DNA of 49,489 nt from a virus: IMG/VR virus record IMGVR_UViG_3300031839_001727, positions 1 through 49,489 of that record; one strand, given 5' to 3'. Every line of letters starts with the position of its first letter. Position 1 is the stretch's first letter. Under the pieces are notes generated by a model. That model saw only the letters and a list, made by a program, of their open reading frames with translations. It was not told where the DNA came from and searched no databases. A program made the position numbers and the translations under genes. Positions 1 to 49,489 of the stretch are shown here, in pieces.

Positions 1-1
1 T

Positions 2-61
2 GACGACGGCGACGTGTCGCTGGACGAAATCGCTGACGTCGCGGATGACGACGAGGACTGA
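2..61 (+). CDS. 3' end of an acidic TIGR02300-like protein (partial)
   Basis: Only the last 19 codons are in the window, ending at a TGA at 59-61. The residues are almost all Asp/Glu with a VSLDEIADV segment, which matches the acidic tail I associate with the alphaproteobacterial TIGR02300 / FYDLN-acid family, a small zinc-ribbon protein of unknown function. The frame is open from the first base and is followed at once by an intrinsic terminator, so it is a real gene end. The family assignment rests on a short low-complexity tail and is moderate at best. Confidence 0.5.
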   Translation, partial: DDGDVSLDEIADVADDDED

Positions 62-101
62 CGCGTCCGCCCGAATCCGCCCCCATTTCAATGCCTTCCA
101 G

Positions 102-133
102 ACGCGGCCATTTCGGCCGCGTTTTCTTTTTCT
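102..133 (+). terminator. Intrinsic terminator
   Basis: A perfect 7-bp stem (CGCGGCC at 103-109, GGCCGCG at 115-121) with a 5-nt loop is followed directly by a T-rich run from 122. It lies 41 bp after the preceding stop codon and points the same way. Confidence 0.85.
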
Positions 134-269
134 TCAAAGAGTTAAACCGTGTCCCAAGTGGAAACCCAAGAAACATCGCTGCCGTCAGAATTTTCCGCTT
201 GCACCCCGCAGCCCTGCCCCCTATACGACGCCCCACGCAGCGACGAACAACGTCCTGCAGACCTCCGGT

Positions 270-345
<76 letters not shown>

Positions 346-688
346 GTCATCCGAAAGTTGATAGATCATTCTCGACCGGCTAGCCGATCATCGCGCTGTG
401 CCGCCCCCACGGGGCGAGATGTGTTGTTCCGGGTTGCTTTGAACTGAAGCGCACCAAGGCGCTGGCCTTGAAGCCACCCGGCCCGCTAACTTCGGCTGCC
501 GCCTCGGACAATCGCCCTTGGAAAGACGCCATCCCGAAAACCGGAACAATCGACAGAACAGAGAGAACCTGGCAGTGGCGGGTTGCCGGGTTCAGGCATC
601 CAAGACGCTCAGGATGTGACGCGCTTGCAGATCCTTCGGCCTTCGCTCAACGCCTGCGATTGGCAGGTCCCTCGATTGGGCCAAGTGC
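346..688. other. Intergenic host-like stretch, no gene seen
   Basis: I see no convincing coding region, RNA gene or terminator between the tRNA-Ala and the first tRNA-Pro fragment. The short open frames here on both strands lack ribosome-binding sites and family resemblance. It is most simply host DNA between a tRNA gene and the phage insertion point. Confidence 0.5.
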
Positions 689-826
<138 letters not shown>

Positions 827-860
827 CTAGCCTGACGTCCTCGACGTCTCACGGCAGAAC

Positions 861-896
861 AAAAAAGGCCACTGCCCGGGATTACCGGACGGGGGC
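861..896 (-). terminator. Degenerate terminator, sister of the one at 2519-2554
   Basis: A GC-rich imperfect hairpin with the loop GATTA is bounded on its left by six A residues (861-866), giving a U-run on the minus strand. It has the same layout and much of the same sequence as the perfect terminator at 2519-2554, at about the same distance from its tRNA-Pro fragment. It therefore belongs to the duplicated phage end and has decayed. Confidence 0.55.
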
Positions 897-941
897 ACAG
901 CTAGTAGATAGGATGTTGCGAAAGACAGGAGTGCCGGAGCC

Positions 942-1843
942 TTGAATAACCTCGCCTCGACCGACGACTACCAGATCACATATCATGAAAGCCCAAAGGG
1001 CCCCGGCGGTCCCTTGGTAGTCACCTTCGGCGGTCAGGATTCCAAACTGACACCCACAGGGTTCGGCACGGGCTGGTGCCAGCGATGGGGCTGGGAAACG
1101 ATCTATGTCGCCCAACGGAAGGCTACCCAGTATCAATACCTGCCGCTCGATGCTTTTCTGGATGCCGTCTCTCCATTTTGCAAAGGACGCGATGTGGTCT
1201 GCTATGGCTCAAGTCTGGGGGCTACTGCGCATTCTACTTCGGCGGTGCTTTGGATGCTCGGATCGTAACCGCCGCGCCTATGCTGCCGGCGTGGCCTCCG
1301 CTTGGTCGTACCAACGACCAGATACCGCTGCAGCACATGCCCTTGGCCGATGTTCCCAGATCCACAAAGTCGCCGATCATCATCTATGATCCGATCGTCG
1401 CTCACGACCAAATGATGATCGACCAGATGATCATGCCAACCTATCCAGATGTGCGACTGGTCCCTATAGAGTTCGGTGGGCACGAAGTCCTTGAAACACT
1501 CAAGAGGGCCGGTCTTCTCAGTCCAGTGATTGAGACCATGATTGGTCGTGACGAGATACCGCCGATCGAATTCGATGGCTACAGCAACCCATTGTGGCTT
1601 TTCAGGCGCGGCCGCTTCTACTTGAAATCAGACCCACAACAGGCGCGTGACCTGCTGGAGCGTAGTTTGACGCTGGAGCCGTCGAAGCACGTGATCGGCA
1701 ATTTGCTGAGCCTGCTGATTCGTGTCGACGACTTGCCAGCGGCGCAAGCCCTGCTTGATAAGGTGCGAGGCAGCGCTGATCCAAAGATGCAGGTGCCACC
1801 GGGAATCCTGGAAAGAGCCCGTGCCGTGGGGCTTACGGGCTAG
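942..1843 (+). pseudogene. Frameshifted alpha/beta-hydrolase-like cargo gene
   Basis: Two overlapping frames make one protein of about 300 residues. The first, from a TTG at 942 preceded by CGGAG, runs to 1268. The second continues to the TAG at 1841-1843. The join falls in a run of five G at 1217-1221; a sixth G would restore CYGSSLGGYCAFYFGG, which contains the G-x-S-x-G nucleophile elbow of alpha/beta hydrolases. The C-terminal part looks TPR-like, with alternating short helices around LKSDPQQARDLLERSLTLEP. It faces away from the phage late genes and lies between the two attachment repeats. I cannot name a substrate. The frameshift could be decay, slippage in the G-run or a sequencing error. 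Confidence 0.6.
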
Positions 1844-2195
1844 GTGTTCTTCCTTTTCGCAGACAGGACGTCCTTGATGATGGCGCCGGCGGCGATCGCG
1901 ACGATCACCGCAACCGGCCATCAGCGCGGACCGGAACAATAGGCGCCGACGCCAAGCAGCGCGGCATCAACGATGCCGTCGCGCGGACTGCCGCCCCTGC
2001 GCTGGTTGCCGCGCTTATTCAGCATCGAGTATCCGACGGTGAGGACCAGCCTCGCGGCTGCGCCGGAGCGCCCAGCACGCCTTGCAGCGCTGCCCCCGGA
2101 ATGAGGTGGCTGATCCCGCTGACCGCCCACAGATAGCCGCTGCCATTGGTAGGACGCATTGCCGCGGTCCAGAGCCCATGGATCGTCGGTATCAT
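1840..2195 (-). pseudogene. Broken copy of the phage membrane-protein gene at 3570-3932
   Basis: The nucleotide sequence parallels 3570-3932 over its whole length. Translation shows the same protein with two lesions. One is a 1-nt loss after GVLGA that changes frame. The other is a TGA where the intact copy has the first Trp of SGPRWWP. Similarity continues through 2196-2225 into the last codons of the neighbouring tail gene (3929-4717), then stops. It is thus a fragment of a second related prophage's end, not a local gene duplication. Its stop overlaps the stop of the hydrolase-like gene. Confidence 0.75.
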
Positions 2196-2306
2196 AGTGA
2201 CAGACCCGGATATTGATCCGCCTGTCTGACCGTCTCGGTGAGAAGCTTCGAATGGCCGAAACCCGAACAAAACTGAAAAACGGGGTACCATGAACTGGGC
2301 CAAGCT

Positions 2307-2446
<140 letters not shown>

Positions 2447-2518
2447 GCTGTCTCGCCCTCAAGGTCGATTTCGAACTAGAGGGCGTCCGTGCCCCCATCG
2501 TCAGGCGGCCCGAAACGC

Positions 2519-2554
2519 AAAAAGGCCCCCGCCCGGGATCACCGGGCGGGGGCC
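2519..2554 (-). terminator. Strong intrinsic terminator ending the late operon
   Basis: A perfect 13-bp stem (2524-2536 with 2542-2554, loop GATCA) is followed on the minus strand by five U from 2523-2519. It lies 72 bp beyond the stop codon of the dam-like gene and closes the long leftward transcription unit. Confidence 0.9.
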
Positions 2555-2625
2555 AATCAATATGGAGATCGTCGGATCACAAACTATAGCGCCCGAACGA
2601 CGTGGCGTGCGGCAACGCTCAGCTA

Positions 2626-3441
2626 TCACCAAGCAAAGTTGCTTATGAGCAACTCCCCGGCCGCCGTTGCGCCGGTGCGGTTCGCGATGCTGTAGCTTGT
2701 CTTGAGCGGGGTCATCGTGAACCGATCGAAGGTCTGGCGCACCTGGATGTTATCGTTGATCGAAAGCAGGAACCGACCCTTTATCGAGGCAAGCTGCTCG
2801 GCCAGTCGCGTGAAATCCTCGCGTGACCACATGCCTTTGCCATAGTCATCCTCATTCCCCCAGTAAGGCGGGTCCAGATAGAAGAGGGTCTCCGAGCGGT
2901 CGATCCGGTCGATGAACGCCGCGCAGTCCATGCAGGTGACGGTAACGCCGGCGAGGCGAGAATGCAGAGCCTCCAGATCGGGCTCGAGCGTCGTCAGGTT
3001 GAACCGCGCCGGCCGATCGGCCGAGATCCCGAAGTTTCTGCCGCTGACCTTCCCGCCAAACGAGGTCCGCTGAAGAAACAGGAACCGCGCGGCGCGCTGA
3101 AGGTCGGTCAGGGTTGCGGGATCGGTCCTGACCAGGCGCTCGAAATTCGATTGCGTGGTGATCTGGAAACGCAGGAGATCGAGAAAGGCGACATAGTGTT
3201 CCTGCAGAATCCGGAACAGCGTGTAGATCTCTTGCGATCGGTCGTTGATGAACTCGGCGCGCGGCTGGCGACGGCGGCGCAGGAAGATCCCGCCCATGCC
3301 GACAAAAGGCTCCGCATAGGTCAGATGGTCGTCGGCATCGATGATCTGGCAGATGCGCTTTGCGAGGTTTCGTTTGCCGCCAAGATAGGGGGCGGCGGGA
3401 TTGATGGGGGAGACTGTCGTTTTTGGGGTAGCCGAATCCAT
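2626..3441 (-). CDS. Dam-type DNA N6-adenine methyltransferase
   Basis: This would transfer a methyl group from S-adenosylmethionine to adenine N6 in DNA, by family analogy often in GATC. Residues 17-24 (APYLGGKR) and 43-53 (AEPFVGMGGIF, the SAM-binding motif) precede the catalytic DPPY at 190-193. The length of 271 residues is typical of the D12 class. The frame is open further upstream, but the ATG at 3441 directly precedes the first conserved segment. It is the last gene before the terminator and sits where the remnant prophage carries a hydrolase-like gene. No partner endonuclease is visible, so a role in protecting phage DNA or modulating expression is more likely than a full restriction system. 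Confidence 0.88.
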   Translation of the reverse strand: MDSATPKTTVSPINPAAPYLGGKRNLAKRICQIIDADDHLTYAEPFVGMGGIFLRRRRQPRAEFINDRSQEIYTLFRILQEHYVAFLDLLRFQITTQSNFERLVRTDPATLTDLQRAARFLFLQRTSFGGKVSGRNFGISADRPARFNLTTLEPDLEALHSRLAGVTVTCMDCAAFIDRIDRSETLFYLDPPYWGNEDDYGKGMWSREDFTRLAEQLASIKGRFLLSINDNIQVRQTFDRFTMTPLKTSYSIANRTGATAAGELLISNFAW

Positions 3442-3569
3442 TTGAGCTGTGCCTTGATGCCGGTCCCCTCGAGGGGAGGGAGCGGCCATATTCGCGTTCT
3501 GGTCGGCGGGGAGAGTTTCCAGTTCTGCCCCGTGTCGAAGGGTCTTCCCACCCTTCGGCCTCCCGGCGC

Positions 3570-3932
3570 TTACCGGGTGGTGTTCTTCACTGTCGTTGGT
3601 CGTGTTTCCTTGATGATGGCCCCGGCAGTGATCGCGACGATCACCGCGATCGGCCACCAGCGCGGACCGGAATAGAAGGCGCCGACGCCAACCAGCGCAG
3701 CATCAACGATACCGTCACGCAAACTGCCGCCCCTGCGCAGGTCGCCGCGCTCCTTCAGCATCCAGTAAACGACGGTGAGGACCAGCCTCGCCGCGGCGCC
3801 TGAAGCGCCCAGCACGCCCTGTAGAGCGGCGCCCAGCATGACGTGACTGATCCCGATGACTGCCCACAGATAGCCGCTGCCGATCGTCGGGCGCATTGCT
3901 TCGGCCCAGAGCCTGCGGATCGCCGCGCTCAT
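3570..3932 (-). CDS. Small multi-pass membrane protein
   Basis: The product has 120 residues and three or four hydrophobic stretches: YLWAVIGISHVMLGAALQG (about 21-39), ARLVLTVVYWML (about 48-59), IVDAALVGVGAFY (about 76-88) and PIAVIVAITAGAII (about 94-107). The C-terminus is charged. Size and topology would suit a holin or a superinfection-exclusion protein, but I recognise no family. Its start overlaps the stop of the upstream tail gene, so it is co-transcribed with late genes. A broken copy lies at 1840-2195, which shows the gene is a stable part of this phage end. Confidence 0.7.
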   Translation of the reverse strand: MSAAIRRLWAEAMRPTIGSGYLWAVIGISHVMLGAALQGVLGASGAAARLVLTVVYWMLKERGDLRRGGSLRDGIVDAALVGVGAFYSGPRWWPIAVIVAITAGAIIKETRPTTVKNTTR

Positions 3933-4717
3933 AGCGACAGCCCCGGATACTGAGCCGCCAGTTCGCTGCGGATCAGTGCGACATGATCGTCATAGGCGCT
4001 TGTTCCGTCGGTGATCATGACCACCTGCCGTCCCAGCAAGCCCGTCACGCCGGGGTTAGCCTGCCGCCCTATGCGGTTGATCAGGTAATCAGTCCAGCCG
4101 ACCGGTAGCACCTCGGTGTCCATCAGAACCCCATCAACGAACAAGCGCGCCTGCTCGGGGATCATCTCGATCTCGACCAGATGCAGGCCGGTTGAGATCC
4201 CCGGCCATGCCAGCGTCACGGTCTCGTTGGTGCTGCCGTTGTTCCGCAGCAGGTCGATCTGATCATTTTGCGGGCGGAACCTGATGTTCGTTGGCGGTGC
4301 GATGCTATTGCCCATGACGTAAACAGGGTCCACCGCTAACGATAGATTCTCAACCATGAACAGGCGGGTGCCCATCAGGTCCATCACGCTCGCCGGGCTG
4401 AGGTAGGACGTGGCGGAAGTGTTGTCGATGTCCAGATAATCGCCCGACAGCGTGATATCCGAACCGGCCTGCGTCGTCAGATCGAATGCCGCCCCAGCTC
4501 CGCCGCTATTCGGCAGTGTCGCCACCTGCGCGCCTGACAGCGCGGCGTTGCTCGGGATGAAATCGGTCGGCACCTGGCCGAGGCCGGTGCCGTAGAGATC
4601 GCCGATCGTCGGCGCGGCAGGCTTGCGCCATATCTCGGCGCCGCCGTGGAACAGCGCGGCGATCTCGTCGGGGCCGCGCCACATGCGCCGGATCGAGCCG
4701 GTCGGCAGAAAGGGCAT
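3929..4717 (-). CDS. LamG-like tail or receptor-binding protein
   Basis: The 262-residue protein begins with RRMWRGPDEIAALFHGGAEIWRKP, a version of the RG-x-V-x-x-hydrophobic-GA-x-x-IW motif also at the start of 5031-5723. The remainder looks like a concanavalin/LamG beta-sandwich: alternating beta segments, GLHLVEIEMIPEQARLFVDG, and a closing helix ending SELAAQYPGLSL. Such domains in phage tails commonly bind host glycans. It overlaps its upstream neighbour by ATGA and its downstream neighbour by a few bases. The C-terminal end is duplicated in the remnant at 2196-2225. The glycan-binding role is inference. Confidence 0.65.
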   Translation of the reverse strand: MPFLPTGSIRRMWRGPDEIAALFHGGAEIWRKPAAPTIGDLYGTGLGQVPTDFIPSNAALSGAQVATLPNSGGAGAAFDLTTQAGSDITLSGDYLDIDNTSATSYLSPASVMDLMGTRLFMVENLSLAVDPVYVMGNSIAPPTNIRFRPQNDQIDLLRNNGSTNETVTLAWPGISTGLHLVEIEMIPEQARLFVDGVLMDTEVLPVGWTDYLINRIGRQANPGVTGLLGRQVVMITDGTSAYDDHVALIRSELAAQYPGLSL

Positions 4718-5016
4718 CAGGACACCTCGGTGCTGTAGACCAGGTCCAGCGGGTTCGCGGCCGCGTGGGCCTGCGCTTCCGCGTCTGTGGCGAACCCGAC
4801 GACCCGCGATCGCAGCGGCCCGGTCGTGATGACCTCATCGTCGGTCAGGGTGATGGTCAGCTCGGCCGTGGCTTCATCGACGGCGACAGAAGCGATACCT
4901 CTGCCAGGCGCTCCGGCAGCAGGAACCCGACTTGCCGCGCGCGATGCCTCGACGAGGATCGCAATCCATTCTGCCGGGACACCCGCATTCCGCCATTTCT
5001 GCTAATCGATCTTCAT
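4717..5016 (-). pseudogene. Small tail-region gene with an amber codon at position 5
   Basis: An ATG at 5016 follows a plausible ribosome-binding site (GAGG) and reads MKID, then TAG at 5002-5004. The same frame then stays open to a TGA at 4717-4719 that overlaps the next start as ATGA. The open part reads QKWRNAGVPAEWIAILVEAS and on to DLVYSTEVS. No in-frame ATG or GTG follows soon after the TAG. The operon spacing shows the frame is genuine, so this is either a nonsense allele or read through by an amber suppressor. The 99-residue product is not one I recognise. Confidence 0.6.
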
Positions 5017-5030
5017 GATGCGCCTCGTTG

Positions 5031-5723
5031 TCAGGATGGGATTTGCGCGGCGGCCCAAGCCCGCTGCGCGGCTTGGTCGGCTGGTATGGTGTCGAATGCC
5101 CGGAGTGCAGCGAGGTCGATGGCCTGACCGCCAGATCCGGCATCCGCGCACAGGTAGAGGGTGTCGGCCGACCAGCCGACTTGCGTCGCTGCGGCGACCA
5201 CCGGCGTCGCTCCGTCGATCGACATCATCAAGTCGCCGCCATCGGTCCAGACCTCGACGATTTGCCACGTCCCGCTCATGCCAGACCCGCTGGACAGAAG
5301 CGTGTGGCCCCGGACCGGGGCTTCGAACTCTGCCGACCAATCATCGATCCAGCCATTCGCCAGGACGATCACGGCAGGCCATTCGCGCAGACCTCCCTGG
5401 GACACTCCCAGCAGATAGACCTGACCGCTCCACCCGGTTGAGCTGCGGACGGCAAGCACGGCGTAGAAGTCCGGACCGACCGAAACCGGCGCGACCGCAA
5501 CAGGCGGATCGGCTGCGACCAGGGTGCGATATCCACCCGAGGCGGCGGGCAACGTGCCGGTCAGCGTCGGGCCGGTATAGCCTGTCGGGGTGATCTCGAC
5601 GACCGGCACTGGTCCGGTTGCGGGCCGTTCCCAGATCATGGCCGCGCCCCGATAGATGCGATCGACCGGAGTGCTGCCGCGATGGACTGCGTCGACCGGG
5701 ATGTTGCCACGATAGAGCGCCAT
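5031..5723 (-). CDS. LamG-like tail protein
   Basis: This 230-residue protein opens with repeated YRG elements (LYRGNIPVDAVHRG, VDRIYRGAAMIWERP), the same entry motif as in 3929-4717. It continues as a beta-rich domain with GTWQIVEVWTDGGDLMMSIDG and ends in LRAFDTIPADQAAQRAWA. This is the usual shape of a phage LamG-type adhesion domain. The gene is one of a close-packed series of small tail genes downstream of the P2-type tail operon. Exact role is unproved; host-surface binding or tail-tip decoration is likely. Confidence 0.65.
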   Translation of the reverse strand: MALYRGNIPVDAVHRGSTPVDRIYRGAAMIWERPATGPVPVVEITPTGYTGPTLTGTLPAASGGYRTLVAADPPVAVAPVSVGPDFYAVLAVRSSTGWSGQVYLLGVSQGGLREWPAVIVLANGWIDDWSAEFEAPVRGHTLLSSGSGMSGTWQIVEVWTDGGDLMMSIDGATPVVAAATQVGWSADTLYLCADAGSGGQAIDLAALRAFDTIPADQAAQRAWAAAQIPS

Positions 5724-5726
5724 GCG

Positions 5727-5954
5727 TTACCCCGCGACGAAATAGGTTGTGGACGGGTCGCGGCTGCCGAGAGCATCGTATTCGGCTTGGGTGCCATCCC
5801 ACTCCCGCGTACCGTTCACCCGATGGGCAACGGCTCCGGTGCTGTCGGCGATATAGAGGTCGAAGCCGTCGCCGGTACGGACCGCATAGATCGCGTTCGG
5901 TTCAAGCGGATCCGGCAGCGTCACAACGACCTTGTGAGCGAGGATATTGGCCAT
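5727..5954 (-). CDS. Short tail-fibre-type protein, paralogue of the N-terminus of 5961-6527
   Basis: The 75-residue product starts MANILAHKVVVTLPDPLEPN and continues AIYAVRTGDGFDLYIADSTG. This matches, position by position, the start of the upstream neighbour (LLVHKVTALPGTLEPHSVYFV). Short modules of this type carry an HKV...P..L.P..IY.V signature and are common in phage fibre genes. It has no further domain. It seems to be a duplicated head domain that lost or never had its own shaft. Confidence 0.65.
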   Translation of the reverse strand: MANILAHKVVVTLPDPLEPNAIYAVRTGDGFDLYIADSTGAVAHRVNGTREWDGTQAEYDALGSRDPSTTYFVAG

Positions 5955-5960
5955 CGCCGA

Positions 5961-6527
5961 TCACCACGCGGTCGTGGACCAGGGCGCGAGAGGCTGGCTT
6001 CCGTCATAGAGGAGGTTGCCATCGCCGTCTTCGCCGATCTTGCCGAGTTCGGTCATGTTCGGGTGCGTGTGGCGTTGGGTGACGGCCGCATCGATGTTCG
6101 CGGGCGTACTGCTCGGACCACCCGTGATCGCCGCCCAGGTCAGCGAAAGGTCGAGACTTTCGGCCTCGCTCATCTTGATCCAGCTCGTCGTAGACTCTCG
6201 CCAGATATAGCTGGCGCCACCACTGGCCACCGTCGCGTCGGCGCTGGCATCGACGACATAGACGGTCTGGGCGTTGTCGGCCGAGATGGCGTCGCGTGCG
6301 GCAATGTCATCGACGATCACCGTGCCGCCGCTGCCTGCCGCCACAGCTGCGTCGATCATGGCCTGAATGTCCGGCTGGTCGATGATCTTGCGCGAGCCGT
6401 CGCCGGCGGCGTTGGTCACATAGACCTCGACATAGTTCGGGCGAGCGGCCGGAGCCACGAAATAGACGGAGTGCGGTTCAAGCGTACCCGGAAGGGCCGT
6501 TACCTTGTGGACGAGGAGGTTGGGCAT
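5961..6527 (-). CDS. Tail-fibre-like protein
   Basis: The protein has 188 residues. Residues 1-50 form the HKV/LEP/VY.V module shared with 5727-5954. A linker with IQAMIDAAVAAGSGG follows, then a central IVDDIAARDAISADNAQTVYVVDAS segment and a HTHPN motif near the C-terminus (RHTHPNMTELGKIG). HxH motifs and this order of modules are typical of short tail fibres, where the histidines can bind metal in a trimer. It sits in a packed leftward operon. Confidence in a structural tail role is fair; the ligand is unknown. Confidence 0.65.
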   Translation of the reverse strand: MPNLLVHKVTALPGTLEPHSVYFVAPAARPNYVEVYVTNAAGDGSRKIIDQPDIQAMIDAAVAAGSGGTVIVDDIAARDAISADNAQTVYVVDASADATVASGGASYIWRESTTSWIKMSEAESLDLSLTWAAITGGPSSTPANIDAAVTQRHTHPNMTELGKIGEDGDGNLLYDGSQPLAPWSTTAW

Positions 6528-6533
6528 GTCAGA

Positions 6534-6851
6534 TCACCAATCTACGGTTTCGAGGGGAATGAAGGGGTCGATCGGGCCGGCCACGCCCTGCTCGTCATAG
6601 CCAAGCAGCTGCCCGGGCGATCCCGGAGGCAAGCCCGCGGCGGTGGGATCGATGGCGATAGGATTGCCTTCGGCATCGTAGCCGATGACCTGGCCGGGCT
6701 GACCTGGAGGGAACCCAACCGGGAATTCGACTGGCGCGCTCTGCGTGACGATCAGCCGTCCGCCTTGCGGGGTATCGAAGCCGCCAAAGGTGATGTCCCC
6801 GCGCCGCGGGGCGCCTGCGGTGCCGACCGATACGATGCGCGCGATGCTCAT
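6534..6851 (-). CDS. Small tail-region protein with an internal Gly-Pro repeat
   Basis: The start at 6851 overlaps the previous stop as ATGA. The 105-residue product holds two copies of a Gly/Pro-rich unit (GFPPGQPGQVIGYDAEGNPI and GLPPGSPGQLLGYDEQGVAG) before a short acidic C-terminus. Such collagen-like linkers are frequent in fibre proteins. I do not recognise a named family. Location between fibre-like genes suggests a virion structural or fibre-assembly role. Confidence 0.6.
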   Translation of the reverse strand: MSIARIVSVGTAGAPRRGDITFGGFDTPQGGRLIVTQSAPVEFPVGFPPGQPGQVIGYDAEGNPIAIDPTAAGLPPGSPGQLLGYDEQGVAGPIDPFIPLETVDW

Positions 6852-7186
6852 GGGGCAGTCCTCAGTGTTGGGCTTTCGATGACCTTGAGGCGGATATTTC
6901 GATCCACCGGCCAAGGATTTTTGCCACCTCCGGGCAGGATTTGAGCAAGATCCCAGTCGTACTCGCCGAGTGGCCAGCCCCTCGTTTCGGTTGCGCTTGC
7001 CGCGATCTGGATAAGCCCTTCAGCGGGGTTCAAGATCGTGCACGCGAGGTCTATTCGAGCGACATCAGAAGCAAGTGAAGACCTGATAGTGGCCCCAGTT
7101 AGATCGACCGGGGCCTCCTCGGAATCAGTGATCTGGATCGTCACAGTGAATGAGGCACCCCGCTTATGCGTGATGACTTCGGTCAC
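6848..7186 (-). CDS. Beta-sandwich protein resembling a baseplate upper protein domain
   Basis: The 112-residue sequence has FTVTIQITDSEEAPVDLTGATIRSSLASD followed by an EYDWDLAQI segment. This is the pattern of the Ig-like domain seen in BppU-type N-termini and other phage tail add-ons (K.G.TF...I...D..G.P.DLTGATI). It has no signal peptide or membrane segment. Start and stop overlap both neighbours by four bases, so it is translationally coupled. The domain assignment is by pattern only. Confidence 0.6.
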   Translation of the reverse strand: MTEVITHKRGASFTVTIQITDSEEAPVDLTGATIRSSLASDVARIDLACTILNPAEGLIQIAASATETRGWPLGEYDWDLAQILPGGGKNPWPVDRNIRLKVIESPTLRTAP

Positions 7187-7683
7187 TGTTTGACGCCCGC
7201 TTTCAGAAGCGCCTCGACCAACTGATCAGGTGCAGTCAGGTTGAGCTCGGCGGCAAGCTTCCCGCGCGCCATTTCGATCAGGTGATTGCGCGCCTCGCTC
7301 TCGATCTTATCCATCCCGAACCGTTTCAGGGCGTCGCCAGCGCCCTTCTCGACATAGGGCAACATTCGATCGACAGCTTCGGAGATCCGCTCACCGATCT
7401 CAGTGTCCGCCGCGCGCGCGAAGATCCACTCGATGCCAAGGCCGACCGCGTTTTCGAGTGCGGTTTGCAGAGCTTCGCGCGCCTTCGCGTCGAGTTGCGC
7501 CTTGGTGACCTTCGCGACCGCCGTCCCGATCAGGCCGACAGCTGCAGAAGCGATAGCGGTCACCGCCCAGGCAACTCCTTGGTCGGCATAGTCTGCAAGC
7601 GATGCGGCGTGCGCAATAACGGGAGCGAATAGCGCGACGGTCATCAGCGCGGAGGCCGCGATATATATCGAGACACGGGTCAT
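7183..7683 (-). CDS. Holin candidate / membrane protein with signal sequence
   Basis: Residues 1-27 form a signal or first membrane segment (IYIAASALMTVALFAPVIAHA). A second hydrophobic stretch lies at about 37-58 (GVAWAVTAIASAAVGLIGTA). The rest is a long amphipathic, charged region rich in Ala and Glu. It directly follows the amidase gene in the operon, where holins usually sit, and at 166 residues is within the range of LL-H-type holins. An alternative is an exported structural protein. Function is inferred from topology and position. Confidence 0.55.
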   Translation of the reverse strand: MTRVSIYIAASALMTVALFAPVIAHAASLADYADQGVAWAVTAIASAAVGLIGTAVAKVTKAQLDAKAREALQTALENAVGLGIEWIFARAADTEIGERISEAVDRMLPYVEKGAGDALKRFGMDKIESEARNHLIEMARGKLAAELNLTAPDQLVEALLKAGVKQ

Positions 7684-7710
7684 GGTCGTTTTTCCTTTCG
7701 TTGGGGATTC

Positions 7711-8454
7711 TCAGCCAGCCAGCAGCGCGGCCCAGGTCATTTTTCCAACGACCCCATCCGGATAGAGCTGGCGCGATTTCTGGAATGCCACGACGGCTGC
7801 ATAGGTCATTGGGCCGAAGGCGCGATCAGCGTCGATGCGGGCTCCGTGCTTGATCAGGAGCTGCTGCATCTCGCGGACGACTTCGCTTCGGGCGCCACGG
7901 CGAAGCACAGGGCGGGTGCCGACCGGCTCGGCGGGAACGTCGAAGCCCATGGCTTCGATCGCCCTCAACACCCGGTCGCGAAGCGCATCGCCGATCTCGA
8001 CCGGATCGCGCGACGCGAGAACCCCGGCCGGGTCGTAATCAAAGTCCCACTTGCCCCTCTGCGCGACGCCCAGCGTGACCTCGACCTCGGCGTGCGAGAG
8101 CACGGTGCGCGGCCCCGGATCGATGCGGTACTCGATGCACAGCTTCGCGACCTCCTGCACCATCGCCTCCACCTGCTCCGGGCGAGGAAACGACGGACAG
8201 GAACGAGGACGGGCCCATTCTCCGTTGGCCATCGCAGCCAGGGACACGCCGATCGAGCCAGTATTCAGATCGCGCGTGTGAGCGGCATAGGTGCCTGATG
8301 TCAGTGCCCTACCAGGCGCGTTCGCAGCGATATGGTGGGCACCTTGGTGCACCCTGCCCTCGCCATCGATCAGGCGATGATAGCGTTGCTTGTCAAATGC
8401 TGAAGGTGTCAGCGCCCCCGCGGTGTGGTGCAGGACAATGCGGTTCATCTGCAT
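7711..8454 (-). CDS. Endolysin: N-acetylmuramoyl-L-alanine amidase with peptidoglycan-binding domain
   Basis: This enzyme would cut the amide bond between muramic acid and the peptide stem of peptidoglycan at lysis. Residues 4-12 (RIVLHHTAG) carry the first zinc-binding His of the amidase_2/PGRP fold, HHIAAN (about 40-45) and LSHAEV (about 119-124) follow, and WDFD marks the end of the domain. From about 180 on is a PG_binding_1 domain (LRRGARSEVVREMQQLL, FGPMTYAAVVAFQ, DGVVGKMTWAALL). No signal peptide is seen, so it needs a holin, possibly 7183-7683. A good ribosome-binding site (AGGAGAG) precedes 8454. Length (247) is normal. Confidence 0.9.
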   Translation of the reverse strand: MQMNRIVLHHTAGALTPSAFDKQRYHRLIDGEGRVHQGAHHIAANAPGRALTSGTYAAHTRDLNTGSIGVSLAAMANGEWARPRSCPSFPRPEQVEAMVQEVAKLCIEYRIDPGPRTVLSHAEVEVTLGVAQRGKWDFDYDPAGVLASRDPVEIGDALRDRVLRAIEAMGFDVPAEPVGTRPVLRRGARSEVVREMQQLLIKHGARIDADRAFGPMTYAAVVAFQKSRQLYPDGVVGKMTWAALLAG

Positions 8455-8476
8455 GTCGGACTCTCCTGAAACGAGA

Positions 8477-8501
8477 AAGGCCCGCCATTGCGGCGGGCCT
8501 T
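8477..8501 (-). terminator. Hairpin between 8539 gene and the endolysin gene
   Basis: A 10-bp perfect stem (477-486 and 492-501 of the 8 kb block, loop ATTGC) is followed on the minus strand by TTTCTCGTTT. It lies inside the leftward operon just before the endolysin ribosome-binding site. It could act as a partial terminator that limits endolysin expression. Confidence 0.65.
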
Positions 8502-8538
8502 GAATGTCGATTTCGATCGTGGGGAAGCGGTCGCGCCG

Positions 8539-9057
8539 CTATCGGCTGGCGGCTATGTCTCGAGGGTGGATCGTGAAAACATTGCTGTCGGCACAGGCCA
8601 TCTTCACGTGATCAAGTGGATGCCTGGTGTTGACGACGACACATGTGGTCAGGATGAAATTTCCGGGATAGAGTGAATCCATGCAGGGTGGCTTCGCACC
8701 CTCGGTCCAGTACTCGATGTCGCGCTCGAGGATGGTGTCGTCGCCCACCTTATAGGGTACCGCCATGCCGCCGTTGCAGATTGGCTGCGATTTTCCGACT
8801 TCGCGAATCGTGGTGATATAGCTGCCATCAAACGGTCTATGAATGATCCGGACCGCTCGAAGCGGAATTGGCGTACCTTGTACCGCGTCACCGACCTCGA
8901 CCGAAACAAGCTCATACCAATCCTCGACGGGCCAGAGGGTGTCAGAGAGCCTGGGCCAGAGACCGAACGCGACGAGGAACGCTAGGATCGCCCCCACGAA
9001 CGGAGCGCCCCAAGAGAGAAAGAATGACCGTTTCATCTTCGTAGCTTCGCAAGTCAT
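8539..9057 (-). CDS. Membrane-anchored protein of the lysis region
   Basis: The ATG at 9057 overlaps the previous stop as ATGA. The product (172 residues) has one N-terminal membrane segment (FFLSWGAPFVGAILAFLVAFGLW, about 11-33). A soluble domain with four cysteines (ICNGG, PPCMD, TTCVV, MACAD) follows and would lie in the periplasm. Its position between the tail gene D and the endolysin suggests a lysis or superinfection-related function, but I recognise no family. It is not an obvious spanin. Confidence 0.6.
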   Translation of the reverse strand: MTCEATKMKRSFFLSWGAPFVGAILAFLVAFGLWPRLSDTLWPVEDWYELVSVEVGDAVQGTPIPLRAVRIIHRPFDGSYITTIREVGKSQPICNGGMAVPYKVGDDTILERDIEYWTEGAKPPCMDSLYPGNFILTTCVVVNTRHPLDHVKMACADSNVFTIHPRDIAASR

Positions 9058-9404
9058 GGCTTGCCGCCTCCGCTGAGAAAGTCGGAAAAAAATCCTTTGA
9101 AAGCCGCGATTCCGGCTGTGATCGCGATCATCCATGTGGCAATCGATTTCGACGCACGGAACAGCCACTCCCGGCGCTCCTGCTCTTCGATCAGCTTTTC
9201 GATGTCGTCTGCAATTTCGTCGAATGCCTTAAGCCGTTCTCGCATTCTGTCGTGCTCGTCGAGAAACTTGCCCAAGGCCTCCGCGCTCGTGAATCGAGTG
9301 AGGAAAAGCATTAGCTTCGCCTCATCGTTCTGACGCCGCCACTCGGCAAGGGTTTGAGGGCTGGAGGGTAATCCCGGCGGGGGGCCATCAAGTCTTTCGG
9401 ACAT
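9054..9404 (-). CDS. Coiled-coil protein with C-terminal membrane segment
   Basis: The 116-residue product has a Pro-rich start (DGPPPGLPSSP), a charged helical middle (LDEHDRMRERLKAFDEIADDIEKLIEEQERREW, about 48-80) and one hydrophobic segment near the end (IATWMIAITAGIAAFKGFF). It starts exactly at the end of gpD and overlaps the next gene. A holin accessory or antiholin role is possible from location and topology. No family is recognised. Confidence 0.6.
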   Translation of the reverse strand: MSERLDGPPPGLPSSPQTLAEWRRQNDEAKLMLFLTRFTSAEALGKFLDEHDRMRERLKAFDEIADDIEKLIEEQERREWLFRASKSIATWMIAITAGIAAFKGFFSDFLSGGGKP

Positions 9405-10423
9405 CAGGCAGTCCCTTCATCTTCGTCTGTGATCAGCGCGTCGGGGTGACCGATCTCGACCGCCGTCACGAAACCGCCGCCTCGCGACAGGGTGTGATTG
9501 ACCGAGATAATACGGTAGCTGCCATTGATGCCGGCGCGCGCGCCAACGATGCGACACCTGCCGTCTGGAGTGCTGTTTGGATCACCCTCAATCGTGACAG
9601 AGCCGCCTCCGGCAGCGCGCTTGCTGGCTTCGGCCTGTGCATTGGCCTGTCGGCTTGCATCTTCGCGATCATCTGCAGGCGGCGAGATCGTCAAATCAGC
9701 ATCACTTGGCAGGCCAGTTTCGACCGCGACCTTGTCCCAGCGTCCTGCCACCTGATCGTAGAAGGGTGCGATCACGGTACGAAACAGCCGGCGCCCCAGG
9801 ACAGGAGCCACGTCCCATCCATGCAGGTTTTCACCGTGGCGGGCGATGGTTTCCGGCGCGTACTGCGCGCCGCGTCGCGCCATGATGGCCACCCCGCGCT
9901 GGATCCTGAAATTGCCCCCGATCCGTTCGGCAAGTCGCTGACCCATGTGCAGAAAGCTTTCATCTGACATTGCCCAATACGTGAGCGTGATGTCGGCGAG
10001 ATCCGGATCGACCTGCACCTGGTCGATGCCAGCTAGGCCGGCTGCGTCCCCGAGGATCGTCTGGACGCTCGAACTGTCCCAATGCTTCCGCAATCGCCCC
10101 TTGGCCGCTCCGGCAGAATCGAACCCACGTGCCGTTATGCTCAGCAAACGTCCTGAGGCCCGGGAGGCAGACGAGCGTGTCTCATCAACCGTCCCCTCGA
10201 AGACAACCCGCGCACCTTCGCTTTCCCACCCGAACGCGATCGAGATTGCCGCACCGATCGACGGCATTTCGATCTGGCCCTGCGTGTCATCAAGGATGAG
10301 CGACGCCGCGTCGCCTTGCCCTCCCGAGCGGAGCGATACCGATGCCGCATGAAGGAGCGGTGCCAGCGTCGATGTGATGTCACGGCCGTTGACCGTGACC
10401 ACGTAGATTGCGCGTCTTGCCAT
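9404..10423 (-). CDS. D: P2 gpD-like late control / tail hub protein
   Basis: The 339-residue protein corresponds to the phage late control D family, whose members form the hub of the contractile-tail baseplate next to gpV. Recognisable blocks are VTVNGRDIT near the start, ITARGFDS (about 96-103), TYWAMSDESFLHMGQRLAERIGGNF (about 148-172, the most conserved part) and the closing ISVNHTLSRGGGFVTAVEIGHP. The gene follows gpX as in P2 (U-X-D order). Despite the family name, no DNA-binding role is implied here. Confidence 0.88.
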   Translation of the reverse strand: MARRAIYVVTVNGRDITSTLAPLLHAASVSLRSGGQGDAASLILDDTQGQIEMPSIGAAISIAFGWESEGARVVFEGTVDETRSSASRASGRLLSITARGFDSAGAAKGRLRKHWDSSSVQTILGDAAGLAGIDQVQVDPDLADITLTYWAMSDESFLHMGQRLAERIGGNFRIQRGVAIMARRGAQYAPETIARHGENLHGWDVAPVLGRRLFRTVIAPFYDQVAGRWDKVAVETGLPSDADLTISPPADDREDASRQANAQAEASKRAAGGGSVTIEGDPNSTPDGRCRIVGARAGINGSYRIISVNHTLSRGGGFVTAVEIGHPDALITDEDEGTA

Positions 10424-10431
10424 TTCATGGG

Positions 10432-10665
10432 TTACCAGAGACTGATCCGGGCCTTCGGCTCGGATGTGGTTTCGGTCTGTCGCGGGATCGGAAGATCAAC
10501 CGCCGTTCCAATCGGGATGAAGAAACCAATGCCTGCCAGGCCCGGATTGAGGGCCAGCGTCGCTTCGACATATCCCGGCATTGGTTTTCGGAACCGCCGC
10601 CAAATGAGCAACGGCAGCGTGATGCGGTCGCCAGAGATGACGACGCGCTCGATATCATCGGTCAT
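10432..10665 (-). CDS. X: P2 gpX-like tail protein (LysM-type)
   Basis: The 77-residue product matches the small tail protein X family. It has an N-terminal beta hairpin, ATLALNPGLAGIGFFIPIGTAVDLP at about 34-58 and a short tail. Members carry a LysM-like fold and act at the baseplate. An overlapping open frame of equal length at 10425-10658 lacks any such pattern and was set aside. A ribosome-binding site (GGAGGG) precedes 10665. It lies between gpU and gpD as in P2. Confidence 0.85.
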   Translation of the reverse strand: MTDDIERVVISGDRITLPLLIWRRFRKPMPGYVEATLALNPGLAGIGFFIPIGTAVDLPIPRQTETTSEPKARISLW

Positions 10666-10680
10666 CCGATGACCCTCCGA

Positions 10681-11112
10681 TCAGAAGATGCTGTTGAAAA
10701 CCCCGCTGAGGGTCGAGAAAAATGCGTCGGCAAGAGGTGCCGAAGACGTTCGCAACGCGATATCGACCTCAACGACTTTCCCGACACCATTGCCGTCCAG
10801 GTAGCTGGATCTCTCGCTCACGGCGTCGATGACGACCCAGCCCATTAGCCCCCCGTCACCCCGCATCATGTATTGCGGGGCGCCGGACTTGCGCATGAGG
10901 GAAAGGATCGTCAGGGCGTTCTCACCGCCGAATTTCTGGGGGAAGAGAATGGCGCGAATAGCCCAGTTCTCATCCCCCTCCCCCGTCCATTCCATCGGCG
11001 GCCGCGCACCCATGACGGGCTTGGAAACGTGGCTGGCCGTGTGAGTGCGGGAATATTCGGTGACATTGACCGGGGCTACCTTGAATTGCACAGGACCGAT
11101 CATCATCAGCAT
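10681..11112 (-). CDS. U: P2 gpU-like tail terminator/completion protein
   Basis: The product resembles P2 gpU: a start of MIGPVQFKV type, conserved WAIRAILFPQKFGG and a segment on ALTILSLMRKSGAPQYMM, then VVIDAVSERSSYLDGNGVGKVVEVDIAL. GpU seals or supports the baseplate end of the tail. I place the start at 11112 because GGATTGGAG lies just upstream. A longer frame to 11139 would overlap the tape measure. About 143 residues is normal for the family. Confidence 0.85.
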   Translation of the reverse strand: MLMMIGPVQFKVAPVNVTEYSRTHTASHVSKPVMGARPPMEWTGEGDENWAIRAILFPQKFGGENALTILSLMRKSGAPQYMMRGDGGLMGWVVIDAVSERSSYLDGNGVGKVVEVDIALRTSSAPLADAFFSTLSGVFNSIF

Positions 11113-11116
11113 GCCG

Positions 11117-13510
11117 TCACTCCAATCCGATATCGGCAAATGCAGCGCGCATCGCCGATCCAGCCTCGTTTCTGATCCGCCGCATCACCTCCCCGGCGAT
11201 CCGGTCGGCATCCGCCGCGGTGGCGCCAGGGAAGGACATCGACGGGTTGATATTGACTGAACCAATCGACAACCCGCCGCCCGACCCACTCGAGTGAACG
11301 TATCCGGACTTCTGAGGAGTGATGACCTCGATCCCCTCTTCACCCACGACATAGGTTCCACCGGATGAAATTCGACCACCGCGCGCACGCGCACCGATCG
11401 GCGCCTGCCGGCCCGGAACACCAGCACCTTCCGGAGATCCTTCACCTGGGGTCAACGCGCTGCGGATGTTCGCCCCAAGAGCGCGAACGCGATCCACCAG
11501 CCTTTGCAACCTGGCGAGCGCGGTGTCGACCAATCCGTCCATGAACTCTTGACCGGCCGCAATCATCTCACCGGCCTGCTCGCGGATCAAACTGGGCAAC
11601 TTCTTGATTTCGTCAATGATTCCCTTCGTGAGATCGTAGGCACGTTTCTTGATCGCCTGCACCTCGCCATCGCTGAGCAGCTCCTTGGAGAAAAGCCCGT
11701 CGGTAAGTGACCTCGCGAACTCAGCGGCGCCGCGAATAGCATCATCGACCGCCTTGAAGCCGCGCGCTGCGCGCTCGAGAACCGGTGCAAGCGGCTCAAG
11801 CATCGGACCCAGCCGCTCCATCGCCGGTGCGATGGCCTCGCCGACAGCCTGACCGATGCCCGAAAGGATCGCCTTCACGCGATCCCATTTCCTCCAAGCA
11901 AGACCGACGGCGGCGACCGCGGCGGCAATGGCCGCCCAGGCCGGTGCCGAGATGGCACCGATTACTCCAAACACAGCCCCGACCACCGGTGTTGCGGTGC
12001 GCAAGCCCGGGGTTGCCCTCGCGATACCGCCCAGGCCAGCCTTGATCCGATCAAGACGCGTCACCGATGCGCCCGACATTCCAGCCAGGGCGGCCTGCAA
12101 CGCGATGGACGCACGAGCTGCGCCCGCCACCCGGGCCGCGGTACCGCCGATCTTCACCAGACCCAAATGGGCAAGGGAAAGCGCTCCGGACTGGCCTAGC
12201 AGCCCCGCGAACCTCAACCCGGCAAGCGCACCCTTGAAGGCCACCACAGCCCCAACCGAAGCCATGAGCTTTCCCGCCATCTGCGGATGAGCCTCGACGA
12301 AACGGGCCATCGACTCCACGACGGGCGCCACGGCATCCATCAGATCAGAAAGCACCGGAATCAGCGCAGAACCGATCGTGACCTTCAGCGCGGTCATGAC
12401 GTTATTGAATCGGCGCACCTTGTTGTCGAAGGTGCCGGCCCGAACCTCAAACTCCCTGAACGCCGATCCAGCATAGTCAGCCTCGTTCGCAACAAGGCCG
12501 ATGCTTGAACGGACAAGATCAAGGTTCGTCAGCAGCGGTCCCAGCGCCCGCGCCTCGTCACCGAACAGATCCGATGACACTGCAGCCTGCACTTCCCTGG
12601 GCAGCGCAGCGATCCGTTCCATCACGTCGATGGTCGTTCCAACCGCATCCTCCTGCATCCGTCTTGCCACATCGGATGCGTTAAGCCCCAATTGCGACAG
12701 AGCGCCGTTCTGGCGCTTGGTCGCGCTCTCTCCACGCGTCAAGGCGCGGCCCATGTTCATGAAGCTGGTCGAGGCAACTTCCGCCTGAGCACCCGACGCG
12801 ATCATCGCAGATCCGAATGCCGCTGCCTCTGTAGCCGCGAAACCGTACTGCTTCGCTTGTGCGCCGACGCGCCGCGTGAAATCGAGGATTTCCGGTGCGC
12901 TCGACGCCTGGCTGTTCGAAAGATGGTTCATCGCATCAGACAGAAGCGTGACCTGCTCGAGGTTCAGATCAAGACCGGTCATCATCTTCGCGAGCGACTC
13001 TCCGGCCTGATCGGCCGAGATGTCGAAAGCTGTGCCGACCTTAGCTGCTGTTTCGGTGAAGCGGTTCAACTCCTCCCCCGCGATCCCCGCCTGCCCCGCG
13101 GCGGCAGCAATCTCTGCCAGTCCGTTCACCGTGATCGGGACTCGTTTGGACAGCTCTAGCAAACCGCGCTGAAATTCCTGAAACGCTTCCGGCGTCGGAA
13201 AATCGACGACCTTACGCACGTCAGCCATCGCGCTTTCGAACTCACGCGCAGCCTGCACCGGGGCCCCAATCGCTGCGCGGAGCGTGTAATAGGCACCGAC
13301 CGCGTCGATGATCCCGCCCCGGGCCCGTTCGACGGCAGCGTTCGTCCGTGCCATCGAGGCTTCGAGGCGCGTGCCGATGCCTGGCGCGCCACGTCCAACA
13401 CGACCCATCTCCGTGCCCATGTTCCGAAGTGCGCCGGAAACCTTGCGCGCAGGGGCCGAAACACGGTCCAGCAAAGAGACAATCAGACGCGACTCGTGGG
13501 TGCGGGCCAT
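11117..13510 (-). CDS. Tail tape-measure protein
   Basis: At 797 residues this is the longest tail gene and it sits just before gpU as expected. Residues about 100-280 form the phage TMP core (REFESAMADVRKVVDFP, GLAEIAAAAGQAGIAG, DISADQAGESLAKMMTGL, NHLSNSQASSAPEILDF). A hydrophobic stretch at about 510-545 (VVGAVFGVIGAISAPAWAAIAAAV) may enter the host membrane on DNA injection. The C-terminus has GGTYVVGEEGIEVITPQKSG, a frequent tape-measure signature. The protein sets tail length. GAGGAAT precedes the ATG. Confidence 0.93.
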   Translation of the reverse strand: MARTHESRLIVSLLDRVSAPARKVSGALRNMGTEMGRVGRGAPGIGTRLEASMARTNAAVERARGGIIDAVGAYYTLRAAIGAPVQAAREFESAMADVRKVVDFPTPEAFQEFQRGLLELSKRVPITVNGLAEIAAAAGQAGIAGEELNRFTETAAKVGTAFDISADQAGESLAKMMTGLDLNLEQVTLLSDAMNHLSNSQASSAPEILDFTRRVGAQAKQYGFAATEAAAFGSAMIASGAQAEVASTSFMNMGRALTRGESATKRQNGALSQLGLNASDVARRMQEDAVGTTIDVMERIAALPREVQAAVSSDLFGDEARALGPLLTNLDLVRSSIGLVANEADYAGSAFREFEVRAGTFDNKVRRFNNVMTALKVTIGSALIPVLSDLMDAVAPVVESMARFVEAHPQMAGKLMASVGAVVAFKGALAGLRFAGLLGQSGALSLAHLGLVKIGGTAARVAGAARASIALQAALAGMSGASVTRLDRIKAGLGGIARATPGLRTATPVVGAVFGVIGAISAPAWAAIAAAVAAVGLAWRKWDRVKAILSGIGQAVGEAIAPAMERLGPMLEPLAPVLERAARGFKAVDDAIRGAAEFARSLTDGLFSKELLSDGEVQAIKKRAYDLTKGIIDEIKKLPSLIREQAGEMIAAGQEFMDGLVDTALARLQRLVDRVRALGANIRSALTPGEGSPEGAGVPGRQAPIGARARGGRISSGGTYVVGEEGIEVITPQKSGYVHSSGSGGGLSIGSVNINPSMSFPGATAADADRIAGEVMRRIRNEAGSAMRAAFADIGLE

Positions 13511-13545
13511 AGCGATTCCTCAAACGGCAAAAGGGGCGCGCGGCC

Positions 13546-13973
13546 CTATTTGGAACCGCGCGCCTTGTGAAGTCGGAGGGCTTCGGTGTGCCAAGCCAGT
13601 ATCTCCGACCATTCCATATCCATGACGACCGGCAGAGGCGTGTTCAGGATCCCGGCAACGTCTGCGACGACCTTTCGCCACTGTCTTCGGTTCCCTTGGG
13701 TGACGCCGTCTCGGGCAAAAAAGCCTCGGCTTCCTCCGCGATCTCGATGATGTCCGACCCATCCATCTGATCGACAGCGTCGGCATCTAGTCCGGTCACA
13801 ACCTCGACCAGCAACATGGATTGCGCGAATGGCTTGCGATCTTCGAGTTCATCAAGCTTACGAAGATCACGTCCGGTGGCGGAACGCAGGGTCACGACAC
13901 GAATTTCGACCGACCCGTCATCGCCACCGACCAGGATCGGGGAGCGCAGAGTCTTTTCCATACGCGCCCCCAT
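13546..13973 (-). CDS. Tail assembly protein E+E' made by -1 frameshifting
   Basis: The slippery heptamer T TTT TTG occurs in the correct frame (minus strand, 13722-13716) inside gene E. A -1 slip there enters an open frame of 56 further codons, ending at the TAG at 13546-13548. The added tail reads RRQWRKVVADVAGILNTPLP and then MEWSEILAWHTEALRLHKA, which is the P2 GpE'-type pattern. The predicted product has 142 residues, against 109 for unshifted E. P2 uses the same heptamer in its own E gene, and the downstream tape-measure gene follows in the same order. The shift itself is a prediction. Confidence 0.8.
13644..13973 (-). CDS. E: P2 gpE-like tail assembly chaperone (unshifted product)
   Basis: This is the zero-frame product of 109 residues. 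It has an N-terminal beta region (ILVGGDDGSVEIRVVTLR), the conserved LDELEDRKPFAQSMLLVEVVTGL segment (about 40-62) and an acidic helix (GSDIIEIAEEAEAFL) that encodes the slippery site. After the slippery site the zero frame adds a low-complexity tail (ETASPKGTEDSGERSSQT). In P2-type phages E and E+E' coat the tape measure before tube polymerisation. The start overlaps the stop of the tube gene. Confidence 0.85.
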   Translation of the reverse strand: MGARMEKTLRSPILVGGDDGSVEIRVVTLRSATGRDLRKLDELEDRKPFAQSMLLVEVVTGLDADAVDQMDGSDIIEIAEEAEAFLPETASPKGTEDSGERSSQTLPGS

Positions 13974-14503
13974 CAGACGATCCGAAGAATGCGGCGCTCA
14001 TCCGCATTCTCGTCGTTGCCGTTGACGCGCCAGGTTGCCGTAAAGAAGTCCCAGTAGAACTTCTCTCGACCGGCGAACCAGAGCTCGTAATGCATGACGC
14101 CGTTGATGGCATAGTCGTGCGAATGCATTTCGCCGCGCTGAAACGCCTCGGGCTCGACCTTTCCCAAGCGCCCTTCGATGATCGCCTTTGCCTCGATGGC
14201 CTCCCCGGACCGCTTGTCCCGGATCACGCCATAGCCGGTAAAGACCTTGTTGCCGGTTCGGCCAAGGCCGAACAGGTCCAGCAGATCCGGATCAAAACCG
14301 GCCAGCTTGAAGGTCGGCAGAAGCTTCTCGATACCGACGTTGATTTCGATCCCGACCGTCGATCCACCCGGATGGTGGTCCTGGAACTTTTCGTTCAGCG
14401 CCGGAAGCTGAAATTCGGTCAGCGTCAGGTGCTTCGAAGAAGACGGATCATGGTCGCCGCAGAAAAGGTTCACGGCCTCCATCATGTAGAAATTCACGGC
14501 CAT
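13973..14503 (-). CDS. FII: Major tail tube protein (P2 FII-like)
   Basis: The 176-residue protein matches the P2 FII tube family: LTEFQLPALNEKFQDHHPGG near residue 30, the AGFDPDLLDLFGLGRTGNKVFTGYGVIRDK block, and HYELWFAGREKFYWDFFTATWRVNG close to the end. It polymerises into the inner tube of the contractile tail and is driven into the host on contraction. It lies directly after the sheath gene. Confidence 0.93.
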   Translation of the reverse strand: MAVNFYMMEAVNLFCGDHDPSSSKHLTLTEFQLPALNEKFQDHHPGGSTVGIEINVGIEKLLPTFKLAGFDPDLLDLFGLGRTGNKVFTGYGVIRDKRSGEAIEAKAIIEGRLGKVEPEAFQRGEMHSHDYAINGVMHYELWFAGREKFYWDFFTATWRVNGNDENADERRILRIV

Positions 14504-14535
14504 AGCATGCCCTCTGTTTTCGTGTTGGGGATGAA

Positions 14536-14558
14536 CCCGCCCGCTATTCGCGGGCGGG
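14536..14558 (-). terminator. Hairpin between sheath and tube genes
   Basis: A 9-bp GC stem (14536-14544 with 14550-14558, loop TATTC) lies in the 65-bp gap between the sheath stop and the tube start. It has no strong U-run on the minus strand. It may be a partial terminator or an mRNA-processing/stability element that adjusts tube and sheath amounts. Confidence 0.5.
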
Positions 14559-14568
14559 CGTCAGGCCG

Positions 14569-15807
14569 TCAGGCCGCAAGCTCGCTGATCAGTCCATCCA
14601 GAGCAGCGCGGTAACGGCCAGACTGAATGTCGATGCGACGAAGGACCGGGGACTCTTCGGCCAGGAACTGAACCGAGATACGGCCAGCGCGCAGATCTTC
14701 CGGCGAGTTCTGGTCTTCGAGGAACCGTACCTGATAGCCGAGAATGTCACCGGTAGATTGCAGATCGCGAAGTGCCATGTTGAGCGTGTTCAGGATCGCC
14801 TGAATCGTCTGGCCGGTGATGTTGAAGCGACCAAGATAGGTCCGCAGCGTCTTGAGCGCCATCAGATGGATGAAATCGCGACCACGGGTGACGTTGTAGA
14901 AGCGCCAGAGCTCATCATCACCGGCGTTGTCCGTGCCGATGTACATGAAGCCGCCGTCAGAGATGCCGCCATCGACCCCCATTTCGCCACGGGTCAGGAT
15001 GCCGATATTCGCCGCAAGCAGTTCCTGACCTTCGGTATCCCCATCTGTAAGGCTGAAGGGGATTGGCCGCGACGGGCCGACGATTCCGTAGATCGGCTGG
15101 TTTGCCCAAGAATGGAACGGCCGGCCGCCGAACTCGAAGTCCCGGCGCACCGCGACGCCGAGGATGGCGGGAGAAAGAGGTGCGTCGATGATAGCCCCGA
15201 CTTCGCTTGTCACATCGAGAATACGCGCGCCCGGCACAACCGGAATGATGCGATCGGAGTTGATCGTCTCTCGCCATGCCTGCGCTGCAGCGAAGGTCGT
15301 GGTGGGACCATCCACCACAGCGTGGGCAAGCAGGCGTGGCGCCAGGGCGCTCAACTGTGCGACCACAACGTTTGCGGTCTCCGGTGCGTCCTGCTGCGAC
15401 GTGAAGCCCGGTGCCGCCAGAAGGCGCGGCGTGAACCCGGTAAGCGGGCCTGCCTCCAGCAGTGCGGAAACGCCGGTGGAAACCCCGTCGCCAGCGACGT
15501 TGGCAAGGGTCGCCTCTTCATCCACGCTCTCTGTTACTCGGACGACGACGACGCGCGCGCCAGCCTGAAATTCGCCGAGCTGCGCAGTGATCATGCGAAG
15601 CGCGTCGGCAAGCGTTCCGGCATCGCCGAGCGCCGCAATTGCCGCAGCGTCACTCGAGTTGACCGACACTGGCGTGTTGATCGGGAACGTCGACGCGACC
15701 GCGTCGGGCGCGGTGCCGACGAGGCCAATGACGGACATGTCGCCCCAAACCGCAGGGCGGGTCTCATTGTCGATGGTTTGAATTGTAAGGCCGAAAGTCG
15801 GTGGCAT
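14569..15807 (-). CDS. FI: Tail sheath protein (P2 FI-like)
   Basis: The 412-residue protein has the sheath pattern: WGDMSVIGLVGTAPDA near the start, INTPVSVNSSDAAAIAALGDAGTLADAL, then a conserved PRLLAAPGFTSQ block and the C-terminal RDFIHLMALKTLRTYLGRF segment. Sheath subunits contract to drive the tube through the envelope. Length is typical. Its partner tube gene follows 65 bp later, and the fibre genes precede it, as in P2. Confidence 0.93.
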   Translation of the reverse strand: MPPTFGLTIQTIDNETRPAVWGDMSVIGLVGTAPDAVASTFPINTPVSVNSSDAAAIAALGDAGTLADALRMITAQLGEFQAGARVVVVRVTESVDEEATLANVAGDGVSTGVSALLEAGPLTGFTPRLLAAPGFTSQQDAPETANVVVAQLSALAPRLLAHAVVDGPTTTFAAAQAWRETINSDRIIPVVPGARILDVTSEVGAIIDAPLSPAILGVAVRRDFEFGGRPFHSWANQPIYGIVGPSRPIPFSLTDGDTEGQELLAANIGILTRGEMGVDGGISDGGFMYIGTDNAGDDELWRFYNVTRGRDFIHLMALKTLRTYLGRFNITGQTIQAILNTLNMALRDLQSTGDILGYQVRFLEDQNSPEDLRAGRISVQFLAEESPVLRRIDIQSGRYRAALDGLISELAA

Positions 15808-15884
15808 GGATCATGTCCTCTGGTTGCAATGATGCATCGGGCCGCCGAAGCGACCCATGCGTATTCTCGACAAGGCGAACTTCT

Positions 15885-16298
15885 TCAGGCCTCGATCTGC
15901 ATCGCCTGACGAAACAGATCGTCGACGGTCTCATCGGTCAGCTCGAGCGCGGCGGCCATCGACTGGATCGTCGGCGACAGGCGTTCGAAGATCTGCGCAT
16001 CGTCCCAGGCGCCGATGATCAGTGCGTCCCCGCTGGCCCGGATCAGATCGTCGGCCTGATCCAGCAGTCCGGCGTTCAGAAGGGACTGCCGGGCCTGGAA
16101 ACGGCTCACGGACCATGTCTCGCGTTCCTGCTGGACGGAGGGCAGGACGGGTTGCCAGACGCCACCGGAAAGCTGCAGCCCCACGACCGGATGCAGTTCC
16201 TCGTCGAACTGCGCGTGGTGTTCCCGGATCCGGGGCGTCACCTCCTCGTAGATCGCTCCGGTCCAGTCCCCATCGATGTTCTGCGCCGCGTATCTCAT
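15885..16298 (-). CDS. Putative tail-fibre assembly-type protein
   Basis: The start at 16298 is the first ATG giving a sensible N-terminus (MRYAAQNIDGDWTGAIYEEV). The 137-residue product contains TWSVSRFQARQSLLNAGLLDQADDLI, a motif often found in fibre-associated chaperones or fibre tails, followed by an acidic helical C-terminus (ALELTDETVDDLFRQAMQIEA). It lies between fibre and sheath genes, as fibre assembly genes do. The family call is tentative. Confidence 0.6.
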   Translation of the reverse strand: MRYAAQNIDGDWTGAIYEEVTPRIREHHAQFDEELHPVVGLQLSGGVWQPVLPSVQQERETWSVSRFQARQSLLNAGLLDQADDLIRASGDALIIGAWDDAQIFERLSPTIQSMAAALELTDETVDDLFRQAMQIEA

Positions 16299-16305
16299 GA
16301 CTGCC

Positions 16306-17310
16306 TCACTTGAAGATGATGCCAGAACCTGTGACCGTGTTCGGCGATATCGAGGTGCCGCCGGTGCCACCGTTGGCAGTGATGGTGCCTCCCTCGCTCA
16401 CCACGAAATCCGAAGTGCTGTCGGCCGCGCCGATGCGGGCGAGGGCGCCACGCGCGTTGACCGTGCCGCCTCGCGTTGCAAAGATTCCGCGACCAGCTGC
16501 CCCAGAGCAGTCCGCTGTGGTTGCGTGCACCGTTGCGGCACTGCTGGACGCAATTCCGTCTTGGCCCGCCCCACTTAGCACGGCACTTTGAACTGACGCT
16601 CGCGTGCCACCCAACGCATACAGCCCACACCCCCCGGCGTTTGAGAAATCGGAATTGTTCGCGTCAAGTGTTCCGCTGGTCTGCAACATGATCCCGTGAG
16701 AACCGCAGTTGCGAACTCCGCCCGAAATCACGCGACCGCCGGCGCCATTGAAAGCATGAATGCCGAACCGACCCTCTGCCGGGCCGGTGGCCATCATGAC
16801 AAATTGCGCATCGATCTGCGGGATGACACCGCCACCGCTGGCGCCAAATGCCGGATAGCCACTTCCAAATTCGGTATTCAGATAAGCGCGATCGATGAAG
16901 ACTTCGGCGTCTTCACTGGAAATCGTCAGCCAACCCAAATTGACTGCGGACAGCAGAACCTGCTCAGCCATAACAAAGCCGGAAAGAAGACGAAGTGTCG
17001 TTGTAAAGCCGCCGGGTGCATAGGCTGGCCTGCGACCCGACAAATCGGCCAGTGCCAGATTAATGGTTCCGTAGTCACCACCGGGACCGATGGTCACCAG
17101 CGACCCGGCCGTCAGAGCCATCTCGTTGAGACGATTATCAAGGTTGTGGGTTCGATTGGTGAGGAGCTGCAGCGGCCAGTTCAGAAGTCCTTGGTCAGAG
17201 AGAACGTTGACCGGCCCGCCCGTCGGAGGCCATCCGTTCTGCAGCATCGGGATCGTATCAGGGTACTCGTCGGTTTCAGTGAATCGTGGGACAGATGCTG
17301 CATCCACCAT
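16306..17310 (-). CDS. Tail fibre/spike with beta-helix
   Basis: The 334-residue protein has an N-terminal attachment part (residues 1-100, NRTHNLDNRLNEMALTAGSLVTIGPGGDYGTINLALADLSGR). A long Gly/Ser/Ala-rich repeat follows whose turns recur as ISGGVRNCGSHGI, NSDFSNAGGCGLYALGG and TADCSGAAGRGIFATRGG. These are rungs of a right-handed beta-helix, as in spike and fibre proteins that bind or cleave host polysaccharide. It follows gpI as the P2 fibre gene H does. No catalytic residues could be assigned. Confidence 0.75.
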   Translation of the reverse strand: MVDAASVPRFTETDEYPDTIPMLQNGWPPTGGPVNVLSDQGLLNWPLQLLTNRTHNLDNRLNEMALTAGSLVTIGPGGDYGTINLALADLSGRRPAYAPGGFTTTLRLLSGFVMAEQVLLSAVNLGWLTISSEDAEVFIDRAYLNTEFGSGYPAFGASGGGVIPQIDAQFVMMATGPAEGRFGIHAFNGAGGRVISGGVRNCGSHGIMLQTSGTLDANNSDFSNAGGCGLYALGGTRASVQSAVLSGAGQDGIASSSAATVHATTADCSGAAGRGIFATRGGTVNARGALARIGAADSTSDFVVSEGGTITANGGTGGTSISPNTVTGSGIIFK

Positions 17311-17313
17311 GTT

Positions 17314-17925
17314 CTAGACCTCATAGCTATAGGTGTTGCCCAGGGCGATGTCGTCTCCGACCAACCAGAGGCCGTCGCCGATCCGATAGTTCACGCTGGT
17401 CAATGAGACTTCACGAAGGCGGCAGCGCGCCGGCACAACGTTCTTAAGGCGGCCCGCAATTCTGCCGGCCTCGGATCTCGTGATTGGCGTAGGAATCTCA
17501 ATCCAATAGTCAGCCCATCCATAGTTCGAAGGACCGATCCGCCATGTCCCTCCATCCTCCCGAGCTCCACCAACAAAGACGTCGAGATCACCAAGTCGGG
17601 GAAGGTCAGGATTCTCGATGATCACCGCATCCGGATACCCCAAGGCCTCCAGTGCAAGGGATGCCGCGCGGCGTGTACCTTTGATCCGGTGAAGCGTGAT
17701 GGCTGCAGCCACAACTTCGCGCTTACGTTCGGTGGGCCAGGAGGCATCCCAATCATCCACTGAGAGAGCCCAGGCAAGCCATGGCAGAAACGCCGATGGC
17801 GCCGCTGCAGGGCGCCACACCAGCCGGATATCCACCGGTATGTCGAATGCCCCCGGCAGCGCACCCGCCAACGCCTTCTCGGCCGGCCCGCTGTGCGGCG
17901 GCAGAATGTCGTCGATGTCAGGCAT
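17314..17925 (-). CDS. I: Baseplate protein, P2 gpI-like
   Basis: The 203-residue product follows the gpI pattern: ILPPHSGPAEKALAGAL at the start, LPWLAWALSVDDWDASWPTERKREVVAAAI (about 48-77) and HRIKGTRRAASLALEALGYPDAVIIEN. GpI forms part of the baseplate wedge with gpJ, whose gene lies immediately upstream. Length is close to the P2 protein. Confidence 0.9.
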   Translation of the reverse strand: MPDIDDILPPHSGPAEKALAGALPGAFDIPVDIRLVWRPAAAPSAFLPWLAWALSVDDWDASWPTERKREVVAAAITLHRIKGTRRAASLALEALGYPDAVIIENPDLPRLGDLDVFVGGAREDGGTWRIGPSNYGWADYWIEIPTPITRSEAGRIAGRLKNVVPARCRLREVSLTSVNYRIGDGLWLVGDDIALGNTYSYEV

Positions 17926-17929
17926 TCGA

Positions 17930-18829
17930 TCACTCCGTGACGGTGATCGTCACCGTGGTTGCAAACGGGGCCACGTTCGGTGCGGCAATGATGTCGGCGA
18001 CCGGCGCAGTGATGACGACGCGCCTGACGCCGGGACGATGCAGGGCACCATGTATTCCTGAGATCGCGACGGTCGCACCAATCGCATGAGCCGCGTCGAG
18101 ATAGTCGGACAGTGCCGCCTGCGCTTCCTCGAGAACCACGCCGGTATCTGGGCCGTCGAGCATTTCGATCCGTGCGGTGACCTCGAATGGTGCAATGGTG
18201 GCCGAACTCACCGTGACCGTGTCAGTCAGAGGCCGAACGTCTTCGGCATTGACGGCCTCGCCCACTATCTCGAGAAGCGCTGGAGCAGCGGTTCCGTCTC
18301 CGGTCGCCGACAAGACGTACAAGTGAACATGCCCGGAAGGTACCGGGAGGTTCGGGTTCCCCGGACCGATCACCGCCACATCTTTCACGTCTGCATCGGC
18401 AGATAGTGCATGGAACTCGTAGGCGCCGCGCGGGCCAGCAACTGAGAATCCTTCGGGCGCGATCTGGATCCGTGAACGGAAAGAATCGTCGCCTTCAAGA
18501 ACCTCATCGTCGTCTTCGGTTTCCTCCTGGATAACGGCACGTTCGACGCCATAGAGCGCACCAATATGATCAAGGTCGCTTCCGGTCGCGTAGGCGAGCA
18601 GAACCGCCTTCGCTCCATCATTGATCTCGGCTCTGATCATCAGGACATAGGCTGCCGCGACCTGGAGAACCTTGTTCGCCGCCTCGCTCTCAAGCTGAAG
18701 AACGGGCTCAATGTTTGGCATGAGTGCGATGCACGCGGCCTTCATCTCGGCGAGAATGGCCTCGTAATCAAGCGTCTCGACGATCTTCGGCGCCGGCAAT
18801 GCGCTCAGGTCAACTTGGGAATAAGCCAT
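17930..18829 (-). CDS. J: Baseplate wedge protein, P2 gpJ-like
   Basis: The 299-residue protein has VDLSALPAPKIVETLDYEAILAEM at the start, AATGSDLDHIGALYGVER (about 80-97, the most conserved block), FRSRIQIAPEGFSVAGPRGAYEFHALSA (about 116-143) and the VGPGNPNLP region. This is the Baseplate_J family, which links sheath and hub. It is flanked by gp25/W and I as in P2. Confidence 0.92.
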   Translation of the reverse strand: MAYSQVDLSALPAPKIVETLDYEAILAEMKAACIALMPNIEPVLQLESEAANKVLQVAAAYVLMIRAEINDGAKAVLLAYATGSDLDHIGALYGVERAVIQEETEDDDEVLEGDDSFRSRIQIAPEGFSVAGPRGAYEFHALSADADVKDVAVIGPGNPNLPVPSGHVHLYVLSATGDGTAAPALLEIVGEAVNAEDVRPLTDTVTVSSATIAPFEVTARIEMLDGPDTGVVLEEAQAALSDYLDAAHAIGATVAISGIHGALHRPGVRRVVITAPVADIIAAPNVAPFATTVTITVTE

Positions 18830-18833
18830 CGCT

Positions 18834-19244
18834 TCACCTCACCGCCACTTCGCCGCCACCCAGTGTCACGACGATTTTTCTACTGCCTTCTGGCGTGTCG
18901 TCTCCGACCAGTGCGCGCGGCCGGTAGATACCGGATATCGTGACTTGAAGAGCGCCCGTTCGAGCATCGCTCCCGTCCAACGAAATGCTTTCCACGGTGA
19001 ACCTCGGCTCCCACTGCTCGATCGCCGAGGTGATCGAGGCCATGACCGGAAGCATTTCCTGCCGATTGATCTGTCGACCAAGAGCCTCCGGCACAAACGA
19101 CCCGTACCATTCGCGCATAAAGCGGGAGCCGAAGCGCGTGAGGAACATGTCGCGCAGGGATTGCACGACATGCGGCCAGCCACGCAGATTGGCGCCGGTC
19201 ATGGCGTCGATACCGACCCCGGGGTCTCTGCTTGTCGTCGCCAT
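18834..19244 (-). CDS. Baseplate protein, P2 gpW / T4 gp25-like
   Basis: The 136-residue protein has LRDMFLTRFGSRFMREWYGS (about 30-49) and ITSAIEQWEPRFTVESISLDG (about 71-91), the core of the gp25-like (EPR-motif) family. The EPR residues are present. It connects sheath to baseplate in contractile tails. Gene order (V, this, J, I) fits P2. Confidence 0.9.
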   Translation of the reverse strand: MATTSRDPGVGIDAMTGANLRGWPHVVQSLRDMFLTRFGSRFMREWYGSFVPEALGRQINRQEMLPVMASITSAIEQWEPRFTVESISLDGSDARTGALQVTISGIYRPRALVGDDTPEGSRKIVVTLGGGEVAVR

Positions 19245-19259
19245 GATCCGACCTTCTGA

Positions 19260-19496
19260 TTACTTGCTGTCGTCTTTGCCCTTCGCCTTTGGGGCGGACT
19301 TGGCAGCATCCTTTGCGGCCTCGCTGGCGTCGACTCTCGGTTGGACATCGGCTTGTTCCTTTCTCAGGATCAACGTGCCCTCCCGAACCCCGGCTTTCGC
19401 TTGCTGTTCCGTCAGAATCAGCTCGGGGCCGACGCCGCTGTTTCGTTGACCGGCGACAAACCGGCCCGCCTTCTCGGTAATCACATAGCGGGGCAT
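19260..19496 (-). CDS. Small Lys/Ala-rich protein in the baseplate operon
   Basis: The 78-residue product begins MPRYVITEKAGRFVAGQRN and continues with ELILTEQQAKAGVREGTL, then ends in a Lys/Ala-rich tail (EAAKDAAKSAPKAKGKDDSK). The tail resembles a disordered DNA- or membrane-contacting end. It is packed between gpV and the gp25-like gene, so it is probably expressed as part of the tail operon. No family is recognised. Confidence 0.6.
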   Translation of the reverse strand: MPRYVITEKAGRFVAGQRNSGVGPELILTEQQAKAGVREGTLILRKEQADVQPRVDASEAAKDAAKSAPKAKGKDDSK

Positions 19497-19511
19497 GGTG
19501 CCCTCCTCTTG

Positions 19512-20027
19512 CTAGTGTGGGGTGCTGGTATCTGATGGACCCGACATCACTGCACCATGGACGTGCGTGGCGCCGATGTTGGTTCCGTCGTGCCTCACCA
19601 TGCCCCCGGTAATGGTCAGGCCCGTTTCACTGATTTCGATGAAAACGCCGTCAGCCGTGATCGTCAGCCCACTGCCTGTGAGTTCGACGCGAACACCTCC
19701 GAAGGTGAGAACGTGCTCACTCGCGGAGGTCGAAGGCGGCGCGTTTCCCCCTCCGAAAGAAAGCGGCGTGGCGATCCCTTGCGAGGTTTCACCGCTCGGA
19801 GCGGACAAGATCATCTGTTGCCCAACCGAAGGCGGGCTGTGGATCTTCAGCGCACCCGCGGTCTGCGAGTAAGGCACCCACGGCGACAGCATTCCGTCTC
19901 CGAGGTCCAGACGAACAAGCCCGTTGGCAGGATCAACCTCTGAAACGACACCCTGCCTGCCGGACGCCGCCAAACGCCTCTCCAGCTCAGCGACGCGACG
20001 TGCGATCGCTTCAAGTTCATGGATCAT
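19512..20027 (-). CDS. V: Baseplate spike protein, P2 gpV / Mu gp45-like
   Basis: The start at 20027 overlaps the end of the upstream gene. The 171-residue product opens with a coiled part (ELEAIARRVAELERRLAAS) and then an OB-fold region (VVSEVDPANGLVRLDLGDGMLSPWVPYSQ). It goes on through PPSVGQQMILSAPSGE to a beta-helix of repeating GSGLTITADG and SETGLTITGG turns. A metal-binding type GATHVHG (HxH) sits near the end. This is the membrane-piercing tail spike. Confidence 0.88.
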   Translation of the reverse strand: MIHELEAIARRVAELERRLAASGRQGVVSEVDPANGLVRLDLGDGMLSPWVPYSQTAGALKIHSPPSVGQQMILSAPSGETSQGIATPLSFGGGNAPPSTSASEHVLTFGGVRVELTGSGLTITADGVFIEISETGLTITGGMVRHDGTNIGATHVHGAVMSGPSDTSTPH

Positions 20028-20811
20028 CGCGATCGTTGTCCTCGAATTCGGCCTCTTCCAGCGGGACAGGATCATCCGCGCCGACAGGGCCAAGGCCGAT
20101 GCCGGAGATGGTTTCGAGGTTCACACCGAGTTGCCCGGCAAATCGTCGCCATTCGGTGATCGGATCGCCCTCGGCATCTTCCCGAAGAACATCGGCAATT
20201 CGTCCGAACTGACTTTCTGACATAAGCGTAAGGGCGCGGTCCCAGGCCGACCCCGCTTTCAAGGGCTGACCGGGAACGGGATCCACGAGTGGCTCAAGCG
20301 TGAGCACGACCTGGCGAATGGCAAAGCGATTTCCCTGTTCAGCCGATGCGCCACGTCTCGACAACCGGCGCGCGCAATTGGACGCGACAAGCCGCCATAT
20401 CTGTGACCAGGTGCCGCCGCCCATCGTGAGCGCTCGGATCGCCTGGCGCTCAATCAGGTCCAGCAGAATTTCGTTGGCAGCGTCGCGGCCGGATATCTCG
20501 ATGATCTGTGCTGTCTCCGGCCCGTCGGGCCCGTCGGGCCCGTCGGGGTCCAGCGATACGGTCGTACGACCTGCATAGACCACTTCTATGACAAGCTCGA
20601 CCTGGCCACCTTGAAGAAAATCCGCAAAGCCCGTCGGGGCCGACTGATCATCATCAGTATAGATCACGATCAGCGGTCGGGGTTCATCGGCTGAAGAAAC
20701 ACGCTGATCGATGGGATCGATGTCAGAATCGAAGACGGCGTCACCGGCAAGCGTGTTGCCGGTGATCGCCTGTACCGCCGCGATCCGTAGAATGGTGCGG
20801 GCAAGGCTCAT
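20017..20811 (-). CDS. Head-tail or tail-completion region protein
   Basis: The product (264 residues) opens with LARTILRIAAVQAITGNTLAG and includes RPLIVIYTDDD, GGQVELVIEVVYAG and a later helical domain ISGRDAANEILLDLIERQ. A Pro-Asp-Gly repeat (SLDPDGPDGPDGPE) is encoded by a 9-bp tandem repeat near 20520-20550, which could vary in copy number. It lies between the capsid module and gpV. I recognise no family; position suggests a tail completion or neck role. Confidence 0.6.
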   Translation of the reverse strand: MSLARTILRIAAVQAITGNTLAGDAVFDSDIDPIDQRVSSADEPRPLIVIYTDDDQSAPTGFADFLQGGQVELVIEVVYAGRTTVSLDPDGPDGPDGPETAQIIEISGRDAANEILLDLIERQAIRALTMGGGTWSQIWRLVASNCARRLSRRGASAEQGNRFAIRQVVLTLEPLVDPVPGQPLKAGSAWDRALTLMSESQFGRIADVLREDAEGDPITEWRRFAGQLGVNLETISGIGLGPVGADDPVPLEEAEFEDNDRDDP

Positions 20812-20814
20812 GGT

Positions 20815-21222
20815 TCACTCCCATCGGGTGATAACCAGCTCGAGATCGCCGGTTTGGGTCGGGCGGAGGTTCGAGATCATGAATGAGCGATGCGGCTCAT
20901 CGACAAAGCTCAGTTGATCACCCTTGCGTATCCCATAGGGAATTGACCGAACCGTGGTCGGGGATAGCCACACGACAAGGCTTTGGCCCGAAACCTTGGT
21001 GGATCCGCCTGACGCACCTGCCGTGCCCTGCCCTCCTACGGTGTCGATCGCTGGCCCCGAGGAATAGATTGCCCGGACCTGAACGGCCGGACGATCAGGG
21101 TCGGCGCCCGGATCGACATATTGCGATCCGGGCAAGCGTGGGGTGATGGTGATCGCCACGCCGAAAGCGTCCTCGACGGCGGCGGATACCATCGCGTCGA
21201 GTGCAGCAAACGGATCAGGCAT
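20815..21222 (-). CDS. Head-tail joining-type protein
   Basis: The 135-residue product has an N-terminal helix (FAALDAMVSAAVEDAF), then beta strands VAITITPRLPG, SLVVWLSPTTVRSIPYGIRKGDQLSF and LRPTQTGDLELVITRW. This layout resembles lambda FII-like head-tail connectors. Directly following the major capsid gene, as FI/FII do in lambda, it fits that role. The assignment is by position and fold pattern. Confidence 0.55.
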   Translation of the reverse strand: MPDPFAALDAMVSAAVEDAFGVAITITPRLPGSQYVDPGADPDRPAVQVRAIYSSGPAIDTVGGQGTAGASGGSTKVSGQSLVVWLSPTTVRSIPYGIRKGDQLSFVDEPHRSFMISNLRPTQTGDLELVITRWE

Positions 21223-21232
21223 GTTCGCCTCC

Positions 21233-22297
21233 TTACGGGGCGATCGTGCCGCGGATCAGGACGCCCGGACGCGAGCAGTATTGCAGTGCGTTCATCTGCG
21301 ATTCCAATTCGACCCGCTTACCGTTGGGCGACTCCCACTGCTTGGTGTAGAGACGCTCGCCCAGCGTGTTGACCGTCTCGATGTAGTCGGCCGGCGCGTA
21401 GATCGTCTTGAAGAGGCCGGGCACACCCACCGGGAACAGCTGCGCTTCATCCGGCTCGATGAAGGTGGTGGTTTCACCGTTGGTGTTCAGATAGGTGCCG
21501 CCGCGATAGTTCTCCCACACGATCCCGCCGTACCCGAAGGCGCCCCAGGACATATTCTCGAGCCCTTGCGCGACCTTCTGCTGGCGAAGCCATTCCGCCT
21601 GCGAAGTTCCCTTGAAGGTTTCGCGAACCTCCGGCGACTGCAGAAGGTTGTCGAAGAAGGTATCGCCGACGAAGGCATGCAAGCGATCAAACGATACCCC
21701 GCCCAGCGTATTGCTGACCCGGCGGATGGCAGTCGAGCACTGGGTCATGAACGAGCCGTCGGCAGCGCCCAGATCGAAGGCAATCGGCGCGGGCGCCGCA
21801 ATACCGAACGTCGAGAACAGGTCGAGGGTCGGCATGTACAGTTCACCATCGCTGGCGCGCTGGTAGACGACCTGACCGGTGATCGCACCCATCCGGGTCT
21901 GCTCTTCGGTAAGGGCGAAGCTGTCCACGTGGTTCATCTGCCGGCGATTGACCTTGGCGACGACCGTTTCCAGGTCCGATTCAGAACCGAATGCACGGAT
22001 GTTCTGAACCTCATCGGCGTTCACCGCGTCGTCGATCTCGAAGTGAGGGACCAGAAGCGGGATCAGCGAGCGGCCATCCTTCGGCAGGGTGTTTCCCGGC
22101 CCGCCCCGCGGCGTCGGGCCGACGACGCGAATGATGTTGCCTTGCACTTCCACCATCGCGGTGGTGGTGCTGATGCGATCCACATCGAACAGACCCATCC
22201 GGCCAATCCGTCCGGCCTTGTAGTTGATCTCGTTGATCGCCTGGGTGAGTTGGACAACCGAGAAGGCGTCCGAATTGAAGATATTGAGGCTCGGCAT
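21233..22297 (-). CDS. E: Major capsid protein, lambda gpE-like
   Basis: The 354-residue protein is of the lambda E family. Conserved points include the N-terminal FSVVQLTQAINEINYKAGRIG, LIPLLVPHFEIDDAVNADEVQNIRAFGSES in the first third, VDSFALTEEQTRMGAITGQV in the middle, and the C-terminal FKTIYAPADYIETVNTLGERLYTKQWESPNGK. It forms the icosahedral shell. The decoration gene lies just upstream. Confidence 0.93.
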   Translation of the reverse strand: MPSLNIFNSDAFSVVQLTQAINEINYKAGRIGRMGLFDVDRISTTTAMVEVQGNIIRVVGPTPRGGPGNTLPKDGRSLIPLLVPHFEIDDAVNADEVQNIRAFGSESDLETVVAKVNRRQMNHVDSFALTEEQTRMGAITGQVVYQRASDGELYMPTLDLFSTFGIAAPAPIAFDLGAADGSFMTQCSTAIRRVSNTLGGVSFDRLHAFVGDTFFDNLLQSPEVRETFKGTSQAEWLRQQKVAQGLENMSWGAFGYGGIVWENYRGGTYLNTNGETTTFIEPDEAQLFPVGVPGLFKTIYAPADYIETVNTLGERLYTKQWESPNGKRVELESQMNALQYCSRPGVLIRGTIAP

Positions 22298-22344
22298 GGA
22301 GCATATCCCTCGTCATATTGCGCCTTCTCGGGCGCGGGGTTGGT

Positions 22345-22704
22345 TCAGCGGACGATGATGCCCACGGCGGCCAGTTGGGTGTTCTTGGTGGTGACCTCGG
22401 CCGGCGTATCGACGTCGGGCGCGTAGACCAGCGTGTGACCGTTCACTTCGGCATCACGGGTCAGCGCGGCGACATGAATGTCTCCGTCGGTCGTGTCGCC
22501 ACCATAGAGTGCGATGGCGACTGCGGTCCCTGCGGCGGCGGCCGGGACGTATCCGGAGCCGCTCGCGGCAAGGACAGTGTTGGGCGCGATCACGCCGTTG
22601 CCTTCCAGCAAGGTGATATTTTCGCGCGAACGGCGACCGGCGGACTCGGAAAGAATGCACGCGGTCGGGCGGTTCCCATTATCGGTAAGGGGGGGCATAC
22701 CCAT
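22345..22704 (-). CDS. D: Head decoration protein, lambda gpD-like
   Basis: The 119-residue protein has the D pattern: ENITLLEGNGVIAPNTVLAA, GTAVAIALYGGDTTDG, and an ending of TKNTQLAAVGIIVR. Trimers cap the expanded shell at local three-fold sites. Gene order protease/scaffold, D, E is that of lambda. AAGGAGAC precedes the ATG. Confidence 0.88.
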   Translation of the reverse strand: MGMPPLTDNGNRPTACILSESAGRRSRENITLLEGNGVIAPNTVLAASGSGYVPAAAAGTAVAIALYGGDTTDGDIHVAALTRDAEVNGHTLVYAPDVDTPAEVTTKNTQLAAVGIIVR

Positions 22705-22760
22705 GTCTCCTTAGGTTGTTAAAAATCAGCCGCGACCGGCGATTCCGTGGGGGATTGAGA

Positions 22761-23153
22761 TCAGCCGCGACCCGCGTTGATCTTCGCGATGCTCTTCTTG
22801 TGCGCCGCAGCGCCAGAAGCGGCGTTCGCCTGTTCCTTCGCCGCAGCCTCGGCCGACGTGCCGTCGCCGCCGCACTCGACCTGCTCTGCGGAACGCTCCG
22901 CGATCGTGCGATAAGCGCCGGCTTTCGCCTCGGCCGGCATGCCGGCGAGGAAAGTGGCGGCAGCATCGGCGGACATGTCGCTGTGGAGTGCGACCTGGCG
23001 CGCGGCAGCGGGCCGATCTTTCGCGACATCACTGCTCATGATGGTCGAAATTCGGGTGCGCTCCGCCTTCGCGCTTTCGGCGCACGCCGTATCCATCTGC
23101 GCTTGGGTATAGCCGGCGTCAGCCCCCGGCTGGGTCTGGGTCTCAGTGCTCAT
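22761..23153 (-). CDS. Nested scaffold protein, lambda Nu3-like
   Basis: An internal ATG at 23153 in the protease frame has a near-perfect ribosome-binding site (GAGAGGAG, 5-8 bp upstream). It would give a 130-residue protein starting MSTETQTQPGADAGYTQAQM. The product is acidic, helical and Ala/Glu-rich (SADAAATFLAGMPAEAKAGA, GTSAEAAAKEQANAAS) and ends in a basic KKSIAKINAGRG, as scaffolds often do. Lambda expresses Nu3 in this way from inside C. The start is inferred and its use is not tested. Confidence 0.7.
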   Translation of the reverse strand: MSTETQTQPGADAGYTQAQMDTACAESAKAERTRISTIMSSDVAKDRPAAARQVALHSDMSADAAATFLAGMPAEAKAGAYRTIAERSAEQVECGGDGTSAEAAAKEQANAASGAAAHKKSIAKINAGRG

Positions 23154-24086
23154 GCGAGCTCCTCTCGATTGCCGGGCGGCCGGACCGGCGCGCCGCGATT
23201 GAAGTTCGGCAAGAACACCTTCGAACGTGCCGAACCGGTCGGCCAAGCCAGCCGCGATGGCCGCTTGCCCATGAAAGACGCGCGCCTCTGTAGCGCGGGC
23301 CTGATCTTCGGAAAGCCTGGGGCCGCGCCCCGTGGCGACACCCGCGATGAAGCGGTCGTAGAGATCATCGATCGTCGATTGGACGTCGGCCCGGACGCTG
23401 TCCGGCAACGGGCCAAGCGAGTTGCCGTCAACCTTGTGCGCACCGGCATAGATGAAGGTCGGGGCCCACCCCTTCTGCTGAAGCTCTCCGGCACGGTTGA
23501 CGTGCAGCATCAGGACGCCGATCGAACCGACGACCGAGGTCTCCGATACAACGATCTCGTTGGCGGCCGAGGCGATCCAATAGCCGCCGCTGCATGCTGC
23601 ATCATTCACCACCGCGACGACGCGCTTGCTCTTTGCCAACTCCGCAATCTGAGCAGCTACGGTTGTGATGCCGCCAGCCTCACCTCCGCCCGTGTCGATG
23701 TCCAGGATCACGGAGTGGACAGCGGGATCGTTGGCGGCCTCGCGAATCTGGGCGCCGATCCCCTCGTAGGAAACCAGCCCGGAGTTCGCGCCGATCCAGG
23801 CGCCGCGGTTCACTAGCGAACCGACAATACTGACGATCGCGACACCGTTGACAAGGCGCGCGGTCGAATAGCTGCCGTCATCACGGCGGTTCGTGCCGAA
23901 AAACCGGCTCGCTTCAGGTGAAAGATTGTTCAGTTCGGGTCCATCGATCCCGATCCGGCCGGCGAGAACGTCCATGATGATCGCGGCTTTGTCCGGATGA
24001 ACTACCAATGGACGGTTCAACGCTCTCTCAGCGATATGAAAAAGGGGCGCCCGATTGGACGCCCCTGTTTGGCCGATGCTGGTCAT
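22761..24086 (-). CDS. C: S49-family prohead protease, lambda gpC-like
   Basis: The 441-residue protein starts at 24086, just beyond the gpW stop. Its S49 domain carries VNGVAIVSIVGSLVN, SVILDIDTGGGEAGG, and the catalytic-Ser segment NDAACSGGYWIASAANEIVV, followed by SVVGSIGVLMLHVN. The C-terminal third is a separate Ala/Glu-rich scaffold part. Clp/SppA-like proteases of this kind cut scaffold and portal during prohead maturation. A nested start at 23153 yields the free scaffold. Confidence 0.9.
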   Translation of the reverse strand: MTSIGQTGASNRAPLFHIAERALNRPLVVHPDKAAIIMDVLAGRIGIDGPELNNLSPEASRFFGTNRRDDGSYSTARLVNGVAIVSIVGSLVNRGAWIGANSGLVSYEGIGAQIREAANDPAVHSVILDIDTGGGEAGGITTVAAQIAELAKSKRVVAVVNDAACSGGYWIASAANEIVVSETSVVGSIGVLMLHVNRAGELQQKGWAPTFIYAGAHKVDGNSLGPLPDSVRADVQSTIDDLYDRFIAGVATGRGPRLSEDQARATEARVFHGQAAIAAGLADRFGTFEGVLAELQSRRAGPAARQSRGARMSTETQTQPGADAGYTQAQMDTACAESAKAERTRISTIMSSDVAKDRPAAARQVALHSDMSADAAATFLAGMPAEAKAGAYRTIAERSAEQVECGGDGTSAEAAAKEQANAASGAAAHKKSIAKINAGRG

Positions 24087-24087
24087 T

Positions 24088-24351
24088 CTACCATCTCCCA
24101 CCCGACGCGAGGGCGAACCGCCGCGATCGCTTTCCTTGAAGCCGCGCGCACCGATCTTCGAATCCACGGATCACCGCGAGGAGCTTGTCGGGATCGCCCT
24201 TGGCGAACGTCAATTGGCGCTCGACGCCGTTCGGTCCGGCCCGAAACCGAACCTCAGCCGCGCTGCGACCCGCGATCATCCCGAAATATAGCTGCCGAAG
24301 CTTCTTGGCCGCCTCGCACGGATCGCTCTCGTCGATATCAAGCGTCGTCAC
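24088..24351 (-). CDS. W: Head-tail connector, gpW-like
   Basis: The 87-residue product fits lambda W, a small alpha/beta protein that plugs the portal after packaging. It has an N-terminal helix (PCEAAKKLRQLYFGMIAG) followed by the beta strands AEVRFRAGPNGVERQLTFAKGD and a basic helix near the end. It overlaps the portal gene. In lambda W precedes the portal; here it follows it. Confidence 0.75.
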   Translation of the reverse strand: MTTLDIDESDPCEAAKKLRQLYFGMIAGRSAAEVRFRAGPNGVERQLTFAKGDPDKLLAVIRGFEDRCARLQGKRSRRFALASGGRW

Positions 24352-25972
24352 TGTTGCCCTCGTCGTTGTCTCTGGCCTCGTCTTCCGATCCCTGCGGACC
24401 GCCGCCTGAGGCGTTCATGTAGACCGGCTCGCGCAGGCCATAGTTCTTGCGCATCTCCGCCTCCTGCTGACGCGCCGCGTACACATCCTCGATGTCCACG
24501 CCGAGCGCGTTGGCAATCTGGCCCTGCGACATGACGCCCATCCTTTCGAGCGCCTCGAAGGCCTTCGCGGCCTTGAGGACGTCTGCCAATGGTTTGGGAG
24601 ATCCGAGCCACAAGGCGCGGCTGGCGGCCGCCCGGTTTGCAATGAACGCCTCAACGCCGCCCGGAAAGGGGATGTCGCCCCTTTCGATCTGCTCTTCGAG
24701 CCACGCCTCATAGGCAAATTGGCAGAACGGAGCGACGATTTTCTCACGGCGCGCAGTCGTGACCTGGAATATCTCCGTCGTTCCGTAGCTGTTGGAATTG
24801 TACGATGCGCCCTGATACTCTCCCGTGAAGGACTCAAAGGTCATTCCAAGCGCCCGAGCGATTTCACGCTTCAGGTCATCCGCGAAGGCCTTGTAGTCGT
24901 CGCCTGGGGCATCTGTCTGCTTCAGCTCCAACTTGTCGCCCGGCATCAGATGGGCAATTCGCGCGTTCTTCCCGAAATCGACCCCACCGGCTTCGTAGAA
25001 CCCGGCAATCATTTCGAGATAGGCACCGAAAGCACCTTCGCCGTTCCTTGCGAGCTGCGCCTGCTCTTGCGCGGTCAGCAAGCTGTTGAGGGCATCCTCG
25101 GTCGGCATCTCGGATTCGATCACTGCGGCGTACAGTGTCTTCAGGACTTGTCCGGCCAGCGTTGCGTCAGAGAGATCGTCAAACTGCCGGATCACCTGAA
25201 GCGCTGCCACCAGGGGGCCGATTCCACGATACGCACCCAGCGGGCCGTCGTGAAAATGTCCGAGAACCCGACGACCAGCCGTGTCGCGTAACGGTACCCG
25301 CTTTTCCTGCCAGCCCATGCTGGGAACGTGGGTCTTGATCTCAGCCGCGATCGGTCGATCATCCGCGTCCAGGTAGAGACCGGTACGAATGCCCCTGAGG
25401 GTGTCATCCTTCCGAGACAGTCGGTAAGCCGGCATCACGCGGATCTTGGTGCCATGATGGTTCCAGCTTCGTTTCCGCCAGACGACCTCCGCAAGAATTT
25501 CGCCGGTCGCGATCCAGCCCCTGAAAGCCGCATCTTGCAGCTGACCGAAAGACCGCATCCCATGTACGTCGCACTCGTCGGCGCGGCGTGCCCACAGCTC
25601 GAAGCGCTGTTCGACCTGCCGCGCCCATTTCTGAGCTTCGGCATTTGTCATCCCGAACGTTTCGTTTTCAGGCTGTGCCTTCAGGCGCAGGCCGGTGCCG
25701 ACGGTGTTGGCGACGCACTGTTCAATCGCGCCGGAGAGCCAGCCCGAGTTGATGATGGCATCGTTCGCCCTTGCCGCCGCCTTTTCCCAGGCGGCGGCGA
25801 CATCGTCCTGCGCCTCGCGCACCGACGGGTTCCAGCGGTTCATGGCAACGGACCTGCCGCCGCGCATGTAGCCACTGACAAACCGCGAGCCCGCTCCACC
25901 GATCTTGACCGGAGCATCTGCCGACGGCCCGGATCCGGCGCCACCAAAAAGCCGCGAAAGGATCGTCATCAA
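24338..25972 (-). CDS. B: Portal protein, lambda gpB-like
   Basis: The 544-residue protein belongs to the lambda-type portal family. It has RWNPSVREAQDDVAAAWEKAAARANDAIINSGWL (about 46-80), VANTVGTGLRLKAQPENETFG, GEILAEVVWRKRSWNHHGTKIRVMP, and QAQLARNGEGAFGAYLEMIAGF in the second half. It forms the dodecameric ring for DNA entry. An Arg/Asp/Glu-rich C-terminus follows. The start at 25972 is three bases from the end of the terminase frame. Initiation at the next codon (MTILSRLF) is also possible. Confidence 0.92.
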   Translation of the reverse strand: MMTILSRLFGGAGSGPSADAPVKIGGAGSRFVSGYMRGGRSVAMNRWNPSVREAQDDVAAAWEKAAARANDAIINSGWLSGAIEQCVANTVGTGLRLKAQPENETFGMTNAEAQKWARQVEQRFELWARRADECDVHGMRSFGQLQDAAFRGWIATGEILAEVVWRKRSWNHHGTKIRVMPAYRLSRKDDTLRGIRTGLYLDADDRPIAAEIKTHVPSMGWQEKRVPLRDTAGRRVLGHFHDGPLGAYRGIGPLVAALQVIRQFDDLSDATLAGQVLKTLYAAVIESEMPTEDALNSLLTAQEQAQLARNGEGAFGAYLEMIAGFYEAGGVDFGKNARIAHLMPGDKLELKQTDAPGDDYKAFADDLKREIARALGMTFESFTGEYQGASYNSNSYGTTEIFQVTTARREKIVAPFCQFAYEAWLEEQIERGDIPFPGGVEAFIANRAAASRALWLGSPKPLADVLKAAKAFEALERMGVMSQGQIANALGVDIEDVYAARQQEAEMRKNYGLREPVYMNASGGGPQGSEDEARDNDEGNSDDA

Positions 25973-25973
25973 T

Positions 25974-28004
25974 TCACCTGTTCATGCGATGCGCCAGTCC
26001 GGCGAACTTGTTGCGGCGGGCTATCCCGCCGGTGACTTGTCGAGACGGAGCGGCACGCTCAGGTTTTGCGGGAGGCGGTTCAGGCGCGGCCTCATCAGAA
26101 ACGTCACCCTGTGCGCGACTCGCGCCTTCCGGAATGCGCTGGACGTTGAGCGAAAACGCCATTGCCTCCGCGATGCACTCCGCGTCCCAAAGGTGGTTTT
26201 GCTTTGAGAGCCGGTTCCAAACCGGCTTGCCCTCGACCACCGTCCGAACCTCAGACACCATTTGACGACAGTAATCTTCGTCAATTTCGCTGTGCACATG
26301 AAAGGCTCCCGGCGCAGTAAGCGGCGCCCTGACCTTCGAGAGGACCAGCGATTTGAAGAAGTCCGTCGAGATCCACGCGAGGTTCAGCGAATAGCTGGCC
26401 TTGCGACCGTCTTTCTTGACCTCGATCTTCGACATTCGCAGCGGCGGGTTCTGAACGTCCTTCCCCTTGGTCGGGGTACAGATCCAGCTATACCTCCGGC
26501 AAAACTCGTAGACCTTGTGCTCATCCCCGACCGAACCCTTGTCAGGCCGATAGCCGGAGTCGATGCCCACGCGCTCGATCATCATGCCGCCGATCGGGGA
26601 CAGGAACAGATCGGCCAGCGCATCCCAAACATCATCCTGGCCGGTAGGCCCGAAAAGCTGTCCGCTGGTGATCAACCAGGACGATCCCCGCGCACCATAG
26701 CCGCGGATCACGTAGTAGAGGCTGAAGCCCTGAACATCGACGCCCATGACAATCCGCAGCGCCTCGGCCGGAACCTCACCTTCTGCATAAGGCAGCGCCC
26801 GCGCCTGAATTTCCGTCCACTCCGGTCGGTCAGCGGTGCCGACCGGCGACGAGCATTCGCCAAAATTCGCGTTCATGACGGTCTGCAGCTTGTCAGGCTC
26901 ACCCGTCGCAAGTGCTGAGAGGTAGCGCTCGGCACGCTCGCCCCAGCTCACGAATGGACTGCACAGGCCCGATGTCCAGCACGACCAGGTGGAAACGTCT
27001 GGCTCGTTGACGCCTTCGCGGGCATCCTCGATCGTCTGACCCGGCGCGATCTGAACGCCATTGCGGATCATGTCCAGTTTGATCTGCCCCTCCGGACCCT
27101 CGTCGATATGGACGCCGCAATGCGGACAGATCATCCGGGCGGCTCGCCGCGCCTGAGCAGGTGTCGATCCCTTCGGCCACCAGAGATGCTTGTGCATCGG
27201 AACGAAGAACTCGCCACAGTCCGGACACGGCCATGCGAAATGATGCCTCGTCCCCGATTGGAAAAGCCGCCAGATCGGGCTCTCAACTAGTTCGGGGTCT
27301 GCCGGCGACCACATCTCGAGACCGTTCACTTCATCGACTTCGGTCTCCACTGTCCCACGAGATGGCGTCGACACGACGGCCGCCACGAAGTCTGCATAGG
27401 TTTCACCCCGCGCCTCGAGAAGCCCAAGCGGATCACCCTGCCCTTTGATGTTGGCGGTCATCTCGTCGTACTCGTCCGCGATTCCCAGCGCCGCCGGGTC
27501 TGATTTCAGGGCCGTCGAGCTGCCGGCTGATGCGAGCCGCAGTCGAACGCCGGCAACCCACTTCAGTGTTTTCTTCATACGGCGTCCGCGCACGACCTTG
27601 GCCGCAAGCGACGGTGCCTGGTCGAGAAGCGCCATCAGGCGCGGTTCGAACTGGTCCGAGACGAAATCCCGGGACGGACCCACGTAGATGATCGGCGCCG
27701 GGCGCTGATCGAGGCGTGCCCCGATCGCATCCATCAGGCCTTCGGTCTTCCCGCTCTGGGCGGCGGTGACCGCCACGACCCGACGATGCGTCCGCTCATG
27801 GATCTTGCGGATGAACGGTATCTGGTAGGCTGTCAGCCAGGGGTCACGCGGACCGGGCTTTCCTGTCTCAGGCCCATAGGTCCGGTACCGCTCAGCCCAC
27901 TCGTCAGGCGTCAGCACCTCCGCCGGCTTCATCAAGGCCGATGCCCGTGCGAGCAGCACCCGACATTTCGGCGAGAGCCTCACTGATTTTGCGCCGCGCG
28001 ACAT
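25974..28004 (-). CDS. A: Terminase large subunit, lambda GpA family
   Basis: The 676-residue protein packages DNA. Residues 80-87 (TAAQSGKT) form the Walker A, about 173-180 (LGIADEYD) the Walker B. Zinc-ribbon-like CPDCG and CPHCG follow at about 265 and 300. The nuclease half holds GVDVQ and HLWDAECIAEAMAF near the end. Family length is normal. It is preceded by the small subunit with a 101-bp overlap of open frame. Confidence 0.95.
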   Translation of the reverse strand: MSRGAKSVRLSPKCRVLLARASALMKPAEVLTPDEWAERYRTYGPETGKPGPRDPWLTAYQIPFIRKIHERTHRRVVAVTAAQSGKTEGLMDAIGARLDQRPAPIIYVGPSRDFVSDQFEPRLMALLDQAPSLAAKVVRGRRMKKTLKWVAGVRLRLASAGSSTALKSDPAALGIADEYDEMTANIKGQGDPLGLLEARGETYADFVAAVVSTPSRGTVETEVDEVNGLEMWSPADPELVESPIWRLFQSGTRHHFAWPCPDCGEFFVPMHKHLWWPKGSTPAQARRAARMICPHCGVHIDEGPEGQIKLDMIRNGVQIAPGQTIEDAREGVNEPDVSTWSCWTSGLCSPFVSWGERAERYLSALATGEPDKLQTVMNANFGECSSPVGTADRPEWTEIQARALPYAEGEVPAEALRIVMGVDVQGFSLYYVIRGYGARGSSWLITSGQLFGPTGQDDVWDALADLFLSPIGGMMIERVGIDSGYRPDKGSVGDEHKVYEFCRRYSWICTPTKGKDVQNPPLRMSKIEVKKDGRKASYSLNLAWISTDFFKSLVLSKVRAPLTAPGAFHVHSEIDEDYCRQMVSEVRTVVEGKPVWNRLSKQNHLWDAECIAEAMAFSLNVQRIPEGASRAQGDVSDEAAPEPPPAKPERAAPSRQVTGGIARRNKFAGLAHRMNR

Positions 28005-28410
28005 GAACCTCGGTCTCTGCCTTTTTCCTGATCGTCAAATCGCGGCTGATCCTCGCCGGGAGCCCTGACAACTCGCCACTCACCACGCCGACCACCTTGT
28101 CGAGCGCCATCGTCGCGTCCTCGATCGAGATCAGCTCGCGTTCGCGGATCGCAATCCGCTGCTCGATTTCGCGCGTCCTCGCGTCAGTCGCGCGAGAGGC
28201 AGAAGCACTTTGGCTGCCCTTCGCAAGCTGGTCATCCATATGCCGGAGCATTCCGCGCATCACGCTCTTGAGGCTGTATCGGCCCCGTCCCTCTTTCTCG
28301 AAATATCCGTCCTTCGCCATGCCACGCACCCAGCGATCAGTTCGGTCGCATAAGTTTGCGATTTCCGGAGCGGTCAGAAACAGATCGTCGATTTTTTCGG
28401 CCTTGCTCAT
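27904..28410 (-). CDS. Terminase small subunit, Nu1-like
   Basis: Starting at 28410, the 168-residue product has an N-terminal winged-helix pattern (DLFLTAPEIANLCDRTDRWVRGMAKDGYFEKEGRGRYSLKSVMRGM, about 8-53), which in Nu1 binds DNA near cos. A coiled segment follows (ATDARTREIEQRIAIRERELI). The C-terminus overlaps the large-subunit frame by 101 bp, so the two are coupled. Family call is by this pattern and position. Confidence 0.85.
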   Translation of the reverse strand: MSKAEKIDDLFLTAPEIANLCDRTDRWVRGMAKDGYFEKEGRGRYSLKSVMRGMLRHMDDQLAKGSQSASASRATDARTREIEQRIAIRERELISIEDATMALDKVVGVVSGELSGLPARISRDLTIRKKAETEVHVARRKISEALAEMSGAARTGIGLDEAGGGADA

Positions 28411-28466
28411 GATCGAAATCCGGAACGGAACCCTGTTTTGATTTAAGAAAAAACCGCCAAAAGCCC

Positions 28467-28486
28467 GGGGCGGCGATGCTCCGCGC
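28467..28486. other. Candidate cos site (lambda-like GGGGCGGCGA core)
   Basis: The 20 bases begin GGGGCGGCGA and continue TGCTCCGCGC, next to an A-run. The first ten match the cohesive-end core of lambda, and the 15-mer from 28470 has partial dyad symmetry (GCGG/CCGC). It lies between the small terminase and the 28606 gene, the usual place for cos. The strand relative to the terminase is reversed compared with lambda and the distance to the start codon is short, so this is only a candidate. Confidence 0.35.
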
Positions 28487-28605
28487 AAAAAATACCTATA
28501 TTTCGGTCCCTTACGGGGGTGGGCCGTCTGCCCCACCCCTTCGGCAGGCACGTCCGACCTCCCCGACCGGGTGCCGAGGCGCTCCTTGGGGTCAGGTCTG
28601 GGTGG

Positions 28606-29160
28606 TCAGCCGCGCTCGAGGATGTGGCGCAGCTCATGCATGGCCCGCTGCAGGACGACGGCGGAGCTGACGTCGAACTCCCTGATCGGCTCAGGCTTCA
28701 TGATCTCGTTGGGGATGGATGGTCCCCACAACTTCTCGATCGCGTTCATCCTGCCGGACTTCGAGTTGAAGCCCCCTGTGCGGCGGAAGACGTTGCCACC
28801 GATGGAGCGAACGATGAAGGATGATGGAAAGCGCCGGCTCTTGTTCCAGGGGTTCGCCCTGACGCCATAGGAGAACTGGCGGGCGCGAAAGTATTTGAGC
28901 GGGAATGCATTACCCTTTGCATTTATTTCCGCCTCGAGTTTGTTTGACCGGGCACGGATCAGTTTATTGGCCCGTCCAATATCTCCAACCTTGATTCCAG
29001 TTTGACGACGCAGGACGCGGTTAATCCGCGTCCGTGCTTTCGCCGTTTCGTGGTTCATGGCTCGAGAGAATGCCTTTCGGGCTTTACCCTGGCCGACGCG
29101 ATAGACTGCCGCCTCGAAGTGTGTCCGGGCGTCTTTGTCGATCTCTCGGATCTCGAACAT
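28606..29160 (-). CDS. GPZ-like minor tail protein
   Basis: The 184-residue protein is basic and alpha-helical at first (KDARTHFEAAVYRVGQGKARKAFSRAMNHETAKARTRINRVLRRQTGIK). A beta part follows (NKLEAEINAKGNAFPLKYFRARQFSYGVRANPWNKSRRFPSSFIV). This layout matches the prophage minor tail protein Z / HK97 gp10-like family. It is the first leftward gene before the terminase, an unusual place for a tail gene but one seen in chimeric phages. Start at 29160 has only a weak ribosome-binding site. Confidence 0.65.
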   Translation of the reverse strand: MFEIREIDKDARTHFEAAVYRVGQGKARKAFSRAMNHETAKARTRINRVLRRQTGIKVGDIGRANKLIRARSNKLEAEINAKGNAFPLKYFRARQFSYGVRANPWNKSRRFPSSFIVRSIGGNVFRRTGGFNSKSGRMNAIEKLWGPSIPNEIMKPEPIREFDVSSAVVLQRAMHELRHILERG

Positions 29161-29265
29161 TGGGCGCCCGCCTATGCTGGCAGATTTCGCTGCGAATCGG
29201 GATTCGCGCGAAGCTCTCAGCTCTACTAAGGGTTCAATTGGGGAGAGATGGTAGGATAAGGGAGA

Positions 29266-29290
29266 TGACAGACACTTGGGGTGTCTGTCA
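29266..29290. repeat. Perfect inverted repeat
   Basis: TGACAGACAC, a 5-nt TTGGG loop and GTGTCTGTCA form a perfect 10-bp stem. The flanks (GGGAG and CTCCC) extend the symmetry. There is no T-run, so an operator or RNA structure is more likely than a terminator. Confidence 0.6.
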
Positions 29291-29395
29291 CTCCCCTCTT
29301 CCCTTTGATCTCAAAAGGCCGCACGCGAGGCCTTGGAAGGATGATTTGCTCGGATCGGGTCGGAAATCAAAATAACATTTAAGTGATACCTATTG

Positions 29396-29410
29396 TCGGA
29401 AATATTCCGA
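29396..29410. promoter_or_regulatory. Repressor operator (TCGGAAATATTCCGA)
   Basis: A perfect dyad (TCGGAA, ATA, TTCCGA), identical to one of the sites at 43.3 kb. On the minus strand it is flanked by TTGATC and TAGGTA about 16 bp apart, which could be a promoter for the late genes. The latter reading is tentative. Confidence 0.65.
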
Positions 29411-29743
29411 TCAAGGGAAGATGCGTCAATGATTGCTGATCGTATCGAGCGTCGCGCGCCCCATATCACATTTGCGAGAGTCGGAAATAAACGTGAGACG
29501 GCAAAATCGGCTGTGACATTGTGACGTGACGCTTCATTTGCGTGACATCGATGGATCTCGGTGGTCCGACCATTGAAAACAAACGATAATCGGATATGAC
29601 TGTATTTTTCAGGAACAGAGACCTTCAGGGAACGTGACAACGTGACATGGGGTCCATGTCACCTCACCGGGTCAATGTCACAAACCGGGGTGTCGGACAT
29701 TGATTTCAAAGGAATTTCGCCTCGGGATTGGGAGGGTCCGTCT

Positions 29744-30163
29744 ATGTCACGTCACCTGTCAGTGGTTGCCGCACTTTGTGCCGCGCTGGGCACAGGAACC
29801 GCCTCGGCGGCGCCGGTCGAGTATCGGGATGCGCGGCGCGCCAAGCAGGCGCTCGAGCTCCACTATATCGATGAGCAGATCTATTTCCCGGTCAGGTGCG
29901 ACATTGAGAGCGGTGAGATCGAGGAACTCAGGACATGGCTCTTATGCTTCCCGGTTGGCATCGCCGAAAACATGGGTGGCCTATACGTCGCCGAATATGA
30001 CGAGAACGGCGAACTGCAAATCTGGGCGATTAACGGCAAAGCCATCCAGCATATCGGTGGCGGTACCGAGATAATTCTGCAGGACGAAAACATGTACCGG
30101 ATCCCGGCCGCTCGTTGGCCAGGTGGGATCCTCAACATACCCTCGGCGCTGGAGCTGTTCTGA
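29744..30163 (+). CDS. Small exported protein
   Basis: The start at 29744 (GGGAGGG upstream) gives a clear signal peptide, MSRHLSVVAALCAALGTG then TASA, with cleavage after ASA. The mature part, about 115 residues, has PVRCDIESGEIEELRTWLLCFPVGI with two Cys that could form a disulfide, and beta strands GLYVAEYDENGELQIWAING. No family is recognised. It is the first gene of the rightward accessory group, directly downstream of the GTGAC cluster. Confidence 0.65.
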   Translation: MSRHLSVVAALCAALGTGTASAAPVEYRDARRAKQALELHYIDEQIYFPVRCDIESGEIEELRTWLLCFPVGIAENMGGLYVAEYDENGELQIWAINGKAIQHIGGGTEIILQDENMYRIPAARWPGGILNIPSALELF

Positions 30164-30245
30164 TCTGCCGACACGGTCGGAGGTTGCGCCGCATGTTCTT
30201 CCTGTGTTCTCATTGCGGACAGATCGACTCGACCGACAGAACACC

Positions 30246-30563
30246 ATGCCCGCAGTCCCATCGTCAAACAGGTTCGCGAACCGATCCATTCAGGATTGTG
30301 CCCGTGAGGGCATGATCATCACCATGCGCTGCAATGGCTGCCGTCGGCAGGTCAACTATTGGGCGGCCGATTTGGTGAAGGTGGTCGAGGATCCCTTCCA
30401 CGAAGCGCGCACCCCACCATGGGGGTGCGCTCACTGCGGGACAGGCGAGTTCATGGCGATGCGGTGGCGCATTCCTTCCGCGACAGAACTACAATCCGGA
30501 TTGACCGTCCGGCGCCCGGTTCGTCAGGTTGTGAGATGGATATGGCGCGACGAGAAGGCGTGA
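30246..30563 (+). CDS. Zinc-ribbon phage protein
   Basis: I choose the ATG at 30246 because the product then starts MPAVPSSNRFANRSIQDCA, a pattern I recognise in related phage proteins. The 105-residue product has CNGC and CAHC pairs about 40 residues apart, forming a zinc ribbon, and ends with basic RRPVRQVVRWIWRDEK. It may contact nucleic acid. The gene is five bases from the SRAP gene and probably co-transcribed. No precise function is known. Confidence 0.65.
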   Translation: MPAVPSSNRFANRSIQDCAREGMIITMRCNGCRRQVNYWAADLVKVVEDPFHEARTPPWGCAHCGTGEFMAMRWRIPSATELQSGLTVRRPVRQVVRWIWRDEKA

Positions 30564-30567
30564 CAGC

Positions 30568-31191
30568 ATGTGCAACCTCTACAGCAGCACCCTGCCCCAG
30601 GAAGCTATTCGCCGGCTGTTCGACGGCCTGGACGACCGCGTCGGCAACCTCGAGCCCGGCCGGGTCTTTCCAGATCAGATGGCACCGATCATCAGGAACG
30701 CATCAGGCGACGGGCTCGAACTGGTAAAGGCGCGATGGGGCATGCCATCGCCTCCTTCGGTGCTAAAGACCGAGCGCGATCCCGGCGTCACAAACGTCCG
30801 GAACCTGTCATCGCCGCACTGGCGCCGTTGGCTTGGAAAAGAGAACCGTTGCCTCGTCCCGGTGACCAGCATTGCCGAGCCGCTCGGCAAGGGCAAAGGG
30901 AACCAGTGGTTTACCGCGGCAGATCCCGACCGGAACATGTTCTTCGCCGGCATCGAGACACGCGGGTGGAAATCGGTCCGCAAGGTGAAGGACGGCGAGA
31001 CGACCGACGACCTCTATGCCTTCCTCACCTGCCCTCCGAACGCCGAGGTTAAAGCGGTTCACCCGAAGGCAATGCCTGTCATCCTGACCGAGGAAGAAGA
31101 ATGGTCGGCCTGGCTCGGCGGGATCGACGCGAAGGAGCTGCAACGGCCCTTGCCAGACGGGGCGCTCCACCTCGTTGAGAAGGAACAGTAG
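30568..31191 (+). CDS. SRAP-domain protein (YedK/HMCES-like)
   Basis: The 207-residue protein begins MCNLY, with the catalytic Cys2 exposed after Met removal. It contains a region RCLVPVTSIAEPL, a candidate active-site Glu in FAGIETRGW, and the conserved VHPKAMPVIL His. SRAP proteins form a thiazolidine crosslink with abasic sites in single-stranded DNA and protect them. Length is near the family norm. A phage copy could guard replicating genomes against abasic damage. Confidence 0.88.
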   Translation: MCNLYSSTLPQEAIRRLFDGLDDRVGNLEPGRVFPDQMAPIIRNASGDGLELVKARWGMPSPPSVLKTERDPGVTNVRNLSSPHWRRWLGKENRCLVPVTSIAEPLGKGKGNQWFTAADPDRNMFFAGIETRGWKSVRKVKDGETTDDLYAFLTCPPNAEVKAVHPKAMPVILTEEEEWSAWLGGIDAKELQRPLPDGALHLVEKEQ

Positions 31192-31333
31192 AAATCGCGA
31201 ATGGTTTGCTGCTCGGCTTCGAAAGCGCGGTCTGATAACCTGAGGGTTCGTTAAGTCGGATCGGCCTTGCCTCTGTCTTGGGTCGCCCTTTGACGTTACG
31301 ACACACCACCGATCATCTGAGCGTCCAAGAGAC

Positions 31334-32410
31334 ATGAGCCCTCGTTTTGAAAAACTGATCATTCACGTCGGCGACATGAAGACTGGCACCACCTCGATTC
31401 AGGCGGCTCTGGCGGCCCGGAACGTTCCCGACGTCGGCCTGAGCGTCGTCTATCCCGGTGGTGCGTTGAACCACAACGAGCTGGCTCAGGCGCTAGCAAA
31501 CCCGGCCGGAACCGAGATCCGTCCGAGGATCGCCAAGCTACGAGAAATGATCGAGAAGGCTCCTGACGGCGATATTTGCATCATCTCGGCAGAGAACCTT
31601 TGTGATGGTTCGCCGGCGGTGATCGCAAAAGAAATAGACCGATGGCTTTCAGATCTTGCCCGGGACGTGACGGTCATCCACTATGTTCGACCACACTTTG
31701 GCTACCTGACATCGCGCTATATCGAAGCGGTGAAGACCGGAACGAGTGTCGGCTCATTTGATGCCTGGACGGCCATGATGATCGAGAAGGACATGCACAA
31801 GGCGGCGCCTCGGGTTGATGAATGGCGCGGGGCGATGCAGGGGCGATACATCGCCCGCGCATTCGTCAGGAGTGAACTGGTTCGAGGTGACGCGGTTGCC
31901 GACTTCTTCACGCAGGTTCTGGGCCCCCTACCCGACCAATGGACCGCACCGAAGGGCAACAACGAGGCCTTGCCCGTTGAGGCTCTGGACGCGCTGATGG
32001 AACTGCAGAGCAAGTTCTGTCGGCTACCACAAGTGTTCCGATCGGCGTTCGGACGACATTTCGCGATGGTCTATTCCGACATGTTTGGTGGTCGTCCGGC
32101 GACCAAGTTGATGCCCTCAGCCGAACTGGCCGAAACGATTCACGCCGCCTGTGCTGACGATGCGGATCGGCTTGATCGTGAACTTTCTTCCGGATCCGCA
32201 TTATTCCGAAATGACCTCGATAGCTGCCTTGAATCGTCAGGAGACGCGTCGGCATATTCCGGCAAGCCGCTGACCACTGATGAATTGGCGGAGTTAAGCG
32301 GACGGCTTTTCGCTGAGATGGCCGAAGCACTCGGTGCAAAGGAGTGCGGTGCCGCGCTCCATAGTCGCCGATCCGCCAGGCTTGTTGGCATGGCGAGTGG
32401 GCATGACTGA
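31334..32410 (+). CDS. Sulfotransferase-like protein 1
   Basis: The 358-residue protein starts KLIIHVGDMKTGTTSIQAAL: the KTGTT loop is the 5'-phosphosulfate-binding motif of PAPS-dependent sulfotransferases. Around 110-130, HYVRPHFGYLTSRYIEAV provides an Arg and Ser typical of the 3'-phosphate site. The rest is alpha-helical and variable. Two relatives lie at 34154-35335 and 35351-36310, all with the same N-terminal motif, so the three are diverged paralogues or family members. Such enzymes sulfate polysaccharides or lipids. Donor and acceptor are not shown, and other P-loop transferases are possible. Confidence 0.7.
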   Translation: MSPRFEKLIIHVGDMKTGTTSIQAALAARNVPDVGLSVVYPGGALNHNELAQALANPAGTEIRPRIAKLREMIEKAPDGDICIISAENLCDGSPAVIAKEIDRWLSDLARDVTVIHYVRPHFGYLTSRYIEAVKTGTSVGSFDAWTAMMIEKDMHKAAPRVDEWRGAMQGRYIARAFVRSELVRGDAVADFFTQVLGPLPDQWTAPKGNNEALPVEALDALMELQSKFCRLPQVFRSAFGRHFAMVYSDMFGGRPATKLMPSAELAETIHAACADDADRLDRELSSGSALFRNDLDSCLESSGDASAYSGKPLTTDELAELSGRLFAEMAEALGAKECGAALHSRRSARLVGMASGHD

Positions 32411-32890
32411 GTGCGAGCTACTGAGGCGCCGCGACTGCCGCCACAGTCACAGTCACAGTCACAGTCACAGTCACAGTCACAGATCAAAAGATCACACGCC
32501 TCGACGAACTCCTTCCCTAGCGTTACCTTTTACGAGCAGCGCAACAAGCCTCGCGCCGGTTCAATAGGTCGAGTTCGGCCGACGGGCACGGACCGGCTCT
32601 GCGATGACGACGAGAAGAGACGGACATGACCCATGATGACCTTGAATCAAACTGCATACTGCGGCAGACAACACTGTGCCTGATCCCGGAGATGACCGAA
32701 CTTCAGGTTTGGTGGCCCTCGCCGAGATGAGGCGTCATCGTGAAACGACGGATCGAACGACGAAACAGACCTGAGGTGTACGCCTTACCTTTCCTTGCTC
32801 ACCGATACATCCGCGTGCAGTTGCGCGAAGTAAATCGGCATACACGCCGAATTATGATCGACCCATACGGAATAGTTAGAAAGATCGCCG
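32411..32890. other. Non-coding stretch between cassette genes
   Basis: No convincing gene lies here. A reading frame at 32740-33000 overlaps the next gene and lacks family resemblance. The stretch holds the hexanucleotide repeat (32442-32482) and, at 32752-32763, GATCGAACGACG, a motif found before other phage genes. A promoter for the next gene may lie here, but I could not identify it with confidence. Confidence 0.5.
32442..32482. repeat. Hexanucleotide tandem repeat (CACAGT)6.8
   Basis: The unit CACAGT is repeated nearly seven times without interruption, 31 bp after the stop of the first sulfotransferase-like gene and about 410 bp before the pyruvyl-transferase-like gene. Pure short tandem repeats change copy number easily. 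Because the unit is six bases, change would not shift a frame but would alter promoter or leader spacing. Confidence 0.95.
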
Positions 32891-34096
32891 ATGAGAGTTT
32901 TTTTCCACGGTCCAGGCTTGGCAGTGCATCGCCCTGCCTTTCCGCTCCCGAACATGAACGGGGTTCAGCCCACAGCAGTCGATACGCTGTCCGGGCTTAA
33001 GGAATCCCAAAACCTCACTAGCAACCGCGGCAACATCATTCACGCCGAAGCTCCGGCTAGGATATTCAGGAAAGATGCAGTTCATTCTGGCTATGGTAAC
33101 ATCGCCAAACTGCACAGCTCTTTGGGCGAAAATTTTGCAAAAAGAATGTCGAAAAATTTCGATATAATTATTCTTTCTATGGCTAACTTCATCCGTCCGA
33201 AGGTTGAGTTCGACCGAATTTTGACGGCGATGAAATCCTTGGATGGTCGGGTACCTTTTATGGTGCTCGGTGCCGGCATGCAAGGCAATTCAGATATTTC
33301 AGAACTGACTCCATCCGTTCGGGAGGTGCTGTCGTTCTTCAATAATCATGCTCTAGTTTTCGGAGTCAGGGGAAAATTTACCGAGAGCTGGCTGCACGCC
33401 AACGGTTACGACAAGGCTCAGGCTCTAGGCTGCCCAAGCCTTTACAGCTTTCCGCAATCGATCCTGTCCATCGATGCCAGTGAGGTACGGACTAAAGGAA
33501 ATCGGGCCAATGTTATGACCGCGGGTTACTTGACCCTAAAAGATGGTCATAACTTTCAACGAGGGAAGAAACTGGCCAAGGCGATGGAAGGAGTGAGGGC
33601 CTCGTATGTTTTTCAAGACGAGTTTCTGGCATATCGAGAATTGGCCAAGAAGCCCTTCAGCTTCAACGAGGGAACTAACACGGCAGATGCAGGGCTTCTC
33701 AACAGCGCGTTGAGTGTCCAGACCGGGGCGGCGATCGATTTCGAGCGCTATTACTATTTTACGGAAGCAAGTGCTTGGCGCCAGGCTACCCTTGCGCATG
33801 ATCTATATCTCGGTGACCGATTCCACGGCGGCGTCGCTGCTCTGCAGGCCGGACAGCCGGCCATCTTTCTGGCTCATGATACTCGCGTTCAAGAGCTTAC
33901 GGATTTTTTCGGGTTTCCACGGCTAACCATTGATGAATTCGCGAAAATGGGGCTGGCAGACACGATCGATAAATATCTGTCGGATGACATTATTGGAGAC
34001 TTTAAGGAAACATATCGCAAGCGTTATGAAGCGTTTTCAATGGTGATGGCAAATCATGGACTTTCAACTGTCGCAAATCTACCGGAGATAAATTAA
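32891..34096 (+). CDS. Polysaccharide pyruvyl transferase-like protein
   Basis: The 401-residue protein has an N-terminal Rossmann-like region (MRVFFHGPGLAVHRPAFPLP), a middle segment PFMVLGAGMQGNSDISEL and VFGVRGKFTESWLHANGYDKAQALGCPSLYSFP, and the C-terminal DLYLGDRFHGGVAALQAGQPAIFLAHD. This order, including the R.H....A...G.P motif, matches PS_pyruv_trans, which adds pyruvate ketal to sugars using phosphoenolpyruvate. The codon choice is noticeably more A+T-rich than in the phage structural genes. It sits between sulfotransferase-like genes, so it is part of a glycan-decorating cassette. Confidence 0.75.
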   Translation: MRVFFHGPGLAVHRPAFPLPNMNGVQPTAVDTLSGLKESQNLTSNRGNIIHAEAPARIFRKDAVHSGYGNIAKLHSSLGENFAKRMSKNFDIIILSMANFIRPKVEFDRILTAMKSLDGRVPFMVLGAGMQGNSDISELTPSVREVLSFFNNHALVFGVRGKFTESWLHANGYDKAQALGCPSLYSFPQSILSIDASEVRTKGNRANVMTAGYLTLKDGHNFQRGKKLAKAMEGVRASYVFQDEFLAYRELAKKPFSFNEGTNTADAGLLNSALSVQTGAAIDFERYYYFTEASAWRQATLAHDLYLGDRFHGGVAALQAGQPAIFLAHDTRVQELTDFFGFPRLTIDEFAKMGLADTIDKYLSDDIIGDFKETYRKRYEAFSMVMANHGLSTVANLPEIN

Positions 34097-34153
34097 CTCA
34101 AGACTGAGCAGGCCTCGTATTTCTCGCAGGAAATCGCAACGTGACAACTTGGC

Positions 34154-35335
34154 ATGAGGTACTGTTCCTTGGCCGTTGGAAGGAATGAACTTATTACACA
34201 TCTTACCCTTCATATCGGTGATCCGAAAACCGGAACATCCTCGATCCAGTACGCTTTGGGACGGGGGTTGGTGGACGCTAGCCCTCAGCGACTGGTCTTA
34301 TGGGAACAGTCCAATGCCATTGCTCTAGCAAGAGCCTTGCAGCCAGAAGGTGTCTCTAAACAGTCCAAGCGTTATGGAGAAGTGCGCGATTGGATATCAC
34401 GCTGCGACGCCGATCACGCTGTTATTTCATCGGAATTTTTTTCCTTTTGCGTCCCGGCCGTTTTGCAAGACGTCCTACGCCACCACGTTCCTAGCCATGC
34501 CGATACAGCGCGAATTATCGCATATGTGCGCCCGCACACATCGAGATTTATGGCTGCCTTCATACAGCATACAAAAGCAGGAAAAATATTTGATGATATA
34601 GGGACTTTCTTTGAAAATACAACAAAAACCCGGAGTATGAACCGTGCCGGAAGATTTGGCCGCTGGCGTAGACAGTTCGGCGAGCAGTTTACTTTGCGCC
34701 CTTTCATTCGGGGCGAACTGCGCGGACAAGATGTGGTCACAGATTTCGTCACGGAAGTTCTAGGTAGCGATCCCTTTCGCCTGACTTCCCCAGTCGAACA
34801 AAATGTAGCAGTTCCGTTGCAGGCACTGGCAGGAATGCAACTTATGCACCGCCGACTAAAGCATGCCGGTATACCGAATTTCTGTCGGGGAATATTAGGC
34901 GGAGCAATGGCCAATACCTTTCTTCCAATGGGTAAGCTCGAGGGTGAAAAACCAGAACTGGATCGCGCAACGGCCGCGGCATTGATCAAAGTTTGCGCGG
35001 CAGATGCGAAGAAACTGGACAGGATGTTCTTTTCTGCGCCGCTGATGCAGGAGACTCTGGAACGATCAATCGACAAGGTGAGGGAACGTCCAATTGATCT
35101 GACCCCATCACTTTATTTTTCGCCCGCCCGTAAACAGAGGGTGATCGCGCTGAGTGACGAAATAGCTAGGTCTCTCGCAGAGAAGCGGAAAGTGTGGTTG
35201 TTGCATCAGAAGGTTCGGAAGCAGCAAGTCAAAGTATCATCTGAAGACAAGGCTAAACTCGCAGAAAACCAATCCTATTTGGAGCGTGTCGACCGGGGAC
35301 TGGCGGAACTGGCGGACGTTTTGCGTGAGGCATGA
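34154..35335 (+). CDS. Sulfotransferase-like protein 2
   Basis: The 393-residue protein carries THLTLHIGDPKTGTSSIQYAL at residues 15-35, the PAPS-loop pattern of the family, and IAYVRPHTSRFMAAFIQ around 117-133 for the 3'-phosphate site. The C-terminus is a Lys/Glu-rich coiled part (KVRKQQVKVSSEDKAKLAENQ) not present in the other two. The start is uncertain: the ATG at 34154 has a weak ribosome-binding site, and an internal TTG is possible. A+T-rich codons and opposite orientation to phage genes suggest a transferred cassette. Confidence 0.68.
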   Translation: MRYCSLAVGRNELITHLTLHIGDPKTGTSSIQYALGRGLVDASPQRLVLWEQSNAIALARALQPEGVSKQSKRYGEVRDWISRCDADHAVISSEFFSFCVPAVLQDVLRHHVPSHADTARIIAYVRPHTSRFMAAFIQHTKAGKIFDDIGTFFENTTKTRSMNRAGRFGRWRRQFGEQFTLRPFIRGELRGQDVVTDFVTEVLGSDPFRLTSPVEQNVAVPLQALAGMQLMHRRLKHAGIPNFCRGILGGAMANTFLPMGKLEGEKPELDRATAAALIKVCAADAKKLDRMFFSAPLMQETLERSIDKVRERPIDLTPSLYFSPARKQRVIALSDEIARSLAEKRKVWLLHQKVRKQQVKVSSEDKAKLAENQSYLERVDRGLAELADVLREA

Positions 35336-35350
35336 ATAGCGAGAGAGAGA

Positions 35351-36310
35351 GTGGCAGACATGGCCAGTTTAATTATCCATATTGGTTCTCACAAGACGGG
35401 AACTACCGCGGTTCAGCGGGCATGCTTCAGGCATCTGAACGAGGCTACCTCCTATATCAACATCCGTCCCACGGGTACGCGTATTATTAAGTCGTCCGGG
35501 CAACTGGAGAATTTTCGGGCCTGGATTGATTTAGATGCTGTGGATCAACTGTTCCGTCCTAACCAGGAAGAAATGCGGTTTATTACCTCGGATGAAGAAT
35601 TCTTCTGGATTTACGAACCCGATTCGGTCGAGCGCTTTGCCGCCCTACTGAGACAGCGGTATGACTCAATCACTGTTCTATGCTATTTGCGCCGGCAGGA
35701 TCGGTTGGCAGTGTCGCACCGCAAACAGGTCTCCGAGGGCAACACTCCCGCTGCACGGTTTTACGGCGTTATGGCCACCCCCCTACCAGAGTACGCAATG
35801 CATCTGGACCGCTATTTCGACTATAATGAAAAACTGTCCGAGATTTGGGCCAAAGCCTTTGGCCGACAGAACATTACCGTAGTTCCCTATGATCGCAAGA
35901 CCCTCGTCGGAGGCGATATCGTCGAGGACTTTGCTCATCGTTGTGGCTTGCAGTTCAACCTAACCGAACCCATACGCGTGAATTCGTCACTGGATGGAAA
36001 TCGTACGTTCTTGGGCCTGAAATTGTCGGAACTGAAGATTGCCAGGCCACGGCGCAAGAAGATAATCGATCGTTTGCCGGGCTCTGGAACATTCGTGCCC
36101 GCCCGTGCCGAAGCACAGGCATTTTTAGCACATTTCGCAGAGGCGAACGAGCGGTTGGCCCGGAACTGGCAGTTTGAGGGTGCACCGTTTCGCTTTGATA
36201 GGGATTTCACTTTCTATCCGGAGTCCCGCAGTCTCTGGAGTACCGAAAGCGTGGAACAAATACTGCAGGCTGTGCTTCTCGGAGGAGCCGGGCAAAACGA
36301 GAAGATGTAG
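35351..36310 (+). CDS. Sulfotransferase-like protein 3
   Basis: The product (319 residues from the GTG at 35351, or 316 from an ATG at 35360) has SLIIHIGSHKTGTTAVQRAC at the N-terminus, the PAPS-loop pattern. ITVLCYLRRQDRLAVSHRKQV (about 107-127) gives an Arg and Ser for the 3'-phosphate site. The run GAGAGAGAGAG just upstream serves as ribosome-binding site and makes the ATG at 35360 also well placed. It is the last gene of the rightward cassette and meets the leftward early genes in a short convergent gap. Confidence 0.7.
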   Translation: MADMASLIIHIGSHKTGTTAVQRACFRHLNEATSYINIRPTGTRIIKSSGQLENFRAWIDLDAVDQLFRPNQEEMRFITSDEEFFWIYEPDSVERFAALLRQRYDSITVLCYLRRQDRLAVSHRKQVSEGNTPAARFYGVMATPLPEYAMHLDRYFDYNEKLSEIWAKAFGRQNITVVPYDRKTLVGGDIVEDFAHRCGLQFNLTEPIRVNSSLDGNRTFLGLKLSELKIARPRRKKIIDRLPGSGTFVPARAEAQAFLAHFAEANERLARNWQFEGAPFRFDRDFTFYPESRSLWSTESVEQILQAVLLGGAGQNEKM

Positions 36311-36518
36311 ATGCCTGTGCTTCAGGGCATTTGACGCTACATCACCGCTGATCCAGCTGGTTTAACCGACAACCTAAACGGTTTCGGTTGTGACGCGGCG
36401 CTATTCGACGCTCCGCCTGGTGCTGACCCGCGCATCGGGCATCAGCGGCAGCGGCTCATTTCCACGGCTCCCTTGCCACTGATCGCCCGGAAAAGGGCTT
36501 TGGTGGATGGGGCTCCGG

Positions 36519-36824
36519 TCATGAACTTTCGCCTATGATCTGATCGCGCAGCTGGCGATCGGTCAGCGGAGTTCGCTGCCGAGCCAGCATGATGCGACCC
36601 AACTCGCGCCGGGTTACCTCATGTGCACCCGCCCTTATGGCAAGCCTGCGCTTGGACATTGCGATGTCGAAGTGCTCGTAGATCGTGCCGGGCTTTTGCA
36701 ACCATTTGCGCTGGACGCCGATCAGGTCGGCCATGGCCAGCAGTTCTTCGGTTGTGTCAGCCATCATATGGCACATCTTCATGCGGCCGAAGGGTGCCTG
36801 CATGTCGTCGACATAGACTGTCAT
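36519..36824 (-). CDS. DUF4031-family protein
   Basis: The start at 36824 overlaps the previous stop as ATGA. The 101-residue product opens MTVYVDDMQAPFGRMKMCHM and goes on with ADTTEELLAMADLIGV and YEHFDIAMSKRRLAIRAGAHEVT. This is the DUF4031 pattern, a small protein of unknown function frequent in phages and their hosts. It is the last gene of an operon with two methyltransferases. Confidence 0.85.
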   Translation of the reverse strand: MTVYVDDMQAPFGRMKMCHMMADTTEELLAMADLIGVQRKWLQKPGTIYEHFDIAMSKRRLAIRAGAHEVTRRELGRIMLARQRTPLTDRQLRDQIIGESS

Positions 36825-37492
36825 GCCGCCTCCTCGAGGGCATAACCGCCCCACTGATCCGCGCAAGCCTCGGCCACTCCTTCGTATGTCCGGCTGCGGA
36901 TCTTCCAGCGGTCAGGGCCGGGCGGCGTGCGATGCACCGCGTTCCAGCGCTTCCAGTCATCGCTTCCGCGCTCAGGCTCCGGCAGGCGGTTGGTCTCGGA
37001 CAGCTGAGGCAGTCCGCGCAGGTAGAAGCCCGTCGCCTTGTAGGCGGGCTCGCCGAACCAGAATGGTTGCACCATCTGCGGACGAGGCAGATCGGACGGC
37101 ATCCGGTCGCGCGCGAGGTCGTTCATTTCCGGGTTCTCGATCGCAACGCGCTCGATCGGCGCTCGCCAGCAGGCGATGAACAGCGCCACGCCTTCCTCGA
37201 ACTCGGCGCGGAGATCTTCCACCGTCCGACCCTTGGGCAGCTTCTTGGGAGGCGTCCATTTGCCGGGCCCGGACATCCAGCGCCGGCCCGACCGGCACAG
37301 CCGGGTGCAGGGCGGATGCATGACGGCGAGCAGATCCCATCCGTCATCAAGCAGGTCGCGGACATCACACATGATATGGCGGTTGCTGCCATCCTCGGCC
37401 GGCAGGAGATCGCAGGACCAGACATCATGGCCTCGTGCCGAAAAGGCGCGGCGCATGACGCCAGAGGTTTCGCAGCCAATCAGGATCTTCAT
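36821..37492 (-). CDS. Cytosine-C5-methyltransferase-like protein
   Basis: The 223-residue protein has ILIGCETSGVMRRAFSARGHDVWSCDLLP (residues 3-31, a SAM-binding fold start), AVMHPPCTRLCRSGRR (56-70, with the PPC catalytic-type motif at 60-62) and a VAIENPEMND block. These are the first motifs of C5-MTases in a shortened form; the large target-recognition domain is missing. Such short proteins are common in phages and may act on DNA or be inactive. Its start lies just beside the end of the upstream gene. Confidence 0.75.
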   Translation of the reverse strand: MKILIGCETSGVMRRAFSARGHDVWSCDLLPAEDGSNRHIMCDVRDLLDDGWDLLAVMHPPCTRLCRSGRRWMSGPGKWTPPKKLPKGRTVEDLRAEFEEGVALFIACWRAPIERVAIENPEMNDLARDRMPSDLPRPQMVQPFWFGEPAYKATGFYLRGLPQLSETNRLPEPERGSDDWKRWNAVHRTPPGPDRWKIRSRTYEGVAEACADQWGGYALEEAA

Positions 37493-38895
37493 GCTGGCAC
37501 CCTGATCGTCGCGACGGTCGTGTTGATGTTCGTTCCGCTTTCGGAGAATGAGCCGACCGGCAAATCGTCCCAGCGAGGCCTCAGGTCGTCGAGCTCCCCA
37601 TGGTCATACCTCGCGGTCGCAGGAAGAATTGCGCGCAGCAACCCGCCGGGCTTCAAGAACCTCAAGGCATGCCTGACGTGCTTGGCATAGTGCCGACCAT
37701 AGAACGGGGGATTCATCACCACATGATCGAAGTCGGCGGTCGGGATCGTTTCGAGGAAGTTCATCCGCATGACACGATGGCCCTTGGACTCGCACATGGT
37801 TGCGCGGACAGGATCGACCTCGCAACCGATGACGTCCCCTCCCGCATTCCGTACAGCATCCATGAAGCGCCCGCAGCCGCATGAGGGCTCAAGTACGCGA
37901 GCTCCCTTCAGGCTGTAGCCGTCCGCGATGACGCGATTAACGACCTCGACCGGTGCCGGGTAATACTGCAGATCCTTGCTGACAGACGTGCCCGTCCGGT
38001 GTTTCGCCGGACGCTCGTCCGGGCAGTCAGGCAGCACATCGCCATAATACTCAGCCAAGGCATTGTTGATGTCCCGGAGCGCACCTGTCGTGAAATGCAG
38101 ATGCCCGTTGCCGTTCTGGAACCGCTTCAGCCAAACGCCACGCGCCGGGACGGTACGCGTCTTCGGTTTCTCGACCATATCTTGGCCGCGCTTCGATATC
38201 CGTTGGTATCGCGGCAGTTCACTTGGGTCAGCGAATTCACCGCCGTCTCGCAGCGCCTGGCCGTCGTTGAGGATCAGGGACAACTCGAAGCCGTCCATAA
38301 GGGGAAGGCCCTGGTACGCCGCGAGCGCATTGAGCAAATCGCGGAGGCGGTCATACCCCCACGAGCCCCACGATCCGACGCTCGAAAGGATCACGCGCTT
38401 CGGCAACCCTTTCATGCCGATCTTCATCTTCTCATGGCTCTTGAAAGCTGGATCCAGCTGCGAAAACACCTCGGCCATCCCACGCAGGATGGCCGAGCGC
38501 GGGTCGCGGTATTTGCTGAAAACCTCCCACACGTTCTGCTCGGTAAAAGCAGGAGGCTTGGCAAACATCTGTTCGAACAGGCGCTTGTCATTGGCGCTGG
38601 CGATGCGCTCAAACCCACCGACCTGAAAGACGTGCCGCCACGCTGACTTCAGCAGGCTGTCCGCGAGCGACGATTCAAAGGGCGGAGACACGTCGATGGT
38701 AACATTGCCCCAGGTGCCACGCATGGTCGCAGCCGACTTCAGTGCATTACCTGCGCGCTTGAACGCCTCGACCTCTTGAGACAACTCATCCCGTTTGGCC
38801 TCGTACTCCGCGACAAGCTCCGCAATATTCGCGCCTTGCCGGCGCGTGCTGACGTCAGCGCCGGTGAGTATTTCTGGATCAGGGCGAGAGTTCAT
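37489..38895 (-). CDS. DUF4942-type DNA methyltransferase
   Basis: The start at 38895 overlaps the previous stop as ATGA. Of 468 residues, the first 320 contain a DUF4942-like domain (about 85-200, SAWRHVFQVGGFERIASANDKRLFEQMF and SVGSWGSWGYDRLRDLLNAL). The last part is a methyltransferase with LEPSCGCGRF at 335-344 and NPPF at 395-398, an N6-adenine-type pair. It should methylate adenine in an unknown sequence. No endonuclease partner was found. Confidence 0.82.
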   Translation of the reverse strand: MNSRPDPEILTGADVSTRRQGANIAELVAEYEAKRDELSQEVEAFKRAGNALKSAATMRGTWGNVTIDVSPPFESSLADSLLKSAWRHVFQVGGFERIASANDKRLFEQMFAKPPAFTEQNVWEVFSKYRDPRSAILRGMAEVFSQLDPAFKSHEKMKIGMKGLPKRVILSSVGSWGSWGYDRLRDLLNALAAYQGLPLMDGFELSLILNDGQALRDGGEFADPSELPRYQRISKRGQDMVEKPKTRTVPARGVWLKRFQNGNGHLHFTTGALRDINNALAEYYGDVLPDCPDERPAKHRTGTSVSKDLQYYPAPVEVVNRVIADGYSLKGARVLEPSCGCGRFMDAVRNAGGDVIGCEVDPVRATMCESKGHRVMRMNFLETIPTADFDHVVMNPPFYGRHYAKHVRHALRFLKPGGLLRAILPATARYDHGELDDLRPRWDDLPVGSFSESGTNINTTVATIRVPA

Positions 38896-39125
38896 TCCTC
38901 GCCCCCACCGACAAACGACCACCCGTCGCAAAACATCCGCACGTCACCGATCCAGTAATCCGGTCCGTCGGTTGGATCTGATCCATTGCAGTAGAAGAAG
39001 CCGATGGAGTGCGTGGCCTCCACCGGCGCCCTATGCAGCGGGTTCGCCTCGCGGGGATGCAGGATGATCGTCGCCCCGTCCGGGATCGCATCGAAATCGG
39101 TTCTGATGTTGGTTTGGTCCAGCAT
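38892..39125 (-). CDS. Small unknown phage protein
   Basis: The 77-residue product begins MLDQTNIRTDFDAIPDGATIIL with a central HAPVEATHSIGFFYCN-type stretch and ends acidic. It overlaps the methyltransferase start as ATGA, with a ribosome-binding site GAGGGGCC. No family is recognised. It is expressed with the DUF4942 and C5-like genes. Confidence 0.6.
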   Translation of the reverse strand: MLDQTNIRTDFDAIPDGATIILHPREANPLHRAPVEATHSIGFFYCNGSDPTDGPDYWIGDVRMFCDGWSFVGGGEE

Positions 39126-39131
39126 GGCCCC

Positions 39132-39254
39132 TCACTCGCGCTTGTTTCTTGTTCTGCTGTTCTTCCGAGACATGCCCGACGCCGCGCCTCGGCGCCGGGC
39201 CTCCTGTCTTCTGATGAGGCGACCTCGCCGCCCACTGTCGGAAAACCCGACCAT
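39132..39254 (-). CDS. Small arginine-rich protein, first gene of the methyltransferase operon
   Basis: A 40-residue frame from the ATG at 39254 has an excellent ribosome-binding site (ACAGGAGAC) and ends six bases before the next start. The product is highly basic (GRRGRLIRRQEARRRGAASG and SRKNSRTRNKRE). An upstream ATG at 39302 in the same frame is less likely. It lies just downstream of the paired operators. Nucleic-acid binding is possible but unproved. Confidence 0.55.
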   Translation of the reverse strand: MVGFSDSGRRGRLIRRQEARRRGAASGMSRKNSRTRNKRE

Positions 39255-39310
39255 CTTCGTCTCCTGTCGTCGTTCGATCGATGAGTGAGCCTTGTTGCCC
39301 ATCTCATGAA

Positions 39311-39364
39311 TCGGAAATACTCCGACACATACAAAAGATCAAGAATAAATCGGATAATTTCCGA
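39311..39364 (-). promoter_or_regulatory. Repressor-controlled promoter with paired operators
   Basis: On the minus strand two dyads, TCGGAAATTATCCGA (39364-39350) and TCGGAGTATTTCCGA (39325-39311), lie 39 bp apart centre to centre. Between them is TTGATC, and 17 bp on is TATTTC within the second dyad, giving a -35/-10 arrangement in which repressor would cover the -10. It serves the operon from 39254 to 36519. The layout is the same at 43270-43323. Confidence 0.75.
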
Positions 39365-39366
39365 CT

Positions 39367-40494
39367 TTACGCAACGACCGTCAGGCGATCCGCCGCGCGG
39401 GTGATGGCGGTGTACAGCCACCGGCGAGCGTCCTGGCGAAAGATGCAGGACTCGTCGTATGTGATCACCCTGCCCCACTGGCTGCCCTGCGCCTTGTGGA
39501 CGGTCAGCGCATAGCCATAGTCGAACTCTTGCGTTCCACGGCGATCCTTCCAGTGAACATCCTCGATGCCGCCAGCGAAGAACTCTCGCCGCACCACAAC
39601 CGAGACCGGATCGCGCTCAGGAAAATCCTCCGACGTGACCAGCATGCCGACATGCTCTCTGTCGCAGCGCTCAATCTGGATCACCTGGAATATGCCGCCG
39701 TTGAGCAAGCCCTTGTCCTTGTCGTTCTTCAGGCACACGAGCTTGTCGCCAGCTTCCGGAATAGGACCATCGCCGCCCCGACCGAGGGCCGATCTGATGC
39801 GACGATTGAACGATGACCGGGTACGGTTCATCCCGACCAGGACCTGATCTGCCTCGACAACTTCCTCGGTCGAGAGCGTTCCCCGCGGGACGACCCGGCT
39901 ATGGCCGTATTCTCCGATCCGGATCGGATCACCCTGGCGCGCCGCCGTCGCCAATCTGATGATGGGATTGTCCTCGGCCTGGCGATGGATCTCGGTCAGC
40001 ATCACGTCGGGATCGGCGTTCGTGAAGAACCCTGCCCCTTTTACCGGGGGCAGCTGCGCAGGATCCCCAAGTACAAGGATCGGCCGTCGAAACGAGAGAA
40101 GATCGGCGCCGAGTTCCTCATCCACCATAGAGCACTCGTCGATGATGATCAGATCGGCATCCTTGGCATTGCTGTCCCGGTTCAGGCGGAAGGTGGTTCG
40201 CCCGTAATCATCCTCGTCGACGCGGTATATCAGGCTATGGATGGTCGATGCGCCCGCGCATCCGCTTTTCTGCATCGCGAGCGCCGCTTTCCCGGTGAAG
40301 GCGGCATAGGCGACGGAGCCGCCGATTTGATCGGCGAAGTGCCGCGCGATGGTCGTCTTCCCCGTTCCGGCATATCCAAACACGCGCATGACCTGGCGGG
40401 TGATGCGCCGGCGGCCGCCGATCGAGGCCATGCAATCGCGGTGCCAGGCCGCAACGGCCGAGACCGCTTCGGATTGCTGGGAGGAAAGGGTCAC
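39367..40494 (-). CDS. Dda/RecD-type superfamily 1 DNA helicase
   Basis: I place the start at the GTG at 40494, with GGTGGAAGGGAA upstream and a GTGA overlap with the previous stop. Of 375 residues, 40-48 (GYAGTGKTT) are the Walker A, 117-124 (IIDECSMV) motif II, and ILVLGDPAQLPPV motif III. Near the end ALTVHKAQGSQW and LYTAITRAADRLTVV are motifs V-VI. It is a 5'-3' helicase of the Dda/RecD2 type, likely used in phage replication or recombination. It closes the operon begun at 43228. Confidence 0.88.
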   Translation of the reverse strand: MTLSSQQSEAVSAVAAWHRDCMASIGGRRRITRQVMRVFGYAGTGKTTIARHFADQIGGSVAYAAFTGKAALAMQKSGCAGASTIHSLIYRVDEDDYGRTTFRLNRDSNAKDADLIIIDECSMVDEELGADLLSFRRPILVLGDPAQLPPVKGAGFFTNADPDVMLTEIHRQAEDNPIIRLATAARQGDPIRIGEYGHSRVVPRGTLSTEEVVEADQVLVGMNRTRSSFNRRIRSALGRGGDGPIPEAGDKLVCLKNDKDKGLLNGGIFQVIQIERCDREHVGMLVTSEDFPERDPVSVVVRREFFAGGIEDVHWKDRRGTQEFDYGYALTVHKAQGSQWGRVITYDESCIFRQDARRWLYTAITRAADRLTVVA

Positions 40495-41237
40495 TTCCCT
40501 TCCACCTTGCCGATGTTCTGGCGGTGGACGGTGAACGTGACCGCGCAGATCCATGGATTTGTATCCCAGCCAAATCCGCGCTTGGCGCTCAGGCTGTCCC
40601 AGAGAAGCCGGAATGCGCCAGTCGCGTGGGGCCACCACTGATCACGGTTGCGCTCAGCGTTCGTCGTGCCCCAGCCTTGCCGAACCCCCGGAGCAAGGAA
40701 CACGAAATCATCCTTGGTGCATCCGGTGGCGATATCCTCGGGTGTCGGATCAACGCGGGGGATCCCCTCGGCCAACGCATCCGCCTCGCTGATCTCCTGC
40801 AGCCGCTGCACGCGCACATCGGTGACGATTAGAGTGAGGCGAGATGCCCAACGGGGCATGTGGATGGATGGACGCGGTCTCTCCCACTCACCACAGCTCG
40901 GACCACCATCAGCCCAATACCAAGTCTCGGGAATGAGAGAAACGAGACGCGATGGATTTCCGAGGAGAAGCCGTTCGCTGGGCGGAGTTTCTGATAGCCA
41001 GTGCTCCCCGCTCCACGCCTCTCGCACCCACAGCCGGTCGCCGACGACGAATGGCACGTTCCAGCAACTGTGGACCTCGCCTGTTTCGGGATCTCCATCC
41101 CATCATTTTCCGTCCTCGCTAAACAGCGCGTCAAACGGACCGGGTTGCGGCTTCAGCACCCGCCTCGTCTGCGTCTTGCGGCCGTCCAGAAGGGCGCGGA
41201 TCATCGGGCCGCTGAAAAGGATGGGGCGGACGGTCAT
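40491..41237 (-). pseudogene. ASCH-like phage morphogenetic gene interrupted by TGA
   Basis: From the ATG at 41237 the frame reads [20 protein letters not shown] and [14 protein letters not shown], then hits TGA at 41103-41105. The same frame then continues WDGDPETGEVHSCWNVPFVV, GDRLWVREAW, ETWYWADGGP, SIHMPRWASRLTLIVTDVRV to the stop at 40491. Both halves belong to the well-known phage 'morphogenetic' ASCH-type family of about 250 residues, so this is one gene with an internal stop after DGK. In the parallel pseudogene at 1840-2195 a TGA likewise stands directly before a TGG codon. The gene may be dead, or TGA may be read through. Confidence 0.8.
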
Positions 41238-42058
41238 TTCAGGTCCAGCCCGTGATAGCCGGCGCAGGCAGGCAGGCTGCTCGACGGAACGGCGTAGATG
41301 TTCGACGGCACACCATTCCAGCTCCGCTCGATCACGGTGCAGTAGGAGATGGCGAATCCCACGGTCAGTTGCGTGCGATCCGGGCGCGGCTGGTAAATCG
41401 CGAACATCATCTGCGCCCGCGCCTCGCGGGTCTGGCGGGCGTCACGTTCCTTCGCCGTCTCAGCCAGCCCGTTCGCTCGCAGGGCCTTGTTCGCGGGGCC
41501 ATGGACGTTGCCGAGGTGAGCCAGCGCGATGCGGTCGCCACCGGCCTGCCGCATGTAGGGGAACACGTCGGCTTTGGCGCGGCCGAACGAAACGCCGAGG
41601 AACGATCCACTGGCGCTGCCCATCATCGACTGGCCCACGTCCATGGTCGGGGCATTGGCGACGGCTTCGACGTTGACGTTGCCGACATTGCGGACCGTGG
41701 AGGTACCGCCGGCGCCGCCGGCACCGCCATAGGCATTCTGGCTCTGTCTCTGACGCTGGTTCTGCTGTTGCCGCTGCCGCTGTTTCTGACGCTGCTTGGA
41801 AATGGCTTTGGCGCGGGCCTTGGCCTGGGCGGCAGAGATCGCAGCGGCATTGGCGGTGTTCGTGATCGTGTTCGTCACGTCGCCAACGGGAACCGGCTCC
41901 GGCGTCGGTGCCGGCGGGCAAAATTCATAGTCGCCGGGTCCGTGCTGCGGGTATGTCTGCCCGCCGGGGCAAACCAGCGTGGCGGATGCGGTGCCGACGG
42001 AGAGAAAGAATGCCGCGAGGGCACCATTGATCGAAATCTGAATAGCGTTCATGATCAT
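41234..42058 (-). CDS. Exported protein with Gln/Arg-rich low-complexity region
   Basis: From the ATG at 42058 (AAGGA upstream) the product has 274 residues. Residues 1-26 are a signal peptide ([21 protein letters not shown]), followed by [20 protein letters not shown], a long Lys/Gln/Arg-rich tract ([20 protein letters not shown]) and a beta-rich domain ending [19 protein letters not shown]. The C-terminus has two cysteines. It may be a periplasmic or outer-surface protein with a polyelectrolyte linker. No family is recognised. Confidence 0.65.
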
Positions 42059-42117
42059 ATTGTCCTTTTTTGAGAGATTGGACGATGGCGGGCACCTGGC
42101 CGGGTGTCCGCCGACTT

Positions 42118-42948
42118 TCAGACGTCGCCCGGAAGCGATGCCCCTTTGCGGATCATCAGTGAGAACATCTCGCGCCTCACCGTCGCCTTCGGGCGACGAT
42201 CCTGCTCGGCCAACCGATCGGCTGCCTCTATGACTAGCCACGGCCGCCGCGCCTGGAGCACTTCGACAAGCTTCTCGACTGAAGATCGATGGTTCTCGGA
42301 GACCGCCCCGAGCCATGGCCGCAGCATGATGTCAGAGAAGTTGGCAACAGCGTCGGGATCAAAGGCGATCATCGCCTTTAGCCCGTTGGTCACCGCAGTC
42401 TTGCGGCCCCCTTCCACGAGGGTGCGGATCAAATCGATGCAGAAGACCTGTCCCGGCTTCTTTTCTTTCGTGGATGCATTTCGGGTCATGAGGCGACACC
42501 CGGCATCCGCGACGGCCGCCCGGCACTGGATGGCCCAATCCTCCCCTGCCGCGAGCGCGGCGCGATAGATTGTGTTCGATCGAATCCTGATCTGACGGGT
42601 GTTGATCTCAATGAAGGCCTGCGCTTGCTCCTCCGGGGCCACGAGCGTGACCATCGCAGGAATGCGTTCGAATCCGCAGAGTGCCGCCGCGTGTGCACGA
42701 TGCTGGCCGTCGATCAGCGCATAGCGCCCGCCTTCAATCGGCGCGATCAGGACAGGCGAGAAGCGCGCCCACCGGAATTCTTTCGCGATGCGCTGGATAG
42801 CACCCAGGTTGCTCCGGTTCAGCGGCCGCTGGTATCTGTCGTCGATCACCAGTTGCGCGATCTCGACCCACATCAGCTGTGGCGCCGATTGAGAAATGGG
42901 TTCGACTGCAATCAGTCCATCGAGAGAAATTTTCCTGTATCGGCTCAT
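42118..42948 (-). CDS. ParB/Srx-like nuclease-domain protein
   Basis: The 276-residue protein has a ParB N-terminal domain: LVIDDRYQRPLNRSNLGAIQRIAKEFRWARFSPVLIAPIEGG (about 33-74) and ALIDGQHRAHAAALCGFERIPAMV (about 76-99), with the GQHR motif. The C-terminal half is helical without a clear centromere-binding HTH. Phage ParB-like proteins of this type often act as CTPases or as nicking nucleases. No ParA is nearby, so it need not be a partition protein. The start overlaps the previous stop. Confidence 0.8.
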   Translation of the reverse strand: MSRYRKISLDGLIAVEPISQSAPQLMWVEIAQLVIDDRYQRPLNRSNLGAIQRIAKEFRWARFSPVLIAPIEGGRYALIDGQHRAHAAALCGFERIPAMVTLVAPEEQAQAFIEINTRQIRIRSNTIYRAALAAGEDWAIQCRAAVADAGCRLMTRNASTKEKKPGQVFCIDLIRTLVEGGRKTAVTNGLKAMIAFDPDAVANFSDIMLRPWLGAVSENHRSSVEKLVEVLQARRPWLVIEAADRLAEQDRRPKATVRREMFSLMIRKGASLPGDV

Positions 42949-43121
42949 GGCGCGGCCTCCTGCGCACGAGCGATGCAGTCGATCGGCCGGGACAGATCAG
43001 AACAGATCGAAGGAAGCTCGGCCTGCTTTTCTGCGGTCCACATGAAAAGCCAGGCATATGCCGCGAGTGCAACCACCACTGCCAAGGCAATGAGTGCGAC
43101 CGCGTTCAGGATCGCCCGCAT
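42945..43121 (-). CDS. Small membrane protein
   Basis: The start at 43121 overlaps the previous stop as TGATG. The 58-residue product has one membrane segment (ILNAVALIALAVVVALAAYAWLFMW, about 3-27), followed by a short outer part with two Cys (ICSDLSRPIDC). It is coupled to the 35-residue gene upstream and to ParB downstream. Possibly a host-exclusion or signalling protein; no family is recognised. Confidence 0.65.
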   Translation of the reverse strand: MRAILNAVALIALAVVVALAAYAWLFMWTAEKQAELPSICSDLSRPIDCIARAQEAAP

Positions 43122-43228
43122 CACAGGAAGATCCACAGCAGCACAAAGATCGTGAGCACCACTCCGATGCTGGTCAGAGCTGCGTTCAGCGGGATCGGGT
43201 TGTCATTGTCGTTTCTGTCGTCGTTCAT
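43121..43228 (-). CDS. Tiny membrane protein (35 residues)
   Basis: The ATG at 43228 follows GGAGCCGGAAAG and reads MNDDRNDNDNPIPLNAALTS then IGVVLTIFVLLWIFL. It has a charged N-terminus and one membrane segment. Its stop overlaps the next start. It is the first gene after the paired operators and therefore early-expressed. It is too short for reliable family assignment. Confidence 0.6.
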   Translation of the reverse strand: MNDDRNDNDNPIPLNAALTSIGVVLTIFVLLWIFL

Positions 43229-43269
43229 CTTTCCGGCTCCATCGAGAAAAGGAAGGGATGTCGATGTGG

Positions 43270-43323
43270 TCGGAAATAATCCGATTCTAAGATCGAAGCA
43301 AGATTAAATCGGAAATATTCCGA
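43270..43323 (-). promoter_or_regulatory. Repressor-controlled promoter with paired operators
   Basis: On the minus strand the dyads TCGGAATATTTCCGA (43323-43309) and TCGGATTATTTCCGA (43284-43270) are 39 bp apart centre to centre, as at 39 kb. Between them lies TTGCTT, and 17 bp on TATTTC inside the second dyad. The first dyad lies inside the end of the upstream gene, encoding RNISD. It serves the operon 43228-39367. It closely resembles the promoters at 39.3 and 49.4 kb. Confidence 0.78.
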
Positions 43324-43532
43324 TTCTTTCTTTCGCGCCTGACGAGATCCTCCGAGCATGACAGAACCCGAGCGATGTCACGGGCGCGATAACCGGCGTC
43401 CAGCATGACCCGGATCGCTTGCTTGCGCCGCTTGATCCGATCAAGAACGACAACCTTGCGGCCACGTCGCGCGAAAACAATTCGGTCCAGATCGGACGAT
43501 CCGGTCAGGTACTTCTGCTCTCTCAGATTCAT
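43287..43532 (-). CDS. Small HTH-like protein
   Basis: The 81-residue product has a helix-turn-helix pattern in its second half (QAIRVMLDAGYRARDIARVLSCSEDLVRRERKNR), typical of resolvase-type or sigma-like HTH domains. It begins MNLREQKYLTGSSDLDRIVF. Its last codons contain one operator of the next promoter. It may regulate phage genes. The start overlaps the previous gene. Confidence 0.65.
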   Translation of the reverse strand: MNLREQKYLTGSSDLDRIVFARRGRKVVVLDRIKRRKQAIRVMLDAGYRARDIARVLSCSEDLVRRERKNRNISDLILLRS

Positions 43533-43774
43533 TTTTTCTTGTCCTTCTTGCGGCGCTCGGCCTCTCTTCGAACGAACCTGTCAGCGCCATAGAACGCCAT
43601 CACATCGAGCGTTTTCGCCGCAATGCGCATGTCCTCGATCATTCCCTCGTCGAGCCATACAGGCGCGCCCTTGCAGCGGGCCGCGGGCGGCCTCCACTGA
43701 TCGATTACGCGCCGCAGCCCCCACGCCTGGTCGCTCAAGGTCAGGGTGCGTTTTCTCTGCGTGTCGTCACTCAT
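43529..43774 (-). CDS. Small unknown phage protein
   Basis: The start at 43774 overlaps the end of the upstream gene by eight bases. The 81-residue product reads MSDDTQRKRTLTLSDQAWGL at the N-terminus, has WLDEGMIEDMRIAAKTLDVMA in the middle, and ends in a Lys-rich tail (RREAERRKKDKKK). No family is recognised. It lies in the replication operon. Confidence 0.6.
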   Translation of the reverse strand: MSDDTQRKRTLTLSDQAWGLRRVIDQWRPPAARCKGAPVWLDEGMIEDMRIAAKTLDVMAFYGADRFVRREAERRKKDKKK

Positions 43775-44237
43775 GGGAAACGCCATCCCTCGCGAGACCC
43801 TGCGCGATCTGGGACAGAGCCCGGTCCCGAAGACGGTAAGCGTGACCCTTGGTGATGTTGCGCCGTTTGAGAGCGGCATCGAACCCGGAAGCGCCACCTC
43901 GTGCCGTCGCATAGTGGAGCCACAAGCCGAGGATCCGAGCGAGGCCGACATTCCCCTTGTTGACCAGGTAGATTGCCTGCCATGAAAGCGCCGCCATAAG
44001 GAAGTCGGCTCTCTCTGGTTCGACCGGCACCTTCATCGGCCGCTCGTCATCCTCTTCGTCTCCGGCGATCTCCGGGATTCCCCAGCCTTCTTCGAGGTGA
44101 TCCTCCAGCGTCGCCTTGAACGTCGGCATTGAGCCACGAACCGAAGCGGGGCCAACGGGCCCTGCGTATTGCTTGGCCCAAGTGACGGCCTCGACAAGCG
44201 TCTCACGGACGCGCTTTGGGGTCCAATCGCTCATCAA
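43767..44237 (-). CDS. DUF6362-like phage protein
   Basis: The 156-residue protein begins DWTPKRVRETLVEAVTWAKQYAGPVGPASV and continues with WLHYATARGGASGFDAALKRRNITKGHAYRLRDRAL. This matches a family I know as DUF6362 in alphaproteobacterial phages, with an HTH-like C-terminus. It overlaps the primase-helicase start by four bases. Role unknown; a regulatory or replication function is plausible. The assignment is tentative. Confidence 0.65.
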   Translation of the reverse strand: MMSDWTPKRVRETLVEAVTWAKQYAGPVGPASVRGSMPTFKATLEDHLEEGWGIPEIAGDEEDDERPMKVPVEPERADFLMAALSWQAIYLVNKGNVGLARILGLWLHYATARGGASGFDAALKRRNITKGHAYRLRDRALSQIAQGLARDGVSHE

Positions 44238-46534
44238 AATTCCTCCGGATCGAATGGCAGGTTTCCGGCTCCTTGCTCAAGCGCCGGCGGCAGCTGCTCG
44301 TCGTCGTCCTTGCGCCGACCGCGGCGCTTCGGCTTGGCTTCGTCTCCTAGGCCCGGTGCATCCTCGAAGCCGCGAACCTTCTTGCCGGTAAGCCAGGTCC
44401 AGCCCTCTTTACCGGTCAGGCTGTCGATCTCGCGCTTGTCGATGATGCCCTTCTGGTACAGGAAATCCGTGGAACGGCGGACGTTCTGTCTGAGGTTGTT
44501 CTGCCGGCGCTGATGCGCCTGCTCCTCGGTCTCGTCCTCTTTGATATCGAAGGGATCGTTCTCGCTGACCGCCTTGATCTTTTCCCAGAGATCGCGCCTT
44601 TCGACGGCCATGTGGCCGCGAGACAGGCCACACGAGCTTGGAGCGATCATCCCCTTCTCTTTCACCGCGTCATAGATGATCCGAAGGAGGACGGCGTTGT
44701 ATCCACCCACGATGATGCCACGCGGATCATCAGGCTCGGACTGGTAACCCGTCGGTTCGGCCACGATGCAGGAGGTGACCGGATCTCCATCGGAGTCCCG
44801 ACCGATCTCGATCGAAGGCAGGACAAATTTCGCGCTGACACCGTCCTCGCCATCTTTCTGCTTGGAGACGACCCACTCTCGGATTTGCCTCCCATCCTTG
44901 TCCTTGCTGTCGGTAACCTTTCTGACCGTAACGACATTCTCGACATTGCCGAACAAGCTCGTGTGACCGCGTGCCTTGGTGCCGCCGGCGTTCAGGTGGT
45001 GGACCAGCATGACATGTGCGCCAGTCGCCTTCCGAACGCGTTCGCAGCGCGCCAGAACCGTACCCATATCCTTGCCATCATTTTCGTTGGCGCCGGGCGT
45101 CGCCTTGTTGAACGTGTCGATCACGATCAGTTCGAGCGGCACCGGCATGACCTTCTTCCAGTGCTGACACTCGGCAATGAACTCCTCGACCTGGTCGTCG
45201 CTGTTGAAAAAGTCGACAGGGTTCTGCAGCAGGACGAATGGTACATCTTCGCCCGCGCATTCATGCTTCTGCCGATAGGCCGGTAGCCGCTTTCTTCGAA
45301 CGCCGTTGGCACTCTCCCCGGCCTGATAGACCACGCCGCCCTGCTGGACGCGCTTGCCGAACCATTCGGCGCCCCGCGCGATCGCCAGCGCCATGTCGAT
45401 ACAGAGGAAGCTCTTGCCGCTTTGGCTCTCGCCAAGGAGAAAAGAAATCTCGTTGCGCGTCAGAATGCCCTTGATAAGCCATTCATGCTTCGGCCCTGGA
45501 TCATCGATCTGCGACCAGCCGATTGCCCCGAACATGGATCGGAACGGCGCCGCCTCGAATATCCGAGCACCCATGTCAATCGCGTCGTAGAGATCGTCAG
45601 AGTCGTGGTGAGGAAGCCAATCGTCGATGCCGCCCTTGTCAGGAAGCCCATCGAGATGCAGCACCCTAACCCGCCTGGCGATATCCTCGAGCTTCCGGCC
45701 CACCAGGTCAGCGTGGCTGCGACCGGGATCGTCATTGTCGGGGAGGATGACGACATCTGCGCCCTCAAGATACTGGTTCAGATCGTCTGACCACTTCCCC
45801 GCACCGCCGTGATTGCAAGTCGCCGGCACGCCTTGTGCGCGGAGCATGTCCACCTTTTTCTCGCCCTCGACAATCATCACGGGGCGGCCGGCGTCGATAT
45901 CTTCGCGCAGCTCGGCAAGGCGATAAGGAAGCGCTTCTAAACCCTTAACCGTATAGCTCCAGCCGTTCTTTTTCGACGAATCCGGCCGCCGCTGAACGAA
46001 GGTCTTGGCATGGCCCTTCGGATTCTCAGAAGGATCAACCGTCCAGTCGTACCGGCAAACCTGGTAGCGAAGGACGCCATCGCGATCGGCATAGTCATAG
46101 GTCGCCGTCAGACGACCGTGATCGGGAACACGATTTGGCAGCCAGTTACCGTCGGGGTCGAGGCGCGCGCCACTTGATCCATTCGGGGAAGGCCCTCGCG
46201 GCGGTGCCGCGTCATCCTCGACATAGTATCCGTGATCCCGAAGCCACTGAACAGCGGCGCCCCCGGCGACTGGTGCCCCTGCCCGCTGCTCGATGAACCA
46301 AAGGACACCGCCGCCAGCATTCTCCTGATGGTCGTAGAAAATGCCGCGTTCCAAATCGACGCTGATCGAACCTTGCTTTCCGAAGCGCAGTTCCTTCGGG
46401 CCCGATAGGCCCTTGTTCTCATCTCCGAGCAGTTCGCGCGCCACCGCCGCGGCGTGCTCCGAGAATTTCTCTCTTTCACCAGACACTGCCTGCCTCAATT
46501 CGTTCTTCGGTCGATCTGGAGGCGGGCGTGACAA
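44234..46534 (-). CDS. Primase-helicase (Toprim + RecA-like ATPase)
   Basis: This 766-residue protein is the phage replication ATPase. A Toprim-type domain spans about 217-305, with VEGEKKVD at 222-229 and LPDNDDPGR at 264-272. The RecA-like ATPase follows: GESQSGKSF at 368-376 is the Walker A, and LELIVIDTFNKAT near 475 the Walker B. AHVMLVHHLNAGG and RGHTSLFGNVENVVTV follow. The C-terminus is a charged linker. It resembles RepA/AAA_25 helicases fused to primase domains. No zinc finger of classical DnaG was seen. Confidence 0.88.
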   Translation of the reverse strand: MSRPPPDRPKNELRQAVSGEREKFSEHAAAVARELLGDENKGLSGPKELRFGKQGSISVDLERGIFYDHQENAGGGVLWFIEQRAGAPVAGGAAVQWLRDHGYYVEDDAAPPRGPSPNGSSGARLDPDGNWLPNRVPDHGRLTATYDYADRDGVLRYQVCRYDWTVDPSENPKGHAKTFVQRRPDSSKKNGWSYTVKGLEALPYRLAELREDIDAGRPVMIVEGEKKVDMLRAQGVPATCNHGGAGKWSDDLNQYLEGADVVILPDNDDPGRSHADLVGRKLEDIARRVRVLHLDGLPDKGGIDDWLPHHDSDDLYDAIDMGARIFEAAPFRSMFGAIGWSQIDDPGPKHEWLIKGILTRNEISFLLGESQSGKSFLCIDMALAIARGAEWFGKRVQQGGVVYQAGESANGVRRKRLPAYRQKHECAGEDVPFVLLQNPVDFFNSDDQVEEFIAECQHWKKVMPVPLELIVIDTFNKATPGANENDGKDMGTVLARCERVRKATGAHVMLVHHLNAGGTKARGHTSLFGNVENVVTVRKVTDSKDKDGRQIREWVVSKQKDGEDGVSAKFVLPSIEIGRDSDGDPVTSCIVAEPTGYQSEPDDPRGIIVGGYNAVLLRIIYDAVKEKGMIAPSSCGLSRGHMAVERRDLWEKIKAVSENDPFDIKEDETEEQAHQRRQNNLRQNVRRSTDFLYQKGIIDKREIDSLTGKEGWTWLTGKKVRGFEDAPGLGDEAKPKRRGRRKDDDEQLPPALEQGAGNLPFDPEEF

Positions 46535-46556
46535 TCACGCCCGCTGCCGTAGATGT

Positions 46557-47081
46557 TCAGCGTGCGGCATTGCGAAGGAGTGGCATGGACTGACGCTCGG
46601 TGATCGAGGTCGCATAGATCCAGCCGGCGATTGCGTCGGCCTCGTTGTCATCGGCCGGGTCAAACCCCTCGAGCCTCATCGCGGCCATGACGGCCTTCTT
46701 CGGATCGACGGGGCGGCCGGTGCCAAGGACGTGCTTGCGAATTGTGATCGCGCTGGCTTCGAAGACCGGATGCGATGTCAGGTGCGCCGCGGCATCCACC
46801 ACAGCGCAAAGACCGATCAGGCGGCGCTTCGTCTTCCAGTTCGTCAGGCCAGAACGGTCCATGCCGGGTCCGACCGGGGCCTCATAGACAACGCGCTCGT
46901 ATCGAGTTGCGATCAGCTTGTCGCCCAGCCATCGCATCAAGGTTCCGAACGCCTCGGCGTCATCCCCACCTGACCGACATAGGCGAAGACGACCGCTGAC
47001 CGGTTTCTCGCCGGGTGCTCCCTCGCACCAGCCGGTGGTCGTTGCCAGATCGAGGAAAAGGATCGGTCCGACGGAGCTCAT
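46557..47081 (-). CDS. RuvC-like Holliday-junction resolvase
   Basis: The 174-residue protein has the RNase H-fold order: D11 in ILFLDLATTTGW, E67 in VVYEAPVG, and DDNEADAIA (144-152) with the last acidic pair. It would cut four-way junctions or branched DNA before packaging. Length fits phage RuvC-like enzymes. It overlaps the start of the next upstream gene and lies just before the primase-helicase. Confidence 0.85.
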   Translation of the reverse strand: MSSVGPILFLDLATTTGWCEGAPGEKPVSGRLRLCRSGGDDAEAFGTLMRWLGDKLIATRYERVVYEAPVGPGMDRSGLTNWKTKRRLIGLCAVVDAAAHLTSHPVFEASAITIRKHVLGTGRPVDPKKAVMAAMRLEGFDPADDNEADAIAGWIYATSITERQSMPLLRNAAR

Positions 47082-47413
47082 TCCTGAACCGCATTCGGCT
47101 GGAACAGCAGCTCGCCGTTCTGATTGCGCAGCTCATAGGCCGGATAGGTGACCTGAAGGATCAGGTCTTTGCTCAAGATGCAGTCACTTGACTGGCGAAC
47201 GCGCCGTGCGCCCTCACCGTCCGGGCGGCTGTCGTATCTCGTGCCGAGGATGAAGCGCTCGTCGACGAGCGCCTCCATGAAATCATCAATCGTCGGCTCG
47301 TTTGTCTCAAAGACAAACACCGCCTCGCCTTCCTCACCTCCGTTCCGAGTTCGGATGGTGACCTGGTAGAACATGCTCTCATCGTCACGTTGGATGCATT
47401 TCTCGCTCGACAT
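47078..47413 (-). CDS. Unknown early phage protein
   Basis: The start at 47413 is chosen because GGAG precedes it by about eight bases; the open frame extends further upstream into a hairpin. The 111-residue product has VTIRTRNGGEEGEAVFVFETNEPTIDDFMEALVDERF and a C-terminal beta part ELRNQNGELLFQPNAVQE. No family is recognised. It overlaps the RuvC-like gene. Confidence 0.6.
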   Translation of the reverse strand: MSSEKCIQRDDESMFYQVTIRTRNGGEEGEAVFVFETNEPTIDDFMEALVDERFILGTRYDSRPDGEGARRVRQSSDCILSKDLILQVTYPAYELRNQNGELLFQPNAVQE

Positions 47414-47449
47414 CGTCGATCTCCGTTCGTTCTTCGGGATTGGTTTGGT

Positions 47450-47486
47450 GCGAGGAGAGGGTTCTGGGGACAGGCCCTCCCCTCGC
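47450..47486 (-). terminator. Hairpin in the early leftward operon
   Basis: Two 12-base arms (47450-47461 and 47475-47486) pair at 11 of 12 positions with a 14-nt loop, in a 161-bp non-coding gap. There is no clear U-run. It may be a partial terminator or an RNA-processing site between the cro-proximal genes and the replication genes. Confidence 0.4.
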
Positions 47487-47574
47487 GGTGGACGACGGCT
47501 CCGCAACTAGCTCGTCGTCTCTCCTGCGCGCCCCGCCGCCGGTCGGAGGAACTTGACCGAGGGCGCGCGAGAGA

Positions 47575-47994
47575 TCAGTGGGCAGGCGCGCCGTCAGTCG
47601 CGTCGCCGATCATCTTCGACAGGGAGGTGACTTTGCTGTCCTTGCCGGGCTTACCTGCCTCGACGTCCTCGATGATGCGACGCATCACCTTGGTGTGGTC
47701 CTGGAACATGTCCGACGTGTCGAAAAAGCCCATCGCGTGAAAGTACGCGACACAGGCACCGGCGATGGCAGCGGCATCAGCAGGATCTTTTCGTGCCAGT
47801 CGCGACGTGAAGGTGAAGGCCGTCTTGTCGAGATTGTGCTCCTCGACGGCCGTCTTTGTGGCCGACCCGGCCTCGCCATTCATCTCGGTCGCCTTCGATT
47901 TGGCGGCATTGACCGACTTGATGGCCTTTCTGAGGGCATTGGGGTCGAAACTGGTGTCGGGGGCATCCTTCAGCTGCTTAGCCATCTGGATCAT
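47575..47994 (-). CDS. Unknown early phage protein
   Basis: The 139-residue product starts MIQMAKQLKDAPDTSFDPNA, is helical and Lys/Ala-rich at first, with a central LDKTAFTFTSRLARKDPADAAAIAGACVAYFHAMGFF segment. The cro-like stop overlaps this start by four bases, so it is the second gene of the early leftward operon. No family is recognised; a replication or recombination accessory role is likely from position. Confidence 0.6.
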   Translation of the reverse strand: MIQMAKQLKDAPDTSFDPNALRKAIKSVNAAKSKATEMNGEAGSATKTAVEEHNLDKTAFTFTSRLARKDPADAAAIAGACVAYFHAMGFFDTSDMFQDHTKVMRRIIEDVEAGKPGKDSKVTSLSKMIGDATDGAPAH

Positions 47995-48311
47995 CCTTTC
48001 GCAGGTTGCGCCTTCGAGAACCGCTCAGCCGCCTGTGCAGCTGCCACGGGTTCGATCTCGGCGGGTTTGGGCCGCGGCACGTCGTCCGGCCATGCGAGAT
48101 GCGCCGGCCAAATGGCCGAGACGCGGGCGAGAACCGTGTCGTAGGTGCTGACGCGGATGTCGCGATTTCGGTAGTCGCTCACCCAGTTAGCGTCGTTCTT
48201 CACGATGCGGCCGAGCGCGGAGGGAGGCATTCCTGCCTCTGAAAGCAGATCGGTCAGCCGGTTGAGCCGATTGATGGTCGTTTCGCGAAGGGTTGGGGCG
48301 TAGGTGGTCAT
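47991..48311 (-). CDS. cro: Cro-like HTH regulator (leaderless)
   Basis: The start at 48311 gives 106 residues, MTTYAPTLRETTINRLNRLT onward. A helix-turn-helix of the Cro/CI type spans LLSEAGMPPSALGRIVKNDANWVSDYRNRDI (about 23-53). It is transcribed divergently from the repressor gene and starts the early leftward operon, as Cro does. The -10 element ends seven bases before this ATG, so the mRNA likely begins at the start codon. A longer frame to 48347 would overlap the promoter and is rejected. Confidence 0.75.
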   Translation of the reverse strand: MTTYAPTLRETTINRLNRLTDLLSEAGMPPSALGRIVKNDANWVSDYRNRDIRVSTYDTVLARVSAIWPAHLAWPDDVPRPKPAEIEPVAAAQAAERFSKAQPAKG

Positions 48312-48317
48312 ACGCCA

Positions 48318-48347
48318 GCTATATGTCGGATTATTTCCGACCGTCAA
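48318..48347 (-). promoter_or_regulatory. Early promoter with operator filling the spacer
   Basis: On the minus strand TTGACG (48347-48342) and TATAGC (48323-48318) are 18 bp apart. The spacer consists almost wholly of the operator TCGGAAATAATCCGA (48340-48326). A repressor bound there would block RNA polymerase. Transcription start is predicted at the ATG at 48311. Confidence 0.78.
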
Positions 48348-48490
48348 GATACGTTTCCGATTCTGTCGCTTCCGGCAACTGGAAAATTCCCGACTTTGAT
48401 CTAAACTAAGCGCTTACTTTCTCCGGGACCGGTCACCCTGAGGCAGTAGATCGAACGACGAAGAACGACTGAACACAGATCGAGGAAAAA

Positions 48491-49081
48491 ATGGAAAACC
48501 CCCTGCGCGCTCGGATGGCCGAGCGCTTTGCTGCCACAGGCATCAGCCCTGTGGCGGTAGCTATCAAGATCGGGAAGGGCCGGGATTACATCCGGGATTT
48601 TCTTGAGGGCCGGAAACAGAGCATCAACTTCAAGCTGGTTAGCGAGATCGCGAGGGAACTCGATTGCGATCCGCACTACCTGACCGGCGAGATCGGCGCG
48701 CCAGATGGTTCCAGCCTCAGGGTGTCGGGCATGATCGAGGCGGGCGTCTGGCGAACGGGCGAGGCCGCGCCGACGACCAACATCCGAATACCGGCCGACT
48801 CCCGCTACTCACAAGAGACCCAGAAAGCGTTCATCGTTCGAGGCGATACCTGGAAAGACGCTGGAATCGACGACGGCTCTGTGGTCGTCACGACCAGCGA
48901 ATTACCAGCGCGCGACGGTGATCTTGTGGTGATCACCCAAGAGGGCGACGAATCGTCGTTCGAGACAACGATCGGGGCCGTGAAGAAGCGCATCATTGAG
49001 GTTCCTGGAGGCCGAAACATTCCCTTTGAGGATGCCAAGATTCTCGGAATCGTCGTGATGGAAATGAAGGTCTTCGGCTGA
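48491..49081 (+). CDS. cI: CI-like phage repressor (HTH + S24-type domain)
   Basis: The 196-residue protein maintains lysogeny. An N-terminal HTH (about 13-45, AATGISPVAVAIKIGKGRDYIRDFLEG) is followed by a LexA/S24-type domain. The cleavage-site-like IEAGVW lies at 82-87 and KKR at 165-167. The catalytic Ser of the GDS motif is replaced: the sequence reads VRGDTW (116-121), with Thr120 in the Ser position. Self-cleavage may be slow or absent, so induction may depend on another factor. A ribosome-binding site (GAGGA) precedes 48491, and it is divergent from cro. It likely binds the TCGGA-type dyads. Confidence 0.85.
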   Translation: MENPLRARMAERFAATGISPVAVAIKIGKGRDYIRDFLEGRKQSINFKLVSEIARELDCDPHYLTGEIGAPDGSSLRVSGMIEAGVWRTGEAAPTTNIRIPADSRYSQETQKAFIVRGDTWKDAGIDDGSVVVTTSELPARDGDLVVITQEGDESSFETTIGAVKKRIIEVPGGRNIPFEDAKILGIVVMEMKVFG

Positions 49082-49156
49082 ATTTCGCGCGCGCGGCACT
49101 TAGCAACAAGCGCCACGCTGGCTTCAAGAAACGAAGCATAGAGCGATGGGTGGTAA

Positions 49157-49181
49157 GGGGTGGCCCTTGAGGGGCCACCCC
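49157..49181 (+). terminator. GC-rich hairpin after the repressor gene
   Basis: GGGGTGGCCC (49157-49166) and GGGCCACCCC (49172-49181) form a perfect 10-bp stem with a 5-nt loop. There is no T-run, so termination would be weak or factor-aided. It lies 75 bp beyond the cI stop. Confidence 0.6.
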
Positions 49182-49382
49182 CACTGCACCCCCTGCCCTT
49201 GTGGCAATGTGGAGCTCGGCCGCCTCACCAAGCCGGAACGAGTCCGCTCCTACTAAGGATAAGTAATACTTACTTCCGCGCGCGCGTTCTTTGGACTCCG
49301 TGCGCGCGAGCATGCGCAGGAAAGGTTCAACCCCTGCGAATTCGGAACTCTCGGACTATTTCCGCATCGGCGGAAACTCGCG

Positions 49383-49482
49383 TCGGAAAAAGTCGGAATT
49401 AAATCTTGCATCGTCGTCTTGTTCGGATTATTTCCGACTATGCCAGTGCGAAGTGTCGCTGGTCTCGAACGACGACAGAAGG
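49383..49482 (+). promoter_or_regulatory. Rightward early promoter with operator and leader
   Basis: TTGCAT (49406-49411) and TATTTC (49429-49434) are 17 bp apart. The second lies in the operator TCGGATTATTTCCGA (49423-49437). A poor distal dyad starts at 49383 (TCGGAAAAAGTCGGA). The surrounding bases (AATCTTGC) are the same as at the 43 kb promoter. The leader holds TCGAACGACGACAGAAGG at 49465-49482, with the AGAAGG ribosome-binding site, so a rightward gene should start about eight bases on. Confidence 0.7.
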
Positions 49483-49489
49483 TTTCCAA

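Follow-up and report, generated by a model that had tools for sequence, protein, structure and literature searches.

Which function could be served by four genes that lie within a phage genome, run against its structural genes and resemble enzymes decorating polysaccharides? The question is raised by a virus record of 49,489 bases (the window, i.e., the whole stretch of DNA analysed), which carries portal, terminase, head, sheath, tape-measure, lysin, primase/helicase, and repressor genes and belongs to a myovirus of alphaproteobacterial type. Scanning of its ORFs revealed no integrase. The first-pass annotation had assigned the four genes, here termed A to D, to three sulfotransferase-like proteins and one pyruvyl transferase-like protein that could act on the host surface.

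Location and composition of the cassette

The cassette is bordered by phage head and tail genes on the left and by DNA methyltransferase and replication genes on the right, both on the minus strand. On the left side, small plus-strand genes lie between the connector/neck gene (28606-29160, minus strand) and the cassette, and an SRAP gene (30568-31191, plus strand) precedes gene A in the same orientation; on the right side follow a phage gene of unassigned function (36519-36824, minus strand) and the DNA methyltransferase (36821-37492, minus strand). Genes A to D are all intact ORFs on the plus strand, in agreement with the orientation originally described. They comprise gene A (31334..32410; 358 amino acids [aa]) for a sulfotransferase-like protein of the AC family, gene B (32891..34096; 401 aa) for a polysaccharide pyruvyl transferase family protein, gene C (34154..35335; 393 aa) for a predicted sulfotransferase of the AC family, and gene D (35360..36310; 316 aa) for a further predicted sulfotransferase. 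ORF D was called on the plus strand at 35351-36310 (319 aa from the GTG at 35351), but the ATG at 35360 is the more likely start because the D homologues begin there; the extent first annotated for the cassette is otherwise correct.

The four genes lie in a row as described, but their spacing is uneven, with 480 nt between A and B, 57 nt between B and C, and 24 nt between C and D. Compared with 34 phage genes of the record (GC content of 0.617 +/- 0.020), gene A has a GC content of 0.584 (z = -1.7), B of 0.497 (z = -6.0), C of 0.509 (z = -5.4), and D of 0.525 (z = -4.6). The A+T-rich part, previously placed in the middle of the cassette, therefore consists of B, C, and D, whereas A is nearly phage-like. 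The locus is thus made up of two blocks, a tight A+T-rich B-C-D block and a separate gene A close to the phage composition, which may have been acquired independently. Phage genes on either side, the opposite strand and the foreign composition (B to D; A not clearly so) are the marks of a moron.

The A-B gap contains a perfect (CACAGT)6.8 tandem repeat (32442..32482; TRF score of 82) and, on the plus strand, the 14-mer GATCGAACGACGAA (32751..32764). An exact second copy of the latter is located just upstream of the repressor-like gene (48449-48462), and the 14-mer is possibly a candidate for a shared regulatory sequence. No sigma-70-like promoter stood out upstream of A or of B, and PADLOC assigned no defence family to A to D. 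Queries for kpsMTE, glf, GT2, GT4, ugd, rfbABCD, cysD, and cysNC had no match in the window at an E value of 0.01, and the controls were found. The window is hence not a complete capsule/exopolysaccharide (EPS) biosynthesis locus, as it is devoid of backbone glycosyltransferase, export, and sugar-nucleotide genes. Without backbone, export, and PAPS genes, the cassette covers a decorating step only and would depend on host PAPS, phosphoenolpyruvate, and polysaccharide.

Assignment of the four proteins to enzyme classes

Gene B surpassed the family cut-off of the Pfam profile PF04230 (2.2e-13; 51.2 bits, cut-off of 25.3 bits) and is 52 to 54% identical over its full length to Rhodobacterales relatives, e.g., 53% to proteins of Phaeobacter plasmids that bear the annotation polysaccharide pyruvyl transferase family; in the tree, it groups with Rhodobacterales sequences. 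A PDB sequence search with B gave no match. The histidine H312 within the GDRFHG motif is invariant among the B relatives and is a candidate for the invariant histidine of the family, represented in CsaB by H270 (PMC3545897). Gene B is accordingly a putative polysaccharide pyruvyl transferase, named by its family.

The profile searches suggested earlier as a check thus succeeded for B, but A, C, and D stayed below every Pfam sulfotransferase cut-off. They matched no sulfotransferase family of Pfam, NCBIfam, or PHROG above cut-off and reached no functional PHROG; faint matches to Pfam sulfotransferase profiles appeared in one of 17 members of the D family and two of 27 members of the AC family. 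Missing the cut-off places the proteins outside those Pfam families, not outside the superfamily, because membership of the latter rests on fold and motifs, and a comparison of folds was needed for this reason. The AlphaFold models of C and D reached pLDDT values of 93 and 90. The C model scored Z = 17.0 to 3rnl and Z = 15.4 to 16.3 to the heparan sulfate enzymes NDST1 and 3-OST with VIA-align, and the D model Z = 13.0 to 14.0 to 3-OST, NDST, and 3rnl, the last of which was also its best Foldseek match (1.1e-05). In contrast, both models scored only Z = 8 to 11 against cytosolic SULT and tyrosylprotein sulfotransferases and Z = 8 to 10 against P-loop kinases. PDB sequence searches with C or D alone gave no match, and one with the D profile yielded a weak 3rnl match only. 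The models of C and D accordingly show the fold of PAPS sulfotransferases, and their nearest structures are the glycan-acting enzymes of the heparan sulfate type, not the cytosolic ones.

The motifs point in the same direction. A, C, and D share the sequence HIG/HVG-x-x-KTGT-(S/T) near the N terminus (HVGDMKTGTT in A), and within the corresponding PAPS loop HxGxxKTGT(T/S) the H, G, K, and G are invariant in the alignments of both the AC and the D family. In PAPS sulfotransferases, the arginine binding the 3'-phosphate is as a rule accompanied by a serine eight residues on. The arginine is present in all three proteins and the serine in A and D, which are among the 39 of 44 aligned AC- and D-family members that retain it; C has an alanine at this position, and its function may be weak or changed. 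An invariant glutamate that follows the next strand (E94 of C and E79 of D) is a possible candidate for the catalytic base, as in the heparan sulfate enzymes. The cofactor-binding strand begins at residue 3 of the D model and residue 16 of the C model, so near the N terminus that no room is left for a signal sequence, which suggests action in the cytoplasm. Genes A and C are 31% identical (9.5e-30), and D is more distant (1e-6 to C in one single comparison). The classes proposed in the first-pass annotation were therefore recovered on three kinds of evidence, i.e., the Pfam family for B, the predicted fold for C and D, and homology to C together with the common motifs for A, which is best described as sulfotransferase-like.

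Relatives in capsule loci, plasmids, and phages

Relatives were found in 68 loci, mostly of Rhodobacterales. The best ones are only 40 to 54% identical but can be aligned almost from end to end, e.g., a Gemmobacter aquaticus protein for A (41.6%) and a Shimia protein for D (53%); in the tree, D nests within Rhodobacterales sequences. Judged from these comparisons, the cassette originates from protein families of the Rhodobacterales. That the entire cassette was recently transferred from a single known locus was rejected as an explanation, since the four genes have their best relatives, at 40 to 54% identity, in different genomes.

Relatives of the AC and D families adjoin KpsM/T/E exporters (ABC-2), UDP-galactopyranose mutase, and galactofuranosyl-, GT2-, and GT4-transferases. 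The order AC - GT2 - GT4 - D occurs in Epibacterium and on plasmid pPGA2_71 of Phaeobacter inhibens, and it is extended to AC - GT2 - GT4 - D - B in a Bugula symbiont. RTX repeat proteins adjoin some relatives as well. Relatives of B are rare, with 5 of 394 family genomes containing one at an E value of <=1e-20, and three of these five genomes also contain strong D relatives (about 0.1 genomes expected by chance; hypergeometric p of 5e-5, with the threshold chosen after seeing the data). A pyruvyl transferase of Paracoccus saliphilus, which is not closely related to B, was discarded as evidence for this gene. The relative of B in Gemmobacter aquaticus (54%) is adjacent to genes for CysD, for a fusion of CysN with APS kinase, for a Sulfotransfer_2 protein and an ABC ATPase, and for a UDP-glucose dehydrogenase, with rfb and kps genes also nearby, and a relative of A (37%) is encoded on the same 42,926-base contig. 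Plasmid pPGA2_71 (NC_018422.1) of P. inhibens 2.10 carries homologues of AC, D, and B alongside rfbABCD, kps, and glf; the RepA-I plasmid with the rhamnose operon is needed for biofilm formation and algal colonisation by P. inhibens (PMC8224337). These neighbourhoods support the original proposal of polysaccharide as the predicted target.

Among phages, relatives of the terminase (about 57 to 63%) occur in Rhodobacteraceae genomes, in IMG/VR, and in Microcystis phage Mae-JY30, with other small genes in this region. No A-D homologues were present in 11 stretches around terminase relatives, which are parts of phages, and no relatives of A to D are annotated in the region read of Mae-JY30; within these partial stretches, the cassette is absent from the phage relatives, as expected for a moron. 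In IMG/VR, queries with B, C, a joint alignment of A, C, and D, and the alignments of the B, D, and AC families returned a single match, namely, a relative of D that lies at the end of an otherwise unrelated phage fragment, and no relative of B or the AC family. No match for B, C, or D was obtained in 50,697 phage records. The combination of three sulfotransferases and a pyruvyl transferase was accordingly not found elsewhere in IMG/VR or these records with the queries used; pattern-seeded scans can miss distant relatives.

Predicted role and comparison with known systems

Taken together, the cassette is probably a moron that serves lysogenic conversion by decorating a surface polysaccharide made by the host. 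A, C, and D would transfer sulfate from host PAPS in the cytoplasm and B pyruvate from host phosphoenolpyruvate. The acceptors would be sugars of a nascent or lipid-linked chain of the host capsule or EPS, assuming a suitable capsule, probably of a KpsMTE-exported type containing galactofuranose or rhamnose. The host would export this chain with extra negative charge, and, on the altered surface, phage receptors could be lost or modified (superinfection exclusion), attachment could differ, or both. Activity, acceptor, expression in the lysogen, and benefit are what we infer from these data. The block of phage adsorption or the change of antigenicity proposed originally may be among the consequences. 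A changed phage adsorption is plausible by analogy, and a change in attachment is equally plausible because the relatives sit on biofilm plasmids. Loss of the pyruvyl transferase CsaB makes Bacillus anthracis phage-resistant, probably indirectly via S-layer anchoring (PMC3545897, PMC9703825).

The same chemistry might have been selected for attachment or biofilm formation and not for phage exclusion, the cassette then being a phage-borne piece of a polysaccharide pathway of the biofilm-plasmid type, a real possibility that we rate short of probable. An altered sensitivity to phages is the classical effect of surface changes by prophages, which counts against this reading, as does the lack of backbone and export genes in the phage. 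Infection by AP50c is moreover blocked upon CsaB loss, though probably indirectly (PMC3545897), whereas the joint presence of AC, D, and B homologues on pPGA2_71 and the similar interpretation of a Shimia prophage with rfbABCD (PMC8224337) argue in its favour. The two readings are compatible, and neither excludes the other.

It is unlikely that the genes are passive passengers, acquired through recombination involving either a capsule locus or a plasmid and unexpressed or non-functional in the lysogen. Such an origin would fit the strong A+T shift of B to D, the absence of A to D from the terminase-relative stretches examined, the alanine in the cofactor site of C, and the want of a clear promoter. 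However, the spacing of B, C, and D is operon-like, and four intact ORFs that align near full length to relatives only 40 to 54% identical suggest upkeep at least until recently. An acceptor other than surface polysaccharide, i.e., a lipid, a small molecule, the glycan of a secreted RTX protein, or the phage particle, appears more improbable still: a sulfotransferase fold does not by itself specify the acceptor, and RTX repeat proteins adjoin relatives, but the nearest folds are glycan-acting, capsule export and galactofuranose genes recur beside the relatives, and the partner B is a pyruvyl transferase of the polysaccharide type.

For the preferred reading of a decorating moron, the presence of relatives in capsule/EPS loci and on a biofilm-type plasmid defines a testable role, namely, sulfation and pyruvylation of a host polysaccharide. 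The placement of two sulfotransferase families invisible to Pfam in Rhodobacterales capsule loci bears on the question of which bacteria produce sulfated polysaccharides, none having been reported in bacteria outside cyanobacteria (PMC8205485). A bolder proposal, which we consider doubtful, is that the three Pfam-dark glycan sulfotransferases and the pyruvyl transferase form a decorating-only kit rewriting the charge pattern of a Rhodobacterales-type capsule and rendering lysogens resistant to capsule-dependent phages; if true, it would be the first system for glycan sulfation encoded by a phage for which a role is defined.

Prophage cargo for polysaccharides and single phage sulfotransferases are already known, and the earlier statement that only single surface-modifying genes are known from prophages was too strong. 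Examples are rfbABCD in a Shimia haliotis prophage (PMC8224337), an operon in prophages of Eggerthella lenta that comprises up to six genes for exopolysaccharide, one of them for a pyruvyl transferase (PMC8778435), and the gtr O-antigen genes (e.g., PMC4413052). Like the cassette, they are carried by prophages and have been shown or are expected to alter the surface polysaccharide, but none of them joins several sulfotransferases with a pyruvyl transferase, and no description of a set of three glycan-type sulfotransferases and a pyruvyl transferase was found in the literature searched. The Sulfotransfer_3 genes of OM43 phages, with a function stated as unclear (PMC10580990), are likewise phage-borne; they are single genes of another family. 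The heparan sulfate sulfotransferases NDST1 (1nst/8ccy) and 3-OST (1t8t/6xl8) and the bacterial 3rnl share their fold with the C and D models (Z = 13 to 17), but at 12 to 18% identity and with no Pfam-level match, and B passes the family cut-off shared with the CsaB/WcaK-type pyruvyl transferases (PF04230). The same enzyme families occur in capsule/EPS loci of Rhodobacterales (Gemmobacter, Epibacterium, the Bugula symbiont, and Shimia), which, unlike the cassette, are chromosomal or plasmid-borne and 40 to 54% identical at best. A close parallel are the RepA-I biofilm plasmids of Phaeobacter such as pPGA2_71, which unite AC-family homologues with those of D (37.5%) and B (53%); the plasmid additionally encodes the entire synthesis of the backbone as well as its export (rfb, glf, kps, and glycosyltransferases), whereas the phage carries the decorating enzymes only.

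Relatives of the cassette genes

The pyruvyl transferase-family protein B of the phage lacks a C-terminal extension present in its relatives from three loci (L017, the Bugula symbiont, 5559-7529; L111, 9117-11123; L132, 12947-14956), which including this extension reach about 650-670 aa; in the Gemmobacter relative, of 443 aa, the extension is shorter. The Gemmobacter contig (L110) also carries CysD, a CysN-APS kinase fusion and a Sulfotransfer_2 protein (8310-15575) within a KpsMTE-type locus, which makes it a candidate for a sulfated capsule outside the cyanobacteria. Another phage fragment (L131, from IMGVR_UViG_2882423277_000003) has a sulfotransferase of type D (44% identity) at its end, at 142-1179 of L131, which may represent either host flank or a second instance of capture.

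Surroundings and repeats of the cassette

An SRAP-domain gene (phrog_1599; 30568-31191, plus strand) is located immediately upstream of the cassette. The gap between the sulfotransferase-like gene A and B contains, 31 nt past the stop of A, a perfect (CACAGT)6.8 repeat (32442-32482), which may serve as a phase-variable spacer or have no significance. The 14-mer GATCGAACGACGAA occurs exactly twice in the window, at 32751-32764 upstream of B and at 48449-48462 in the leader of the repressor-like gene at 48491, in both cases inside a 31-nt repeat (74% identity), and a shared regulation of the two genes via this motif is possible.

Left end and terminase

Diverged tandem duplications (81-87% identity; spacing of about 1.62 and 1.74 kb) at 677-3962, near a tRNA-Ala (270-345), include tRNA-3'-end-like sequence (677-741 and 2296-2360) and may mark the attachment region or reflect repeated integrations. 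Those ORFs of the window (1-49489) that were scanned with PHROGs yielded no integrase. Relatives of the terminase (34-38% identity) are present in VP882 and phiHAP-1, which are plasmid-type prophages.
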